64,000 nt of DNA, from the NCBI GenBank assembly GCA_902776305.1, contig CACYPS010000004.1, positions 124,001-188,000 of the forward strand, written 5' to 3'. This document shows positions 1-64,000 of the stretch, piece by piece. The stretch comes from an uncultured Lachnospiraceae bacterium (lineage in GTDB: Bacteria; Bacillota; Clostridia; Lachnospirales; Lachnospiraceae). Every line of letters begins with the position of its first letter. The stretch's first letter is position 1. The notes below the pieces were generated by a model. The model was not told where the DNA came from and ran no database searches. It worked only from the letters and a program-made list of their open reading frames with translations. The translations under genes were made by a program, and so were the position numbers.

Positions 1-86
1 ATAGATTTCCGCCAAATCCTATAGATATATTCTTAACGCAGGCATCCTGTTTTGAGCCTGAATGCTGCCGCAATTATCAAAAGACA

Positions 87-218
87 GTTACTCAAACTTC
101 CCACTATGTTTCTAAAACATAGTCGAATCATTAAAAATGCAATCGGAGGGCGTCGTCGAGCGGCCGGTACTTTAAATTTTCAAGCGTAAGCGCCGAAAAT
201 TTATTAAGTTTTAGTTAC
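87..218. repeat. MITE-like repeat, copy 1 (short form)
   Basis: The ends form imperfect terminal inverted repeats: GTTACTCAAACTTCC at 87-101 and, read on the other strand from 218, GTAACTAAAACTT. The inner part (about 122-206) is the near-perfect reverse complement of 27326-27410. The element abuts the stop codon of the LysR gene. It is not coding. Confidence 0.7.
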
Positions 219-1118
219 CTACTCCCCGTAAGTCAGCAGCTCCCGGACATACTCCTCAGCCAGCTGCGAGAGCGGCAGACGCTTCTTCTTAATATACCCG
301 ATTGTCATCGTATCGTCCGTCTCCAGCGGGACCGCACGGTAATATTCACCGTTCAGATCCTCACAGATAATGCCCGAACACAAGGTGTAGGCATTGAGAC
401 CGACCATCAGATTCAGCATAGTAGCGCGGTCATCCGCCTTGATGATCTGATCGTAATCATAGGTGGAGAGCACTTCCTCCGCAAAATGGAAAGAGTTGTT
501 CTCACCCTGTTCAAAAGACAGACACGGGTAGGGCTTCAGCTGTTCAATTGCTATGGACTTCATTTCCGCAAGAGGGTGATTTTTCCAGAAATATACGGAA
601 ATAGGGCAATCGAATAAAGGGATGAATTCCAGATCACTGTCGCGGAAGAGCTTCATGAGCACTTTGCGGTTGAAGTCATTGACGTAGAGGACGCCGATCT
701 CGCTGTTCAACGTGGCGACGTTGCGGATCACTTCGTAGGTCCGCGTTTCATGGACCGCAAAGGCATACTGGTGGTCCTGATGTCTTTTAACGAGGCGAAT
801 GAAAGCCTGAACTGCGAACGTATAGTGCTGCATGGAGACACTGAATTTTTTTCGACGCTGTTCGGGGGAGATGAACTTGTCTTCCATCAGACGATACTGT
901 TCGAGGATCTGCCTGGCGTATCCGAGGAACTCTGCTCCTTCCGGGGTGATGGTAATGCCTCTGTTGGAACGCAGGAAGAGCGTGATATCCAGCTCATTTT
1001 CGAGATCTTTTATGGTTCCGGAGAGGGACGGCTGCGATATGAAGAGCTTTTTGGCTGCTTCATTGATGCTGCCGCAGTCGGCAATTTCAACAGCGTAGCG
1101 CATTTGCTGAAGAGTCAT
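219..1118 (-). CDS. LysR family transcriptional regulator
   Basis: A 299-residue LysR-type regulator. An N-terminal winged helix-turn-helix (about residues 1-60, with the typical LQQMRYAVEIAD start and SQPSLSGTIKDLE recognition helix) precedes a periplasmic-binding-like effector domain (about 90-295). I chose the start at 1118 because AGGAGG lies 7 nt upstream; the open frame runs 7 codons further without a better ribosome site. It is divergent from the cation efflux gene, with face-to-face promoters between them, so it may control that gene as many LysR proteins control a divergent neighbour; that is inference. The effector cannot be read from the sequence. Confidence 0.9.
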   Translation of the reverse strand: MTLQQMRYAVEIADCGSINEAAKKLFISQPSLSGTIKDLENELDITLFLRSNRGITITPEGAEFLGYARQILEQYRLMEDKFISPEQRRKKFSVSMQHYTFAVQAFIRLVKRHQDHQYAFAVHETRTYEVIRNVATLNSEIGVLYVNDFNRKVLMKLFRDSDLEFIPLFDCPISVYFWKNHPLAEMKSIAIEQLKPYPCLSFEQGENNSFHFAEEVLSTYDYDQIIKADDRATMLNLMVGLNAYTLCSGIICEDLNGEYYRAVPLETDDTMTIGYIKKKRLPLSQLAEEYVRELLTYGE

Positions 1119-1162
1119 GATCGTTCCTCCTAAACACATTTACCTACTGAATAGATAGGAAT

Positions 1163-1191
1163 ATAGTATCCTTGTACCGCCCGTTTGTCAA
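1163..1191 (-). promoter_or_regulatory. Sigma-A promoter of the LysR gene
   Basis: On the minus strand TTGACA (1191-1186) and TACTAT (1168-1163) are separated by exactly 17 nt. It fires toward the LysR gene, whose start is 45 nt downstream. Confidence 0.7.
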
Positions 1192-1205
1192 GTTCGCGGG
1201 AGACA

Positions 1206-1234
1206 TTGACATCTCAATCCGGATGCTTTAGAAT
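1206..1234 (+). promoter_or_regulatory. Sigma-A promoter of the cation efflux gene
   Basis: TTGACA (1206-1211) and TAGAAT (1229-1234) with a 17-nt spacer, 40 nt before the efflux gene start. Its -35 lies only 14 nt from the -35 of the divergent LysR promoter, so one bound regulator could affect both. Confidence 0.75.
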
Positions 1235-1274
1235 TCACTCAACCGCGCAAGAATAGGATGAAGGAGGCAGTCTC

Positions 1275-2186
1275 ATGAACAATCGAGAAGAACTGGAAAA
1301 GCGCATTCTGCGATTTTCTTTCCTGGGAAGCTGCGTCCTCTCGGGGGCAGAAGTTCTGATGGCTATCATTCTGCACTCGTATTCCATCCTGATGGACGCA
1401 ATATTCGATTCAGCGGAACTCTTTATGATGGGTCCGTTTCTTGTCCTCGTACCGCTTTTATACAGACCGGTCAATGAGCGTCATCCGTACGGATACGCAC
1501 AGGTCGAATCGCTGTTTCTGATAATCAAATATATGGTGCTTCTGGCATTGATTCTTATTATGGTCAATACCAATGTGAATGTCATTCTCAGCGGAGGGCA
1601 CCTGGTCAATCTGGGAGGTATCGCTTCGTTCGAGATCGCTCTCTGTATAGGGAGTATACTTATGTACCTCTTTCTGCAGCATATGAGCCGTAAATATGAA
1701 TCCCCGACGATCCATGCAGAACTCTATCTGTGGAAGACCGATATCGTGGGAAGCTGCGGCATAGCGGTCGCTTTCCTCGCTCAAAATCTTCTCGGAGATT
1801 CCATTCTCGCTCCGCTCGCACCCTACATCGACTCGGTAGTTGCGATAGTCATGTCGATTTTACTGATCATTGAACCTGTACAGGAACTTATCAGGGGATT
1901 TAAGCAAATGATGCTCTTCTCTCCGCCGCAGGACGTTATGGACAAGGTGCATGAAGTCGTAAAGCGCGATCTGGAAGGCCTTCCGTACGAGGCGACGTTC
2001 ATTGATGTCATTCAGACCGGGCGCAAGACCTGGATAGAGGTCTACCTCAGAGAGACACTTGATACCTCATTGATTGATGTCCGGCACTGGACAAAGCTGC
2101 GTGAATTTGTAATTCAGGATCTCAAGGATGATTTTGATCAGATTTATGTTGAGTTCATCCCTGACCTTCCGGATCTGCCTGAATGA
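1275..2186 (+). CDS. Cation diffusion facilitator family transporter
   Basis: A 303-residue membrane protein of the CDF (cation efflux) family, which exports divalent metals such as Zn2+, Fe2+ or Mn2+ against protons. Visible marks are the TM2 aspartates in SILMDAIFDSAE (D37 and D41 region), the HPYGYAQVESL cytoplasmic loop that follows TM2, six predicted hydrophobic spans up to about residue 210, and a soluble C-terminal domain. AAGGAGG precedes the ATG. Family members of this sub-type also include FieF-like proteins; the metal cannot be assigned here. It is transcribed alone and ends before a hairpin terminator. Confidence 0.88.
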   Translation: MNNREELEKRILRFSFLGSCVLSGAEVLMAIILHSYSILMDAIFDSAELFMMGPFLVLVPLLYRPVNERHPYGYAQVESLFLIIKYMVLLALILIMVNTNVNVILSGGHLVNLGGIASFEIALCIGSILMYLFLQHMSRKYESPTIHAELYLWKTDIVGSCGIAVAFLAQNLLGDSILAPLAPYIDSVVAIVMSILLIIEPVQELIRGFKQMMLFSPPQDVMDKVHEVVKRDLEGLPYEATFIDVIQTGRKTWIEVYLRETLDTSLIDVRHWTKLREFVIQDLKDDFDQIYVEFIPDLPDLPE

Positions 2187-2249
2187 ATCACAGCCGGTTT
2201 TCATGATGGTTATTTCACCTATATAATTCGTTAAAATGACTAAAATCAG

Positions 2250-2292
2250 GAGATGGTGCAATTCTTTCAAAGAAAGTTGCACCATCTCTTTA
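2250..2292 (+). terminator. Intrinsic terminator after the efflux gene
   Basis: A stem of about 13 bp (GAGATGGTGCAA paired with TTGCACCATCTC) closes a 13-nt loop and is followed by a short T run. Confidence 0.7.
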
Positions 2293-2307
2293 AAGTTGTG
2301 CTATACT
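2277..2307 (+). promoter_or_regulatory. Possible promoter of the NhaC-type gene
   Basis: TATACT at 2302-2307 lies 36 nt before the ATG. The best -35 candidate, TTGCAC at 2277, overlaps the terminator stem and has a 19-nt spacer, so the assignment is weak. Confidence 0.35.
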
Positions 2308-2342
2308 AAAGCCTGATTTCTTATACTAAGGGGGAAAACTCT

Positions 2343-3884
2343 ATGAACGGTACTTTTTGGGCTCTCGTCCCGCCAATCGTCGCTATTGCGCTCGCACTGA
2401 TTACAAAAGAGGTCTACAGTTCTCTGTTCGTCGGTATTCTTGTCGGTGGACTGTTCGTCTCCGGCTTCAGCTTTGTCGGAACTCTGAACGCTATATTCAC
2501 GGACGGAATGATTGCGCAGATCTCGGATTCCTACAATGTAGGTATTCTGGTATTTCTGGTATTCCTCGGCATTATGGTCGCCCTGATGAACAAGGCCGGC
2601 GGTTCCGCTGCCTTCGGTGAATGGGCTTCCACTCATATCAAAACACGCGTCGGTGCACAGCTGGCTACAATTCTCCTGGGCTGCCTTATATTCATCGACG
2701 ATTACTTTAACTGCCTTACGGTCGGGTCTGTCATGAGACCTGTCACAGACAGACATCAGGTATCGCGCGCAAAACTTGCATATCTCATCGATGCGACCGC
2801 CGCGCCTGTCTGTATCATAGCACCGATTTCATCCTGGGCAGCGGCTGTCTCCGCATTCTCGCCCGAAGGAACGAACGGTCTTGTTCTGTTTATCCGTGCA
2901 ATTCCGTATAATTATTATGCCCTGCTTACGATTATCATGATGGTCTCGATCACGATCATGAAGATCGACTATGGCCCGATGGCCACACATGAGAGAAACG
3001 CCGCAAACGGCGATATCTTTACGGTTCCGGCTCCGGTCGCTTCAACCGAGGCAGTAAAAGGCAAGGGTAAAGTATTGGACCTGGTTCTTCCGATCGCGTC
3101 ACTTATTGTTTGCTGTGTTGTCGGAATGATTTATTCCGGAGGTTTCTTTGAGGGGGAAAGTTTCATTAATGCATTTGCCAACAGCGATGCATCTGTAGGT
3201 CTCGTTCTCGGATCTTTCGTCGCTATGGCAATCACGATCGTGGGCTATATTCTTAGGGGCGTTCTGAAATTCAAAGAATGCATGGACTGCCTTACGGAAG
3301 GTTTCAAGGCCATGGTTCCGGCTATCATGATTCTTGTTCTCGCCTGGACACTGAAGGGAGTTACACTCGGTCTCGGTGCAGATACATACGTTGCAGGCGT
3401 TGTCAGCGGCAGCGCTCAGTCTCTCCAGAATTTCCTTCCGGCTATCGTTTTCCTGATTGCGGTAGGCCTTTCGTTCGCAACGGGCACATCCTGGGGTACT
3501 TTCGGTATCCTGATTCCGATCTGCCTCAACGCGTTCCCGCTTGAGAGCGGTAATCCGCTGGCGGTCATCTGCGTATCGGCCTGCATGGCAGGTGCTGTAT
3601 GCGGAGATCACTGCTCACCGATTTCCGATACAACAATCATGTCTTCAGCCGGCGCTCAGTGCGATCACATTGCGCATGTATCGACTCAGATGCCCTATGC
3701 TTTGACAGCAGCGGCAATTTCCTTTGTGACATACATGATTGCAGGATTTATTCAGAATGCCGCGGTTTCTCTCATTATCGGCGTTGTTCTGACGTTCCTT
3801 GTAATGATCATGCTGCACTATTTATTCTACGGAAACAAAGCAAAGCAGGCGGAAGAACCCGCGAGCGTTGCTTCTGAAAAATAA
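2343..3884 (+). CDS. NhaC-type Na+/H+ antiporter family protein
   Basis: A 513-residue polytopic membrane protein of the NhaC/ion transporter superfamily (COG1757). These proteins exchange Na+ for H+ or, in other branches, amino acids. There are about 12 hydrophobic spans, the FIDDYFNCLTVGSVMRPVTD motif (residues about 116-135) and GTSWGTFGILIP with GDHCSPISDTT near the C-terminus, all typical of the family. AGGGGG lies 8 nt before the ATG. The gene is monocistronic and is followed by a repeat and a very long hairpin. Substrate is not decidable from sequence alone. Confidence 0.85.
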   Translation: MNGTFWALVPPIVAIALALITKEVYSSLFVGILVGGLFVSGFSFVGTLNAIFTDGMIAQISDSYNVGILVFLVFLGIMVALMNKAGGSAAFGEWASTHIKTRVGAQLATILLGCLIFIDDYFNCLTVGSVMRPVTDRHQVSRAKLAYLIDATAAPVCIIAPISSWAAAVSAFSPEGTNGLVLFIRAIPYNYYALLTIIMMVSITIMKIDYGPMATHERNAANGDIFTVPAPVASTEAVKGKGKVLDLVLPIASLIVCCVVGMIYSGGFFEGESFINAFANSDASVGLVLGSFVAMAITIVGYILRGVLKFKECMDCLTEGFKAMVPAIMILVLAWTLKGVTLGLGADTYVAGVVSGSAQSLQNFLPAIVFLIAVGLSFATGTSWGTFGILIPICLNAFPLESGNPLAVICVSACMAGAVCGDHCSPISDTTIMSSAGAQCDHIAHVSTQMPYALTAAAISFVTYMIAGFIQNAAVSLIIGVVLTFLVMIMLHYLFYGNKAKQAEEPASVASEK

Positions 3885-3900
3885 AGAACTCCGATACACA

Positions 3901-4012
3901 ACGCTCCGCCGGAGCATTGTCACGCATGCTTAGGCACGGCGGATCCCAGACATGCGCATTGGAAGGCGCTTACGCGCCGCGCATGTCGCATCAAGAACGC
4001 CGAGGAGCTCCT
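3901..4012 (+). repeat. Dispersed GC-rich multi-hairpin repeat, copy 1
   Basis: This copy shares the core CGGCGGATC..AGACATGCGC..GGAAGGCGCTTACGCG..CGCATGTCGC..AAGAACGCCGAGG with copies at 7221-7303 (inverted), 24030-24113, 37660-37752 and, partly, 39031-39091. It contains nested inverted repeats (GACATGCGC/GCGCATGTC outside GGCGC-TTAC-GCGCC), so it would fold as RNA or cruciform DNA. Confidence 0.75.
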
Positions 4013-4020
4013 GAATGATA

Positions 4021-4121
4021 AGGGGTTGTCGCATTAGGCAGTGCCACCACTACATATGGCAGACATTTGCAAATAACGTCTGCCATATGTAGTGGTGCCG
4101 CGCCTTAATGCGACAGCCCCT
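4021..4121 (+). repeat. Very long hairpin with CTGTCGCA-type ends
   Basis: Arms of about 44 bp (4021-4064 and 4078-4121) pair almost perfectly around a 13-nt loop. The closing stem is AGGGGTTGTCGCATTA against TAATGCGACAGCCCCT. The same kind of closing stem is seen at 7325-7424 and, shorter, at 46004-46068. It sits between the NhaC-type gene and the HD gene and probably stops transcription in both directions. Confidence 0.75.
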
Positions 4122-4222
4122 TTCGTTAAATATTTCTAAACTTATACTCCGAGCGTGACAAACCGTAAGAATCGGAATAAAATTATGTAAATTCGGAACA
4201 TAAGGAGGTTTTCCGCAAACAT

Positions 4223-4741
4223 ATGAAAGAATCGATCGTCAAAGATGTCAACCGGATAGGAAAGAAGATACTCGGAACAGAGTCATTCGAGCAAGCCCTT
4301 ACGCAGGTACATCATGACAAGACAACGGTCGGTGCACACAGTCTGGAAGTTGCCTGCACAGCTCTCGCAATAAGCAGAAAGCTGGAAGGTTTAAAGATTT
4401 CAATAAATGAAGAGCAGATGATTCGCGGTGCCCTGTGTCATGATCTCGGAATTCTCGGCAGATATGACAAGTTCGCAAACAATTTTGTCTGCTGTTACAG
4501 ACACCCCAAAGACTCTGTTGATGCAGCGAAAGAGCTTCTCGGCGGTCTGACGGATATCGAAAAGGACGTGATTGCTCACCATATGTGGCCTGTGACACCG
4601 GTCCCGCCACATCACAGAGAAGCTTACATTGTCACACTTGCAGATAAGATCTGTGCAGTAAGGGAGATCATCAGATCGGCGGAGAAGAATAAAGCCGAGA
4701 TGTTAAAGAAAAAGAAGCATATGCGCAAAGAATCTGCCTGA
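4223..4741 (+). CDS. HD-domain phosphohydrolase
   Basis: A 172-residue protein with the residues of a small HD hydrolase: H near 38 in GAHSLEVA, the CHDLG pair (about 74-76), HH in AHHMWP (about 117-119) and D in LADKI (about 139). HD proteins of this size act on nucleotides or other phosphate esters with a divalent metal. A TAAGGAGG ribosome site lies upstream at an unusually long spacing of 14 nt from the ATG. The C-terminal tail is lysine-rich. The gene stands alone between two strong hairpins, so context gives no substrate. Confidence 0.8.
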   Translation: MKESIVKDVNRIGKKILGTESFEQALTQVHHDKTTVGAHSLEVACTALAISRKLEGLKISINEEQMIRGALCHDLGILGRYDKFANNFVCCYRHPKDSVDAAKELLGGLTDIEKDVIAHHMWPVTPVPPHHREAYIVTLADKICAVREIIRSAEKNKAEMLKKKKHMRKESA

Positions 4742-4830
4742 AGATACCGTTCGCCGGTTACGGCGATCCTTCCGTAAGACTGCATATGACCGTGACGGGC
4801 TGCGTATGTCCGTAATGAAAAGATGATACA

Positions 4831-4874
4831 GAAAAACCCCGCGGTGGCTGGCTATTCCTCCGCGGGGTTTTCTT
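4831..4874 (+). terminator. Intrinsic terminator after the HD gene
   Basis: AAAACCCCGCGG pairs with CCGCGGGGTTTT and is followed by TTTTCTT. The A tract on the other side makes it potentially bidirectional. Confidence 0.85.
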
Positions 4875-5112
4875 ATATGTTGCAAAAAAAAGGGAAGGCT
4901 ATGAGTTCTCGAAGTTTGTGTCCGTCACTTCGGAACTGACTATACTATACGTCAGACTATGGCTTATTTCGCGCCGAAATCCAAAAAACAGCAGACAAAT
5001 TTTGCTTTTGAATTATTCTATGAGTGGTATTATTTTGGGGAATACTGTAAACTATATAGGTAGGAACTTTGAGTGACGCCGGCAGTATGACCGGATCAGG
5101 AAGGAAGAGAAT

Positions 5113-6000
5113 ATGGGTTTTTTTGATTTCTTTAAAAAAGGCAATAAAGATAATGAGGTGACAGCAGACGAAGCAATCGGAAAAGCGAAAGCTGCGGAAC
5201 CGGCATCTTCGGAGACAGAAGCGGAGGAAATGATTTCAGAGAACTCTGAGGGAACGGTTTCCGCAGATACATCAACGACGGATGCACCTGAATCGAATAC
5301 ATCGGAAATCGTATCGGAGACGGATGGACCGGAAGTAAATGCAGAGGCATCACCTGCTGAAGCGGAGAATATGCAGGAAGGGCTGCAGGATACGCCTACT
5401 CCGGAAGAAGCAGCGCCGAATGCGCCCGTGAAGTTCACGCCTGAACAGCTTGCCGAGAGAAAGGCACAGCAGGAAGAACTCACCAAAAAGCGTGACAGCG
5501 AAGGCATGGTCCTCTCTTACCTTATTCAGCGGCATCATGAGATCAAGACCGTCGACAGTTTTAAATCAGCACTGGACTCTCTCACCAATTGTTGGCTATG
5601 GGTCCCGATGCGTATGCAGATGAGTAAGAATGACGCAGCTGCTTTGCAGGAAGCTCAGAAGACCAGGCAAAAGTATGCTCCGAAAGATCCGGTGCGTCTG
5701 GTACCGGCGCTCATCAGGACAAAGGACGGCGAGCTTGTGTATTCAAGCTTTACGAACCGCGATGAGATCCCGAAGGAGATGACTAAGCAGTTCATATGGG
5801 TCCAGGTTCCGTCCGGCAAGTGCGCGCAGACAGTTGTGGCAAGCCCGCAGATCAGCTCAATGATCATCAATCCGAACAGTAAGAGTCTGCTTCTGAAGAA
5901 AGAGCTGCTTGAGAAGCTCGTGAAACCTGTCTCGAAACCGGACGAACAGGCGGCGAAGGATCTCGCGTCAGAACCGGATACGACAGGATATACATCGTAA
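5113..6000 (+). CDS. SseB-like domain protein with acidic disordered N-terminus
   Basis: A 295-residue protein. Residues 1-12 (MGFFDFFKKGNK) are a short amphipathic or basic start, about 13-110 are acidic and low in complexity (Glu, Ser, Ala, Thr, Pro), and about 135-250 resemble the SseB N-terminal domain, a fold of unknown function also found near type III/VI secretion and ESX loci. No membrane segment is seen. AGGAAGGAAGAG precedes the ATG. The following alcohol dehydrogenase is 45 nt downstream and could be co-transcribed. Function unknown. Confidence 0.7.
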   Translation: MGFFDFFKKGNKDNEVTADEAIGKAKAAEPASSETEAEEMISENSEGTVSADTSTTDAPESNTSEIVSETDGPEVNAEASPAEAENMQEGLQDTPTPEEAAPNAPVKFTPEQLAERKAQQEELTKKRDSEGMVLSYLIQRHHEIKTVDSFKSALDSLTNCWLWVPMRMQMSKNDAAALQEAQKTRQKYAPKDPVRLVPALIRTKDGELVYSSFTNRDEIPKEMTKQFIWVQVPSGKCAQTVVASPQISSMIINPNSKSLLLKKELLEKLVKPVSKPDEQAAKDLASEPDTTGYTS

Positions 6001-6045
6001 TCAGAGTCATACAGATGAATTAAGATATACCGAAAGGAGAAAAAG

Positions 6046-7206
6046 ATGAATAATTTTACGCATTCCATTCCTACGAAGGTCTACTTTGGAAAAGGTCAGA
6101 TAAAGCACCTCGCAGAGCTCAAGGAAAGCGGTTCGAAAGTACTTCTTGTATATGGCGGAGGAAGCATTAAGAAGAACGGTCTTTACAACAAGGTATACAG
6201 CATCCTCAGAACAGCAGGCCTTCGGATTTATGAATTACCGGGTGTGGAACCGAATCCGAGAATCGAATCTGTTCGTGAGGGCGTGAAAATATGTAAAGAT
6301 AATAAGGTGAACATGGTACTTGCGGTCGGCGGTGGTTCCGTCATCGATGCAGCTAAGGTCATCGCGGGCGGAGCTCTTTACGGTGGCGATCCATGGAGCC
6401 TTGTCATTCATCCGAGATATATTCTGAAGGCACTGCCGATCTATACGGTTCTTACGCTTGCGGCTACAGGATCCGAGATGGATTCGTTCGCAGTCATTTC
6501 CGATCTCAGCAAGCATGAGAAATGGGGAACGGGGTCACCGCTCTTCAAGCCCGTCATGTCGATCTGTGATCCGGAATATACATTTTCCGTGTCCCCGAAG
6601 CAGACCGCTGCTGGTACGGCAGATATCATGAGCCATACGTTCGAGAACTATTTTACAAATGTGGAAGGCGGATACCTTCAGGCCCGTTTCTGTGAGGGCG
6701 TTCTGAAGACTTGCATCAAGTACGGACCGATTGCCATAGCTGAGCCGGATAATTACGATGCGCGTGCGAACCTCATGTGGGCATCAAGCAATGCGATAAA
6801 CGGTCTTCTGAGCGACGGCGCTGAGGTCGCATGGTGCGTGCATCCGATGGAACATGAGCTGTCGGCATATTATGACATCACACACGGCGAAGGACTTGCT
6901 ATCCTGACGCCGCACTGGATGGAGTTTGCCCTGAACGAGGGCACGGCTGCCAAGTTCGCGGAGTACGGACGCAATGTCTGGGGTATCGCAGGAGAGGACG
7001 ATATGGAAGTCGCTAAAGCGGCTATCGAGAGAACAAGGGAATTCTTTGTGAATGAGCTTCATATTCCGGCGACTCTTCGAGAGGTCGGGATTGAGGATGA
7101 GAAGTATTTTGAGGAGATGGCTGCCAAGGCAGCTGAGGGATCCAAAGGATCCTTCGTTCCGCTTGAGAAAGATGATATTGTCGCTATTTACAGAGCGGCA
7201 CTTTAA
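6046..7206 (+). CDS. Iron-containing alcohol dehydrogenase (BDH/YqhD type)
   Basis: A 386-residue group III alcohol dehydrogenase that interconverts aldehydes and alcohols with NAD(P)H. The Rossmann part has YGGGSIK (36-42) and GGGSVIDAAKV (95-105), and the metal site is D193, H197, H266 and H280, with the VHPMEHELSAYYDITHG signature between the last two. The GGGS at 37-40 is the element linked to NADPH preference in butanol dehydrogenases and YqhD. An AAAGGAG site precedes the ATG. In a fermenter it would regenerate NAD(P)+ or remove aldehydes; the physiological substrate is not visible. Confidence 0.9.
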   Translation: MNNFTHSIPTKVYFGKGQIKHLAELKESGSKVLLVYGGGSIKKNGLYNKVYSILRTAGLRIYELPGVEPNPRIESVREGVKICKDNKVNMVLAVGGGSVIDAAKVIAGGALYGGDPWSLVIHPRYILKALPIYTVLTLAATGSEMDSFAVISDLSKHEKWGTGSPLFKPVMSICDPEYTFSVSPKQTAAGTADIMSHTFENYFTNVEGGYLQARFCEGVLKTCIKYGPIAIAEPDNYDARANLMWASSNAINGLLSDGAEVAWCVHPMEHELSAYYDITHGEGLAILTPHWMEFALNEGTAAKFAEYGRNVWGIAGEDDMEVAKAAIERTREFFVNELHIPATLREVGIEDEKYFEEMAAKAAEGSKGSFVPLEKDDIVAIYRAAL

Positions 7207-7220
7207 TCTCTGACGAAGAT

Positions 7221-7303
7221 TCAAGAACGCCTCGGCGTTCTTGCCGCGACATGCGCGGCGCGCAAGCGCCTTCCACTGCGCATGTCTGCGATCCGCCGGA
7301 GGC
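7221..7303 (-). repeat. Dispersed GC-rich multi-hairpin repeat, copy 2 (inverted)
   Basis: Reverse-complement copy of the family at 3901-4012, starting with AAGAACGCCTCGGCGTTCTT and ending in GATCCGCCGGAGG. It directly follows the alcohol dehydrogenase gene. Confidence 0.75.
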
Positions 7304-7324
7304 TTTTATTCTTCGATGAAGAAT

Positions 7325-7424
7325 AAAAGGCTGTCGCACAGGCGCGGCACCGTTTGGCTTAGAAGATGCTATAAGCATTCTCCGCTAAACAGATGGTGAC
7401 GCTGCCTGATGCGACAGCCTTTTT
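7325..7424. terminator. Long hairpin between convergent genes
   Basis: AAAAGGCTGTCGCA at the left pairs with TGCGACAGCCTTTT at the right, continuing as an interrupted stem (AGGC/GCCT, ACC/GGT). The run of T on both strands makes it a plausible bidirectional terminator for the alcohol dehydrogenase and the convergent ABC exporter. Confidence 0.7.
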
Positions 7425-7460
7425 TCTCTTTTACGGCACAGACCCGGCAGATTAAGCCTT

Positions 7461-10400
7461 TCACGCATTCATTTCAAATACTGTATCACACGCTCTCATC
7501 GCCGAATCTCTCGTCGATGCTATCACGATCGTTTTGTCCTGGCATTCATCTGCCAGAGCCTTCAAAATCATACCTTCATTCAGCGAATCCAGGTGTTCGG
7601 AAGGTTCGTCCAGCAGGATCAGCGGTGCGTTGTGCAGGAAAGCGCGGGCGATACCGATGCGTTTTCTCTCGCCGTCCGACAGCCTGTATCCAAGCTCGTC
7701 GACCTGTGTATCGTATCCTTTCGGAAGGGAGAGGATGAAGTCGTGCAGCGCCGCTTTCTTGGCCGCGCGGATGATCTCTACTCGAGAAGCACCGGGTTTT
7801 CCTATTGCGATGTTATTGGCGATACTGTCATGGAATATGACTGTATCCTGCGCCATGTACGACTCCGCATCGCGCAGACGCCGCGTCGCTATGTTTCGGA
7901 TGTCCTCACCGCATATCGAGATAGAGCCTTCACTGACATCCCAGAACCTCAGGAGCAGTTTCAGTACCGTAGACTTTCCGCTTCCGCTGGCACCGTGTAT
8001 GCCTATCAGCTGCTTAGGCCACAGAAGAATTGTGAAATCTCTGAGGATGACGTCTTTATCGTATGCAAAAGTGACTCGTGACATTTCTGCACCGTGGAAT
8101 CGCTTATATCCGTCCCAGCCAAGCTTGCCTTCAGCTTCCGATACATCCTGAACATCCGGCCTGTCCTCCAGAATTCGAAGAATACGTTCTCCGCCCGCAA
8201 GAGTTTTTCCGATGTCAGCTGAGATGTCCGAAACGGATCGTACTGCCTGGAATGAGAACATTTGCACAAGTGTACATGTCACGATATCCTGTATACTCAT
8301 GAATCTCTTCGAGTGCAGGTAGAGCGTGAGGAAGAACATTCCGAATGAGCAGAGATACACGGTTGCGCTTCGCAGCATGTTCCAGAGTCCTGTGTTATCG
8401 GTATATTTCTGCTGCGCCTCTGCCAATATGACAGAGTGAGAGGTGAGTTCCTGTTTTACAGCATCAGCGTTGTTGTACTGCTGTGTTTCTTCGATTCCGT
8501 CAAGCTGGTCAAGGAGAAAGCTGCTGAGCTGCCCCAGACCGCTTCGATATGTTTCGGCGCTCTTCACGGAGAATCTGGCTTCAAGGAGCGGAAGGATGAG
8601 TCCCGTAAGCAGGAAGCCTGCCAGTGTAAGGATACCTGCGTATAGATGACGCTGCCATACATAAAAAGTCAGAATTCCGCAGGTGATGAGAACCGTAAGA
8701 ACCGGACCGATAGTATGACCGTAAAATATTTCGAGCCTGTCTATATCAGCAGTAAGGACCTGAATCAGGTTCCCTTTGTCGCTTTTTTCAAATCTCGAAG
8801 GCGCCAGCCTTCTCAGTGTGGCATAAACCTCATGCCGGACTTGTGTCAGTATTCTGTATGCCGCATCTCGATTCAGGTATTTTTCTCCACCGGAGAAGAG
8901 TACCGAAAGGAATGCGAGCAGTGCCATGACCTGAAAATGCCTTGCAATAGGAGAGGACAGAAGCTCTGTGTTCCTGAGATCCGCCAGCTCCTGCAGAACA
9001 GCATTTCCTGCAATGACCGGAACAAAGATCAGACACATATTTGCAGATACCCCAAGCAGCACTGCGAGAAATACTATATAGAAGGATGGCGTGACGAGAC
9101 CTGTGAGCTCTGCCAAAAGGACCAGAGCATTTCGGCTGCGTTCTTTTTCACCGGCTTCTTTGCTATCTCCCTCACCGGATGCCTCTTCCGCAAAATTCAT
9201 CAGAGACTGGTGAATCTTCTGATAGTTTCTGTCTGCAGCTGTACTGGCGTGGAGTGCGCCGCTGAGCTGAAGGACCTGCCTGCCTTTTTTGAGGGTTGCA
9301 GCCCCTGTCGAGTAGTCTTCGAGAGCTTTCTGTGTCCGGTAGAGCTGATTATAAATTCCTTTTTTAAGCAGCAGTTCTTCGTGTGTTCCGGATTCCCGGA
9401 TTAGGCCGTTGTCCATCACATAGATGCAGTCGGACTCTGTCACATTGCACAGACGATGGGAAATGAGAAGAACAGTCTTCCTCTTAGCCAGTTCCCGGAT
9501 GACATTCATAATGTATTCTTCGCTGGAAGCGTCGATGTTGCTGGTCGCCTCGTCGAAGACCAGGACTTCCGCGTCTTTCAGAAGAGCCCTGGCGATCGCA
9601 AGCCTCTGTGCTTCACCTGCTGACAGATTTGCACCTCCGGCTTCGATCTGTGTCTGAAGCCCGTCCCGCTCACGAATGAATGTAAGAAGGTGGACCGCAT
9701 CGAGCGCATCCAGAAGCTCCTGCTCTCCGGCATCCTTTTTGGCGATCCTGAGGTTCTCCTCTATCGTGCCTTTGAAAAGGTGGCTGGCTGTCTTTACGAG
9801 AACAACGTGGGAGAGAAGCTCCGCTTCTCTGATATCGTAAAGGTTCATCGAGCGGCCTTCGCAGCCGACTTTTATCTCGCCTTTGTAATTCTTGAGCTTG
9901 CCGCAGATGATCTCTGCGAGCGTGCTCTTTCCGCACCCGGAAGGACCGACCAGTGAAATAAAACTTTCCGGAGGAAGAATCATGTCCACGCCGTGCAGAA
10001 CCTCCCGCCCCTGGTCGTAGGAAAAATGAACATCCGACAGGGTGTAGGAGATGGCGCTTTTTTTCAGGAAGCGCGGTCTCTCGTAGAGATCCATGTTCGC
10101 GAGAACAACTTCTTCGGTCTCGCTGTAGAGGCGCGGCACATTCATTTCTCTTGTACCGTAGAGCGGCTCTCTGAGCGCCAGGAACTTTTCGATCTGATCC
10201 GTGACGGTCAGTGCCGCATCTGCATTTCGAAGCATACGGCTCAGCGCGACAGTCGGCAGGAAGTATTCACCTGCCAGAATGATGAGCATTATACATCCGG
10301 TCATTGAAAATGTTCCGTAGATGTATTCGCTGATACCGGTCATGATGCCGGCCAGACTTCCCAAAAGCGCCAGTACGTCGATCAGACCATCGATTGCGAT

Positions 10401-11120
10401 ATCTAATCCGAGCATTCGCGTTGCATTTATTCGGAAATTTTCGGCTTCTCGATCGATTTCTTCCGCTTTGATATCATCTGCGCGATAAAGCTTCAGCGTT
10501 GGCAGTCCTCGAAGATTTTCCATGAAGTGCTGTGTGAGGTCTGCGGAGCTGTCATAATATCTTGCCCGCGCAGCTTTGAAAGTGCGCATCAGGACATATG
10601 CAAGCGGCGGAAGGACCAGCGTGACGAGCAATAGAAAAAGTGCGGAACGCACATTTATAGCAATTGCTATGAATACGCAGAGTGTTACCGGGGCAGAGAT
10701 GCTGAGGATCAGCTGCGGAAGGAACTTTTCATAGAAAGATTCGACCTCATCGACTCCGTCGGTACACAGCCTGATGACTTCCGCCTGGGATATTTTTTCC
10801 CGGTATGATACGCCTAAGCTTATGATCTTGTCGTAAATCTGTTCACGGATGTTCCGTTTTATGTCTGTGACGGATGCAGCCTGCATTTTTGTACACATTC
10901 TGGCTGAAACTGTCTGAAGAATGAAGCAGACGGCGCAGACTGCGGCTACACGATAGAGCAACTGGTTAGTCATGGTCTGCCGAATTGCAGCATAGAGAAT
11001 ATCGCCGATCTGGAAGACTGAAACGATCTGGGCGATCAGACCGAGTTCCCGGAAGAGAACGCCCAGAAAAATATATTTTTTAGCCTGATCTGTCAGGAAG
11101 ATCAACCTGTTTTTTAACAT
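7461..11120 (-). CDS. Fused double ABC exporter, CydDC-like
   Basis: One polypeptide of about 1219 residues with two complete ABC exporter halves: TM region, ATPase (Walker A GPSGCGKST, signature LSAGEAQRL, Walker B VLVFDEATS), a linker of about 90 residues, then a second TM region and ATPase (Walker A GASGSGKST, signature LSDGERKRI, Walker B LILLDEPSEHLD). The layout matches CydD and CydC joined, which export cysteine/glutathione or affect haem; a peptide or drug exporter is also possible. The open frame reaches 11168, but those first 16 codons lie partly in a dispersed repeat and lack a ribosome site. The ATG at 11120 has an AGGCAGGA upstream and starts with a normal hydrophobic domain. Confidence 0.85.
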   Translation of the reverse strand: MLKNRLIFLTDQAKKYIFLGVLFRELGLIAQIVSVFQIGDILYAAIRQTMTNQLLYRVAAVCAVCFILQTVSARMCTKMQAASVTDIKRNIREQIYDKIISLGVSYREKISQAEVIRLCTDGVDEVESFYEKFLPQLILSISAPVTLCVFIAIAINVRSALFLLLVTLVLPPLAYVLMRTFKAARARYYDSSADLTQHFMENLRGLPTLKLYRADDIKAEEIDREAENFRINATRMLGLDIAIDGLIDVLALLGSLAGIMTGISEYIYGTFSMTGCIMLIILAGEYFLPTVALSRMLRNADAALTVTDQIEKFLALREPLYGTREMNVPRLYSETEEVVLANMDLYERPRFLKKSAISYTLSDVHFSYDQGREVLHGVDMILPPESFISLVGPSGCGKSTLAEIICGKLKNYKGEIKVGCEGRSMNLYDIREAELLSHVVLVKTASHLFKGTIEENLRIAKKDAGEQELLDALDAVHLLTFIRERDGLQTQIEAGGANLSAGEAQRLAIARALLKDAEVLVFDEATSNIDASSEEYIMNVIRELAKRKTVLLISHRLCNVTESDCIYVMDNGLIRESGTHEELLLKKGIYNQLYRTQKALEDYSTGAATLKKGRQVLQLSGALHASTAADRNYQKIHQSLMNFAEEASGEGDSKEAGEKERSRNALVLLAELTGLVTPSFYIVFLAVLLGVSANMCLIFVPVIAGNAVLQELADLRNTELLSSPIARHFQVMALLAFLSVLFSGGEKYLNRDAAYRILTQVRHEVYATLRRLAPSRFEKSDKGNLIQVLTADIDRLEIFYGHTIGPVLTVLITCGILTFYVWQRHLYAGILTLAGFLLTGLILPLLEARFSVKSAETYRSGLGQLSSFLLDQLDGIEETQQYNNADAVKQELTSHSVILAEAQQKYTDNTGLWNMLRSATVYLCSFGMFFLTLYLHSKRFMSIQDIVTCTLVQMFSFQAVRSVSDISADIGKTLAGGERILRILEDRPDVQDVSEAEGKLGWDGYKRFHGAEMSRVTFAYDKDVILRDFTILLWPKQLIGIHGASGSGKSTVLKLLLRFWDVSEGSISICGEDIRNIATRRLRDAESYMAQDTVIFHDSIANNIAIGKPGASRVEIIRAAKKAALHDFILSLPKGYDTQVDELGYRLSDGERKRIGIARAFLHNAPLILLDEPSEHLDSLNEGMILKALADECQDKTIVIASTRDSAMRACDTVFEMNA

Positions 11121-11154
11121 ATGGAATCCTGCCTGTATTATCCTTAATATTTTT

Positions 11155-11202
11155 TCTTCATCGCGCAAAACTCGTGACGTGAGTCTATGATACGCGTGTA
11201 CG
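11155..11202 (+). repeat. TTCTTCATCGCG-end repeat, partial copy
   Basis: TCTTCATCGCGCAAAACTCG and the following ACGTGAGTCTATGATACGCG match the left half of the elements at 38934-39024 and 54306-54397. The right half is missing. It overlaps the extended reading frame of the ABC exporter. Confidence 0.65.
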
Positions 11203-11207
11203 TCAAA

Positions 11208-11268
11208 ATGATAAAGTCGCCAAAAGTCGATTACGGATTGTTCCGTGCTTACGCACTCTCACAATCCT
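11208..11268 (+). repeat. 61-bp repeat, copy 1
   Basis: About 60 bp here (core AAAAGTCGATTACGGATTGT) occur as a reverse complement at 13056-13121 inside the Mrp-like operon. Only a few mismatches are seen. Confidence 0.7.
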
Positions 11269-11415
11269 GTACTCACAAAATACGCTACATTATATCATAA
11301 CGGCAAATGTTATGGGGGGCAAGTTCATCTTTCTTAATGTTTTGAGTTACTTTTCCGTGAAAGTGTGGTAAGATGGTAACTGCTTTATATCTCAAGTACA
11401 GAACGGAGGTACCTG

Positions 11416-11619
11416 ATGAAGTATATCTTTTTGATCGGGATTACAGCGGCTGTGATCGGCATGACTGCCGGTATGCTTCTACTTACATATGCGCTTCTGG
11501 TTCCCAAACCGAAGGTGACTGTCCGCACCTGCGCATCGATTTTGCTGGGAAGCCTGTTCCTTGCGATTGCAAGTGTTACGGCTCTTCTTGCAATATATGG
11601 GAGTCCGGGCGGCGCCTGA
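11416..11619 (+). CDS. Small two-span membrane protein
   Basis: A 67-residue protein with two hydrophobic stretches (about 3-28 and 40-62) joined by a short basic loop (PKPKVTVRT), and a short polar end. A CGGAGG site lies 7 nt before the ATG, which supports translation. I do not recognise a family. It lies 240 nt upstream of the Mrp-like operon in the same direction, but a hairpin and a promoter candidate separate them, so a shared function is only a guess. Confidence 0.55.
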   Translation: MKYIFLIGITAAVIGMTAGMLLLTYALLVPKPKVTVRTCASILLGSLFLAIASVTALLAIYGSPGGA

Positions 11620-11736
11620 TGTACAGGAACGAAGAGTGTTCGTTGCCTGATCTGCCTGAAACATTGTGGTCACTGTCCCGAACAACTAACCGAATGAAAC
11701 GAATTCCTCTGAGTGTGCATATAAAGTCCAGAGGGG

Positions 11737-11802
11737 TTACATTTTACTGAATATGTGCTAAAATAGGTGCAATTTTGCAAGTGTGCAAAATTGCACCTAT
11801 TA
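11737..11802 (+). promoter_or_regulatory. Promoter candidate and hairpin before the Mrp-like operon
   Basis: TTACAT (11737) and TAAAAT (11759-11764) with a 16-nt spacer and an upstream TG form a promoter candidate. It runs into a strong hairpin, AATAGGTGCAATTTTGCA against TGCAAAATTGCACCTATT (about 11763-11802), which lacks a T run. The hairpin could be an operator, an mRNA 5' stabiliser or the terminator of the small upstream gene. Confidence 0.45.
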
Positions 11803-11861
11803 TGCTGAACGGCAGCCTTCTTTGCCGCTCACCATTTGTACAGATAGAAAGCAGGTTCCGT

Positions 11862-12317
11862 ATGCCTATTTTATTTTTTGTACTCTGGATAATCTTTAAC
11901 GGGAGACTGACACTTGAGATCGCTATTTTCGGGGCAGTTATCTCGGCACTAATCTACGCATTTGCTGTCAAGGTCATGGATTACAGCCCCGCATCCGATT
12001 TGCGGATTTTTCGCAATCTCCCCGTTTTTCTTCTTTATTGTATGAACCTGATCGTCGAAATCGTAAAGGCTTCGATTTCGGTCATGAAGATAGCACTGTC
12101 CAGACACGCAGTGACTGATCCCGTCGTGGTAGAGTTCGATTCCGAATTCGAGGACGATTTTCGAAACGTCCTGCTTGCCAACTCGATCACTCTGACACCT
12201 GGGACGATCACTGTGGCTCAGTCCGGCAATCATTTTGTGATTCATGCACTCTGCCGCGAATATGCGGTGGGGATCGAGGAATGCTCCTTTGTCAGACTGC
12301 TGAGAAAACTGAAATGA
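11862..12317 (+). CDS. mrpE: Mrp/Mnh antiporter subunit E
   Basis: A 151-residue MrpE/MnhE family protein, a subunit of the multi-protein Na+/H+ antiporter. Two N-terminal hydrophobic spans (about 1-22 and 25-45) and a further one near 55-75 precede a soluble domain with the LANSITLTPGTITV motif typical of the family. I chose the ATG at 11862 because the domain begins there (MPILFFVLWI); the frame is open 29 codons further upstream, through the hairpin. It is the first gene of a ten-gene operon with short gaps or overlaps. Confidence 0.85.
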   Translation: MPILFFVLWIIFNGRLTLEIAIFGAVISALIYAFAVKVMDYSPASDLRIFRNLPVFLLYCMNLIVEIVKASISVMKIALSRHAVTDPVVVEFDSEFEDDFRNVLLANSITLTPGTITVAQSGNHFVIHALCREYAVGIEECSFVRLLRKLK

Positions 12318-12333
12318 TAGTATGGAGGTTTTT

Positions 12334-12705
12334 ATGACGATAGATGCTGCTTACAGTCTTTTGTATGAAAGTGCTTTGATCGTTCTGGCTGTCCTGATCG
12401 GGGCGATGCTGATTCGCTCCATCATGGGACCTGCCGTTACGGACCGTGTACTTGCCATAAATATGATCGGAACGCTGGTCATTGCAAGCATAGCGATCCT
12501 GTCCATGTATCTCAAAGAGAATTACCTGCTCGATGTAGGACTGATTTATACGATGATCAGCTTTGTTTCCGTACTGGTACTTGCGAGTGTATATATACCT
12601 TCCCGGTTCCGTCGTCCGGAGACAGACAGGACGACGCAGGCAGATGCGGGCAAAGGCAGGAAAAAGCAGAAAGAACGCAGAAAGAAGAGGAGGGAGCACA
12701 GATGA
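12334..12705 (+). CDS. mrpF: Mrp/Mnh antiporter subunit F
   Basis: A 123-residue MrpF/PhaF family subunit with three membrane spans (about 8-30, 40-60, 65-85) and the GPAVTDRVLAINMIGT motif of the family. The C-terminal 35 residues are unusually long, basic and low in complexity (KGRKKQKERRKKRREHR). The ATG at 12334 follows GGAGG by 5 nt. It overlaps the next gene by 4 nt (ATGA), a sign of coupled translation. Confidence 0.85.
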   Translation: MTIDAAYSLLYESALIVLAVLIGAMLIRSIMGPAVTDRVLAINMIGTLVIASIAILSMYLKENYLLDVGLIYTMISFVSVLVLASVYIPSRFRRPETDRTTQADAGKGRKKQKERRKKRREHR

Positions 12706-13052
12706 TAGAGTGGATTCGTTTTTGGATCACGGCAGTCCTTCTCGTAATCGGACTTATATCATTTGCCGCGGCGGTCATCGGGAATTATCGTTTCGGCTAT
12801 ATCCTGAACCGTGTGCATGCCGGAGGTATCGGAGATACACAGGGCCTTTTCTTCATCGTTCTCGCCCTGATTGTCAGCTGTAACGCGGCACTCGATATAC
12901 TGAAGCTTGCCCTGCTTGTCGTATTTATGTGGAATACTTCTCCGGTCTCATCACACTTTCTGAGTCAGATCGCGTATTACACAGACAATGAGCTCTGGGA
13001 TCATGTTGATCGGTTCAAAGTGCGGAGTCACCCTGAGTCGGAGGAAATATGA
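12702..13052 (+). CDS. mrpG: Mrp/Mnh antiporter subunit G
   Basis: A 116-residue MrpG/PhaG family subunit with three membrane spans and the sequence NRVHAGGIGDTQG, which corresponds to the conserved R-H/hA loop of the family. It starts inside the last codon of mrpF (ATGA overlap) with AGGAGGG upstream. It ends next to an inverted copy of an intergenic repeat that interrupts the otherwise compact operon. Confidence 0.85.
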   Translation: MIEWIRFWITAVLLVIGLISFAAAVIGNYRFGYILNRVHAGGIGDTQGLFFIVLALIVSCNAALDILKLALLVVFMWNTSPVSSHFLSQIAYYTDNELWDHVDRFKVRSHPESEEI

Positions 13053-13055
13053 TGT

Positions 13056-13121
13056 AGGATTGGACCCTCGGAGTGCTAAGGCACGGAACAATCCGTAATC
13101 GACTTTTGATGACCTTATCAT
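13056..13121 (-). repeat. 61-bp repeat, copy 2 (inverted, inside operon)
   Basis: Reverse complement of 11208-11268. It starts 3 nt after the mrpG stop and fills most of the 114-nt gap to the next operon gene. Confidence 0.7.
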
Positions 13122-13166
13122 ATGATGTATCGGCTAAGATCCGCGGTACGAAAGGAGAGTGTGATC

Positions 13167-13445
13167 TTGCAAATGGTGGAAATATTAAAAATAACGCTCC
13201 TGATCATTCTGATCGGTTGTGCGATTGCCGTCAACCTGACGCCGTCTCTGCTTCAGGCTGTAGTAATCTTTATGTCCTACAGTTCCGTTATGTGCATTCT
13301 CTGGATCCTGATGGAATCACCTGATCTGGCGATTACCGAGGCGGCGGTCGGAGCAGGCGTCTCCGGTATCCTTTTTCTGGTGACGTTGAAGAAGATCAGG
13401 AGGGAAGACAGCGCCGAGCCCGGTGAGACGGAGGATGACGTATGA
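13167..13445 (+). CDS. MbhD/DUF4040-type subunit of the Mrp-like complex
   Basis: About 92 residues with three hydrophobic spans and the motif SSVMCILWILMESPDLAITEAAVGAG, which is the DUF4040/MbhD region found in the C-terminal part of MrpA and as a separate subunit (MbhD) in membrane-bound hydrogenases. Here the MrpA C-terminal part is therefore a separate gene, as in Mbh. The start is uncertain: AAAGGAG (13151-13157) best fits the TTG at 13167, while a GTG at 13161 and an ATG at 13173 are alternatives. It overlaps the next gene by 4 nt. Confidence 0.8.
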   Translation: MQMVEILKITLLIILIGCAIAVNLTPSLLQAVVIFMSYSSVMCILWILMESPDLAITEAAVGAGVSGILFLVTLKKIRREDSAEPGETEDDV

Positions 13446-14386
13446 AAAAGACTTTTCGCAGATGGCTCGATGGGGATATCGACCTCATGGAGAACATCAC
13501 ACGCACTGCCCATGAACATGATATGGACCGTGATGAGATAAAGAAACGAAAGAAAGCAGTATCCGAAATTATCCGGCAGAGAGAGGATTCTCAGAGCATC
13601 ATTCTCGCGGAAGAGAAGGGATTTCGAATATTTTACAATATCGCGGCAATCATCAGCTGCGTGATGCTGATTACGGTCCTTTTGTATTGTGTTGCAAACC
13701 TTCCGAGATTCGGACAGGAAAATGTAAAGGCGACCGTCGTCACTCAGCGATACATTGAGAAGGGTCTCGAGGAGACCGGTGCGGTCAATATTGTGTCCGG
13801 TATGATTCTGGACTACCGTGCTTTTGACACGCTCGGAGAATCGCATGTTCTTTTTACTGCTCTTGTCTGTGTCATGGTCCTTCTGCGCAAGGACTGGAAG
13901 AATATGAATTCGAAGTTCGAGGATTACAGCAGTATTCGGTCGGATCGATATTTCCAGACAGAGAAGGATGTGATTCTTCAGACAATCGGTATCGTCATGG
14001 TTCCATGTATCTTTGTTTTCGGAACCTACGTACTGCTCAATGGCCAGAACTCTCCCGGCGGCGGTTTCTCCGGCGGGGCGATCCTGGGAGCGGCTATGAT
14101 CATTTTTACGGCTGCGTTCGGATTCAGGAAAGTGGACCGTTTTTTTACCCTGAAGCTGTCAAGTTACGTGACTTTCGTGGCACTTTCATTTTACAGTTTC
14201 GCGAAGGGGTATGTTTTTATCACAGGCGCGAACGGTCTGGACAATCACATCCCGAAGGGAATTCCGGGGGCGATTTTATCCGGTGGCCTGATTCTGCCGC
14301 TGGACATAGCGGTCGGTCTTGTCGTGGCATGTACCATGTACGGCTTTTACAGCCTTTTCCGACGCGGCAGTATCGGAGGGGGATAA
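13442..14386 (+). CDS. mrpB: MbhE-MrpB fusion subunit of the Mrp-like complex
   Basis: A 314-residue fused protein. Residues about 1-60 are charged and soluble, about 65-90 form a TM span, about 95-160 resemble the MbhE/MrpA tail (GAVNIVSGMILDYRAFDTLGE motif), and about 175-314 are an MnhB domain with four spans and NGQNSPGGGFSGGAILG. In classical Mrp the first part belongs to MrpA and the second is MrpB, so this gene carries both. It starts by ATGA overlap with the preceding gene. The charged N-terminal extension is not typical of either family. Confidence 0.82.
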   Translation: MKKTFRRWLDGDIDLMENITRTAHEHDMDRDEIKKRKKAVSEIIRQREDSQSIILAEEKGFRIFYNIAAIISCVMLITVLLYCVANLPRFGQENVKATVVTQRYIEKGLEETGAVNIVSGMILDYRAFDTLGESHVLFTALVCVMVLLRKDWKNMNSKFEDYSSIRSDRYFQTEKDVILQTIGIVMVPCIFVFGTYVLLNGQNSPGGGFSGGAILGAAMIIFTAAFGFRKVDRFFTLKLSSYVTFVALSFYSFAKGYVFITGANGLDNHIPKGIPGAILSGGLILPLDIAVGLVVACTMYGFYSLFRRGSIGGG

Positions 14387-14437
14387 GTAACGCAGACTTT
14401 GGCCCAAGTATCATGTAAAAGATAGAAGGAAAAAAAG

Positions 14438-14818
14438 ATGCTGGAAACTCTACTGGTCAATTATGAGGAAGCGGCGGCGATCATTTTGTTTGGCATAGGC
14501 CTTACGATGCTGCTTTTCCATCGCAACCTCATTAAGAAACTCATCGGAATGAATATTATGGACACGGGTACATTTCTATTCCTCGCGTCCATGGGTTATA
14601 TCTCCGACCGGAAAGCGCCGATTATCACAGGCGGCGTTACGAATGTCGAAGCATATATCAACCCGGTGCCTGCAGGTCTGGTTCTGACCGGTATCGTGGT
14701 ATCCGTCTCGGTTACAGCTGTCATGCTTTCCCTGACGATCCGCTTATACAGGCGTTATCACACCCTGAATCTTGATGATGTCTATATTCTGTCGAAACAT
14801 CAGACGGAGGACAGATGA
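14438..14818 (+). CDS. mrpC: Mrp/Mnh antiporter subunit C (NuoK-like)
   Basis: A 126-residue NuoK/MrpC family subunit with three membrane spans. The second span carries the conserved GMNIMDTGTFLFL segment of the family, and the third follows VPAGLVLTGIVVSV, equivalent to the PxxxALVLTxIVI motif. AGAAGGA precedes the ATG. It sits between the MnhB-domain gene and the first large antiporter-like subunit, as in other Mrp operons. Confidence 0.88.
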   Translation: MLETLLVNYEEAAAIILFGIGLTMLLFHRNLIKKLIGMNIMDTGTFLFLASMGYISDRKAPIITGGVTNVEAYINPVPAGLVLTGIVVSVSVTAVMLSLTIRLYRRYHTLNLDDVYILSKHQTEDR

Positions 14819-14819
14819 C

Positions 14820-16394
14820 GTGGATATAATAAGAAACTTTCCGCTCTTTACCATTGTACTGAGCCTTTTTTCGGGCGTTTTCTGTACGATGCTTAAGGGG
14901 AAAACAGCAAAATATTACACTTTGATTTATGAGTGTCTTCTTATAGTACTTGTATCCTTCGTGCTCTGGTACACTTACCGGACGGGAGATTCCTTCACAT
15001 ACACGATGGGTGAATTCCCGGCGCCGTGGGGCAACGAGATCCGCGCGGGCGTTTTGGAAGCCACCCTTGCACTCGGTTTCCTGATTATTATATTCTGCAG
15101 CGTTATGGGCGGATGGAAATTTCTGGTGGTGGATGTCGATGAGACGAAGGTCAATCTGTATTTCACACTCATCAATCTGTTGACGGCTGCTTTGATGGCC
15201 ATGATCTGGACAAATGATATCTTCACCGGATATGTATTCCTTGAGATCATGACACTTACATCCTGCGGACTTATGATCGTTCGAGAGATCGGCAGGACAA
15301 CGCTTGCGGCGGTTCGCTATATGATTCTGAATCTGCTGGGTTCCGGATTGTTCCTGCTCGGCGTGGTCCTTCTGTATGATATTACGGGTCATCTGCTTAT
15401 GGTTCCTATGCAGGAGAACATAGCGAAAATGGCGAGCACTTCCGCCGCTATGGAGCCGGTCACAATGTCTCTCGGTATTCTGACCATAGGTCTCTCAATC
15501 AAGAGCGGCCTGTTTCCGTTCCATTTCTGGATGCCGGATACATACGGATGGTCAACGCCGACATCGGCTTCAATCCTGTCATCGATCGTGTCGAAGGCAT
15601 ATATATTTCTACTGTTCAAGATATACTATCGGTGTATCGGAATCGAGATATTTGAAAATCTTCCTATCCGCAAGATTTTGTTCATTCTCGGAATCCTCGG
15701 TATGATTTTCGGCTCGATCTCCGCGATACGAAAGAGCAGTGTCAACCGCATGGTCGCCTATTCTTCCGCAGCCCAGATCGGATATATTTATATGGGTATC
15801 GGTATCGGAGGAATGATGGGTTACACGGCCGCCATGTTCCATATTATTGTACATGCGGTCACGAAATCTCTTCTGTTTCTTACAACGCCGCGCCTTGCGG
15901 AAGTGTCCGGCGACAGCCTTTTGTTCAAGAATCTGCAGGGCAGCGCTCATCGCGCCAAGGACGCGGGTATAGTTTTCGTTCTGTGCTCGCTTTCGATGGT
16001 AGGAATTCCGATTTTTGCGGGATTTTCCTCAAAGCTGATGTTCGCTCTGTCCGCCGCACAGTCCGATAACATGAAGATTCTCTTTTTTACAATGTCGGCC
16101 CTGGCAATCAGTTCTGTCCTGAATGCGCTGTACTTCCTGCGCACGGTCATCCGCATTTACACGGAAGGACGAGGGGGAGCGGATATTTCCGCCCATAAGC
16201 TCTATGAGGAGGAAAAGGGTATACGGGGCGTTGCATATGACATGGAGGATGACGAAGAAGAGGAGGAAACAATGCTTTCCAAGTTGGAGTTCCGAATTCC
16301 GGCGGCTATCCTCATCGGCATGAACCTGTTCCTCGGCCTGTTCTCATGGTATACGGTCGATTTGATTCAGAAGGGACTGGAGATGTTCCCGTAA
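14820..16394 (+). CDS. Antiporter-like subunit 1 (MrpD/NuoN family)
   Basis: A 524-residue proton-channel subunit of the NuoL/M/N-MrpA/D family (PF00361). The TM5 glutamate is in YVFLEIMTLTS, the TM7 lysine in SIKSGLFPFHFWMPD, and the TM8 lysine in SSIVSKAY. A charged cytoplasmic loop (about 455-490, MEDDEEEEE) sits before the last span. I chose the GTG at 14820, 9 nt after GGAGG; the frame is open 16 codons upstream inside mrpC. It is the first of four paralogous large subunits in this operon. Confidence 0.85.
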   Translation: MDIIRNFPLFTIVLSLFSGVFCTMLKGKTAKYYTLIYECLLIVLVSFVLWYTYRTGDSFTYTMGEFPAPWGNEIRAGVLEATLALGFLIIIFCSVMGGWKFLVVDVDETKVNLYFTLINLLTAALMAMIWTNDIFTGYVFLEIMTLTSCGLMIVREIGRTTLAAVRYMILNLLGSGLFLLGVVLLYDITGHLLMVPMQENIAKMASTSAAMEPVTMSLGILTIGLSIKSGLFPFHFWMPDTYGWSTPTSASILSSIVSKAYIFLLFKIYYRCIGIEIFENLPIRKILFILGILGMIFGSISAIRKSSVNRMVAYSSAAQIGYIYMGIGIGGMMGYTAAMFHIIVHAVTKSLLFLTTPRLAEVSGDSLLFKNLQGSAHRAKDAGIVFVLCSLSMVGIPIFAGFSSKLMFALSAAQSDNMKILFFTMSALAISSVLNALYFLRTVIRIYTEGRGGADISAHKLYEEEKGIRGVAYDMEDDEEEEETMLSKLEFRIPAAILIGMNLFLGLFSWYTVDLIQKGLEMFP

Positions 16395-16413
16395 AGAAAA
16401 CAAGGAGTAACCT

Positions 16414-17907
16414 ATGATTCTTTTACTGACAATTTTATTTCCGATCATTTCGGGAATCATCATCTCCATCCCGGAGATGGAAAACAGAAAGAGACATATT
16501 TTCTATGTCGCAGCTCTGTTCATTACGGATATTCTGGGAGCGATCACGATTCTGAACGGAGGCAGTGCCCGTCTGTTCGCGTTCACGGACAAGGTCAGCG
16601 CGTACTTTACAACGGACGGAATAGGCAGGTACTTTATGATTTTCGTCATGCTGCTCTACACAGTCGCGTGCTTCTACTCTTTTGAGTATATGAAGATGGA
16701 GGAGCGGGAGAATGTGTTTTTCGCATTTTATTTTGTCTGCTTCGGGGCCATGCTGGCGGTGTGTCTTGCAGGAAATCTGGTCACATTGTACCTGTGTTTT
16801 GAGATGGCGACGCTCACCTCCATGCCGCTGGTTCTGCACGAGATGACCAAGGCCGCGGTATCCGCGGCACTCAAGTATCTGTTTTATTCGATCGGAGGAG
16901 CCCTGCTGGGTCTTCTTGCCGTGTTCTTCGTGACATATTTCTCTGCGGACCCGGGTGCATTCGCTCAGGGAGGTGCACTCGATATGGCAAAAATAGCGGG
17001 ACACGAGAAGCTCCTTCTTGCCATGGTATTCGTCGGGATCGTCGGATTCGGCACCAAAGCCGGTCTGTACCCCATGCATGGGTGGCTGCCGGCCGCCCAT
17101 CCGATCGCACCTGCACCGGCATCCGCACTTCTGTCCGGAATCATTGCCAAAGCGGGTATCATCGCGATTATTCGTCTTGTTTATTTTTCGGTCGGAGCGG
17201 ATTTTATCCGCGGCACATGGGTGCAGTATACATGGATGACGCTATGCATGCTGACGATCTTTATGGGCTCTATGATGGCGTATAAGGAAAAGGTCACGAA
17301 AAAGCGTCTCGCCTATTCCACAATCAGCCAGATTTCCTACATAAACCTCGGTCTTGCGCTTCTCACTCCGGAGGGGGCGGTCGGCGGTTTGCTGCACGTG
17401 GCTGCCCATGCTACATCGAAAGGCTGTCTCTTCCTCGCCGCAGGTGTGTTCATCTATAAGCTCGGAAAGAGAAATGTCTCTGAACTTCGGGGAATCGGCA
17501 AACAGCTTCCGATCACCATGTGGTGTTTCCTGATCGCATCTCTCTCTCTGGTGGGAATTCCGCCTATGGGTGGATTTGTGAGCAAATGGTACATTGCTCT
17601 CGCCGCTGTCGGAGACGGCATGGGAATCTACTCGATTCTTCCGCCGGTCATTTTGCTGATCTCAGCTTTGCTGACAGCAGGCTATCTGCTGCCGGTCGCG
17701 ATCGATGCATTCTTCCCGGGGCATGAGGAAGAGGACTCACACACGGGAAAATCAAAATCAGCCGATAAGCACGGAAAAGATGCGAAAGCCACTACAGTCA
17801 CCGAGTCCGCTCTCATGTATGTCCCGATGCTCATTCTCTCCGCTGCGGCTTTGTGCGTCGGCATTTTCGGCTCACAGATCGCTGACATAATGATAAAATT
17901 CTTCTGA
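16414..17907 (+). CDS. Antiporter-like subunit 2 (MrpD/NuoM family)
   Basis: A 497-residue NuoM/MrpD-like subunit with about 14 spans. The TM5 glutamate is in YLCFEMATLTS, the TM7 lysine in GTKAGLYPMHGWLP, and the TM8 lysine in SGIIAKAGI, so the core residues for proton or sodium conduction are intact. A short histidine- and lysine-rich loop (about 432-460) lies between the last two spans. An AAGGAG site precedes the ATG and the gene follows the previous one by 19 nt. Confidence 0.85.
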   Translation: MILLLTILFPIISGIIISIPEMENRKRHIFYVAALFITDILGAITILNGGSARLFAFTDKVSAYFTTDGIGRYFMIFVMLLYTVACFYSFEYMKMEERENVFFAFYFVCFGAMLAVCLAGNLVTLYLCFEMATLTSMPLVLHEMTKAAVSAALKYLFYSIGGALLGLLAVFFVTYFSADPGAFAQGGALDMAKIAGHEKLLLAMVFVGIVGFGTKAGLYPMHGWLPAAHPIAPAPASALLSGIIAKAGIIAIIRLVYFSVGADFIRGTWVQYTWMTLCMLTIFMGSMMAYKEKVTKKRLAYSTISQISYINLGLALLTPEGAVGGLLHVAAHATSKGCLFLAAGVFIYKLGKRNVSELRGIGKQLPITMWCFLIASLSLVGIPPMGGFVSKWYIALAAVGDGMGIYSILPPVILLISALLTAGYLLPVAIDAFFPGHEEEDSHTGKSKSADKHGKDAKATTVTESALMYVPMLILSAAALCVGIFGSQIADIMIKFF

Positions 17908-17945
17908 AAGAATCAGAAAATCCTGTATAGATTAGGAGCATTAAC

Positions 17946-19412
17946 GTGAATCAGTACCTGATTTTTGCGCCGATCCTGATTCCCTTCTTAGGAGGCAGCC
18001 TGCTTCTTTTGAGACCGATTCGGGACGACCATGTAAGAAATGTATACTGTGAGATCGTGGCCTGTGTCACTTCCGTGACAGTGTGGGCAGTTCTTGTCTA
18101 TGGATCAAGAACTCCGGTCACGATATACAGTTTCATTGAAGAATTTGCTATAAATTTCAAAGTGGACGGACCGGCGATGCTTTTTGCGGGTATGGTCTCG
18201 GTCATGTGGCCGCTTGTGCTTTTGTATGCATTTGACTATATGGAGCATTCGGTCAGAAAGAATGCATTTTTCGCATTTTACGTGATGACCTACGGCATTA
18301 CACTCGGGATCGCCTTTTCTGCGGACCTTGTTACGATGTATGTCTTTTTCGAGATGCTGACTCTGGTCACTTTGCCGCTCGTAGCTCACTATCAGAATCA
18401 CGCGAGCCTGTTCGCGGGCAGGAGATACGTCGCGTACTGTATCGGAGGCGCTTCACTGGCATTTGTCGCCGTTGTCATGGGCACCATGGGAGGCGGCGGA
18501 GATTTCGATTACGGCGGAAGTCTTTCCGGTATTTTTTCGGATGATCTGATGCGTATCATTTTCATGTTCGGCTTCTTCGGATTCGGAACAAAAGCAGCGA
18601 TTTTTCCGCTTTACAACTGGCTCCCGCAGGCTTCGGTCGCTCCTACGCCTGTCACTGCGCTTCTGCATGCGGTCGCGGTCGTCAACTCCGGCGTATTTGC
18701 GGTGATGCGGCTCGCATGGTATGTATACGGACCGGAAGTGCTGCTCGGAACTGCGACGCAGAATATATGTGTGATTGCATCGGAGTTCACACTCGTATTT
18801 GCAGCCGTTATGGCGCTCAAGGAGAGACACTTCAAGCGGAGGCTGGCCTACTCGACAGTCAGCAACCTGTCCTATATGCTCTATGGCATCATGCTGATGA
18901 CTCCGCAGGGGCTGGTCGGCGGACTTGCTCACATGCTGTTCCACAGTGTGATCAAGATGTCCCTGTTCCTCTGCGCAGGTGCATTTATGCATATGACAGG
19001 AAATGAATATATTTACGAAGTGAACGGTGCCGGAAGACGGATGCCCTGGACATTTGCCTTCTATACTATGGGGGCACTGTCTCTGACCGGTATCCCCCTG
19101 TTCTGCGGATTTATCTCCAAATGGCGACTTATCTGGGCAGGTATAAGCGCCATGACTCCGGTATCGATCGCAGGTACTGTATGTCTTATTCTGTCGGCTT
19201 TCCTGTGCGCGATGTATACACTGAATATCAGTATTCGTGCTTTCTTCCCCATGCAGGGGACGGATAACTATGCACATTTTCGGGGGCGGAGAGAGGCAGG
19301 CTGGCGCATGCTCGTTCCGATCGGATCCTTTGCGATCCTGAACGTCGTGTTCGGACTGTTTTCGGGACCTGTCCTTGCATTCCTTGAAAATATTGCAATG
19401 GGGGTGATGTGA
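17946..19412 (+). CDS. Antiporter-like subunit 3 (NuoL/M family)
   Basis: A 488-residue NuoL/M-like subunit starting with GTG, with AGGAG 7 nt upstream. The TM5 glutamate (MYVFFEMLTLVT) and TM7 lysine (GTKAAIFPLYNWLP) are present. The TM8 position that is lysine in the other three subunits reads AVAVVNSGVF, so it lacks that lysine, as complex I NuoL also does. This suggests that the four subunits are not interchangeable. It is separated from the next gene by 1 nt. Confidence 0.83.
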   Translation: MNQYLIFAPILIPFLGGSLLLLRPIRDDHVRNVYCEIVACVTSVTVWAVLVYGSRTPVTIYSFIEEFAINFKVDGPAMLFAGMVSVMWPLVLLYAFDYMEHSVRKNAFFAFYVMTYGITLGIAFSADLVTMYVFFEMLTLVTLPLVAHYQNHASLFAGRRYVAYCIGGASLAFVAVVMGTMGGGGDFDYGGSLSGIFSDDLMRIIFMFGFFGFGTKAAIFPLYNWLPQASVAPTPVTALLHAVAVVNSGVFAVMRLAWYVYGPEVLLGTATQNICVIASEFTLVFAAVMALKERHFKRRLAYSTVSNLSYMLYGIMLMTPQGLVGGLAHMLFHSVIKMSLFLCAGAFMHMTGNEYIYEVNGAGRRMPWTFAFYTMGALSLTGIPLFCGFISKWRLIWAGISAMTPVSIAGTVCLILSAFLCAMYTLNISIRAFFPMQGTDNYAHFRGRREAGWRMLVPIGSFAILNVVFGLFSGPVLAFLENIAMGVM

Positions 19413-19413
19413 T

Positions 19414-21516
19414 ATGGTGATCTCCTTACTTGTGTTCCTGCCGATATTTGTATCTCCCGTCGTTTACATCCTCGGGAGAAGGAATGGAAAGCTTCGCGAT
19501 GACGCGGTGATCGTTTTCACGTTTTGCATGCTGGCCTTAGCCGTCTTTCAGGCGGTCTCCGTTGCTTCGATTCTTTCTGATGCGGAGGACGCCGCTTCTG
19601 CTTCAGGATTACCCGGGTTGGACATTCCCGGAGTATTCGTCTACGGCCTCAGTTTTACAGCCGATGGATTTCGGGCGGTGTACAGCCTTGTCACAGCCAT
19701 CATGTGGGCGGGTACAACGCTGTTCTCCAAAGAGTACTTTGCCCATGAGAGGGAAGGGCTCGATCGATACTGGATGTTCGTTATCCTGACTCTGGGCGCG
19801 ACTCAGGGCGTTATGCTCTCAGCGGATCTCATGACAAGTTTTGTATTCTTTGAGATTCTTTCTCTTACCTCCTTCACGTGGGTCATCCACGAGGAGACAC
19901 AAGGTGCGATCCGTGCCGCGTACACATACCTCTTTATCGCGGTCATCGGCGGACTTGTCCTGTTCATGGGCTTGCTCCTTGTGAGAGAGACTTGCGGGAC
20001 ACTCGCGTTCAGCGACCTTGCCGCGGCAGTCTCATCCGCCTCACAGGATCCCGCGTCCGGACGCAGGATCTTCGCCGGTGCGGTCTGCATTCTGTTCGGG
20101 TTCGGCTGCAAAGCCGGAATGTTCCCTGTTCATGTGTGGCTGCCGAAGGCACATCCTGTTGCACCTTCGCCCGGATCGGCTCTTTTGTCCGGTATACTGA
20201 CCAAGGTCGGTGTGTATGGCATCATCATGACGGCAACGCAGGCTCTGTTCGGGAGCCGGGCGTTCGGACTGCTGATTTTCACACTCGGACTCGTTACGAT
20301 GTTCCTCGGAGCTCTGCTTGCTCTGTTTTCCGTAAATCTGAAGAGAACGCTGGCATGCTCATCCATGTCCCAGATCGGGTTCATTCTGACGGGTATCGGC
20401 ATGGCGACATTCACGAACGCGCTCGGCGAGGCACACGGGGAGGAGGGCGTCACGCTGGCACTTTCCGGTGCTATGCTGCATATGGTGAATCATTCTTTGC
20501 TGAAACTGGTACTCTTCATGGCTGCAGGCGTTGTGGTCATGAATCTGCATAAGCTGAATCTGGATGAAATAAGAGGCTGGGGACGCAATAAGATTTTCCT
20601 GAAGATCGCTTTTGCGCTCGGAGGGCTCGGTATCAGCGGCGTTCCTCTTTTTAACGGGTACATTTCAAAGACTATGCTGCATGAGGGAATCGTGCATGGC
20701 ATAGAGGTCACGGAGTCAATGGCCGGAATGGGAGGCGTGCATGCATTCTTCCGGATCGGCGAGTGGGTGTTCCTGATCTCGGGCGGATTTACCTTCGCAT
20801 ATATGCTGAAACTGTTCATCTGCGTGTTCCTTGAGAAAAATCGGGATGAGTCGGTGCAGGCAGTTTACGATGAAAATCCGGTCTGCATGAATCTCGCGTC
20901 GACCGTCGCGGTCTTCGGATCTTCCCTGTTCATGGTAATCCTCGGTCAGCCGCTTATAATGACGCGTATCGCTGCCCTGATGAACGGTAGAGAGGAGATT
21001 TTGGAGTTTGCGGCATTTACTCTTGAGAACCTGAAGGGCGGATTCATCTCGCTCGGAATCGGAGCGCTTCTGTACATTGTTGTTGTGAGGCGCGTGCTTA
21101 TGCGTGACGGCTCCTATGTAAATCTCTGGCCTGCCGGGTTCGATCTCGAAGATATGCTGTACCGCCCGCTGCTTACAAAGTGGCTGCCGGACATCGGCGG
21201 CGCGGTGGCGAGGGTATTCGGAGAGAATCTTATTCTCACGCCGGTCTGCCGCTGCATCGTCTTTTTCGGTTCGCTGATCGGCCGGTCCCTGTGTGACAGT
21301 ACCGACGCGCTTATTCTCCTGCTGCGAAAGACGATCGTCCGGGAGATGCCCGTGCGTGCCCGCCGGGATATGAACCCGACCCGTACGGAGGTCTTCCTTC
21401 GCGATACGAACGAGGCGGTCTCTACGATTTTTGCGAGTTTCTCTTTTGCGCTCGCCATGACCTGCGTCGGCGTGCTCATGATTCTCGGCGTGCTTGCATA
21501 TGTACTCTTCTTTTAA
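19414..21516 (+). CDS. Antiporter-like subunit 4 (NuoL/MrpA-like, long)
   Basis: A 700-residue member of the same family and the last gene of the operon. Residues about 1-500 form the antiporter core with E in FVFFEILSLTS and lysines in GCKAGMFPVHVWLP and SGILTKVGVYG. About 500-700 add further hydrophobic spans and an amphipathic basic stretch (VREMPVRARRDMNPTR). The extra C-terminal part recalls the lateral helix of NuoL/MrpA, but that is inference. The gene ends 33 nt before the Nudix gene. Confidence 0.83.
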   Translation: MVISLLVFLPIFVSPVVYILGRRNGKLRDDAVIVFTFCMLALAVFQAVSVASILSDAEDAASASGLPGLDIPGVFVYGLSFTADGFRAVYSLVTAIMWAGTTLFSKEYFAHEREGLDRYWMFVILTLGATQGVMLSADLMTSFVFFEILSLTSFTWVIHEETQGAIRAAYTYLFIAVIGGLVLFMGLLLVRETCGTLAFSDLAAAVSSASQDPASGRRIFAGAVCILFGFGCKAGMFPVHVWLPKAHPVAPSPGSALLSGILTKVGVYGIIMTATQALFGSRAFGLLIFTLGLVTMFLGALLALFSVNLKRTLACSSMSQIGFILTGIGMATFTNALGEAHGEEGVTLALSGAMLHMVNHSLLKLVLFMAAGVVVMNLHKLNLDEIRGWGRNKIFLKIAFALGGLGISGVPLFNGYISKTMLHEGIVHGIEVTESMAGMGGVHAFFRIGEWVFLISGGFTFAYMLKLFICVFLEKNRDESVQAVYDENPVCMNLASTVAVFGSSLFMVILGQPLIMTRIAALMNGREEILEFAAFTLENLKGGFISLGIGALLYIVVVRRVLMRDGSYVNLWPAGFDLEDMLYRPLLTKWLPDIGGAVARVFGENLILTPVCRCIVFFGSLIGRSLCDSTDALILLLRKTIVREMPVRARRDMNPTRTEVFLRDTNEAVSTIFASFSFALAMTCVGVLMILGVLAYVLFF

Positions 21517-21549
21517 TTTCAGACGCGGAATGCGATAGAAAGGTTCACT

Positions 21550-22047
21550 ATGTCCAAAACAGAACTCAGCACCCTGTGCTACCTTGAACAAGACGGCAAA
21601 TATCTGATGCTCCACCGAGTCAAAAAGAAGAATGATATCAATAAAGAAAAATGGATCGGAGTAGGAGGGCACTTCGAAGCGGAGGAGACCCCGGAAGAAT
21701 GTGTGATGCGCGAAGTGCGGGAGGAAACAGGATTTACGCTGAATTCCTGGAATTTCCGGGGAATCGTGACGTTCGTGTCCGGAGACGGAGTGGTCGAATA
21801 CATGCACCTGTTCACGTCCGATGATTTCAGCGGAGAGATGCATGCCTGCGATGAGGGAGAACTGTTGTGGGTAGATAAGAGTGAGATCCAAAGCCTGAAT
21901 ATCTGGCCCGGTGACAGGATCTTTTTCAAATTGATTGATGAAAATCGTCCGTTCTTTTCACTGAAACTGGTCTACGATGGCCGGGGAGGTCTTCTGACGG
22001 CAAAACTTGATGGGAAAGAGTACGATTTCAGTGCTATATTGAAATGA
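21550..22047 (+). CDS. Nudix hydrolase, MutT/8-oxo-dGTPase-like
   Basis: A 165-residue Nudix protein. The Nudix box is complete: G40, E46, R54-E55, E58-E59 and G61 in GGHFEAEETPEEC followed by VMREVREETGF. The family hydrolyses nucleoside diphosphates linked to another group; the sub-type with VGGHFE at the box resembles Firmicute 8-oxo-dGTP diphosphatases. A GAAAGG site precedes the ATG. It follows the Mrp-like operon closely and may be read from it. Confidence 0.85.
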   Translation: MSKTELSTLCYLEQDGKYLMLHRVKKKNDINKEKWIGVGGHFEAEETPEECVMREVREETGFTLNSWNFRGIVTFVSGDGVVEYMHLFTSDDFSGEMHACDEGELLWVDKSEIQSLNIWPGDRIFFKLIDENRPFFSLKLVYDGRGGLLTAKLDGKEYDFSAILK

Positions 22048-22106
22048 AAAATACAGCCTTACCTGAGAGGATGATGGAGAATGCCTCAGGCAGGGCTGTA
22101 TTTTTT
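22047..22106. terminator. Bidirectional terminator between Nudix and DtxR-type genes
   Basis: AAATACAGCC plus CCTGAG on the left pairs with CTCAGG plus GGCTGTATTT on the right, with a T run on the right and an A run on the left. The flanking genes converge here. Confidence 0.85.
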
Positions 22107-22121
22107 AATCTGTATACTTTT

Positions 22122-22496
22122 TTATTTCATCTCATTGGTCGACATGAACTCGCGAAGCCGCTTGAATGTCTCTTCACTTATGTCGTGCTCAATCTTGCAG
22201 GCGTCATCCTCAGCTGTTCTTGGGTTCACACCGATATTTTCAAAAAAGCTTGTAAGGACTTTATGTCTGGTATATGTGTGACGAGCGATTTTGAGACCTT
22301 CGTCCGTTAGAGTAATATAACCATCCGCATCCATATTGACCAGGCCTTTTTCACGGAGCTTTTTCATTGCAATGCTGATGCTGGGTTTTGAATAGCCGAG
22401 TTTATATACGATATCAATGGATCTTACTTTGCCGAGCTGCTCACGTAGCATGAGAATCGCCTCGAGATAATCCTCGGAAGACTCATTATAATTCAT
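22122..22496 (-). CDS. DtxR/MntR family metal-dependent regulator
   Basis: A 124-residue metalloregulator with an N-terminal winged helix (about 5-65) and a metal-binding dimerisation domain; there is no SH3-like third domain. Ligand positions are D9, E12, H78, C100, E103 and H104. D9 is the MntR-type residue, whereas the cysteine in ACKIEHDIS sits where DtxR has its cysteine, so the metal (Mn or Fe) cannot be called by simple rule. An AGGAGGT site precedes the ATG. No manganese transporter gene lies next to it. Confidence 0.85.
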   Translation of the reverse strand: MNYNESSEDYLEAILMLREQLGKVRSIDIVYKLGYSKPSISIAMKKLREKGLVNMDADGYITLTDEGLKIARHTYTRHKVLTSFFENIGVNPRTAEDDACKIEHDISEETFKRLREFMSTNEMK

Positions 22497-22760
22497 TGTT
22501 ACCTCCTGACTGCCGGATCTGTGAATCAGGCAATGTGTTTGTCGGTTCTAAGCCGCAATATTAGAATACCATAGAAAAAAAAGTATTTCAAGTCTGCATG
22601 GCAGGCGTCGACAGGTAGTATGCACTTTCCCGTATGGATGCGTATGAAATGAGATAGTGTCTTTTATAATGTCCTTTATTTGTGTATAATTAACAGTAGT
22701 ACACGGTAAATTCTTCCGGATACAATCAGTATTTTCATTTGACTTAAGAGGTGACACTTG

Positions 22761-24029
22761 ATGAAAAGATTTCGGGAACTCCTGAATGAAAGGTGGGCGG
22801 CGTATACATTTGCAGCATGCAGTGCTGTTATTCTCTATCTGTTGCTCGGCCATATCGGAAATATTGGAGGAGTTTTTGTCAAAATATACAAGCTCACAGG
22901 TCCTGTCCTCGGAGGCGTTGTTATTGCGTATCTGATGGATCCTCTGGTCAGTCTGATTGAGAAACCGATGCGTGACTGGTTTCAAAGTGATAACCAGAGG
23001 CACGCTGTCGCCGTGGCAGTCGCAGCACTTCTCATCGTGGCGCTGTTCATTTTACTGCTGATTGCCCTGGTGCCGGCTCTGATCGACAGTGTCATGACGT
23101 TCGTCGGCAATATCAATGTATATGTCCGCACAGCCGAAAGATTTATCAATTATCTGAATCAAATCGCTTCGGAAAACAATGTTGATATTTCGGGTATTAC
23201 GACTTATGGTCAGGAAATGTTGGACAGCGTCCTCGATATCCTTCCGAATAGTATCAATACCATTATGACCACATCTCATAGCATGGGATCCAGTATCATC
23301 AATCTGATTATCAGCTTCATCCTTGCAATCTATTTCCTGAACGGCAAGGAGAAGATCATGAATGAAATACAGAGACTTCGACATGCGATGTACAATGATG
23401 AGACTTATGAATCGCGCACCAAGTTTTTCAGGCGATGCAATGAGATCATGTTGAACTTCGTCATTTATGACATCCTGGATGCATTGATCGTGGCGATTGC
23501 AAATGCCGTATTCATGATGATCACCGGGATGAGTTACATTCCGCTGATCTCCACAATCGTCGGCGTTCTGAATCTTCTGCCTACTTTCGGTCCCATCGTC
23601 GGTGCAGTGATCGGCGGTCTGATCATACTTCTGAACAATCCTATTCATGCGATGTGGTTCATCATTTTCACGATTGTTCTGCAGACGATAGACGGGTATA
23701 TCATAAAGCCCAGGCTTTTCGGAGGATCCATGGGAGTATCGGGCGTTGCGATCCTGATCATGATCATCGTGGGCGGAAATCTGTTCGGGGCTATCGGCAT
23801 TCTTCTGGCCATCCCGTGCACTGCTATCTTTGCATTTTTATATGATGAGGTCATTCTTCCCTGGATCCGTAACAGACGTCTTCAGTATGAAGGTCAGGAA
23901 AGCGGCGTCAAGCACAGCGGGCACGAGGAAGTGCAGGAGACACCGGAGGAAGATGCCGCAAACACAGAACAACGTGTCAGGCACAGTGTGCTCGATGAAG
24001 CTGTTCACGAAGAAAAACCGGCATTGTGA
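22761..24029 (+). CDS. AI-2E family transporter (PF01594 permease)
   Basis: A 422-residue membrane protein of the AI-2E transporter family. It has two N-terminal spans, a soluble stretch (about 120-190), a block of five or six C-terminal spans containing the family segment PTFGPIVGAVIGGLI and DGYIIKPRLFGGSMGVSG, and a hydrophilic acidic tail (about 370-422). Members export AI-2 or act as Na+/H+ antiporters, so the substrate is open. The ATG at 22761 follows AAGAGGTG; a TTG one codon upstream is an unlikely alternative. The stop codon abuts a dispersed repeat. Confidence 0.85.
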   Translation: MKRFRELLNERWAAYTFAACSAVILYLLLGHIGNIGGVFVKIYKLTGPVLGGVVIAYLMDPLVSLIEKPMRDWFQSDNQRHAVAVAVAALLIVALFILLLIALVPALIDSVMTFVGNINVYVRTAERFINYLNQIASENNVDISGITTYGQEMLDSVLDILPNSINTIMTTSHSMGSSIINLIISFILAIYFLNGKEKIMNEIQRLRHAMYNDETYESRTKFFRRCNEIMLNFVIYDILDALIVAIANAVFMMITGMSYIPLISTIVGVLNLLPTFGPIVGAVIGGLIILLNNPIHAMWFIIFTIVLQTIDGYIIKPRLFGGSMGVSGVAILIMIIVGGNLFGAIGILLAIPCTAIFAFLYDEVILPWIRNRRLQYEGQESGVKHSGHEEVQETPEEDAANTEQRVRHSVLDEAVHEEKPAL

Positions 24030-24113
24030 AACGCCTCCGGCGGATCGCAGACGTGCGCAGCGGAAGGCGCTTACGCCCCGCGCACGTCGCGGCAAGAACA
24101 CCGAGGCGTTCCT
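24030..24113 (+). repeat. Dispersed GC-rich multi-hairpin repeat, copy 3
   Basis: It begins directly after the stop codon of the AI-2E family gene. It matches 3901-4012 and 37660-37752 over CGGCGGATCGCAGACGTGCG, GGAAGGCGCTTACG and CGTCGCGGCAAGAACACCGAGG. Confidence 0.75.
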
Positions 24114-24159
24114 TAAATCGACAGATTACTGAGGGACAGACAGGAAAGGGGTGCTTTAT

Positions 24160-24570
24160 ATGAGGAAGAGACCTGTTCGCAAGAAGAATCCTCTTTATAA
24201 GAGTTTTGGCTATGCATTTGAAGGTATTTTCAATACGTTCGGTGCAGAGAGAAATATGAAGATCCACTGTCTGATGGCCGTAGCTGTTATAGTCGCGGGT
24301 ATTATATGCCGGATAACCAGAATAGAATGGTTCATATGTCTTATACTCTTCGGCCTGGTGACAAGTCTCGAGCTCGTCAACACGGCGGTGGAAGCTGTCG
24401 TTGATCTTGTAACGGAGGAGAAAAAGCCGCTGGCCAAGAAAGCCAAAGACGCTGCGGCGGGAGCGGTTCTGATCGCAGCGATATTTGCAGCATTGATCGG
24501 ACTTGCGATATTTGTTCCTAAAGTTCCGGATGCTCTTGACGTGTTCGGAATAAACTGGGATCCCTGGTGA
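24160..24570 (+). CDS. dgkA: Diacylglycerol/undecaprenol kinase
   Basis: A 136-residue DgkA-type membrane kinase with three spans. The signature ELVNTAVEAVVDLV (about 69-82) carries the catalytic glutamate and the N-T-A-x-E metal motif, and GAERNMKIH precedes the first span as usual. In Gram-positives this form phosphorylates undecaprenol as well as diacylglycerol. The ATG at 24160 is 9 nt after AAGGGG; a GTG three codons earlier overlaps that site. A deoR-type gene follows after 22 nt. Confidence 0.88.
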   Translation: MRKRPVRKKNPLYKSFGYAFEGIFNTFGAERNMKIHCLMAVAVIVAGIICRITRIEWFICLILFGLVTSLELVNTAVEAVVDLVTEEKKPLAKKAKDAAAGAVLIAAIFAALIGLAIFVPKVPDALDVFGINWDPW

Positions 24571-24592
24571 TTTTAGAAAAGTGAGGGTAATT

Positions 24593-25354
24593 ATGGAAAC
24601 AATGGATGAGCGTCGCGATGCGATAGTTGCTCTTGTCAATGAAAAAAGCAACATTACATTTGCAGAACTGAAAAAAAGGTTCCCTCAGGTATCCGATATG
24701 ACGATCAGGACGGATCTCAAAGCCCTTGACGAGGCGAAGAGAATTGTCCGGGTTCATGGCGGCGCCAAGTCGGTGGAACAAGTCATCGGTAACGACGATC
24801 TTCTCGGAAAGAGAGCTGTCAGGAACGTGGAAGCCAAACAGCTCATCGCGGAGAAGGCGATAAAACTCATTCGTCCGAATACGACGGTGTTCATCGATTC
24901 CGGGAGTACCACGACCCTGATGGCCAATCTGTTCCCGGATGTACAGTGCGTGATTTTTACGAACAGTCTGAGCTGCGGTATCGAACTCAGCAAACTCACA
25001 AAGGCGCGCGTTTACATGGTCGGAGGACTTTTGAATCGAAATTCTCTCAGCGTTGTCGGTTATTCAGCGCTCAAGGAGATGGATCCTGTGAATTATGATA
25101 TGGCTTTTCTCGGAGCAACGAGTTATGACGACCAGCTTGGCTTTACCTGTGAATCCGCAGAGGACAACGCTATTAAGAGGATGGCCATCTCAAAGGCCGT
25201 ACAGAACATTATTCTGATGGACGCTTCAAAACTGGGGCGGCGCGGATCCTTCACGATCGGACAGCTTAATGAGGTGACGGATGTTGTGATGGATGGGAAT
25301 GTCCCCGATGATTTCAGGCAGTCATGCGCCCGCAATAATGTGATGCTGCACTGA
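24593..25354 (+). CDS. DeoR family transcriptional regulator
   Basis: A 253-residue DeoR-type regulator: an N-terminal helix-turn-helix (about 5-60, DMTIRTDLKALDEAKRIVRVHGGA) and a sugar-phosphate-sensing isomerase-like domain with DSGSTT, TNSL and VGGLLNRNSLSVVG motifs. The family responds to phosphorylated sugars. The ATG at 24593 follows GAGGG by 6 nt. No sugar operon is next to it, so its regulon lies elsewhere or it regulates the neighbouring kinase gene; neither is shown. Confidence 0.88.
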   Translation: METMDERRDAIVALVNEKSNITFAELKKRFPQVSDMTIRTDLKALDEAKRIVRVHGGAKSVEQVIGNDDLLGKRAVRNVEAKQLIAEKAIKLIRPNTTVFIDSGSTTTLMANLFPDVQCVIFTNSLSCGIELSKLTKARVYMVGGLLNRNSLSVVGYSALKEMDPVNYDMAFLGATSYDDQLGFTCESAEDNAIKRMAISKAVQNIILMDASKLGRRGSFTIGQLNEVTDVVMDGNVPDDFRQSCARNNVMLH

Positions 25355-25475
25355 CACCTGTTTTTCCGGTTCCGTACCAACTGCATTGCTAAATCATAGG
25401 AAATGAGTGATGTTGCATAGCACACGGCTTTTCGGAATCGGATTGTTTGCATAGCCTAATCTACAGGATGAGTGC

Positions 25476-25481
25476 TATAAT
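25476..25481 (+). promoter_or_regulatory. -10 element of the structured RNA unit
   Basis: TATAAT preceded by TGC makes an extended -10 (TGCTATAAT). No convincing -35 lies 17 nt upstream, which fits an extended -10 promoter. Transcription would start near 25488. Confidence 0.6.
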
Positions 25482-25487
25482 GAAAAC

Positions 25488-25703
25488 TGTCTTGCGGAAG
25501 AGAGGATCTTTTCCGTAAGAATCGAATATTTCGACGGTTCTCCCGATGTTATGCAGGGGACTAAGTCGACCTGGAAAATATCAACCTGACGCAGCAAGCC
25601 TGTACCTTGTGCGGAAGCGATGAGACATAACGATGAGGCGGAAATGCAGTATTTCCGTTCCTGTTTGTGTGCTCTGGCGCTCCGCAAAGGGAGCGCCTTT
25701 TTC
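25488..25703 (+). ncRNA. Structured noncoding RNA of about 216 nt
   Basis: The unit lies between an extended -10 and a strong intrinsic terminator (25676-25703), with no convincing reading frame. Visible pairings are CTTGCGGAA with TTCCGTAAG, TCGAA-tat-TTCGA, GTTATG with CATAAC enclosing a CAGG...CCTG region, and GGAAATgcagtATTTCC. Size and layout would suit 6S RNA, raiA-type RNA or a long leader; I cannot place it in a family from sequence alone. It ends 50 nt before the TM1266-family gene, so it may be a leader with attenuation or an independent RNA. Confidence 0.6.
25676..25703 (+). terminator. Terminator of the structured RNA
   Basis: GGCGCTCC-gcaaag-GGAGCGCC followed by TTTTT. It would separate the RNA from the downstream TM1266/hydE genes unless it is regulated. 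Confidence 0.85.
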
Positions 25704-25752
25704 TGTGCTTTAACAGATCGAAAAATCGATTCCGACAGTAAAGGAGTGTCCT

Positions 25753-26007
25753 ATGGAAAACCGAATTGCTCTTATCAGCATCATCGTGGAGGATGCGGAA
25801 TCAGTTGAGAAAATCAATTATCTTCTGCACGGCTACGCAGATTATATTATCGGCCGCATGGGAATACCTTATCGCGAGGCCGGAGTGAACCTGATTGCGG
25901 TGGCAATCGATGCGCCGATCGACACGATCAATACGCTGACCGGAAAGCTCGGAAGACTTTCCGGGGTGAGCGCGAAGGCGGCATGTTCAAATGTTCGCAG
26001 GGCATAA
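25753..26007 (+). CDS. TM1266 family putative iron-only hydrogenase regulator
   Basis: An 84-residue protein of the TM1266 family, a small ferredoxin-like (ACT/NikR C-terminal-like) fold commonly encoded beside [FeFe] hydrogenase maturation genes and annotated as an iron-only hydrogenase system regulator. Key segments are MENRIALISIIVED, the ADYIIGRMGIPYREAGVNLI core and the TGKLGRLSGVSAKAACSN end. AAAGGAG precedes the ATG. It lies 108 nt before hydE and marks the start of the nitrogenase-like/hyp cluster. It has no DNA-binding domain of its own, so a regulatory role is not proven. Confidence 0.85.
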   Translation: MENRIALISIIVEDAESVEKINYLLHGYADYIIGRMGIPYREAGVNLIAVAIDAPIDTINTLTGKLGRLSGVSAKAACSNVRRA

Positions 26008-26115
26008 GAAGCCGGGATTACCTGCGATATGGGTGCTAAGCCAAGACGGGGTGTGCAATGTTTAAGAAGCAGGGTTCAGTGTTAAGTAAAGCAGTATACA
26101 CGAGGAGGAATATTC

Positions 26116-27180
26116 ATGCAGGAATTCAGAGAACTGGCAGATAAACTGAACAGAGACAATGACCTTCCGCGTTCTGAGTTTCTCTCCCTGATCGCAATGC
26201 GGAGGAACCTTTCTTCAGAAGACCGCAGCTATCTGTACAGCCTCGCCCGGGCGAAAGCCGACCGGGTCTACGGCAAAAATATTTATCTGCGGGGACTGAT
26301 CGAGTTCACAAACATCTGCCGCAACAATTGCAACTACTGCGGCCTCCGCCGTGACAACCGCAACGTCAATCGCTACCGTCTGTCGAAAGAGCAGATTCTG
26401 GAATGCGCCGACCGCGGTTATGATTTAAACTTCCGGACCATTGTCCTTCAGGGTGGGGAGGATCTGCGATACACCGACGATGACATATGTGAGATCGTTT
26501 CCGGGATCAAGGAGCGGCACCCGGACTGCGCGGTGACGCTTTCCATCGGCGAGAAGAGCCGTGAGAGTTATGAGAGATATTTCAGGGCGGGCGCAGACCG
26601 CTATTTGCTGAGGCATGAGACTGCGAACGAGGAACACTATCGTCATCTTCATCCCGCGGAACTCAGCATGAAAGCCAGAATGGAATGCCTTTATATGCTG
26701 AAGGATATCGGCTATCAGGTAGGGGCGGGCTTTATGGTGGGCTCACCCTTCCAGACAGAGGAGTGCTACGCGGACGACTTTGCTTTTCTGCATAAGCTGC
26801 AGCCGGAGATGATCGGAATCGGACCGTTCATCCCGCATCACGACACTCCGTTCCGTGATATGCCGAGCGGAACGTTGGAAGATACTTTGTTCTTCCTTGC
26901 ACTCCTGAGGATCTCATTTCCTGAGGTTCTGCTTCCGGCGACAACGGCGCTCGGCACGATTCATCCGCTTGGCAGGGAGATGGGAGTCAAGGCGGGTGCA
27001 AATGTCATTATGCCCAACCTCTCCCCGACCGACGTTCGCAAGGACTACCTGCTGTATGACGGTAAGATCTGCACCGGAGACGAGGCTGCCGAGTGCAGGA
27101 AGTGCATGGAGATGAGGATGGAGAACATCGGGTATCACGTGGTCACTTCGAGGGGAGATCACGTGAAGTTTAAAGGTTAA
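26116..27180 (+). CDS. hydE: [FeFe] hydrogenase maturase HydE (radical SAM)
   Basis: A 354-residue radical SAM enzyme with CX3CX2C at C68, C72 and C75. The auxiliary cluster cysteines C319, C327 and C330 have the same 8/3 spacing as in Thermotoga HydE. Other HydE segments are seen (VLQGGED, RHETANEEHY, MVGSPFQT, IGPFIPHHDTPF). HydE converts a cysteine-bound Fe(CO)2CN synthon into a H-cluster precursor. HydG and HydF, its usual partners, are absent from the window; they could lie elsewhere. AGGAGG precedes the ATG. PylB-like relatives exist, but the auxiliary cysteines and the TM1266 neighbour favour HydE. Confidence 0.88.
   Translation: MQEFRELADKLNRDNDLPRSEFLSLIAMRRNLSSEDRSYLYSLARAKADRVYGKNIYLRGLIEFTNICRNNCNYCGLRRDNRNVNRYRLSKEQILECADRGYDLNFRTIVLQGGEDLRYTDDDICEIVSGIKERHPDCAVTLSIGEKSRESYERYFRAGADRYLLRHETANEEHYRHLHPAELSMKARMECLYMLKDIGYQVGAGFMVGSPFQTEECYADDFAFLHKLQPEMIGIGPFIPHHDTPFRDMPSGTLEDTLFFLALLRISFPEVLLPATTALGTIHPLGREMGVKAGANVIMPNLSPTDVRKDYLLYDGKICTGDEAAECRKCMEMRMENIGYHVVTSRGDHVKFKG
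27157..27173 (+). repeat. 17-bp direct repeat flanking the MITE, left
   Basis: GATCACGTGAAGTTTAA here, at the end of hydE, recurs with one mismatch (GATCATGTGAAGTTTAA) at 27446-27462 on the other side of the element. It looks like a target-site duplication. Confidence 0.6.
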
Positions 27181-27445
27181 TTAACTAAAACTTTCCATGA
27201 GTAGTATCTTATCAGTCTCATCATAAAAAAATGCATCGTCGGGACGCTGCACAGCATAAGTTCGATCACGGAAATCGAAGATTTCCTATCTCACTTATTC
27301 CGCTCGGTCTCGCTGGCAGCGGTACTAATAAATTTTCTGCGCTTCCGCTTGAAAATTTAAAGTACCGGCCGCTCGACGACGCCCTTCGATTGCATTTTTA
27401 ATGATTCGACTGTAGCCAAGTATGGATTGGAAAGTTTGAGTTAAA
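27178..27445. mobile_element. MITE-like element, copy 2 (long form)
   Basis: About 268 bp without a coding frame. The left end TTAACTAAAACTTTCCA (27181-27197) is the inverted repeat of the right end, which read on the other strand is TTTAACTCAAACTTTCCA (about 27444-27427). The element shares its right part with 87-218 (inverted) and an inner GGGACGC(T/A)GCAC(A/G)GC(A/G)TAAGTTCGAT segment with 41501-41629. It lies between hydE and the first nitrogenase-like gene and fills the whole gap. Confidence 0.7.
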
Positions 27446-27492
27446 GATCATGTGAAGTTTAAGTAAACTATGTGAAAGAAAGGTGCAAGCGG

Positions 27493-28971
27493 ATGTTAAG
27501 AGACCTGCATTTTCCGGGATCAAAACTGAAAAACGAAGCACAGGGGACTGATCCGGGAATTAGAATTGCCGATGCGAACATAAAGCAGCTGTTTCCGGAA
27601 GGTCTGGTTTATTCCTCGCCTGCCCGCGGAACCTGGACGATCGCCCACACATCGATGTTGATACCCGGCAGCCATCAGATTTTCGTGTGTCCGAGCTGCT
27701 GCCTCAGAGGCGTTGTGCTCTCGGCGGAAGAAATGGGAGCGATGGAGCGCTTCTCGATGCTGGAATTCACGGATGAGCACATCTTGAAGGGCGATCTTGA
27801 GTCGATGATCATAGAGGGCGTCACCGAGATCCTTCTTGAGATGGAGAAAAAACCGACCTGCGTTCTGCTTTATACGAGCTGTGTACAGCATTTCCTGAAT
27901 ATAGATCTGAGTCTGGTCTACCGGGAGTCGGCAGCCCGCTTTCCGGATATTGATTTTATTGACTGCTACATGCTGCCGACAATGCGAAAGCATTTCACAC
28001 CTGAGAAGATGCAGTGGCGCCAGCTGTACAGAGCGGTGCAGCCTCTTCCGGTCAACGAGAAGGCAGTCAACTTTATCGGTTCCTACTATGCGATCGATGC
28101 GGATTGCGAATTATATGATCTGCTCGGGGTTCGGGAAGAAGGGGGAGATGCCGGAACCGGTCGGGATGCCGGGCAGGCTGTGGACTCCGATGCTCTCTCA
28201 GGCGACTCTTCAGGGAAGGCCGGATTCACAGTGAGGCAGCTTCCGACGCTCGAACGGTACGAAGAATACAAATGTATGGGAGAGGCTCTCGCCAACATCT
28301 ATTTTAACCCGGTTATTAAGTTCGCCGCAGATGATATGGAAAAGCGTCTCGGTCAGAAAGGCATATACCTTCCGGCACTGTACGATTTCCGGGAAATTGA
28401 GCGATGTGAACGGTTGCTGACAAAGGAACTCGGAAGACCGATTCCTGACGATGCGAGGGCGTGGTTCGATACTCTTCGGTATGGAGCGGAGGATGCACTT
28501 CTGAAAGCGAAGATGGCAGTCGGGATTCGCGAGATCGCAATTGACGGAGCGGCGGTCACACGTCCTCTCAGCCTGGCGAAGATGCTTTTCAAGCAGGGAT
28601 TCAGGGTGACCCGTGTGTACGCTGATGCATTTCTTCCGGAAGAAACGGAAGACTTCAGATGGCTTGCGATACATGCCCCTGAGATTCGCATTTACCCGAT
28701 GACGGATTCGCGAATGCGAAGAGCAGACAGGAAGCCGGAAGGTCCCGGATTCGTAGCGATCGGTCAGAAAGCCACATATTTTACAGGCACGAGACATTTT
28801 GTGAATCTCGTGGAAAACGGCGGACTTTACGGATTCAGAGGAATCCGGCGCCTCGCGGAGCTGATCGAGGATGCCGCAAAGCATGAGAAAGATCCGGGCA
28901 AGCTTATACAGATCAAGGCGCTCGGGTGTACGGAGAACTGTGCGCGGCTTTCGGCTGTTATGACACCTTAA
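27493..28971 (+). CDS. Nitrogenase component 1-like protein, alpha-type, pair 1
   Basis: A 492-residue member of the nitrogenase component 1 (NifD/NifK/NifE/NifN) superfamily. Candidate cluster ligands are C66, C69 and C70 in VCPSCCLRG (NifD Cys62 region) and C130 in LYTSCVQHFL (NifD Cys154 region), followed by typical FTDEHILKGDLE and domain repeats. A Gly/Asp/Ser-rich linker of about 30 residues (about 205-240) interrupts the middle. The C-terminus has two further cysteines (GCTENC). I chose the ATG at 27493; a GTG 7 codons earlier is in frame. It has no NifD-type FeMo-cofactor motif that I can recognise and pairs with the next gene. Confidence 0.82.
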   Translation: MLRDLHFPGSKLKNEAQGTDPGIRIADANIKQLFPEGLVYSSPARGTWTIAHTSMLIPGSHQIFVCPSCCLRGVVLSAEEMGAMERFSMLEFTDEHILKGDLESMIIEGVTEILLEMEKKPTCVLLYTSCVQHFLNIDLSLVYRESAARFPDIDFIDCYMLPTMRKHFTPEKMQWRQLYRAVQPLPVNEKAVNFIGSYYAIDADCELYDLLGVREEGGDAGTGRDAGQAVDSDALSGDSSGKAGFTVRQLPTLERYEEYKCMGEALANIYFNPVIKFAADDMEKRLGQKGIYLPALYDFREIERCERLLTKELGRPIPDDARAWFDTLRYGAEDALLKAKMAVGIREIAIDGAAVTRPLSLAKMLFKQGFRVTRVYADAFLPEETEDFRWLAIHAPEIRIYPMTDSRMRRADRKPEGPGFVAIGQKATYFTGTRHFVNLVENGGLYGFRGIRRLAELIEDAAKHEKDPGKLIQIKALGCTENCARLSAVMTP

Positions 28972-28986
28972 TGGAGAGATAAGAAC

Positions 28987-30177
28987 ATGAGAATTGTAAA
29001 ACGCGTGCTGTCCACGTATTCGGCCGATAACTTCGGCGTGTGCTCCGCTCTCTACGAGCTCGGCGGTCTGGTGGTCATGCACGACGCATCCGGCTGTAAC
29101 TCCACCTACAACACGCACGACGAACCGCGCTGGTACAACATGGACAGCCTGGTCTTCATATCCGGTCTGACAGAAAAGAACGCGATTTTCGGGAACGATG
29201 ACAAGCTGATTTCGGATCTTGTCACGGCGGCGCACGAGTTCCACCCTCGCTTTATTGCGGTCTGCGGCGGTCCCCTTCCCCATATCATCGGGACGGATTT
29301 CCGGGCGGTCGCGAAAGCGGTCGAGAGGCAGTGCGGAATTCCGACATTCGGATTTCAGACAAACGGCATGGACTCCTATATAAGCGGAGCCGGCCAGGCG
29401 CTGGAGGCTCTTGTCAGCATGATGCCGGAGAGAAAGGACGATACAAATACAGGTTCCGCGAAGGTGAATATTCTGGGAGTGACGCCGCTTGATTTTTCCA
29501 TGAACGGGAGCGTGGAAGAACTGAGAAAACTGCTGGAGAGAAAAGGCTTCAAGGTGGGAAGTACATGGGCGATGGGAGATGACCTCGATCATCTTCTTAA
29601 ATCCGCTGACGCCTCCGTGAATCTCGTAGTCTCGGCGGTCGGACTCAGAGCGGCAGCTGCCATGGAAAAGAAGTTTGGTATACCTTATGTTGTCGGGCTT
29701 CCGGCAGGGAAAAAGGTGACGGAACGAATTGCAGATGAACTCCGAAGGAAGGCGGTATGTGACAGGGAGCACATTGAATATGCCGCAGAATCGCAGAGTC
29801 CTGAACAATGTCAGAACGCCGACATCCTTATTATCGGGGAGCCGGTTCAATCGCTTGCGATTCGGGAAACGCTGAGCGTGTCATTCGGAACGGAACATAC
29901 CCGAATCATCAGCCCCATGCATGGACTGCCGAAGGAAATCATCAGTCTCGGCTGTGAGAAGGTGGAGCTGGAGGACGAGCTCAGAGAGGCGTGTGCCTCT
30001 GCGAAACATGTGATTGCAGACCCGCTCTATGCGAGACTGTTGCCGAATGAGCGGGATAAGTTCATTTTCCTTCCACACGTGGCCTATTCCGGAAGATACT
30101 ACGAGAACGAGGTGCCGATCCTTATTGGGGAACGCCTTGACAGATGGATAGAGAGTGCTATGGCCGGCAATCTGTGA
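28987..30177 (+). CDS. Nitrogenase component 1-like protein, beta-type, pair 1
   Basis: A 396-residue nitrogenase component 1-like protein. Three cysteines correspond in context to the three P-cluster ligands of NifK: C19 (FGVCSALY), C37 (HDASGCNSTY, compare HGSQGC) and C93 (AVCGGPLPHIIGTD). It continues with the usual three-domain fold and ends without the NifK C-terminal arm. GGAGAG lies 8 nt before the ATG and the gap to the preceding gene is 15 nt, so the two proteins probably form one alpha2beta2-like complex. It is far shorter than NifK (about 520). Confidence 0.82.
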   Translation: MRIVKRVLSTYSADNFGVCSALYELGGLVVMHDASGCNSTYNTHDEPRWYNMDSLVFISGLTEKNAIFGNDDKLISDLVTAAHEFHPRFIAVCGGPLPHIIGTDFRAVAKAVERQCGIPTFGFQTNGMDSYISGAGQALEALVSMMPERKDDTNTGSAKVNILGVTPLDFSMNGSVEELRKLLERKGFKVGSTWAMGDDLDHLLKSADASVNLVVSAVGLRAAAAMEKKFGIPYVVGLPAGKKVTERIADELRRKAVCDREHIEYAAESQSPEQCQNADILIIGEPVQSLAIRETLSVSFGTEHTRIISPMHGLPKEIISLGCEKVELEDELREACASAKHVIADPLYARLLPNERDKFIFLPHVAYSGRYYENEVPILIGERLDRWIESAMAGNL

Positions 30178-30180
30178 AGG

Positions 30181-30260
30181 ATATAGTGTTTTCAAAATAT
30201 AGTGTTCTCAAAATATAGTGTTCTCAAAATATAGTGCTTTCAAAATATAGTGCTTTCAAA
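30181..30260 (+). repeat. Five tandem 16-bp repeats before the nifH-like gene
   Basis: Five back-to-back copies of ATATAGTG(T/C)T(T/C)TCAAA; the copies differ only at the two marked positions. The array occupies more than half of the 150-nt gap between the beta-type gene and the nifH-like gene. It could be an array of protein-binding sites or an unstable tandem repeat; spacers are absent, so it is not a CRISPR. Confidence 0.9.
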
Positions 30261-30327
30261 TCAGAATGCTTTTTCGTGAAAAGGATAGATACAACAGAAG
30301 AAAACATCCGAATGGAGATATATAGAT

Positions 30328-31113
30328 ATGAAGAAAATTGCAATTTACGGAAAAGGCGGCATCGGCAAGTCAACGATGACCGGGAATCTGGCAGCTGCCT
30401 TTGCGACGCTCGGTAAGAAAGTCGTTCAGATCGGGTGCGACCCGAAAGCGGATTCCACGATCAATCTGCTTAACGGTGAGCCGCTCATGCCGGTCATGGA
30501 TTATTACAGGGACCATGACATGGAACCGGATTTCGAACACATCGGCAAGACCGGATTCGGCGGTGTTTTCTGCATCGAGACCGGCGGTCCGACCCCGGGT
30601 CTCGGCTGTGCCGGCCGCGGAATTATCGCGACATTCAACCTGCTTGAGGAACTGGATGTATTCGGACGCATCAAACCGGATGTCGTTCTCTATGATGTCC
30701 TGGGTGATGTGGTCTGCGGCGGATTCGCTGCACCGATCCGCGAGGGCTATGCCGAGGATGTTCTCATCGTCACTTCGGGTGAGAAGATGGCTCTCTACGC
30801 AGCCAACAATATTTCCACAGCGGTAAAGAATTTTGAGGACAGAGGCTATGCGACAGTCCGCGGCGTCATCTTCAACCGAAGAAATATTCCGGATGAGGAG
30901 AACAAAGTGAAAGCCTTCGCGGACAGCATCGGAGTTCCGATTGTAGCGGATATTCCGAGGAGCGATGATATCAGTAACTTTGAGGATCAGGGAAAGACTG
31001 TGGTCGAAGGGAACCCGGATCTTCCGGTCAGCAGAAGTTTCATCGAGCTCGCGGAGATGCTGCTCAAGGATCCGCCGAAGGAAGAGAAGGAGACGTATCG
31101 CTTCTATCATTAA
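30328..31113 (+). CDS. NifH-like reductase (nitrogenase iron protein family)
   Basis: A 261-residue NifH/BchL/CfbC-type ATPase. The P-loop is GKGGIGKST (9-17 region), switch regions are present (CDPKADST), and the two cysteines that bind the subunit-bridging [4Fe-4S] cluster are C94 (GLGCAGRG) and C130 ([10 protein letters not shown]). It would pass electrons, driven by ATP, to nitrogenase-like partners. Only one such gene serves the two alpha/beta pairs that flank it. The length is shorter than NifH (about 290) and close to that of group IV homologues. GGAG lies 10 nt before the ATG. Confidence 0.9.
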
Positions 31114-31159
31114 TTGCAGGGAGAAGCCGAACTTGGCTAAATCCGAAAGGAACAGATAT

Positions 31160-32434
31160 ATGGAACCATTTTATCTCACAGCCGCCGAATTTGCCCGGCG
31201 GGGCAGGTCCGATTTTCCGAAGGAAGAATCGCCGTCCCACGCATTGATTTACAGCTCGCCGGCTACATTGTCCTATAATTCACCGGGTGCCAACGGCTAC
31301 GGCGTCAAGCGCGCAGGCCTGGCTATACCCGAGTCCGTCATGCTCCTGGTATCACCGGGCTGTTGCGGGAGGAACAGCACCATATTAAGCAGCGTCAGCG
31401 GTTACAGCGACAGAATGTTCTACCTGCTGATGGATGAGACGGATCTTGTGACCGGACGGCATCTGAAGAAAATCCCGCAGGCGGTCCGCGAAATCGTGGA
31501 AGTGCCGGAGAAAAAGCCTAAGGTCGTGGTCATCTGCATCACCTGCGTGGATGCGCTCCTCGGCACAGACCTTGTTCGCATCTGCAAGAAGGCTGAGCAG
31601 GAGAGCGGGGTACATGTCGTGCCGAGCTACATGTATGCACTTATGCGTGAGGGTACGAAACCGCCTATGACAGCCATCCGTCAGAGCGTATATTCACTTC
31701 TTGAGAAAAGACCTAAGAATCCACATGCGGTCAATCTGCTCGGACAGTTCGCGCCCTACGATGATGACTGTGAGATATATCCCATGTTCCGAAAGGTCGG
31801 GCTCACGAAGATACGTGAAATCGGCCGCATGAAGACGCTGGATGAATATCTGGAAATGGGAGAGGCCAATTTCAATCTGGTCCTGAATCCCGAGACGAGG
31901 TACGCGGCGGATGACCTGATGGAGCGGCTCGGTATGCCGTACATCGAGATGACAAGATTCTACGATCCGGACCGTATTGCGAAACAGTACGCGCTGCTCG
32001 GCGGAGCGCTCGGAGTGAAATTTGATGATACGAAGTGGCATGCGGAAGCGGAAGCGGCTCTTTCGGCGTTCCGCGAAAGACACCCGGAGCTTACATTTGC
32101 AGTCGGACAGACTTTGAACGCGAACCCGTTCGAACTCTCGGCCGCTCTTCTGAAGTTCGGATACCGGGTGGAGAGGATATTTGCAAATGCCTCCCCCGAT
32201 GACCTGCCATTCATTACGCGTATTGCAAATATGAGCCCGGAGACAAGGATTTACACAAGCATCTCTCCGACGATGATGCTTTACAAATGCGAGGGCAGTG
32301 TGGACATTACGCTCGGCAAAGACGCCGCATACTATTATCCGGATGCGGCAAATGTACCGTTCTTCTCAGATGTTCAGCCCTTCGGTTACACGGGACTTAT
32401 GAGATTGCTTCGGGAGATGGAGGAAGTGCTGTGA
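31160..32434 (+). CDS. Nitrogenase component 1-like protein, alpha-type, pair 2
   Basis: A 424-residue component 1-like protein, paralogous to the pair 1 alpha-type protein. The comparable cysteines are C68 and C69 (VSPGCCGRN) and C126 and C129 (ICITCVDALLGTD). The insert seen in the pair 1 protein is absent. The ATG at 31160 has GAAAGGAAC upstream; the frame is open 65 codons further back, but that stretch overlaps the nifH-like gene and is a shadow. It overlaps the next gene by 4 nt, so translation is coupled. Confidence 0.82.
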   Translation: MEPFYLTAAEFARRGRSDFPKEESPSHALIYSSPATLSYNSPGANGYGVKRAGLAIPESVMLLVSPGCCGRNSTILSSVSGYSDRMFYLLMDETDLVTGRHLKKIPQAVREIVEVPEKKPKVVVICITCVDALLGTDLVRICKKAEQESGVHVVPSYMYALMREGTKPPMTAIRQSVYSLLEKRPKNPHAVNLLGQFAPYDDDCEIYPMFRKVGLTKIREIGRMKTLDEYLEMGEANFNLVLNPETRYAADDLMERLGMPYIEMTRFYDPDRIAKQYALLGGALGVKFDDTKWHAEAEAALSAFRERHPELTFAVGQTLNANPFELSAALLKFGYRVERIFANASPDDLPFITRIANMSPETRIYTSISPTMMLYKCEGSVDITLGKDAAYYYPDAANVPFFSDVQPFGYTGLMRLLREMEEVL

Positions 32435-33507
32435 AAGGATTGATGAAATATCTGTCACCGTTCGCGCCGGATATTTCCGGGGCAACGGAGGTACTTTTCA
32501 GGATGAACGGCCTGATCGTCATTATTGATGCGGGCGGATGTACCGGCAATGTGTGCGGTTTTGACGAGCCGAGGTGGAAGACGGAGAGAAGTGCGATCTT
32601 TTCCGCGGGTCTGCGCGATCTTGACGCGATCCTCGGGCGGGACGAGGCTATGATGGGCAAGATCGGGGATGTGCTTCGCCTGATGGGAGACGCGGAGTTC
32701 CTGGCGCTCGTCGGAACGCCGGTTCCGTCCGTCATTGCCACGGACTATCAGGCTCTAAAACGTATGGGACAGAGAAGGTTCGGAATCAGGACGCTCACGA
32801 TTCCGACGACGGGTATGGAACTCTACGATAAGGGGCAGGAGCGGGCCTATATGGAGCTCCTCAGAGAGTATATCCGGGATGAGAATCATGCGAGTGACAG
32901 CTTAGGACAGGTCTCCGGCGAAAATGAGATTTCCGATGAGGCAGACAGGATATGTGCCATGGGAATCTTCGGAGCGACCCCCATGGATCTGCTTGAATCG
33001 GATACGGAGGATATCCTCCGGGAGAGAGTCCTGGGCTGCGGCGGCAGCGATGTCCGCGTGTTCGGACAGGATGTGAAAGACTTTACGGATGCTCCGGGCT
33101 TCCGTGAGAATCTGGTCATATCCCCGTCAGGTCTGGCTCCGGCCAGATACCTGAAAGAACGATACGGCGTGCCTTATGAGGTGCGGTATCCGCTGCCGGA
33201 CAACTATGCCGGATTTCTGCTTGACGTAATGAAAGCGGAAAAGGTCCTGGTAGTCCATCAGGCGGTGCTTGCCGAGACGCTCCGGGCTCAGATAAGCGAA
33301 GCGTACCCTGATGTGATCTGCGACACGGCGACATTTTTCATGCCGTTCGGAGAATCAATAGCTCTTAAGGAGGAGGACGACTTCATTCAGCTGGTCAGGG
33401 ACCGAGACTATGATGTGATCGTCGGCGATCCGCTGCTTGAGCGTGCAGTGCGAGGAAAGCGTTTTGTGCCGCTGCCGCATTTTGCGGTATCCGGCGTTCC
33501 GATGTGA
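32431..33507 (+). CDS. Nitrogenase component 1-like protein, beta-type, pair 2
   Basis: A 358-residue component 1-like protein starting with GTG inside the stop of the previous gene (GTGA overlap), with GGAGG 7 nt upstream. It aligns by eye with the pair 1 beta-type protein (shared DEPRW motif after the second cysteine), but of the three cluster cysteines only the middle one is kept: C37 in DAGGCTGN. The first site reads GATEV and the third reads LVGTPVPS. A further cysteine, C42, is new. The metal site of this pair therefore differs from pair 1. Confidence 0.8.
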   Translation: MKGLMKYLSPFAPDISGATEVLFRMNGLIVIIDAGGCTGNVCGFDEPRWKTERSAIFSAGLRDLDAILGRDEAMMGKIGDVLRLMGDAEFLALVGTPVPSVIATDYQALKRMGQRRFGIRTLTIPTTGMELYDKGQERAYMELLREYIRDENHASDSLGQVSGENEISDEADRICAMGIFGATPMDLLESDTEDILRERVLGCGGSDVRVFGQDVKDFTDAPGFRENLVISPSGLAPARYLKERYGVPYEVRYPLPDNYAGFLLDVMKAEKVLVVHQAVLAETLRAQISEAYPDVICDTATFFMPFGESIALKEEDDFIQLVRDRDYDVIVGDPLLERAVRGKRFVPLPHFAVSGVPM

Positions 33508-33561
33508 TAAGCCCTCTGCATAGTCTGTAGGTGTGGTTAAATCATAGGCAGGTGATAAAAC

Positions 33562-36222
33562 ATGGAAAAATGTTTACAAATTCGTGTATACGGTATCGTT
33601 CAGGGAATCGGATTCCGGCCCTTCGTGAGCAGGCTTGCCGATGAGCTGCAGCTTCGAGGTGACGTCTGTAATAAGGGCTCGTACGTTGAGATCCACGCGC
33701 AGGCAGAGGAATCCGTCCTGGATGAATTCAAGCGTCGCCTTGTCTCGGACGCCCCTGCAGTTTCCGCCATAATCCGGCTCGACGCCGAGGAGATCCGGGA
33801 GATCCCGGATGATTCTGTCGGTGAATTCGTGGGAGACACAGAACAGGTCGAACGGCAAAGATTTCGTATCATAAAGAGTATGCATGAGGCCGGCGAGATA
33901 TTTGTCTCCCCGGATCTTGCGATATGCCCGTCCTGCAGGAGAGAACTTCTCGATCCGCGCGACAGGCGGTATCTGCATCCGTTCATCAACTGTACGGACT
34001 GCGGACCGAGACTCACAATCCTGGATGGGATGCCCTACGACCGCATCAGGACTTCGATGAAAAAGTTTCCGATGTGTCCGGAGTGCGAGTGGGAGTATAC
34101 TCACCCGGAAACCAGACGCTTTCATGCTCAGCCGGTGTGCTGTAATGACTGCGGCCCGTCGGTTTATCTGTACGATCTGAGAGAGCATACAGATGAGGAC
34201 GAAGGAGGAAGCGATTCGACTCACATTACACTGACCGGAGAGGATGAATTCGGTTCCCATCGGGTGACCGCACGAAAAAATGTTGACGGAGGAGATTCAA
34301 CCCTCATCACACTGACCGAAGAGGATGAATTCGGTTCCCATCGGGTGACTGCCCGTAAAACTGCGAGCGGACTCGATGCAATACGCATTGCCCGTCGAAT
34401 CATCAGGGAAGGCGGAGTCATTGCAGTCAAAGGTATCGGAGGGTTTCACCTGTGCTGTGATGCGGCAAATGACGCTGCCGTCAGCCGTCTCCGCAGCCTG
34501 AAACACAGACCGATGAAGCCTTTTGCCGTCATGATGCGGGATATGGAGACCGTAAAGCGCGAATGCGTCGTCCCGGAAGGAGCGGAAAAAATACTGGACG
34601 GCGTTCAGAAGCCGATCCTGATTCTGGATCGACGGACAAGGGGTAAACTCACGGCAAACAGCACGGACGGTAACACGGGCACGCTCCCGGCAGAAGACAG
34701 CATGCCGAGAATCAGCAGCCTCATCGCACCGGATAACGACACGGTCGGGGTCATGCTGCCGTACGCGCCGGTTCAGATCCTGCTCTTTAATTTGCCGGAC
34801 GACGGAGAGATGACGGATACATTTGTCATGACGAGCGGGAATCCGTCGGGTGCGCCTATCTGCCGCAATGATGCACAGGCACTCGAATTTCTCGCGCCGA
34901 TGTGCGATGCGATTCTTTCAAATGACCGCGACATCCTCCTTCGCGCCGATGATTCCGTCATGCAGTGGGCGTTCGGGAAACCGTATATGGTGAGGAGATC
35001 GCGCGGCTATTCGCCGCTTCCTTTCACCGGACCCCGCCACTTCAGGGGAACGGTTCTGGCGATCGGCGGCGAGCTTAAAAACACGTTCTGCCTTGCGAAA
35101 GACGAGCTCTATTATCCGTCGCCGTATGTCGGCGACCTTGCAGATCTCCGCAGCGTCCGAGCAATGGGACAGGGAATAGCAAGGATGGAGGAACTGCTCG
35201 AGATGCAGCCGGAACTTGTCGTATGTGATATGCATCCGCGCTATAATTCGACTGCTTATGCAGAGGAGACAGGTCTTCCCTGCATGAAAATTCAGCATCA
35301 CTATGCGCACGTTCTGTCCTGCATGGCGGAAAACGGAGAGACGGGGCAGGTCATCGGTATTTCGTTCGACGGGACCGGTTACGGTACGGACGGGACGATC
35401 TGGGGCGGCGAATTTCTGCTCTCCGACCCGGAGAAATTCGAGCGGATGGGTTCGATCGCATCTTTCAGGCAGGCGGGCGGTGACCTTGCTTCGACAGAAG
35501 GTTGGCGCGTCGCACTCTCGCTGCTTCTTGACGTATGCGGAAGCGAGGCGGAAGCGGGGGCGGAGGCTGACTTCCTGAACCTGTGCAGTGAACAGGAGAA
35601 GAAGGCGGTTTTCTTCATGCTGAGACGAAATGTGAACACAGTCACTTCGACATCGGCGGGGAGACTTTTTGATGCGGTCAGCGCAATCCTGGGAATTCGC
35701 AGGATATCAACCTTTGAGGGGGAGGCGTCAATCGCTCTCGAGATGGCGGCGAAGAGTTATCTCAGAGAACATCCGGGATACGGAGAGAAGGAAGCGCTTC
35801 AGAGCACCGATTATTCTGACGGCAAAGCCGCGCACTCGAATATGAATGAAAACGGCTTATCTGAAGGTGAAGATTCCCGTTTTCTTTTACCGACAGATGT
35901 TATAATAGGAAAGATCCTGTCCGGAGTACACAGCGGTGAGGAGGCCAGTCGGCTGGCCGCTGACTTTCATATCTATCTTGCGGATGGGATACTGCGAGGC
36001 GCGGAGCGCATGCGTGATATGACCGGCGTTAACGTTGCTGCGCTCTCGGGAGGATGCTTCCAAAATATGCTGCTTGTAAAGCTCTGCAGAGAAAGACTTG
36101 AGGCGGCGGGATTTACCTGCCTTACGCATTCTCTGGTGCCGCCGAATGACGGCGGTATTGCACTGGGCCAGGCCTATGCGGGAATGTGGTACCTGAATGT
36201 AGCACATCCGGATCAAAAATGA
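33562..36222 (+). CDS. hypF: Carbamoyltransferase HypF
   Basis: An 886-residue HypF, which turns carbamoyl phosphate into a carbamoyl group on HypE, the source of CN ligands. The domains are acylphosphatase (about 5-95, VYGIVQGIGFRPFV), two zinc fingers (CPSC...CTDCG and CPEC...CNDCG, about 115-200), YrdC-like (about 270-470, HRPMKPFAVM) and Kae1-like (about 500-880, HHYAHVLS, GISFDGTGYGTDG, LSGGCFQN). Two oddities are seen: a 27-residue tandem duplication between the zinc fingers and the YrdC domain (about 217-267), and a hydrophilic insert near 755-780. At 886 residues it is longer than usual (about 750). Confidence 0.93.
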   Translation: MEKCLQIRVYGIVQGIGFRPFVSRLADELQLRGDVCNKGSYVEIHAQAEESVLDEFKRRLVSDAPAVSAIIRLDAEEIREIPDDSVGEFVGDTEQVERQRFRIIKSMHEAGEIFVSPDLAICPSCRRELLDPRDRRYLHPFINCTDCGPRLTILDGMPYDRIRTSMKKFPMCPECEWEYTHPETRRFHAQPVCCNDCGPSVYLYDLREHTDEDEGGSDSTHITLTGEDEFGSHRVTARKNVDGGDSTLITLTEEDEFGSHRVTARKTASGLDAIRIARRIIREGGVIAVKGIGGFHLCCDAANDAAVSRLRSLKHRPMKPFAVMMRDMETVKRECVVPEGAEKILDGVQKPILILDRRTRGKLTANSTDGNTGTLPAEDSMPRISSLIAPDNDTVGVMLPYAPVQILLFNLPDDGEMTDTFVMTSGNPSGAPICRNDAQALEFLAPMCDAILSNDRDILLRADDSVMQWAFGKPYMVRRSRGYSPLPFTGPRHFRGTVLAIGGELKNTFCLAKDELYYPSPYVGDLADLRSVRAMGQGIARMEELLEMQPELVVCDMHPRYNSTAYAEETGLPCMKIQHHYAHVLSCMAENGETGQVIGISFDGTGYGTDGTIWGGEFLLSDPEKFERMGSIASFRQAGGDLASTEGWRVALSLLLDVCGSEAEAGAEADFLNLCSEQEKKAVFFMLRRNVNTVTSTSAGRLFDAVSAILGIRRISTFEGEASIALEMAAKSYLREHPGYGEKEALQSTDYSDGKAAHSNMNENGLSEGEDSRFLLPTDVIIGKILSGVHSGEEASRLAADFHIYLADGILRGAERMRDMTGVNVAALSGGCFQNMLLVKLCRERLEAAGFTCLTHSLVPPNDGGIALGQAYAGMWYLNVAHPDQK
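34212..34361 (+). repeat. 81-bp tandem duplication inside hypF
   Basis: Two copies of a 69-bp segment (34212-34280 and 34293-34361) start 81 bp apart and both contain GAGGATGAATTCGGTTCCCA. The period of 27 codons keeps the frame; each copy encodes S-T-x-ITLT-x-EDEFGSHRVTARK. Confidence 0.9.
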
Positions 36223-36331
36223 TTGGCGAGACCGCGTGACTACATAAGTGAGACGCTCTTGAATTGGAAAACTTTGAAAAGATTCCTTAGACTTAAGCGG
36301 GAATGTGGATAGATAAGAGGAGGAAACAAAA

Positions 36332-36544
36332 ATGTGTGTAGGACTTCCGGCAAAAGTAGTACAGATGAAAAACGGAACGGCAATTGTGGACGCTACGGGT
36401 GCCCGTCGTGAGATCTCGACAGAGCTGCTTGAAGACGTCGAGCCCGGTGATTATGTCATGGTGCACGCCGGCATTGCGATCGCTAAGATCACGGCTGACG
36501 ACCAGACGGAGACACAGGAGCTGATGCAGGGACTGATGTCCTGA
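36332..36544 (+). CDS. hypC: Hydrogenase assembly chaperone HypC
   Basis: A 70-residue HypC/HybG protein starting MCVGLPAKV, with the essential Cys2 that holds the iron of the Fe(CN)2CO unit together with HypD. The C-terminal half has the usual GDYVMVHAGIAI. AGAGGAGG precedes the ATG. It is the normal partner of the following hypD. No hydrogenase large subunit, the usual receiver of the HypC-bound iron, is present in the window. Confidence 0.95.
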   Translation: MCVGLPAKVVQMKNGTAIVDATGARREISTELLEDVEPGDYVMVHAGIAIAKITADDQTETQELMQGLMS

Positions 36545-36577
36545 ACATCGCGGGCAGGAAACGAGGAGGATTGATTT

Positions 36578-37618
36578 ATGAGTGCGGAAAAAACAGCCGC
36601 GGAGATCGTACAGGCTTACGATGGTCGGCCGATACGCGTGATGGAGGTGTGCGGCACGCACACACATGCAATATTTGAACACGGAATCCGGAATATGCTG
36701 CCGGATAATATACAGCTCATTTCCGGTCCGGGATGTCCCGTGTGTGTTACGGAGACCGGATTCATCGACGAGGCGGTGTGGCTTGCGCTTGAGAAGAACG
36801 TGACGATCACGACTTTCGGCGATCTGGTGCGCATCCCGGGAACGGAAATGTCCCTTGCGGGGGCCAGAGCGAAGGGTGCAAAAATCAGGATCGTTTACTC
36901 GCCGCTGGACGCAGTGAATTACGCTTCAGAGCACCCGGAGACAAATGTCGTCTTTCTCTCGGTCGGCTTCGAGACGACTGTTCCCGCGGCATGTCTTGCA
37001 GTAAAACGTGCGATGGAACTGGGGATTCGCAACTTCTCGCTTCTGACAGCGAACAAGACGATGGACAGGGCTTACCGTGTGCTGAAAGGGAGTGCGGACG
37101 CATTCCTGTATCCCGGTCACGTCAGCGCCGTAACAGGTATGAAAATTTATGAGGAGCTGAAGAATGAGGGGATTTCCGGTGTCGTGTGCGGTTTCACCGC
37201 GGGAGAAATTCTGACAGCCCTCGCAATGATTGTGAAGAAAATCGGCAGTGGAGAACCGTTCGCTGAAAATGCATATACGCGCGTCGTGACGGAAGAAGGC
37301 ATGCCGATCGGCAGAAAGCTGATCGAGGAGATCATGGAGCCGTGTGAGGCGGCATGGCGCGGAATCGGTGTGATCGAGGGATCCGGACTGAAGCTCAGGG
37401 AGAAGTATGCGGCCTGCGACGCCCGTCTGGTCTATGACATGCCGGAGATCCAGGGCAGACCGAATCCGGCGTGCCGCTGCGGGGATGTCCTGATGGGACG
37501 CATAAAACCGTATGAATGTCCGCTGTTCGGAAAGGTATGTACGACGGAGCATCCGGTCGGTGCGTGTATGGTATCGTCCGAGGGAACCTGTTCGGCATAC
37601 TATAAATACAATATTTGA
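36578..37618 (+). CDS. hypD: Hydrogenase maturation protein HypD
   Basis: A 346-residue HypD, the Fe-S scaffold on which the Fe(CN)2CO unit is assembled with HypC. Signatures are MEVCGTHTHAIF, SGPGCPVCVT (redox cysteines) and the C-terminal cysteine set (CRCGDVLMG, YECPLFG, CTTEHPVGACMVSSEGTC) for the [4Fe-4S] cluster. CGAGGAGG precedes the ATG. It follows hypC by 33 nt. The next gene, hypE, is separated by 188 nt that hold a dispersed repeat. Confidence 0.95.
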   Translation: MSAEKTAAEIVQAYDGRPIRVMEVCGTHTHAIFEHGIRNMLPDNIQLISGPGCPVCVTETGFIDEAVWLALEKNVTITTFGDLVRIPGTEMSLAGARAKGAKIRIVYSPLDAVNYASEHPETNVVFLSVGFETTVPAACLAVKRAMELGIRNFSLLTANKTMDRAYRVLKGSADAFLYPGHVSAVTGMKIYEELKNEGISGVVCGFTAGEILTALAMIVKKIGSGEPFAENAYTRVVTEEGMPIGRKLIEEIMEPCEAAWRGIGVIEGSGLKLREKYAACDARLVYDMPEIQGRPNPACRCGDVLMGRIKPYECPLFGKVCTTEHPVGACMVSSEGTCSAYYKYNI

Positions 37619-37659
37619 GGTTCCGGAAAATTCCGAATACGCTATGTCAATGTGATTGT

Positions 37660-37752
37660 TACGCATGCTTAGGCTCGGCGGATCGCAGACGTGCGCAGTG
37701 GAAGGCGCTTACGCGCAACGCATGTCGCGGCAAAAACGCCGAGGCGTTCTTG
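37660..37752 (+). repeat. Dispersed GC-rich multi-hairpin repeat, copy 4
   Basis: It matches 3901-4012 from ACGCATGCTTAGGC to GAGGCGTTCTTGG. It separates hypD from hypE. Confidence 0.75.
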
Positions 37753-37806
37753 GATATTCGTATATAATTTGTAATTTGCTGAAAAACATCCTCGAAAGGA
37801 GTAAAA

Positions 37807-38811
37807 ATGGATGAATTTATAACACTTGCCCATGGTTCCGGCGGCAGAAAAACCTCGGAACTCATCGGCAGCATGTTCAAAAAATACTTTGAAAATGATT
37901 ATCTCACCGCAGACGATGCCGCCGTCCTTCCGGCTCCGACCGGAAAGATCGCGATGTCCACCGACGGCTTCATTGTCTCACCTTATGAATTCCCGGGCGG
38001 AAATGTAGGTAAGCTCAGTATCTGCGGAACCGTCAACGATCTGGCATGTATGGGCGCTAAGCCGCTTTATCTTACGTGTGCATTTGTCATTGAGGAAGGT
38101 TTTCCGGTAAATAAGCTCGAGGAAATCGTCGCAGCTATGGCGAAGACCGCCCGGGAAGCGGGGATCTGTATCGTTGCAGGCGACACCAAGGTGGCGGGCA
38201 AAGGACAGGTCGATGGTCTCTTCATAACGACGACCGGTGTGGGGCAGATCGTGGAAGGAGTTGAGACCTCGGGGGCATTTGCAAGACCGGGTGATAAGAT
38301 CATTGTAACCGGAGACGTTGGTCGTCACGGTACGACCATCCTTCTTGCGCGCGATGAGTACGGAATAGAGGCGAATGTTACCAGTGACTGTGCGCCGCTC
38401 TGGGGAACGGTAGAATCGATGATCGGGGTCACGAAGGATCTCCACGTTATCCGCGACGCCACGCGCGGAGGCGTCGGAACAGTGCTATATGAAATCGCGG
38501 AAGAGAGCCGGGTAGGAATCCGTCTTGAGAGATCTGCAATTCCGGTCCAGCCGGCAGTCTCCGGTGTATGCGGAATGCTGGGGCTTGAGCCGCTTTATCT
38601 CGCATGCGAGGGAAGGCTGGTAATATTTGCTCCGGCGGATAAGGCGGATGAACTCGTGAGTGTTCTTCGGAAAGGTAAGTATTCTGCGGATGCGGCTGTG
38701 ATCGGAGAGGTTACGGAAGACATGCCCGGACGCGTCAGAGTCCGTACGGCAATCGGTTCGGAGACGCTGCTTCCGCCGCCGGGCGGGGAGCTTCTGCCGA
38801 GAATATGCTGA
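37807..38811 (+). CDS. hypE: Hydrogenase maturation protein HypE
   Basis: A 334-residue HypE of the PurM/AIR synthase fold. It dehydrates the carbamoyl group on its C-terminal cysteine to a thiocyanate that becomes the CN ligand. The end, LLPRIC, has the required Cys334. The N-terminal GSGGRKTSELI and the DATRGGVGTVLYE ATP segments are intact. GAAAGGAG precedes the ATG. It is the last gene of the cluster and is followed by a long hairpin. hypA and hypB, the nickel insertion genes, are absent here. Confidence 0.95.
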   Translation: MDEFITLAHGSGGRKTSELIGSMFKKYFENDYLTADDAAVLPAPTGKIAMSTDGFIVSPYEFPGGNVGKLSICGTVNDLACMGAKPLYLTCAFVIEEGFPVNKLEEIVAAMAKTAREAGICIVAGDTKVAGKGQVDGLFITTTGVGQIVEGVETSGAFARPGDKIIVTGDVGRHGTTILLARDEYGIEANVTSDCAPLWGTVESMIGVTKDLHVIRDATRGGVGTVLYEIAEESRVGIRLERSAIPVQPAVSGVCGMLGLEPLYLACEGRLVIFAPADKADELVSVLRKGKYSADAAVIGEVTEDMPGRVRVRTAIGSETLLPPPGGELLPRIC

Positions 38812-38869
38812 CAGGATTTTGTTTGAGGTAAAGCTGTCAGAATGCATAGCCATTCTTGAATCAGAGAAA

Positions 38870-38924
38870 AATCGCCACATATATAGCAGATGGCATTTTC
38901 ATATGCCTGCTGTATATGTGGCGA
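38870..38924 (+). terminator. Long hairpin after hypE
   Basis: ATCGCCACATATA with AGCAG and GGCAT on the left pairs with ATGCC, TGCT and TATATGTGGCGAT on the right, a stem of about 25 bp followed by ATGTTTTGTT. It probably ends the nitrogenase-like/hyp transcript. Confidence 0.65.
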
Positions 38925-38933
38925 TATGTTTTG

Positions 38934-39024
38934 TTCTTCATCGCGCAATACTCGTGACGTGAGTCTATGGTACACGCGCAGAGTGAAATCTTGCTTCATC
39001 GTGAGTACATTCTCGCGATGAAGA
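38934..39024 (+). repeat. TTCTTCATCGCG-end repeat, complete copy
   Basis: The left end TTCTTCATCGCG and the right end CGCGATGAAGA are inverted repeats about 91 bp apart. A related copy is at 54306-54397 and a partial one at 11155-11202. Confidence 0.7.
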
Positions 39025-39030
39025 GTAAAA

Positions 39031-39108
39031 GCCTCAGCTCCACAATGCTCCACTGGAGCATGCTTAGGCACGGCGGATCGCATACGTGCGCAGTGCGACA
39101 GCTCTTAT
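39031..39108 (+). repeat. Composite repeat: partial GC-rich copy 5 plus GCGACAG end
   Basis: GAGCATGCTTAGGCACGGCG and the GATCGCATACGTGCGCAGTG that follows match the first half of the 3901/37660 family. The sequence then switches to GCGACAGCTCTTA, the right stem end of the long-hairpin family. It lies at the 3' end of the DUF2974 gene. Confidence 0.6.
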
Positions 39109-41438
39109 GATGCGTCTTTGTTTTTGCTGCGCACGATGCGGTGCATCTCGCTGAATACCAGCGCCATACCCATCAGCATCAGAAAACTTCCGATTGTCAG
39201 CGATTTTCCTGAATAGATCTTCGACGGAGCTGCGATGGAAAAAACGCCGAGCAGCGCGAAGAGGACTGAAATCAGGATGATTATGATTTTACCCGCTGTG
39301 GTCTCCGTGATTGAGAGGGATCTCCGGAAGAATTTTTCAGCAAGCCACAGGAAGAGAATTCCTACAATAATATTTTCCACGAACGGAATAAAAGACGGGT
39401 GGCATGCGATGAACATCACGACCAGAAGCGGCGCCAGGAGGAACAGAACCTTTGCCTGCCGTTCCGAGGCGGGCATTTCTTTTCCGCAAATACTGAATAT
39501 ACTCCAGGTAAGCCATGAAATCGCACCGACAGCAGCAGTATATCCGATGATGTGGTAGGAGGCGTCCGGCAAAATAAGGAAGACGAAACCCAGACACAGC
39601 ATGGAAATGCCCGCAATTCCTGTTCTTGTCGTTAATATGTCGTTTGGCCGAAGCTGACGGACGTGTGTTGCGACTTGCTTTAACAGCTTGCCCAGTACGA
39701 TTTTGGTCTGACTCTCCACATTGACAAGGGAGTAGAGAATCGTTCCGAATCCTCCGAGACCGCTCTTCGCGATGTCGTCGAGCGTCTCGGCCTTACCTGC
39801 CCGGAGCGCGTCGAAGAAATCTTCCGTGAATGTTTCGCGGTCCTCCATATCTGCGGATTCGATCCACTCATCAAAAATCTTCTTATATTCTATGCATTCC
39901 GGTGAGAGTTCTTTTTTTCTGATAAATGTGTTTCCCTCGATCTGCCAGGTAAAAGCATTGTGCTGCAGAATGCCGGAACCGCTGCTCGCAACAATCGTAG
40001 CCGGAACCGGCGGTTCAAAGAGCATTCCCACGACAGAAAACTCGGGTATGAATCTTTTCATCACAGCGAGGGCTTCGCTGTAGCCTTTTTCCTGACGGAA
40101 TTCAGGGCAGATTCCGGGACCGTCCGCGTTGTAAATCTCTATAACTCTGTCGCGGTAAGCGTCCGGCAGCATCATTGCGGCATAGAGCGCGAGGTTGGCG
40201 CCTTTTGAGTGACCGCCGATTCGCAATTTCTTATCAGTGGTAAGTATTTCGTTGAGAAGATAGTTGAGCGCCATCTTCTGAGCGGGCGTCTCCCGGAAGC
40301 TGATCATGAAGTCCTGTCTCCAGTCCTCGATCTCATCACCGGTTCCCCTGTAAGAAATATAACGTGTGCCGTCCGGCAGATCGATGCACAGAGCGGAGAA
40401 GAGCAGGTTCTCCTCCTCGTCCTCGACGCTCACATAGTCCGAGAGTATGAGATTTCCGAAGCGCTCGGATTTCCCCATCTCCTTGAGGAGAGCGCGGCAT
40501 GGTTCGGGATAGGGGGTCGCAAAGCCGGTATCTTCCTTTAGGCATTTTTCGGCTGCCTCCCGCAGTGTCTGGGGTCTTGCCGGTTCCTGAGCGGCAGTTT
40601 CCGGAGCGTCATCAGGGTTTTCGGGAGAAGAGCCGTCAGCTTCCGCAGGATCTGCGGTGAGTTCAGCAGAAGGAGTGTCAGCGTCCGGAGCGTCAGCGAC
40701 GGATTCAGCAGAAGGAGTGTCAGCGTCCTGAGTTTCAGCAATGGGTTCAGCAGAAGGAATGTCAGCGTCCTGAGCGTCAGCAGCGACCTCAGTCGGTGAA
40801 CACTCAACATCGGCAGCATCGGCGTCTTCCTGAGAAGAGTTGCCTGCAAAGGCTTCAGAAGAAGGAATATCAGCGCCCGGAGCTTCTGCAATGAGCGCCG
40901 AAGAAGGAGTGTCAGCATCCGGAGCAACTGCACTGTGCGCAACAGATGTACTGTCGGTACTCGGAGCAACAGCTGCTTGAAGAGAAGTAATATCCGCGTC
41001 CGAAGAGGTATTTGAGTTTGCCTGCCCGGAATCGCACTCTTTTACAGAGGAGTACCCGGGCAGGTCCTCTGCTTTCAGGGTTGCGACAGTCAGTATGTTG
41101 TCAACCGTCTGTTCGCAAATCTCTCTGAAGGCATTGTCGATCAGCTCTGCTGTGTTGACATCATCCGTATCGGGCACAAGAAAATCGGAGTCATCAGGGA
41201 TTGGCTCCTCGTACCATTCTATCTCGGAAAGTTTTTTGGTTTCCTCCGGAATTTTTTCCGGAGCATCAGTTCCCTTGGCTTTTTTGATTGCCTCCGCATC
41301 TATGTACGGCGGTGAAATGATATTCGTGAAACGGGTATAGGAGAGCATAGCAAGTGCAAGACCGTCCACCTCATTGTAGGGGTGTTCGGCAAATGTTCCG
41401 TCTCCCCGCCATTTTAAATAAGAAATTAAATCGCCCAT
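39105..41438 (-). CDS. DUF2974/Mbeg1-like lipase-fold membrane protein
   Basis: A 777-residue protein. Residues about 1-125 and 290-560 form the DUF2974 (Mbeg1-like) alpha/beta hydrolase region with the nucleophile elbow GGHSKGANLALYAAM. Between them, about 150-290 is a low-complexity linker of near 14-residue repeats (DADTPSAESVADAP type). The C-terminal 600-777 has about five membrane spans. The substrate is unknown; the fold suggests lipid or ester hydrolysis at the membrane. AGAGGT precedes the ATG. The stop codon lies in a dispersed repeat. Confidence 0.8.
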   Translation of the reverse strand: MGDLISYLKWRGDGTFAEHPYNEVDGLALAMLSYTRFTNIISPPYIDAEAIKKAKGTDAPEKIPEETKKLSEIEWYEEPIPDDSDFLVPDTDDVNTAELIDNAFREICEQTVDNILTVATLKAEDLPGYSSVKECDSGQANSNTSSDADITSLQAAVAPSTDSTSVAHSAVAPDADTPSSALIAEAPGADIPSSEAFAGNSSQEDADAADVECSPTEVAADAQDADIPSAEPIAETQDADTPSAESVADAPDADTPSAELTADPAEADGSSPENPDDAPETAAQEPARPQTLREAAEKCLKEDTGFATPYPEPCRALLKEMGKSERFGNLILSDYVSVEDEEENLLFSALCIDLPDGTRYISYRGTGDEIEDWRQDFMISFRETPAQKMALNYLLNEILTTDKKLRIGGHSKGANLALYAAMMLPDAYRDRVIEIYNADGPGICPEFRQEKGYSEALAVMKRFIPEFSVVGMLFEPPVPATIVASSGSGILQHNAFTWQIEGNTFIRKKELSPECIEYKKIFDEWIESADMEDRETFTEDFFDALRAGKAETLDDIAKSGLGGFGTILYSLVNVESQTKIVLGKLLKQVATHVRQLRPNDILTTRTGIAGISMLCLGFVFLILPDASYHIIGYTAAVGAISWLTWSIFSICGKEMPASERQAKVLFLLAPLLVVMFIACHPSFIPFVENIIVGILFLWLAEKFFRRSLSITETTAGKIIIILISVLFALLGVFSIAAPSKIYSGKSLTIGSFLMLMGMALVFSEMHRIVRSKNKDAS
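40620..40962 (-). repeat. Degenerate 42-bp minisatellite in the DUF2974 gene
   Basis: The best units, of 14 codons each, read DADIPSAEPIAETQ, DADTPSAESVADAP and DADTPSAELTADPA. More diverged units lie upstream in the gene. The period stays in frame. Confidence 0.75.
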
Positions 41439-41500
41439 TTTCCTACCTCTTTACATACTAAAGGTATTGTATCATAAAAAGAAAAAGTATATAGACATAA

Positions 41501-41629
41501 AGAACTAAAACTTCCCGCACCACAGCGCATAAATACGCCTCATTGAAATATTGATTTGCTGGGACGCAGCACGGCGTAAGTTCGATTCCCACTTGTCATG
41601 AAGAGACAGGTGGAAGTTTTCGTTAAAGA
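41501..41629. mobile_element. MITE-like element, copy 3 (short form)
   Basis: The left end AGAACTAAAACTTCC and the right end, read on the other strand, TTAACGAAAACTTCCACC are inverted repeats about 128 bp apart. It shares GGGACGCAGCACGGCG and the adjoining TAAGTTCGAT with the element at 27178-27445. It lacks the segment shared by copies 1 and 2. Confidence 0.65.
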
Positions 41630-41726
41630 AACAAAATTGTAATGAAATGTAACGGAAATTTGAGGACCCTGACATTTACATTTTCATGCCGAACTGGTAA
41701 CATCGATTAAGTTGGGAGGTATTGAT

Positions 41727-42287
41727 ATGGGTGAAGAGGTCTTTTTCGCATTGTTCGAATCAATGCGGCGCAATAAAATGATCTCCGGCGTCATCCTTGC
41801 TGCCCTGGGACTGATGTTTCTGATCTCGCCGTTGACCTCAATGGTGACGGTGTGCAGGATGGTCGGATGGGCGGCCATGATCGGGGGAACACTCGAAATT
41901 GCGGGAGCTGTGAAGGGCACTCCGGGGTTCTGGTTGCAGAATCCTTACTTTTATATAGGTATATTTCTTGCTGTTCTCGGAATTATCGTAGTAAGAAATC
42001 CGTACATCGTTTTGGACTGGACGAATCTGATTTTTGGCGTCATTGTTGTTGTGAGCAGCGCCATGAGCCTTCTTCATATGCAGCAGATGCGCAGGTTCAC
42101 CGATACGACGAACGGTTTTATTACGATTCTGTCGATTGCCGGGATCGTGCTGGGCGCTCTTATTATTCTGAATCCGTTCGGAACGATCAAGCTGCTCAGC
42201 AGAATTATCGGAGCTGTTCTTCTCTATGAGGCGGCTGTCAATTTCAGGATTTTTTCAAATACGCGGCTGCTCAATAATGACAACTGA
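41727..42287 (+). CDS. HdeD-like DUF308 membrane protein
   Basis: A 186-residue protein with six short hydrophobic spans in three tandem pairs, typical of DUF308/HdeD proteins. These are linked to acid resistance in enterics but have no proven role in Firmicutes. The ATG at 41727 lies 7 nt after GGGAGG; the TTG five codons earlier overlaps that site. A polar C-terminus (NTRLLNNDN) follows the last span. No linked gene suggests a function. Confidence 0.75.
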   Translation: MGEEVFFALFESMRRNKMISGVILAALGLMFLISPLTSMVTVCRMVGWAAMIGGTLEIAGAVKGTPGFWLQNPYFYIGIFLAVLGIIVVRNPYIVLDWTNLIFGVIVVVSSAMSLLHMQQMRRFTDTTNGFITILSIAGIVLGALIILNPFGTIKLLSRIIGAVLLYEAAVNFRIFSNTRLLNNDN

Positions 42288-42326
42288 TATTCGTCCGGGG
42301 AACTTTCAAATGGAAAAAAGTTTCTC

Positions 42327-42355
42327 TTGACGCTGACCTGTGCCTGTGCTACATT
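42327..42355 (+). promoter_or_regulatory. Promoter of the rpmG-secE-nusG genes
   Basis: TTGACG (42327-42332) and TACATT (42350-42355) with a 17-nt spacer, about 95 nt before rpmG. Confidence 0.6.
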
Positions 42356-42448
42356 TAATAAGCGACAAGTAACAGGTCCTTTTTTTTTGCTCTCATTTTT
42401 TGAGAGAATCAATGAAGGCCGCAAGATTATCATTGGAGGTGTAAAACC

Positions 42449-42598
42449 GTGCGTACAAGGATAACTTTAGCGTGCACAGAATGCAAGCAGCGCAATTACA
42501 ACACGAAGAAGGATAAGAAAGAACATCCGGAAAGACTCGAGACTAAGAAGTACTGCAAGTTCTGCCGCAAGCACACGATCCACAAAGAGACGAAGTAA
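42449..42598 (+). CDS. rpmG: 50S ribosomal protein L33
   Basis: A 49-residue L33 with a GTG start, 7 nt after GGAGG. It has the zinc-ribbon form: CTEC near the N-terminus and CKFC near the C-terminus (residues about 9-12 and 36-39), so it is the C+ type that stores zinc. Position directly before secE and nusG is the normal Firmicute order. Confidence 0.93.
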
Positions 42599-42617
42599 TT
42601 TAAGGAGCGGGTGAAGA

Positions 42618-42842
42618 ATGGCGGATAAGAAGAATAGCTCTGCAAAGAATGCTAAGCAGGAAAAGAAAAAAAGCTTCTTTCAGGGTGTCAAGCAGGAATG
42701 GAATAAGATCGTCTGGCCAACCAGAGATGATCTGACCAAGCAGACGGCACTTGTTATCGTCATCTCCGTAGCGATGGGCTCAATCATCACACTGTTCGAC
42801 AGTGCAGCCCTTCAGCTGGTCAACTGGCTGATGTCGATCTGA
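42618..42842 (+). CDS. secE: Preprotein translocase subunit SecE
   Basis: A 74-residue single-span SecE. A basic lysine-rich N-terminus (about 1-22) is followed by the conserved amphipathic segment FFQGVKQEWNKIVWPTRDDL and one C-terminal membrane span. It clamps SecY in the protein-export channel. AAGGAGCGG precedes the ATG; nusG follows after 37 nt. Confidence 0.95.
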   Translation: MADKKNSSAKNAKQEKKKSFFQGVKQEWNKIVWPTRDDLTKQTALVIVISVAMGSIITLFDSAALQLVNWLMSI

Positions 42843-42879
42843 AACGCGTAAACTCACTTTTACATATAAGAGGTAGCAG

Positions 42880-43419
42880 ATGTCAGAAGCGAACTGGTAT
42901 GTAGTACATACGTATTCGGGATACGAAAACAAGGTCAAGGCCAACATCGAGAAGACCATCGAGAACAGACATCTTGAGAATGAGATTCTTGAAGTGAAAG
43001 TTCCGATGCAGAATGTCCAGGAGACAAAGAACGGCGTCACAAAACAGGCGCAGAAAAAGCTTTTCCCGGGTTATGTTCTCGTTCATATGGTCATGAATGA
43101 CGACACGTGGTATGTAGTAAGAAATACACGGGGTGTCACCGGATTCGTCGGACCGGGAAGCAAGCCGGTCATGCTTGAACCGGCGGAACTGAAATCGCTC
43201 GGAATCGGCGGAGGCAAGACGGAGGAAGCTCCGAAGCCGAGAATCATCGTCGATATTGAAAAGGGAGACACAGTGGTCGTCATTGCAGGTGCCTGGGAGG
43301 ATACAACGGGTGTTGTCCAGAGTGTAAATACTCAGAGACAGACAGTTACCATCAATGTAGAACTCTTCGGGCGTGAGACACCGGTGGAAATTGGATTCGC
43401 CGACGTAAAGAAAAAGTAA
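42880..43419 (+). CDS. nusG: Transcription termination/antitermination protein NusG
   Basis: A 179-residue NusG with the NGN domain (WYVVHTYSGYENKVK at the start, FPGYVLVHM near 65-75) and a C-terminal KOW domain (about 125-179, KGDTVVVIAGAWEDTTGVV). It binds RNA polymerase and modulates pausing and termination. AGAGGTAG precedes the ATG. The rplK leader follows. Confidence 0.95.
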   Translation: MSEANWYVVHTYSGYENKVKANIEKTIENRHLENEILEVKVPMQNVQETKNGVTKQAQKKLFPGYVLVHMVMNDDTWYVVRNTRGVTGFVGPGSKPVMLEPAELKSLGIGGGKTEEAPKPRIIVDIEKGDTVVVIAGAWEDTTGVVQSVNTQRQTVTINVELFGRETPVEIGFADVKKK

Positions 43420-43478
43420 CTTACAGTTAAATGTATTCGAGTGTAATGAGCTTTCCGGAAATGCCGGGACTCATGAAA

Positions 43479-43509
43479 GTGGAAGGGTGAAAGACCCGAC
43501 GTTTACCAC
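43479..43509 (+). promoter_or_regulatory. L1-binding mRNA mimic before rplK
   Basis: GTGGAAGGG...CCCGAC...CCAC folds as a GTGG/CCAC outer stem and a GGG/CCC inner stem around an asymmetric loop, like the L1 site on 23S rRNA. It overlaps the region just upstream of the rplK ribosome site, so L1 could repress translation. Confidence 0.65.
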
Positions 43510-43525
43510 ATAAGGAGGAACCATC

Positions 43526-43954
43526 ATGGCAAAGAAAATTACAGGCTATATCAAGCTTCAGATTCAGGCTGGCAAGGCAACTCCGGCTCCGCCGGTAGGT
43601 CCTGCTCTCGGTCAGCACGGCGTTAACATCATGGACTTCACAAAGCAGTTCAACGCCCGTACAGCTGCAATGGGCGACTACATTATTCCGGTCGTCATCA
43701 CAGTTTACGCAGACAGAAGCTTTACATTTATTACAAAGACTCCGCCGGCAGCAGTCCTCATCAAGAAGGCTCTGAACCTTCAGTCCGGTTCCGGTGAGCC
43801 GAACAAGAAGAAAGTCGGAACACTTACGCAGGCTCAGCTCAAAGAGATCGCTGAGAAGAAGATGCCTGACCTGAATGCTGCAAGCCTTGAGGCTGCTATG
43901 AGCATTATCGCAGGTACAGCAAGAAGCATGGGTGTTACGGTAGCAGAAGACTGA
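43526..43954 (+). CDS. rplK: 50S ribosomal protein L11
   Basis: A 142-residue L11 with the N-terminal [20 protein letters not shown] loop that contacts factors and thiopeptides, and the C-terminal rRNA-binding domain ([27 protein letters not shown]-type end). The length is standard. TAAGGAGG precedes the ATG. It is followed after 49 nt by rplA, with an L1-type site between. Confidence 0.96.
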
Positions 43955-43960
43955 TACATA

Positions 43961-43988
43961 GTGGAAGGGAAAAACCCGATAGTACCAC
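43961..43988 (+). promoter_or_regulatory. L1-binding mRNA mimic before rplA
   Basis: GTGGAAGGGAAAAACCCGAT followed by AGTACCAC repeats the structure at 43479-43509 with a shorter loop. It directly precedes the rplA ribosome site AAGGAGG. Confidence 0.65.
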
Positions 43989-44003
43989 AAGGAGGAATAT
44001 AAG

Positions 44004-44693
44004 ATGAAACACGGCAAGAAATATGCTGAAGCATTAAAAGCTTTTGATCGCCAGAACCTCTATGACATGAATGAGGCATGCTCAGTCGTAAAAAAGACTG
44101 CTCTGGCTAAATTTGATGAGACAATTGAAGCACACATCCGCACAGGCTGCGATGGACGTCATGCAGACCAGCAGGTCCGCGGCGCTGTCGTTCTTCCGCA
44201 CGGCACAGGCAAGAGTGTAAGAGTTCTTGTATTTGCCAAGAGCGCAAAGGCTGATGAAGCAAGAGAAGCCGGTGCTGATTATGTAGGTGAGATGGAGCTC
44301 GTTCAGAAGATCCAGAAAGAGAACTGGTTCGATTTCGACGTAGTTGTTGCTACACCGGATATGATGGGCGTTGTTGGCCGTCTCGGCCGTATCCTTGGCC
44401 CGAAAGGCCTCATGCCGAACCCGAAGGCCGGCACAGTTACTATGGATGTTGCCAAGGCTGTTAAGGAAATCAAAGCAGGTAAGATCGAGTATCGTCTTGA
44501 CAAGAGCAACATCATCCACTGCCCGATCGGCAAAGCTTCCTTCACAGAAGAGCAGCTGTATGAGAACCTCAAGACTCTGGTTGACCAGCTGATCAAAGTT
44601 CGTCCGAGCACAGTTAAAGGCCAGTATCTGAAGTCCATCACGGTTTCCGCAACAATGGGACCGGGCGTCAAGGTTAATCCGGCAAGACTGTAA
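44004..44693 (+). CDS. rplA: 50S ribosomal protein L1
   Basis: A 229-residue L1 with the conserved central segment [20 protein letters not shown] (about 118-137) and both domains intact. L1 binds the mobile stalk of 23S rRNA and in many bacteria represses its own mRNA, which fits the two mimic sites upstream. AAGGAGG lies at a normal distance from the ATG. The stop is followed by an A run and then the separate rplJ promoter. Confidence 0.96.
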
Positions 44694-44805
44694 AAAAAGA
44701 GCATAACCGGCTCAAGAGAGCTGACGAGGTCGGCATTTGCAATGAAAAGGAATCAGCAACGGCAGATGCGTTGCGGAATGATTCACCGAAATGGCAAATA
44801 AAAGC

Positions 44806-44835
44806 TTGACAGCCGGTAAACATACATGCTAATAT
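44806..44835 (+). promoter_or_regulatory. Promoter of rplJ-rplL
   Basis: TTGACA (44806-44811) and TAATAT (44830-44835) with an 18-nt spacer. It starts transcription just before the L10 leader. Confidence 0.8.
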
Positions 44836-44841
44836 TGCAGA

Positions 44842-44960
44842 GCATCAAGCCGAAGACAGCAGGTGTCCTGAGGGACGTAAGCTAAGCCGCCTGCCGAGGA
44901 TTTGATTTCTTAATTGAGATCTTTATGAGTCCCTGTGTCTTTGGATACAGGGACTTTTCC
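44842..44960 (+). promoter_or_regulatory. L10 ribosomal protein leader with attenuator
   Basis: The leader contains AAGCCGAAGACAGCAGGTG and GCCGCCTGCCGAGG, the conserved Firmicute L10(L12)4-binding leader. It ends in a terminator hairpin (AGTCCCTGT against ACAGGGACT, 44928-44955) followed by TTTTCC. Excess L10-L12 would favour termination before rplJ. Confidence 0.88.
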
Positions 44961-45008
44961 TTTAGTGCTGATGCACGCAAATATTCGAAGAAGGAGGAAC
45001 TTAGGAAC

Positions 45009-45521
45009 ATGGCTAAAGTAGAACTGAAGCAGCCGGTCGTAAAAGAGATTTCCGGAAATCTCGACGGCGCTAAAGCAGCACTGCTTGTTCAGTATCTCGG
45101 ACTTACCGTAGAGCAGGATACAGCTCTTCGTAAAGAGCTTCGTGAGGCCGGCGTTATCTATAAGGTATACAAGAATACTCTTATGAAGCGCGCATTTGAC
45201 GGCACAGAGTTCGACGCTCTTGATAAGCATCTCGAGGGACCGAACGCAATTGCAATTTCCAAGGAAGATCCGGTCGCACCGGCAAGAATCCTTGCTAAGT
45301 ATGCAAAGCAGTACAAAGTTTTCAACATGGTAGCAGGTGTCGTTGAAGGTACTTACTACGATGACAAGCAGCTTGCAGAGCTCGCAAACGTTCCGTCAAG
45401 AGAAGTACTTCTTGGCAGACTGTTTGGCAGCATGCAGTCCCCGATCGCGAACTTCGCTCGCGTCATCAAGCAGATCGCAGAGCCGGATGCACCGGCAGAA
45501 GAAGCTCCGGCAGCAGAATAA
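45009..45521 (+). CDS. rplJ: 50S ribosomal protein L10
   Basis: A 170-residue L10, the base of the L7/L12 stalk. Marks are KVELKQPVVKEI at the start, LREAGVIYKVYKNTLMKRA and a C-terminal helical tail that binds L12 dimers, ending in an alanine/glutamate-rich stretch. The ATG at 45009 follows AAGGAGGAAC; the frame is open 28 codons upstream through the attenuator but has no start signal there. rplL follows after 83 nt. Confidence 0.96.
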   Translation: MAKVELKQPVVKEISGNLDGAKAALLVQYLGLTVEQDTALRKELREAGVIYKVYKNTLMKRAFDGTEFDALDKHLEGPNAIAISKEDPVAPARILAKYAKQYKVFNMVAGVVEGTYYDDKQLAELANVPSREVLLGRLFGSMQSPIANFARVIKQIAEPDAPAEEAPAAE

Positions 45522-45604
45522 TAAGCCGAGGCAGGGAGAGCCGCCAGAGAGATGCCGCATAGCGGCAGCGGCATAATTAAAATTTTAAAATGGAGGAAAT
45601 TACA

Positions 45605-45982
45605 ATGGCTAAATTAACCACTGAGGAATTTATTGCAGCTATCAAAGAGCTCACAGTTCTTGAGCTGAACGAGCTTGTTAAGGCTTGTGAAGAAGAGTTC
45701 GGCGTTTCCGCAGCAGCAGGTGTTGTTGTTGCAGCAGGCCCGGCAGCTGACGCTCCGGAAGAAGAAGAGAAGACAGAGTTCGACGTCGAGCTTACAGAGA
45801 TCGGCGCATCCAAGGTTAAGGTTATCAAGGTTGTCCGTTCCGCTACAGGTCTCGGCCTGAAGGAAGCTAAGGACCTCGTTGATGCAGCTCCGAAGGTCAT
45901 CAAGGAAGCTATCAGCAAGGAAGAGGCTGAGGCTCTTAAGAAGGATCTCGAGGAAGCAGGCGCTAAGGTTACTCTTAAATAA
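45605..45982 (+). CDS. rplL: 50S ribosomal protein L7/L12
   Basis: A 125-residue L12: N-terminal dimerisation domain ([31 protein letters not shown] in part), an Ala-rich hinge (about 35-55) and the factor-binding C-terminal domain ([20 protein letters not shown]). The ATG at 45605 lies 8 nt after GGAGG; an in-frame ATG five codons earlier overlaps the ribosome site and is unlikely to be used. It is followed by a terminator before rpoB. Confidence 0.96.
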
Positions 45983-46003
45983 TCTAAGTTCCTTGTATGT
46001 ACA

Positions 46004-46068
46004 GGGGCTGTCGCACCGGGCGGGCAGATCATCACGATCGAGGCTCACAGGGGCGACAGCTCTTTTTT
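46004..46068 (+). terminator. Terminator after rplL, CTGTCGC family
   Basis: GGGGCTGTCGC pairs with GCGACAGCTC across about 35 nt and is followed by TTTTTT. The stem ends resemble the long hairpins at 4021-4121 and 7325-7424. Confidence 0.8.
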
Positions 46069-46198
46069 GCCGTCTTCCCCAAAAGAGCACAGTTGTACAA
46101 TTCAAGCTTCGTTTGCGGGACTCGGAGCGTACTTGAGGCCGACATAATCCCGAAGCGAGGCAATGATATAAAAGTTTACAAAAATATTAAGAAACTCT

Positions 46199-46227
46199 TT
46201 GACAGTTAGTCAGATTTATGTTAATCT
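46199..46227 (+). promoter_or_regulatory. Promoter of rpoB-rpoC
   Basis: TTGACA (46199-46204) and TAATCT (46222-46227) with a 17-nt spacer. The start near 46234 gives a leader of about 118 nt before rpoB; the other 130 nt upstream of the promoter show nothing I can assign. Confidence 0.75.
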
Positions 46228-46351
46228 GAACAATGCACTATTGTGGCGGAGTGCCGTTATTATTGTGCCCTTTTTTGGGAAGACCGCAAAATAACGCACG
46301 TAGGGACGCCTTGCACAATAAATATATAGAAATTACGGGGTGAAACGTCGA

Positions 46352-49300
46352 ATGGAGAAAAACAGAATTCGTCCAATTGAGTCCGGAAAATCGGTTCGAA
46401 TGAGCTACCAGCGGCGAAGAGAAGTTCTGGAAATGCCCAATCTGATCGAGGTGCAGAAATCTTCCTACGATTGGTTCGTAAATGTGGGCCTCAAAGAAAT
46501 CTTCGATGACATCTCGCCGATTGAAGACTTCAGCGATAAGTTGAGCCTGGAATTCGTGGATTATGAGCTTTGCAGAGACAAGATCAAGTATCCGATCGAG
46601 GAGTGCAAAGAGCGTGACGCGAATTACGCAGCTCCGCTGAACGTCACTGTTCGTCTGCTGAACAAGGAAAACGGCGAAATTAAGGAACATGAAATATTCA
46701 TGGGTGACCTGCCGCTTATGACGGAAACCGGTACCTTCATTATAAACGGTGCCGAACGTGTTATCGTCAGTCAGCTTGTACGTTCTCCGGGTATCTACTA
46801 CGGCATTACTCACGACAAGATCGGCAAGAGACTCTATTCCTGTACAGTCATCCCGAACCGCGGCGCATGGCTTGAATATGAGACGGACTCCAACGATGTC
46901 TTCTATGTACGTGTCGATCGTACAAGAAAAGTACCGATCACACAGCTGATCCGTGCTCTTGGCCTGGGCACAAATCAGGAAATCATCGAAACTTTCGGCA
47001 ATGAGCCGAAGCTCGAGGCATCTTTTGCCAAGGACAGCTCCACTAATTATCAGGAAGGTCTTCTTGAACTGTACAAAAAGATCCGTCCGGGCGAGCCGCT
47101 GGCAATCGATTCCGCCGAAAGCCTGATTCATGGCATGTTCTTTGATTCCAGAAGATATGATCTTGCCAAAGTCGGCCGCTATAAATTTAATAAGAAGCTT
47201 CTTCTTCGCAACAGAATCGCCGGTCACGTTCTGGCAGACGACGTTGTTGATGAGCAGACCGGTGAAATTCTCGCTGAAGCAGGTACAACTGTAACGCGTG
47301 AACTCGCAGACAGCATTCAGGATGCGGCAGTGAGCCACGTATACATTGCTGTGGAAGGCGTAGACCGCAAGATCAAGGTCCTTTCTTCCATGATGGTCAA
47401 CATCGACAGATGGGTGGAAGGCCTGACACCGGAAGACAAGAAGCGTCTCGGAATTACGGAACTGGTATATTATCCTGTTCTCCGTGAAATTCTTGACAAT
47501 GCCGCAGATAGAAAAGAACAAGAAATTGCGATCAGAAGACGTATCACGGAGCTTATTCCGAAGCATGTCACCAGAGAGGATATTTTTGCATCCATCAACT
47601 ATAACATGCATCTGGAATATGGCATCGGCAACGACGATGATATCGATCATCTGGGCAACCGCCGCATCCGTGCCGTCGGTGAGCTTCTTCAGAATCAGTA
47701 TCGCATCGGTCTTTCCAGACTGGAGAGAGTCGTTCGCGAACGTATGACGACCCAGGATACGGACTCTGTAAGTCCTGCATCCCTCATCAATATTAAACCG
47801 GTAACCGCAGCTGTGAAAGAGTTCTTCGGATCATCTCAGCTGTCCCAGTTCATGGATCAGAATAACCCGCTCTCCGAGCTGACACACAAGAGACGTCTGT
47901 CCGCTCTCGGTCCGGGTGGTCTGTCCCGTGACCGTGCAGGTTTTGAGGTCCGCGACGTTCACTATTCGCATTACGGCCGTATGTGCCCGATCGAGACTCC
48001 TGAAGGTCCGAACATCGGTCTGATCAACTCTCTGGCATGCTATGCCCGTATTAACGAGTATGGTTTTGTAGAGGCACCGTATCGTCGTATCGACAAGAGC
48101 GATCCGATGAACCCGCGCGTAACGAACGATGTGGATTACATGACGGCGGATGAAGAGGATAACTACCATGTAGCACAGGCCAATGAGCCGCTGGACGAGG
48201 AAGGTCATTTTGTCCGCAGGAATGTTTCCGGTCGTTATCGCGAAGCGACACAGGCTTATGACCGCACTATGTTCGACTATATGGATGTATCCCCGAAGAT
48301 GGTATTTTCAGTCGCTACTTCTCTGGTACCTTTCCTGCAGAATGACGACGCGAACCGTGCCCTGATGGGTTCCAACATGCAGCGTCAGGCCGTTCCGCTT
48401 CTCACAACAGAAGCGCCGGTCGTAGGTACTGGTATGGAAGAGAAGGCAGCTGTCGACTCCGGTCTCTGTGTTCTCGCAAAGAGATCCGGTACAGTTACAT
48501 TTGTAAGTTCCACAGATATCTGGATGACTTACGACGACGGAACAAAAGAGAATTATCATCTGATTAAGTTCTCACGTTCCAACCAGAGCAACTGCTACAA
48601 TCAGAAGCCGATCGTCAGCAAGGGCGAGTATGTAAAGGCCGGTCAGGTCATCGCGGACGGTCCGTCCACGAGTCAGGGCGAACTTGCGCTTGGCAAGAAT
48701 CCGCTGATCGGATTCATGACCTGGGAAGGTTACAACTACGAGGACGCGGTCCTGCTTTCAGAACGGCTTGTTCAGGATGACGTCTATACTTCCATCCACA
48801 TTGAGGAGTATGAGGCGGAATCCCGTGATACAAAACTCGGACCGGAAGAGATAACTCGTGACGTCCCGGGTGTAGGCGATGAAGCGCTGAAAGACCTGGA
48901 TGAACGCGGTATTATCCGTATCGGTGCCGAGGTCCGTGCCGGCGATATTCTGGTCGGTAAGGTAACACCGAAAGGCGAGACCGAGCTGACAGCTGAGGAG
49001 AGACTGCTCCGCGCGATCTTCGGTGAGAAAGAGCGTGAAGTAAGAGACACATCTCTGAAGGTACCGCACGGTGAATATGGTATCGTTGTGGACGCAAAGG
49101 TATTTACACGTGCCGAGGGCGACGAGCTTCCGCCGGGTGTGAACCAGTCTGTCCGCATTTACATTGCACAGAAGAGAAAGATCTCCGTCGGTGATAAGAT
49201 GGCCGGCCGTCACGGAAACAAGGGTGTTGTATCCCGCGTACTTCCGGTTGAAGACATGCCGTTCCTGCCGAACGGACGTCCTCTTGACATTGTGCTCAAT

Positions 49301-50269
49301 CCGCTGGGCGTTCCGTCCCGTATGAATATCGGTCAGGTCCTTGAGATTCATCTGAGCCTTGCAGCCAAGGCGCTTGGTTTCAACATCTCCACTCCGGTCT
49401 TCGACGGTGCGAACGAAAGCGATATCCAGGATACGCTGGAGATGGCCAACGACTACGTCAACAGCTCCTGGGAAGACTTCAAGGCCAAGTATGAGGAGAA
49501 TACAGATCCTGAGCTTATGAAGTATCTCGGCGATCATCTTGAGCACAGAGAACTGTGGAAAGGTGTTCCGATCTCCAGAGACGGAAAGGTACAGCTTCGT
49601 GACGGCCGTACAGGCGAGTATTTTGACTCCAGAGTTACGATCGGTCACATGCATTACCTGAAGCTTCATCACCTGGTTGACGATAAGATCCATGCCCGTT
49701 CGACAGGTCCGTACTCACTCGTAACACAGCAGCCGCTCGGCGGTAAAGCGCAGTTCGGCGGCCAGCGTTTCGGTGAAATGGAAGTCTGGGCTCTTGAAGC
49801 GTACGGTGCATCCTACACACTTCAGGAGATTCTGACTATGAAGTCCGATGACGTTGTCGGTCGTGTCAAGACCTATGAGGCGATCATCAAGGGCGATAAT
49901 ATTCCGAGTCCGGGTATTCCGGAATCATTCAAGGTACTTCTGAAGGAACTTCAGTCCCTCGGACTTGATGTTCGTGTACTCGATGAGAACAGAAACGAAG
50001 TACAGCTCAGAGAGACGATCGATTACGGTGAGACAGACCTGAGAAAGGTCATCGAAGGCGATTCCAGAGGAAGCCGCCGTGAGGATCGCGAAGAGCTCGC
50101 ACGCCACGGATATACGCAGCAGCACTTCGATGAAGATACTGAGCAGCTTGTTGATGAGGATGAGACGGATGATGAGCTGATTGGCAATCCGTATGATGAC
50201 CTCGATGACGATTACGGGGATGACGATGCATTCCTTGGCGTTGACGATGGTTTTGATGAGGACGAATAA
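46352..50269 (+). CDS. rpoB: RNA polymerase subunit beta
   Basis: A 1305-residue beta subunit with all conserved blocks: fork region, the rifampicin pocket ([16 protein letters not shown] with [17 protein letters not shown], wild-type-like), [34 protein letters not shown], and [21 protein letters not shown] near the C-terminus. The tail is long and very acidic (about 1265-1305). The ATG at 46352 lies 9 nt after GGGGTG; the GTG four codons earlier overlaps that site. It has its own promoter, separated from rplL by a terminator. Confidence 0.96.
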
Positions 50270-50511
50270 TCCTGCCGGCAGGCAGCTATTCAAAGCGAAG
50301 ACGGTCAGGACCGTCCTGCGCTTACCTCATATTTGCACGAATCTTATGAGATCCGATTAAAACTTGTCACACAGAGAACCGGAGGATGCCGCGGGAGACC
50401 GCAGGGGCATGCTCCGGAACATGTGATTTACCAGCAAACCGCACTTTACAGTGCATGGATTGCAAATAATAGCTACGTATCCCGTCAACCGGTTATATAT
50501 GGGAGGCATAT

Positions 50512-53500
50512 ATGGCAGATACATACAACAAGCAGGAAGAGTACAAGCCGGTCACATTCGATGCGATACGCATCGGCCTGGCATCTCCGGATAAGATCCG
50601 CGAATGGTCCCACGGAGAAGTCAAGAAACCGGAGACTATAAACTACCGTACGCTGAAGCCGGAAAAAGACGGCCTGTTCTGCGAGCGTATTTTCGGACCG
50701 TCCAAGGACTGGGAATGCCACTGCGGCAAGTATAAGAAAATCCGTTATAAGGGCGTTGTCTGCGACCGCTGCGGCGTTGAAGTCACAAAATCTTCCGTCC
50801 GCCGTGAGCGTATGGGACATATCGAACTGGCTGCACCTGTTTCACATATCTGGTATTTCAAGGGAATCCCGTCGAGAATGGGTCTTGTTCTCGATCTCTC
50901 TCCTAAGACACTGGAGAAGGTTCTCTATTTTGCAAACTACATCGTCCTCGATCCTGCGGACGCCGCTCCGAACATCGTGAAGAAGCAGATCCTCTCGGAG
51001 AAGGAGTATCAGGATGCGCGTGAAGCTTACGGCTGGAATTTCCGCGTAGGCATGGGCGCTGAGGCTATTCAGGAATTCCTTAAGGATATCGATCTCGAAC
51101 AGGAATCCGCTGACCTTAAGAAAGAACTGAGGGAGTCCACGGGTCAGAAACGTGCCCGCATTATCAAGAGACTGGACGCCATCGAAGCATTCCGCGAGTC
51201 CGGAAATAAGCCGGAGTGGATGATCATGAATGTTATTCCGGTCATTCCGCCCGATCTTCGTCCGATGGTACAGCTTGACGGCGGACGTTTTGCCACATCC
51301 GACCTGAACGACCTCTACAGAAGAATTATCAACAGAAATAACCGTCTCAAGAGACTTCTCGAACTCGGTGCACCGGAGATCATCGTCAGGAACGAGAAGC
51401 GTATGCTTCAGGAAGCTGTCGATGCCCTGATCGACAATGGCCGCCGCGGCCGTCCGGTCACAGGCCCGGGCAACCGTGCTCTGAAATCTCTTTCCGACAT
51501 GCTCAAGGGTAAGTCCGGACGTTTCCGTCAGAACCTGCTCGGCAAGCGTGTTGACTATTCGGGACGTTCCGTTATCGTTGTAGGACCGGAGCTGAAGATT
51601 TACCAGTGCGGTCTTCCGAAGGAAATGGCAATCGAGCTCTTCAAGCCGTTCGTAATGAAAGAACTCGTCAGCCGCGGGACGGCTCACAACATCAAGAGTG
51701 CCAAGAAGATGGTCGAGAGACTTGAAGGCGAGGTATGGGATGTTCTCGAGGATGTTATCACAGAACATCCTGTCATGCTGAACAGAGCGCCTACACTTCA
51801 CCGTCTGGGTATTCAGGCATTTGAGCCGATCCTTGTTGAAGGTAAGGCAATTAAGCTTCATCCGCTCGTTTGTACGGCTTTCAACGCTGACTTCGACGGT
51901 GACCAGATGGCTGTGCATCTTCCGCTGACAGTGGAAGCACAGGCAGAATGCCGTTTCCTGATGCTTTCCCCGAACAACCTGCTGAAACCGTCTGACGGCG
52001 GTCCGGTGGCTGTACCGTCCCAGGATATGGTCCTCGGTATTTACTACCTTACACAGGAACGCCCGGGATCCAAGGGCGAGGGAATGCACTTTGCAAGCCT
52101 TAATGAGGCTATACTGGCATACGAGAACAAATATATCACTCTCCAGAGCCGTATCACCGTACGTCGCAGTATGACACTTGAGAGCGGCGAGACAATCACA
52201 GGCAATGTTGAGAGTACGCTCGGAAGGTTCCTTTTCAACGAGATCATTCCGCAGGACCTTGGATTTGTAGATCGCGAGGATCCGGCCAATGCACTCAAAC
52301 TGGAGGTTGACTTCCTGACCGGTAAGAAACAGCTCAAGGCTATTCTCACGAAGGTCATCAATGTTCACGGCGCGACTGTGACAGCTGAAGTTCTCGACAA
52401 TGTCAAAGCGATGGGATATAAGTATTCGACGCTTTCAGCCATGACCGTTTCCATCTCCGATATGACAGTACCGCCCGAAAAGCCGAAGCTGATCGAAGAA
52501 GCACAGGAAACTGTGGATAAGATCACACGGAACTACAAGCGTGGTTTCATCACGGATGAGGAGCGCTATAAGGAAGTCGTATCGACATGGAAAGAGACTG
52601 ACGATATACTGACAAAGAAACTTCTGGCAGGTCTCGACAAGTATAACAACATCTTTATGATGGCTGACTCGGGAGCCCGTGGTTCCGATAAGCAGATCAA
52701 ACAGCTTGCCGGTATGCGCGGACTTATGGCTGATACGACCGGTCATACAATCGAGCTGCCGATCAAATCAAACTTCCGTGAAGGTCTTGACGTACTTGAG
52801 TACTTCATGTCAGCACACGGTGCCCGCAAGGGTCTGTCCGACACGGCTCTCCGTACGGCTGACTCGGGTTACCTCACAAGACGTCTTGTCGACGTTTCTC
52901 AGGAACTGATCATCCGAGAAATGGACTGCTCTGCGGACAGGGATGAAATTCCGGGCATGTGGGTCTCCAAATTTGCGGACGGTAAAGAAGAAATCGAGTC
53001 CCTTCAGGAAAGAATTACGGGCAGATTTGCTGCTCAGACTATCTATGACAAAGACGGCAATGTTCTCGTAAAGGTCAACCATATGATCAATCCGCGCAGA
53101 GCGGAGCGCGTCATCAAGTACGGCGTTGACGAAAAGGGAGAACCGATTTCAAAAGTAAAGATCCGTACGATCCTTACCTGCCGTTCGAAGCTCGGTATCT
53201 GTGTCAAGTGCTACGGTGCCAATATGGCGACCGGTGAAGCTGTTCAGGTAGGTGAAGCCGTTGGTATCATCGCCGCACAGTCGATTGGTGAACCGGGTAC
53301 ACAGCTTACAATGCGTACGTTCCACACCGGTGGCGTTGCCGGCGGTGACATCACACAGGGTCTTCCCCGTGTCGAGGAACTTTTTGAGGCACGTAAACCG
53401 AAGGGTCTTGCAATCATTTCCGAGATTCCGGGCCGTGTCAGACTCGAGGAGAAGAACAACAAGCGCGAAGTTATTGTCGTAAACGAGGAAGCAGAAGAGG

Positions 53501-54240
53501 GATCCAAGGATTACCAGAAGACTTACCTGATTCCGTACGGTTCCAGAATCAAGGTCGAGGATGACCAGATCATTGAAGCCGGTGAGGAAATCACGGAAGG
53601 TTCCGTTAACCCGCATGATATCATGAAGATCCGCGGCATTCGTGCCGTACAGGATTATCTGCTCCGTGAGGTTCAGCGTGTATATCGTCTGCAGGGCGTT
53701 GAGATTAACGACAAGCATATCGAGGTCATTGTGCGCCAGATGCTGAAGAAGATCCGTGTCGAGAAACAGGGCGATACAGAGTTCCTTCCGGGATCTCTTG
53801 TGGATATCCTTGATTTCGAGGATCTGAACGAGCGTCTTGAGGCAGAGGGCAAGGAACTGGCAGAAGGTACGAGAGTTGTCCTCGGTATCACCAAGGCGGC
53901 TCTTGCAACGAACTCTTTCATGTCGGCTGCTTCCTTCCAGGAGACGACCAAGGTCCTCACGGATGCCGCTATCAAGGGACGTGTGGATCCGCTGATCGGC
54001 TTAAAGGAAAATGTCATCATCGGTCAGCTCATTCCGGCCGGTACAGGTCTTCGCAGATATCGCGGCGTCAAGCTGGATACCGATGCCAGAATCGAAGAGA
54101 AGAAGGCAGAGGAGGCTGCGGCCAAGGCGGCAGAGGAACAGACGGCTCCCGTAGCGAATGCTGTCGAACCGGTTGAGGCGCCTGAGAGCGAAGAGGAGCT
54201 TTTGATCGAGGAAGAGACAATCGATATAAGCGAAGAGTGA
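50512..54240 (+). CDS. rpoC: RNA polymerase subunit beta'
   Basis: A 1242-residue beta' subunit. The N-terminal zinc site is CHCGKYK...CDRCGVE, the active-site magnesium motif is NADFDGDQM (about 461-469), the bridge/trigger region follows, and the second zinc site is [13 protein letters not shown] near 890-905. The C-terminal 45 residues are Ala/Glu-rich. GGGAGG precedes the ATG. The gap to rpoB is 242 nt, longer than usual in this operon; it holds a CCTGCCGGCAGG palindrome (50271-50282) and an ACGGTC-a-GGACCGT stem but no clear terminator. Confidence 0.96.
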
Positions 54241-54271
54241 TCTTCGAACTACTCACAAAATATTGATTTTT

Positions 54272-54307
54272 GGTGCTGGCGGGCGTATGCCCGGCAGCAC
54301 TTTTATT
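54272..54307 (+). terminator. Terminator after rpoC
   Basis: GTGCTGGCGGGC-gtat-GCCCGGCAGCAC followed by TTTTATT. Confidence 0.88.
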
Positions 54308-54397
54308 CTTCATCGCGCAATACTCGTGACGAGAGTCTATGATACGCGAGCAAAGAGACACTCGTCTTCATCGTGAGTACAATCTCGAGATGAAGAA
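54306..54397 (+). repeat. TTCTTCATCGCG-end repeat, second full-length copy
   Basis: It matches 38934-39024: left end TTCTTCATCGCG, shared CAATACTCGTGACG and TTCATCGTGAGTAC, right end CTCGAGATGAAGAA. It lies directly after the rpoC terminator. Confidence 0.7.
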
Positions 54398-54475
54398 CTT
54401 GTGCGCAGGGCAGTCTGTTGTCTATTTGCACAGATTCGAACCTTAAAACAGCGATTTATTTACACAATAAACTGC

Positions 54476-54504
54476 TTGACTGAAAAAACCGACTGTAATA
54501 TAAT
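54476..54504 (+). promoter_or_regulatory. Promoter of rpsL-rpsG-fusA
   Basis: TTGACT (54476-54481) and TATAAT (54499-54504) with an ideal 17-nt spacer, giving a leader of about 110 nt before rpsL. Confidence 0.85.
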
Positions 54505-54623
54505 ATTTGAGCGCGCATTGAAACGCGTACATTTTTTGTGTGCAAATGCGCAGGATTAAAGCATTTAACAGCCGAACCCGCCGTGCCATGCACGGACTAT
54601 GTAAAGGAGGGAAACAGAAAGGA

Positions 54624-55037
54624 ATGCCTACATTTAATCAGTTAGTCAGAAAAGGAAGAGAGACTTCTGCAAAGAAACCGAAGGCACCGGCTCTTCAGAG
54701 ATCATTTAACTCACTGAAGAAGAAGAGTGTTAAGTCATTTTCTCCGCAGAAGCGCGGTGTATGCACAGCTGTAAAGACTGCTACACCGAAGAAGCCGAAT
54801 TCTGCTCTTCGTAAGATCGCCAGAGTTCGTCTTTCCAACGGCGTCGAAGTAACATCCTATATTCCGGGTGAAGGCCACAACCTTCAGGAGCATAGCGTTG
54901 TTATGATCCGTGGCGGCCGTGTTAAGGACCTTCCTGGTACAAGATACCACATCATCCGCGGTACTCTTGATACTGCCGGCGTAGCAAACCGCCGCCAGGC
55001 CCGTTCCAAGTACGGTGCCAAGAGACCGAAGAAGTAA
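54624..55037 (+). CDS. rpsL: 30S ribosomal protein S12
   Basis: A 137-residue S12 with the decoding-centre loops [11 protein letters not shown] and [11 protein letters not shown], both wild-type in the positions where streptomycin resistance arises. The ATG at 54624 starts [12 protein letters not shown], the universal S12 N-terminus; the open frame upstream (28 codons) is leader. rpsG follows after 163 nt, a gap that may hold an autoregulatory site for S7, which I cannot define. Confidence 0.96.
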
Positions 55038-55200
55038 GACATTTAGCAACTGTCATCAGATTCACATAAATAAACTATTAGTACGGTATCCCTAATGTCC
55101 CGTTCGGCTGTGGGTCAGATAGAGATTACGTCCGTGCGAACACATAGAATAAAATGTGAGTACCTATGATGAAATCATTATGATTTAGGAGGGAAGTAAC

Positions 55201-55671
55201 GTGCCACGTAAAGGACATACTACAAAACGTGAGACCTTAGCAGATCCGATGTACAACAGCGTACTTGTCACAAAGCTTGTAAATCAGATCATGCTTGACG
55301 GCAAGAAGGGCGTTGCACAGAAGATCGTGTACAATGCATTTGCCAAGGTCGAGAAGAAGTCCGGGAAACCGGCAGTTGACGCATTTGAGGAAGCTATGAA
55401 TAACATCATGCCGGTCCTCGAAGTAAAGGCAAGACGTATCGGTGGTGCTACATATCAGGTACCGATCGAGGTTCGTCCGGAGAGAAGACAGGCGCTGGCT
55501 CTTCGCTGGCTGACAACATTCTCCCGCAAGCGTTCAGAAAAGACTATGGAAGATCGTCTTGCAAATGAGATTCTGGATGCACTCAATAACACTGGCGCAT
55601 CTGTGAAGCGTAAAGAAGAAATGCACAGAATGGCTGATGCTAATAAGGCATTTAGTCACTACAGATTCTAA
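55201..55671 (+). CDS. rpsG: 30S ribosomal protein S7
   Basis: A 156-residue S7 with a GTG start 7 nt after AGGAGGG. The N-terminal [20 protein letters not shown] and the [19 protein letters not shown] region, which bind the 16S rRNA head, are intact. It lies 15 nt upstream of fusA and is surely co-transcribed with it. Confidence 0.96.
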
Positions 55672-55686
55672 AGAGAGGAAATCTTA

Positions 55687-57807
<2,121 letters not shown>

Positions 57808-57881
57808 TCAATCAGTAAGATTTCCCTGCTGTGCCATTAGCGGCACGGCGGGTAAATGGATAAAGTAAACTTAGAAACTAC

Positions 57882-57910
57882 TTGCAAAGCGTCATGATTT
57901 GAAATATAAT
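57882..57910 (+). promoter_or_regulatory. Promoter of tuf
   Basis: TTGCAA (57882-57887) and TATAAT (57905-57910) with a 17-nt spacer; the leader to the ATG is about 80 nt. Confidence 0.8.
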
Positions 57911-57998
57911 CATCTTTAGCATTTTGGCGCTGAACAAACTGTGTGCTCTGAATAAAATATAATGAGAAGAGCAAGTCATTAAGGAGGAAATACAAAAA

Positions 57999-59189
57999 AT
58001 GGCAAAGCAGAAGTTTGAGAGAACTAAACCGCATGTTAACATTGGTACAATCGGCCACGTAGATCATGGTAAGACAACTCTTACAGCAGCTATCACAGAA
58101 GTTCTTGCTAAGAGAGTTCCGTGCCCGGGCAACCAGTTCGTAGATTTCGCGAACATCGACAAGGCTCCGGAAGAGAGAGAGCGTGGTATCACAATCAATA
58201 CAGCTCACGTAGAGTATGAGACAGAGAAGAGACACTATGCTCACGTTGACTGCCCAGGCCATGCTGACTATGTAAAGAACATGATCACAGGTGCTGCACA
58301 GATGGACGGCGCTATCCTCGTAGTTGCTGCTACTGACGGTGTTATGGCTCAGACAAAGGAGCACATCCTTCTTGCTCGTCAGGTAGGTGTTCCGGCTATC
58401 GTTGTTTTCATGAACAAGTGCGATATGGTCGACGACGAAGAGCTTCTTGATCTCGTAGAGATGGAGATCACAGAGCAGCTTGAAGAGTACGGTTTCGAGG
58501 GATCCCCGATCATCCGTGGTTCAGCTCTGAAGGCTCTTGAAGGCGATGAGGAAGCCGGCGATGCAGTTATGGAACTGCTCGATGCAGTTGATGAGTTCAT
58601 TCCGGAACCGCAGCGTGAGACAGACAAGCCGTTCCTTATGCCGGTTGAAGACGTTTTCACAATCTCCGGACGTGGTACTGTTGCTACAGGCCGTGTTGAG
58701 AGAGGTACTCTTAAGCTTAACGACCCGGTTGAAATCCTCGGCGTTCGTGAAGGCAAGAAGACATCTGTTGCTACAGGTATCGAGATGTTCCACAAGCTGC
58801 TTGACTACGCAGAAGCAGGCGACAACATTGGTGTCCTTCTTCGTGGTATTGAGCGTACAGGTATCGAGCGTGGCCAGGTTGTTGCTAAGCCGGGCACAGT
58901 TACATGCCATACAAAGTTCACAGGTCAGGTTTACGTTCTGACAAAAGAGGAAGGTGGACGTCATACACCGTTCTTCAACAACTATCGTCCGCAGTTCTAC
59001 TTCAGAACAACTGACGTTACTGGCGTTATCTCCCTTCCGGAAGGAACAGAGATGTGCATGCCGGGTGACCACGTTGACATGAACATCGAGCTGATCCACC
59101 CGATCGCTATGGAGCAGGGTCTTACATTCGCTATCCGCGAAGGTGGACGTACTGTTGGTTCAGGCCGTGTAACATCTGTTGAGGAATAA
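57999..59189 (+). CDS. tuf: Elongation factor Tu
   Basis: A 396-residue EF-Tu with G1 [10 protein letters not shown], effector region [14 protein letters not shown]3 [12 protein letters not shown] and G4 NKCDMV, then domains II and III. It delivers aminoacyl-tRNA to the ribosome. AAGGAGG precedes the ATG. Codon use is strongly biased, as in other highly expressed genes here. It is followed by a strong terminator and an array of further hairpins. Confidence 0.97.
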
Positions 59190-59224
59190 TGTGCACGTTA
59201 GCAACGAGCAATAACTAAAACATA

Positions 59225-59270
59225 AAAATACCCCCCGAGGAGTGCTTGCACTCCGTCGGGGGTTTTTTTA
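59225..59270 (+). terminator. Terminator of tuf
   Basis: ACCCCCCGAGGAGTGC pairs with GCACTCCGTCGGGGGT and is followed by seven T. Confidence 0.92.
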
Positions 59271-59277
59271 TGTTTTA

Positions 59278-59432
59278 AGTCACGGCGACTGCCGTGACTG
59301 AGAAACAGCTCTGCTGTTTCGAAGTGATTGCTCAAAGAAAAAAATATCCCAGTGAGTGCTTGCACTCAACTGGGATCTTTTATTTAATTATAGGGCGATA
59401 GCCCGCGGTTGACAGCCCGAAAGGGCTGTCAA
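59278..59432. repeat. Array of hairpins downstream of tuf
   Basis: Five inverted repeats lie close together: AGTCACGGC/GCCGTGACT (59278-59299), GAAACAGC/GCTGTTTC (59302-59320), ATCCCAGTGAGTGC/GCACTCAACTGGGAT (59346-59376, with T run, a second terminator), GGGC/GCCC (59393-59404) and TTGACAGCC/GGGCTGTCAA (59409-59432). No reading frame is present. The 455 nt between tuf and the next gene are mostly such stems. Confidence 0.75.
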
Positions 59433-59472
59433 TGGCTCAATGCCTGAGTATATGGGCAAAATCAAGATAAAA

Positions 59473-59507
59473 GGAATCCCCGTCACTTACAGGTGACGGG
59501 GGTTTTT
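59473..59507 (+). terminator. Third terminator after tuf
   Basis: CCCCGTCAC pairs with GTGACGGGG and is followed by TTTTT. Its left flank AAGGAATCCCCGTCAC recurs as AAGGGATCCCCGTCAC at 61061. Confidence 0.85.
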
Positions 59508-59644
59508 GTGTTGATTGATGCTGTTTTGATGCTATTTTTCTCATTTTTGTTATCTGAAACTATTACCGGAAGTTTTAGTAGCTAAGTAATAAGATGACGC
59601 TACGTCCGGGAATTTATTTATAAGTGATGAGGTAGGATTCTTAC

Positions 59645-60309
59645 ATGGAAAAAATGATGATGAGATTGAAAAAGGAAGTATGGCCGTCTATATGTATGTA
59701 TGCTAGATTTCCTCAAATTTGGCTTTTCACAATAACAATTCTTTTGTCAATTTTTAGTCTTGTCCTTTCCGCGCATTTGGAAAACCAATATTGGGCTTCT
59801 ATTTGCTCAAACTTATTTGCCGGTTTCGTTACTGGAACTGTATTTTTCTATTAACCGGTGTTCGACAAATATATATAGCTAAATTGGAGATTCGAAATGC
59901 TTGGCTAGAATCTCTGCATCTGCAGATCTTAAAATTCAGCGAAATGATGCATAAGCTACAGAACTGGAGAAATGATGATGAAAAAGATTTGGATGACTTT
60001 GTATATGACCTTTTATGTGAGGCGCATAGAGTAAATGAGATGATTATTTATGGCAGAAACGATAAAAGGATAGGCTTTGATTGTGTTGAATACTGCAAGA
60101 AACATTATGGATATAATGCAATAGAAAAGAGTGAACGAGATGATAGCGTTCGTGACGCGATACAAGAAAGATTCAATTATGATAAAGCTGAAGCAATTCA
60201 TCTATTTAGGCCACTTCGACACGATTTACTCGAATTAAACGGCAATGTAAATAGTGATATTAAAACTACAGAAATTACTTTACATACCATTACCCGTTCC
60301 GTGATTTGA
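59645..60309 (+). pseudogene. Membrane protein gene split by a one-base frameshift
   Basis: The first frame (59645-59854) encodes two hydrophobic spans (FPQIWLFTITILLSIFSLVL and SNLFAGFVTGTVFFY), then stops. The second frame, entered near 59848, continues as LLTGVRQIYIAKLEIRNAWL and then 140 hydrophilic residues to 60309. Adding one T to the T5 run at about 59845-59849 joins them into one protein of about 222 residues, so a single-base loss is likely. I do not recognise the family. The area is AT-rich compared with the ribosomal genes, which suggests transfer. It may also be a phase-variable or miscalled run. Confidence 0.6.
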
Positions 60310-60383
60310 TTGCATATAATGTAAAGCAATAAAAGTTAGCGCAACATGAGATGGGAGTGTGGAAGAGGCCGACTATTCATACT

Positions 60384-60414
60384 ATAAAGGGGATAGCCGA
60401 AAACCATCCCCTTA
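60384..60414. repeat. Hairpin in the AT-rich segment
   Basis: ATAAAGGGGAT pairs with ATCCCCTTAT around a 10-nt loop. No T run follows on the plus strand. The rest of 60310-60543 shows nothing I can assign. Confidence 0.45.
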
Positions 60415-60543
60415 TAAGAGAAATAATCTCAAAATACCGATTAATCAAAGATAGCTGTGCCCCAATAATTGATATCAGATTGTTCTGGGATTTCAGCATG
60501 CAATTTACATTCAATAGTTCTTCGACATATCATTTAAAGAACA

Positions 60544-61050
60544 TTAATATGTGTCAGGATCCTCATCATCGTAGTGCCTTTTCTTGAACGCAAAGCGTTC
60601 GTTACGAATTTTTCTTTCTTCTTCTGTTTCCTCTATGAGGTCAGGAAGCATCATATCTTCATACTCTTGAGCCAGCTTTGTAAATCTCTCGTCAATGAGT
60701 CTGTTCTTTTCTCTTGTGTCGATATCTGGGTATTCCTCCTCTATTTGATCACTGGCTTTCTGTGCAATCGCGATCATCTGTCTGACATCCCGATAGCGGA
60801 GCTGTGAAATAAGTATTTGTTTACGTATTTTGGCTCGTTCAGCAGCGTTCAGATTAATTTTCTCTTTTTTATTAATGAGATAGACTTCGCCTTTTTTATT
60901 GCGTCTTTCTCCCAGCCCTCATAAGATTCCAGGCTCATGTAGCAGTCATTGAACTCCTGACGGATGTGCTCGTATTCCTGCATTGTATCAAAAAAGGCTT
61001 TGTTCAAGTATACAACGTTGCTTTTACGCTTGTAGATCTTATCAGTAAAA
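60544..61050 (-). pseudogene. Decayed gene with A6/T6 frameshift, hydrophilic protein
   Basis: On the minus strand, DKIYKRKSNVVYLNKAFFDT...YEGWEKDAIKK runs to about 60898 and the continuation GEVYLINKKEKINLNAAERA...HYDDEDPDTY lies in another frame down to 60544. One more base in the T6 run at 60892-60897 (plus-strand view) would join them. The 5' side runs into a terminator at 61066-61097, so the start is lost or uncertain. The product would be highly charged with no membrane span; I do not recognise it. Confidence 0.5.
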
Positions 61051-61065
61051 ACAAAAATTAAAGGG

Positions 61066-61097
61066 ATCCCCGTCACAGTGATGTGATGGGGATTTTT
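61066..61097 (+). terminator. Terminator-like hairpin, similar to 59473-59507
   Basis: ATCCCCGTCAC pairs with GTGATGGGGAT around a 6-nt loop and is followed by TTTTT. No gene on the plus strand immediately precedes it, which suggests that it was left by a rearrangement. Confidence 0.75.
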
Positions 61098-61303
61098 AAG
61101 TATAGTAATGCATATTTTTCCAAGGGAATACAAGCGAGAGGTGTATCGTGATTATATGTATTCTGCAAAGAGATAACCGGGATTTAACATAGTGCAAATG
61201 CTAAGACTCGCAACTTTATGCGATTTTCTTGTATAAGAAAGCACAGCGTGTTAAGATATATTTTGCTAATTTTAATAATAATTTGAAAAATTGAGGATTA
61301 ATC

Positions 61304-61528
61304 ATGTCAGTATCTTACAAAAGGCTTTGGAACCTGCTGATTGAAAGAAACATAAGTAAGGCAGAACTACGAAAAAGAGCGCAGGTCGCGCCTAATACAA
61401 TGACCAGGCTCGTTAAAAACGAGCCTGTGTCACTTGAAGTACTAGGAAAGTTCTGTCGAGTCTTGAAGGCTGACTTTGGTGACATCATCGAATATATACC
61501 GGAAAAGAATGAGGGGGAAGAGCAATGA
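61304..61528 (+). CDS. Small HTH (Cro/CI-type) regulator of the RM locus
   Basis: A 74-residue helix-turn-helix protein (SYKRLWNLLIERNISKAELR, APNTMTRLVKNEPVSLEVLG) of the XRE/HTH_26 type often found upstream of restriction-modification or toxin genes. It overlaps hsdM by 4 nt (ATGA), so the two are translated together, and it probably regulates the locus in the way controller proteins do. The ribosome site is weak (TTGAGGATTA). Confidence 0.8.
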   Translation: MSVSYKRLWNLLIERNISKAELRKRAQVAPNTMTRLVKNEPVSLEVLGKFCRVLKADFGDIIEYIPEKNEGEEQ

Positions 61529-63255
61529 GTCTCAGCGCAAATGTAAACGAAAAAGCCGGCCTAATCTGGGCCATCGCCGATAAACTGACAGGCGTATACA
61601 AGCCGCATGAATATGGGGAGGTCATCCTGCTCCTCACGGTCATCCGCCGCTTCGACTGTATCCTTGCCGAAAAGAAAGATGCGGTCCTTGCAAAGTATGA
61701 GCAGGTGAAGAACCTGCCGATGAAAGACATTCTGCTTCGGAATACTTCCGGCTTTGCTTTCTATAATGTCAGCAAATATACATTTGAACGTCTCCTCGAT
61801 GATCCGGATCATATCGAAGAGAACTTCCGCGACTACCTGAACGGTTTCTCTGAAAATGTCCGCGAGATCATCGAAAAATTCAAGTTCGATGGCCACATCA
61901 CAACGATGGCAAATAAGAACATCCTCTACATTGTCATCAAGGAGTTCACTTCACCGAAGGCAAATCTTCACCCGGATGTCATCTCCAACCTCGAGATGGG
62001 TTATATCTTCGAGGAGATTATCCGTCGTTTCTCTGAAGCACATAACGAGGATGCCGGGCAGCACTATACCCCCAGGGAAGTCATACAGCTCATGGTCAAC
62101 ATTCTCTTTTATGACGATAACGATGTCCTGTCCGGAAATAATGTCGTGAAGACAATCTATGATCCTGCCTGCGGAACCGGAGGTATGCTTTCGGTTGCGG
62201 AGGAATATTTGCACAGGCTCAATGCCTCCACGGAAATCATAGGGTTCGGTCAGGAAATCAATGACCAGACATTTGCCATTTGCAAGGCGGACATGCCGAT
62301 CAAAGGCAATAACGCCGACTTCATCAAGGATGGAAATACGCTCTCCGATGATCAGTTCGAGGGGCAGACATTTGATTATATTTTAAGTAATCCGCCTTTC
62401 GGCTGAGAGTGGAAAAATGAGAAGCCGAAGGTCGAGGCGGAGGCGAAGAGGGGATTTGCAGGACGCTTCGGCCCTGGCCTGCCGGCAGCCAGCGACGGTC
62501 AGATGCTCTTCCTTCTGACAGCAATTTCAAAGATGAAAGACAGGAGCAAGGGCGGCAGCCGTATTGCCATCATTCACAATGGCTCTCCGCTGTTCACCGG
62601 TGATGCGGGCAGCGGTCCGTCCGAGATTAGGAGATATATTCTGGAGAATGATCTGCTGGAGGCAATCGTCGCTCTGCCGAATGATATCTTCTACAACACA
62701 GGGATTGCGACCTATATTTGGGTCCTCTCAAACAAGAAGGCAGGCACCAGGCGCGAGGGCAAGGTGCAGCTCATCAATGCAAATAATCTCTATGAGAAGC
62801 GCAGGAAATCCCTCGGCAATAAGCGTAACGATATACCGGAGTCAGCCATTCAGGAGATCACGAAGCTTTATGGCGATTTTGCTGAGTCTGATATTTGCAA
62901 GATTTTTACAAATGAAGACTTCGGCTACACCAAGATCGTGGTCGAGAGACCGCTTCGAGATGCAAATGGCGAGCTGATTCTCAAGAAAGGCAGGAAGCAG
63001 GCGGACTCTGCACTCAGGGATACGGAGAATGTGCCGCTGACTGAGGATATAGAAGAGTACTTTGCGCGGGAGGTGCTGCCATTTGCATCGGATGCGTGGA
63101 TCGATAAGAAGAAATCAAAGGTGGGGTATGAGATTCCGTTCACCCGTTATTTCTATAAGTACGAGGCACCGAGACCGTCCAGCGAGATCATGGCGGAGAT
63201 TCTGGAGCTGGAGAAGGAACTGTCCGGAAGCCTGGAGGAGGTGTTTGGGCTGTGA
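61525..63255 (+). pseudogene. hsdM: Type I restriction-modification methyltransferase HsdM with in-frame TGA
   Basis: Read through one TGA (62404-62406), the frame encodes about 576 residues of HsdM. It has the N-terminal helical domain, the SAM motif YDPACGTGGM (about 212-221) and the catalytic NPPF motif at 289-292. The stop falls two codons after NPPF, and the same frame then continues without another stop as [24 protein letters not shown] and [16 protein letters not shown] to 63255. The downstream part is fully HsdM-like, so this is one gene with a recent nonsense change, or a truncated product that cannot methylate. ATGA overlap with the HTH gene. Confidence 0.85.
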
Positions 63256-63260
63256 GAGAG

Positions 63261-63293
63261 ATGAAGGATAGTGGGGTGGAATGGTTTCAATAG
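63261..63293 (+). pseudogene. hsdS: Ten-codon relic of hsdS
   Basis: ATG at 63261 begins MKDSGVEWFQ and then stops at TAG. MKDSGVEW is the usual start of type I specificity subunits, which is where hsdS should follow hsdM. The rest of hsdS is gone; 63294-63429 shows no continuation that I can recognise. Confidence 0.65.
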
Positions 63294-63429
63294 GTGAATA
63301 ATGGCGGCTGCTTAATGTGAATCGTCGATTACTAAAATTTGGCATTTACAAGAACAGAAATTCAGACGCTGTCTGAAGGGTTGCATAAAACAGGGCGAGA
63401 CGCTGATGCCGAATGTGAAAGGAAATTTC

Positions 63430-64000
63430 ATGAAAGAAATACAGAATTATGATGAAGCAGTTAAAGCGATAAAAACAGCCATATTGAACAGTCAGTTTGA
63501 TGCAGTGAGGGCTGTGAATGAAAAACAACTTATGCTTTATTATGGAATTGGAAAATATATATCCCTTAATTCACGTTATGGATATTGGGGTAAGGGAGCA
63601 ATTGATGCCATCAGTGAACGCCTCGATAGGGAATTGCCGGGACTAAAAGGCTATTCTGCCAGAAATCTCCGCTATATGAGGACCTTCTACGAGGAATGGT
63701 CTTTTCTTGAGGAGAACTTTGAAATAGCGGATACCGTGGAGAAGAAAGAGATAGTCAAATTGGAATCAGCGGGTTCCAAAACTGAAACGGCAATTTGGAA
63801 CCCGTTGGTGCCAAAACAGACGGACTTTCCTTTTAAGGCCTTTTTTTCCATAGGTTTTTCTCATCATCGGACTATCCTTGCAAAGGTAAAGGATGTTAAG
63901 GAACGAATTTTCTATGTAATAAGGTGTTCGGAAGAAAAATATAGTAGAGAAGAACTGACAAGGTCCATTGAGCGCGATGATTATCATCATCTGGGTTCTT
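63430..64000 (+). CDS. DUF1016/YhcG-like PDDEXK nuclease family protein, partial
   Basis: The open frame runs off the right edge after 190 codons. It starts MKEIQNYDEAVKAIKTAI and has the DUF1016 N-terminal pattern: LMLYYGIGKYIS, YGYWGKGAIDAISERLDREL, GYSARNLRYMRTFYEEW, and SFSHHRTIL-like GFSHHRTILAKVK. The C-terminal PDDEXK nuclease domain would lie beyond the window. AAAGGAAA precedes the ATG at 63430; an ATG at 63409 in the same frame is an alternative. The family is common in type I RM and defence loci, which fits the position. Confidence 0.85.
   Translation, partial: MKEIQNYDEAVKAIKTAILNSQFDAVRAVNEKQLMLYYGIGKYISLNSRYGYWGKGAIDAISERLDRELPGLKGYSARNLRYMRTFYEEWSFLEENFEIADTVEKKEIVKLESAGSKTETAIWNPLVPKQTDFPFKAFFSIGFSHHRTILAKVKDVKERIFYVIRCSEEKYSREELTRSIERDDYHHLGS

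Follow-up and report, generated by a model that had tools for sequence, protein, structure and literature searches.

A nitrogenase-like gene cluster with HydE and HypCDEF as a probable HydG-free route to the active site of [FeFe] hydrogenases

How does a bacterium that carries [FeFe] hydrogenases obtain the CO and CN ligands of their active site when HydG, to our knowledge the only biological source of these ligands, is missing from its genome? The question is raised by a gene cluster (25753..38811) in the window analyzed here, a 64,000-nucleotide stretch of DNA from an uncultured Lachnospiraceae bacterium, where the genes TM1266-HydE-D1-K1-H-D2-K2-HypF-C-D-E follow one another on the + strand. 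Family models bore out the gene set, order and single strand that an earlier note on this DNA had described, and placed all of the named genes on the + strand. Judging from sequence, the cluster is likely a HydG-free route to the diiron unit, with its CO and CN ligands, of the [FeFe]-hydrogenase active site; in the best reading, HypCDEF and the nitrogenase-like complexes stand in for HydG and supply HydE with the Fe-CO-CN synthon. That these genes replace HydG is well supported, and the chemistry of the replacement is one that we infer.

The cluster opens with a TM1266-family gene (25753..26007; TIGR03959, 107.2 bits, cut-off 60.8; PF21699, 104.9 bits), a putative regulator of the iron-only hydrogenase system, and the radical SAM maturase HydE (26116..27180; TIGR03956, 559.9 bits, cut-off 254.6; CxxxCxxC at residue 68), the sole HydE match of the source genome at an E value of 1e-60 or better. 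A small insert without assigned strand (27181..27444), with 17-nt ends (TTAACTMAAACTTTCCA) in inverted orientation and 18-nt direct repeats on its flanks (27156-27173 and 27445-27462), separates hydE from D1 and is lacking in the close relative L007. Five nitrogenase-like genes follow, four with a PF00148 and one with a PF00142 domain. The first pair comprises the component 1 alpha-like subunit D1 (27472..28971; PF00148; conserved C73, C77, C137 and C486) and the beta-like subunit K1 (28987..30177; PF00148, 119 bits; conserved C37). The NifH-like ATP-dependent iron-sulfur reductase H (30328..31113; PF00142, 291.6 bits; conserved C94 and C130) is probably the reductase for both pairs in this cluster. 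In the second pair, the alpha-like subunit D2 (31160..32434; PF00148; conserved C69 and C129, mostly C126) is joined by a divergent beta-like subunit, K2 (about 32443..33507; conserved C33), identified by PF00148 (31.5 bits, cut-off 28.6, measured on the longer ORF 32287-33507) and by a K1-K2 profile comparison (E 3.1e-129). The Hyp genes complete the cluster: the carbamoyltransferase HypF (33562..36222; TIGR00143, 692 bits, cut-off 466.1), with all five HypF domains present, HypC (36332..36544; N-terminus MCVG; TIGR00074, 74.3 bits, cut-off 48), HypD (36578..37618; TIGR00075, 384.4 bits, cut-off 192.8) and HypE (37807..38811; C-terminal Cys in PRIC; TIGR02124, 415.8 bits, cut-off 251.6). Promoter and terminator scans gave signal at chance level.

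The earlier note had also reported that no hydrogenase gene is present, which holds inside the cluster but not genome-wide, as three PF02906 matches lie elsewhere in the source genome. One of them is a group A6 NADH-dependent [FeFe] hydrogenase (840.2 bits, cut-off 765), and these [FeFe] hydrogenases are the probable clients of the cluster. HydF is encoded in the source genome as well (G000:C16; 535.7 bits, cut-off 325.55). HydG was not found in this genome, which is 97.4% complete, the sole match to its model being HydE itself (54.2 bits, cut-off 312.15), and PF00374 gave zero matches to a [NiFe] large subunit.

We surveyed 283 genomes of the source organism's class, with 460 bits as the lower limit for a strong D1 (weaker matches, 314-353 bits in four genomes and lower still in five others, were tallied separately) and the family cut-off as the limit for HydG (of 188 genomes with a match, 14 scored lower and were left uncounted), and recounted the genome lists by script. 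Strong D1 occurred in 16 of the 283 genomes, every one of which also carries HydE and an [FeFe]-hydrogenase-type HydA; none has HydG over the cut-off, compared with 174 of 283 overall. The H-cluster motifs of HydA were intact in the five D1 genomes retrieved for motif check and in the relative L105. HydE was present in 191 genomes, and strong D1 was carried by 16 of the 20 that lack HydG but by none of the 171 that have it (Fisher 6e-20, kinship ignored). The counts are not independent events because the genomes are related; the D1 genomes with HydE and without HydG span eight families, seven of which also have HydG members. Four of the 20 genomes (G053, G127, G222 and G257) have neither HydG nor strong D1, which counts against the replacement reading. 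The survey supports the earlier proposal that a system of nitrogenase fold builds or employs an iron centre carrying CN/CO ligands, and that centre is most likely the H-cluster of [FeFe] hydrogenases, with the system in HydG's place.

Gene neighborhoods were compared in 80 D1 loci, the best 80 of 441 relatives. As far as their retrieved DNA reaches, the close relatives L007, L010, L011 and L015 keep the same gene order, and the D2/K2/Hyp block lies, at least partly, near D1 in 27 of the 80 loci. Co-occurrence of the genes is conserved, and we rejected chance adjacency on the strength of this order and of the class survey. Both pairs stand with HypFCDE, HydE, HydF and TM1266 in one operon in L101, and L105 has the operon HydA-H-D2-K2-HypFCDE-TM1266-D1-K1-HydF-HydE. 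In L093, TM1266, HydE and HydG are consecutive, and in L101 and L105 the H-D-K and Hyp genes sit where HydG stands in that operon. The system resembles HydEFG in keeping HydE and HydF, in its TM1266 neighbor, in aspA, which is sometimes close by, and in clients of the HydA type, whose motifs were intact wherever they were checked, but differs in that HydG is absent from the cluster's genome and H-D-K/Hyp genes take its operon place in some relatives. HydA lies near D1 in none of the 80 loci and in one of 20 class regions, which counts against the replacement reading. A FecCD-type importer occurs near D1 in 44 of the 80 loci, the Hyp block in 27, neither in nine and both in none, with about five switches between importer and Hyp block on a D1 tree from which four D2-like tips were left out.

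The Hyp genes themselves appear detached from [NiFe] enzymes. HypD was found in 58 and [NiFe] hydrogenase in 47 of the 283 class genomes, and the 11 with HypD but no [NiFe] hydrogenase coincide exactly with the 11 that have both D1 and D2. The D2 calls come from second matches to the D1 profile (156.8-202.1 bits), each backed by a HypD gene in that genome. No [NiFe] large subunit was found in the 10 sampled two-pair genomes other than the source genome, so that the hyp genes have no [NiFe] partner in 11 of 11. The 33 module-B HypD sequences, the source HypD included, formed one clade (support 1.0) against 35 [NiFe]-linked HypD picked from the matches listed for the 47 [NiFe] genomes. HypC, HypD, HypE and HypF all score over their NCBIfam cut-offs and keep the HypC N-terminal Cys, the HypD CGTH motif and the HypE C-terminal Cys of the [NiFe] Hyp system, from which they differ in the missing large subunit and the separate HypD clade. 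By comparison, the HydE of D1 genomes intermixed in the tree with HydE of HydG genomes (47 picked from the matches listed for the 171 with HydE and HydG, plus two with neither HydG nor D1), and not one diagnostic column was found. We therefore rejected a specialized HydE in D1 genomes; its lack of specialization suggests that HydE receives its usual mononuclear substrate.

The component 1 proteins, which share the PF00148 fold with NifEN and NifDK, were placed by family scores, PDB sequence searches and fold comparison. None of D1, K1, D2 and K2 reached the NCBIfam cut-off of a characterized family, in agreement with the view that the cluster matches no nitrogenase-like system that could be named. 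NifE was the top NCBIfam match of K1 (76.9 bits) and D2 (72.1 bits), far from its cut-off of 505.1; at E 0.001 or better, D1 matched the NifEN fusion model alone (5e-4) and K2 had zero NCBIfam matches. The PDB sequence search with K2 likewise returned zero nitrogenase chains. The best scores for NifD (65.1, cut-off 653.55) and NifK (37.9, cut-off 427.3), both from K1, fell short, as did those for CfbD (33, cut-off 268.4), BchL (205, cut-off 345.15), BchX (192.2, cut-off 331.2), BchB (60.5, cut-off 490.35) and BchY (22.7, cut-off 425.15). H was under each listed nitrogenase-family cut-off, for example CfbC (300, cut-off 402) and NifH (296.2, cut-off 394.35), and a reference search in class genomes, with 10 of the ORFs on L175-L179 scanned, returned only nitrogenase-like proteins under every cut-off. 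A role in nitrogen fixation or as a chlorophyll or F430 reductase was rejected, all family cut-offs being unreached. In fold comparisons, D1 and D2 scores tied with DPOR and were close to methylthio-alkane reductase (9d9u, 9fmg); the top rows lie within about 1-2 Z units and do not separate NifEN-like, DPOR-like and nitrogenase-like chains. The proteins share the superfamily of DPOR (BchLNB/ChlLNB), COR (BchXYZ) and CfbCD, but stand under the BchB/N/L/X/Y/Z and CfbC/D cut-offs where listed, and the cluster has two D-K pairs with Hyp and HydE partners. In gene content, the same two pairs and partners also differ from MarHDK, a member of the superfamily compared by fold scores.

Conserved cysteines offer a further clue. 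In alignments that include a few cross-matched sequences for D1 and D2, C73 of D1 is conserved in 89 of 99 sequences, C77 and C137 in 99 of 99, and K1 C37 in 95 of 96; in the second pair, D2 C69 and C129 are conserved in 36 of 36, C126 in 31 of 36, and K2 C33 in 48 of 48. Both pairs would thus divide four cysteines three to one between their subunits, a candidate [4Fe-4S] cluster site. This 3+1 pattern is common to NifEN and DPOR. No cysteine column conserved at 85% or more lies between D1 residues 138 and 485, where we take the FeMo-cofactor ligand of the alpha subunit to be positioned, and this ligand was therefore not found in D1.

With these parts, the route could run in four steps. Going by the known roles of the Hyp families, whose expected cysteines are present, HypF and HypE would turn carbamoyl phosphate into cyanide for HypC-HypD, which would use it to build Fe(CN)2CO. 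H, by its family and conserved cysteines a predicted ATP-driven [4Fe-4S] reductase, would supply low-potential electrons to D2-K2 and D1-K1. The Hyp-linked pair D2-K2, and then D1-K1, may reduce and remodel the iron unit and swap one CN for CO, yielding a synthon of the Fe(CO)2(CN) type, as HydG would normally provide; chemistry alone suggests this step, the weakest of the four. HydE would take up this synthon in its usual role, and HydF would load the [FeFe] hydrogenases encoded elsewhere.

The ligand swap is where other schemes compete. The pairs might make the CO ligand alone, for instance by CO2 reduction, with HypCDEF giving cyanide and iron and no swap on the pairs. Nitrogenase-family proteins are known to reduce CO2 to CO, the H-cluster needs more CO per iron than Fe(CN)2CO carries, and the co-occurrence evidence backs this scheme as it does ours; we nevertheless hold it unlikely, for a simple CO maker does not account for the retention of two distinct pairs or for D1-K1 next to a Fec-type importer in the absence of Hyp. 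Similarly doubtful is that the pairs are NifEN-like scaffolds for building and reducing the iron unit, or the diiron cluster itself, before HydE or HydF takes it over. The 3+1 cysteines (D1 C73/C77/C137 with K1 C37; D2 C69/C126/C129 with K2 C33) favor it, as do the NifE models or chains that are best or near-best sequence matches for K1, D1 and D2 in NCBIfam and the PDB, far under the family cut-off; the fold comparison, however, does not single out NifEN-like chains, and the unspecialized HydE points to its usual mononuclear substrate.

In the HydG-free reading that we prefer, the importer loci still call for an explanation. All five Fec-type D1 genomes of the class set are without HypD, the CN/CO source there is therefore not accounted for, and this counts against that reading. 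Tentatively, and with more doubt than conviction, we suggest that the Fe-CO-CN block of the H-cluster is made by a hybrid of [NiFe] and nitrogenase machinery and can be exported as a shared, vitamin-like compound: makers would have H-D2-K2-HypFCDE, takers the FecCD-type importer, and both would finish via H-D1-K1, HydE and HydF. The suggestion arises because importer and maker blocks never occur together, switched about five times and leave takers without HypD, and because in Intestinibacter bartlettii the importer ATPase is fused to the TM1266 hydrogenase-system domain.

It is quite improbable that the cluster makes another Fe-CN/CO cofactor for an unidentified enzyme, HydG loss being coincidental and the hydrogenases matured otherwise. 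Four weaker D1-like systems (314-353 bits) do adjoin a Fec importer and have neither HydE nor HydF alongside; three belong to HydG genomes and the fourth to a genome lacking HydA, and the fold is therefore not exclusive to the H-cluster job. HydG was also present in four of 50 other D1 genomes (loci hand-picked among the best 80 of 441 for long contigs and named strains, completeness unstated), two of them Intestinibacter bartlettii strains, which counts against replacement. Against such a cofactor stand the distribution of D1 among genomes with and without HydG, the recurrence of this pattern across families and the operons shared with HydE, HydF, TM1266 and, once, HydA.

A 2022 survey (PMC9431212) reports HydE and HydF in eight of eight acetogens, HydG by known motifs in three of eight and, in five species, HypCDEF with no HypAB; for the missing HydG it offers the ideas of an atypical HydG-like protein or of uptake of stray CO and CN, and it leaves the missing HydG and the orphan HypCDEF unconnected. 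The word 'nitrogenase' occurs in it once, in a reference title, and among the matches listed from the open PubMed Central literature none tied nitrogenase-like genes to HydG-less [FeFe] maturation. That a diverged HydG-like or ThiH-like radical SAM protein substitutes for HydG, the cluster being unrelated to H-cluster ligands, is the least credible alternative: PMC9431212 names such a gene in all of its acetogens but one, and matches to the HydG model that stay under its cut-off occur in five of the 16 genomes with D1 and, among the 50, in 13 of the 46 that lack HydG, but at E 1e-40 none was found in 11 of the 16, the source genome included, and the orphan HypCDEF would be left unaccounted for.

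Clostridium ljungdahlii (L053), a laboratory strain that is not a pathogen, has both modules and no HydG over the cut-off. If the HydG-free route is real, a second source of CO and CN ligands would join three cofactor worlds, those of HydEF, Hyp and the nitrogenase-like enzymes, and the nitrogenase superfamily would gain a new reaction. It would also explain the HydG-less [FeFe] hydrogenases of industrial acetogens such as C. ljungdahlii and of many gut-derived genomes.

The class survey covered 283 genomes, the source genome included (completeness of at least 95% requested), and applied six profiles to the same set. A HydA-type [FeFe]-hydrogenase gene was found in 260 of these genomes and HydE in 191 (both at E 1e-60), HydG over the family cut-off in 174, HypD in 58, [NiFe] hydrogenase in 47 (E 1e-10) and a strong match to D1, from the first nitrogenase component 1-like pair (D1-K1), in 16. 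All 16 strong-D1 genomes encoded HydE and HydA and none had HydG over the cut-off. D1 was present in 16 of the 20 genomes with HydE and no HydG (exceptions G053, G127, G222 and G257), and a strong D1 in none of the 171 with both maturases, three of which (G059, G088 and G119) matched D1 more weakly, at 346-353 bits. Three further genomes (G054, G101 and G124) had HydG without HydE. Eight families held D1 genomes and seven of them also held HydG genomes; within genus g56, six genomes had D1 without HydG and three HydG without D1. The D1-HydG association gave a Fisher p of 6e-20, uncorrected for kinship. HypD accompanied [NiFe] hydrogenase in 47 of 47 genomes, and the 11 with HypD and no [NiFe] were exactly the 11 with D1 plus D2, from the second pair (D2-K2). 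At a threshold of E 1e-60, at least 69 of the 283 genomes had a PF02906 [FeFe]-hydrogenase-type gene and lacked a HydE match.

Profile searches of the source genome (97.4% complete) returned three PF02906 genes and no HydG or [NiFe] large subunit. One of the three is a group A6 NADH-dependent [FeFe] hydrogenase with the L1-L3 cysteine motifs in its translation. HydF is encoded away from the cluster and HydE was found only in it, separated from D1 by a 264-bp insert (window 27181-27444) that a close relative (L007) lacks. The insert has inverted ends of 17 nt, lies between direct repeats of 18 nt and resembles a small MITE-type element. Because the genome gave no [NiFe] large subunit match, a run of Mrp/Mbh-type antiporter subunits at window 13442-21516 (MnhB/MbhE-like plus four Proton_antipo_M proteins) is probably a cation/proton antiporter. 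Downstream of the cluster lie an Mbeg1-like protein (39105-41438, minus strand) and rpoB/rpoC (46340-54240).

Around D1, in the best 80 of 441 loci, many on short contigs, the fetched DNA held TM1266 at 43, HydE at 36, HydF at 24 and aspA at 3; aspA near hyd operons is reported in the available text of PMC11736057. One class-set locus (L105) reads HydA-H-D2-K2-HypF-C-D-E-TM1266-D1-K1-HydF-HydE in a single run, H being the NifH-like reductase, and another (L101) has both pairs with HypFCDE, HydE, HydF and TM1266. The canonical HydG loci examined read TM1266-HydE-HydG (L093) and HydG-HydF (L092); thus, in L105 and L101 the nitrogenase-like and Hyp genes occupy the place that HydG holds in canonical operons. 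D2 and K2 are apparently fused in one open frame at L020 (5449-7971, minus strand, 840 residues) and L065 (2728-5190, 820 residues).

Alignment and motif checks showed that the P-loop of H is retained, as are conserved cysteines that include C94 and C130. In both pairs D has three conserved cysteines and K has one, which is the pattern of the [4Fe-4S] site in NifEN and DPOR. No conserved cysteine was found in the alignment between D1 residues 138 and 485, so D1 has no FeMo-cofactor-type ligand. HypC starts with MCVG, HypD carries CGTH and HypE ends in cysteine; with these motifs kept, the proteins should still be able to carry out Fe(CN)2CO chemistry. In a tree with 35 [NiFe]-linked HypD, the 33 HypD of module B (the H-D2-K2-HypFCDE block) formed one clade with support 1.0, and the two consensus sequences differed at columns 173, 175, 200, 215 and 253. 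The HydE tree (45 genes from D1 genomes, 47 from HydG genomes and 2 from genomes with neither) mixed the D1 and HydG groups, and no alignment column had differing consensus residues above 70% in both (45 versus 47). This pattern suggests, at the level of sequence, that HydE in D1 genomes gets its usual substrate, which in turn suggests that the Hyp and nitrogenase-like part stands in for HydG's product and not for HydE chemistry.

At least part of the block lay near D1 in 27 of the best 80 of 441 loci, a FecCD-type importer and/or its binding protein in 44, both together in none and neither in nine. Eight of these nine had under 7.5 kb of upstream sequence or under 8 kb of downstream sequence. 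On the D1 tree the two labels change roughly five times (mean 28.6 and minimum 20 for shuffled labels), so the 71 labelled loci reflect a few independent switches and do not count as 71 separate events. The HypD profile matched none of the five importer-type strong-D1 class genomes. In I. bartlettii (L041, 7998-9092), the importer's FecE-type ATPase carries a fused C-terminal TM1266 domain. Two TM1266-like stretches occur in 21 of the best 80 of 441 loci, perhaps as the same fusion beside the transporter, which was verified at L041 only.

Some observations speak against a HydG-free route to the H-cluster. HydG accompanied D1 in 4 of 50 other D1 genomes (the two I. bartlettii strains plus L027 and L064), all importer-type. 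Of the 50, 23 are block-type, and none of these has HydG over the cut-off. The CN/CO of importer-type genomes is not accounted for by any known source. Further, four weaker D1-like systems (L111-L114) comprise H-D-K, a binding protein and FecCD/FecE, with no adjoining HydE or HydF; three of their genomes have HydG and one lacks HydA. These systems may represent an older reductase that acts on an iron complex and is linked to uptake.

The available text of PMC9431212 reports that all eight acetogens studied have HydE, HydF and HypCDEF, that HydG was recognised by known motifs in three and that HypAB occurs in three; it offers no firm explanation and considers either stray CO/CN or a HydG-like protein that is atypical. 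Our profile search found no HydG over the cut-off in the genomes of C. carboxidivorans P7, C. ljungdahlii and C. ragsdalei, all of which carry both modules (L044, L053 and L068). None of the papers listed in an open-access literature search links nitrogenase-like genes to HydG-less [FeFe] maturation. At the gene level, the cluster is very probably a HydG-free route of H-cluster maturation. That D1-K1 and D2-K2 remodel ligands as the exact chemistry is a tentative proposal and somewhat doubtful. Weighed together, the explanation that combines the gene-level route with this pair chemistry is likely. We hypothesize that block and importer represent making versus taking up a precursor.
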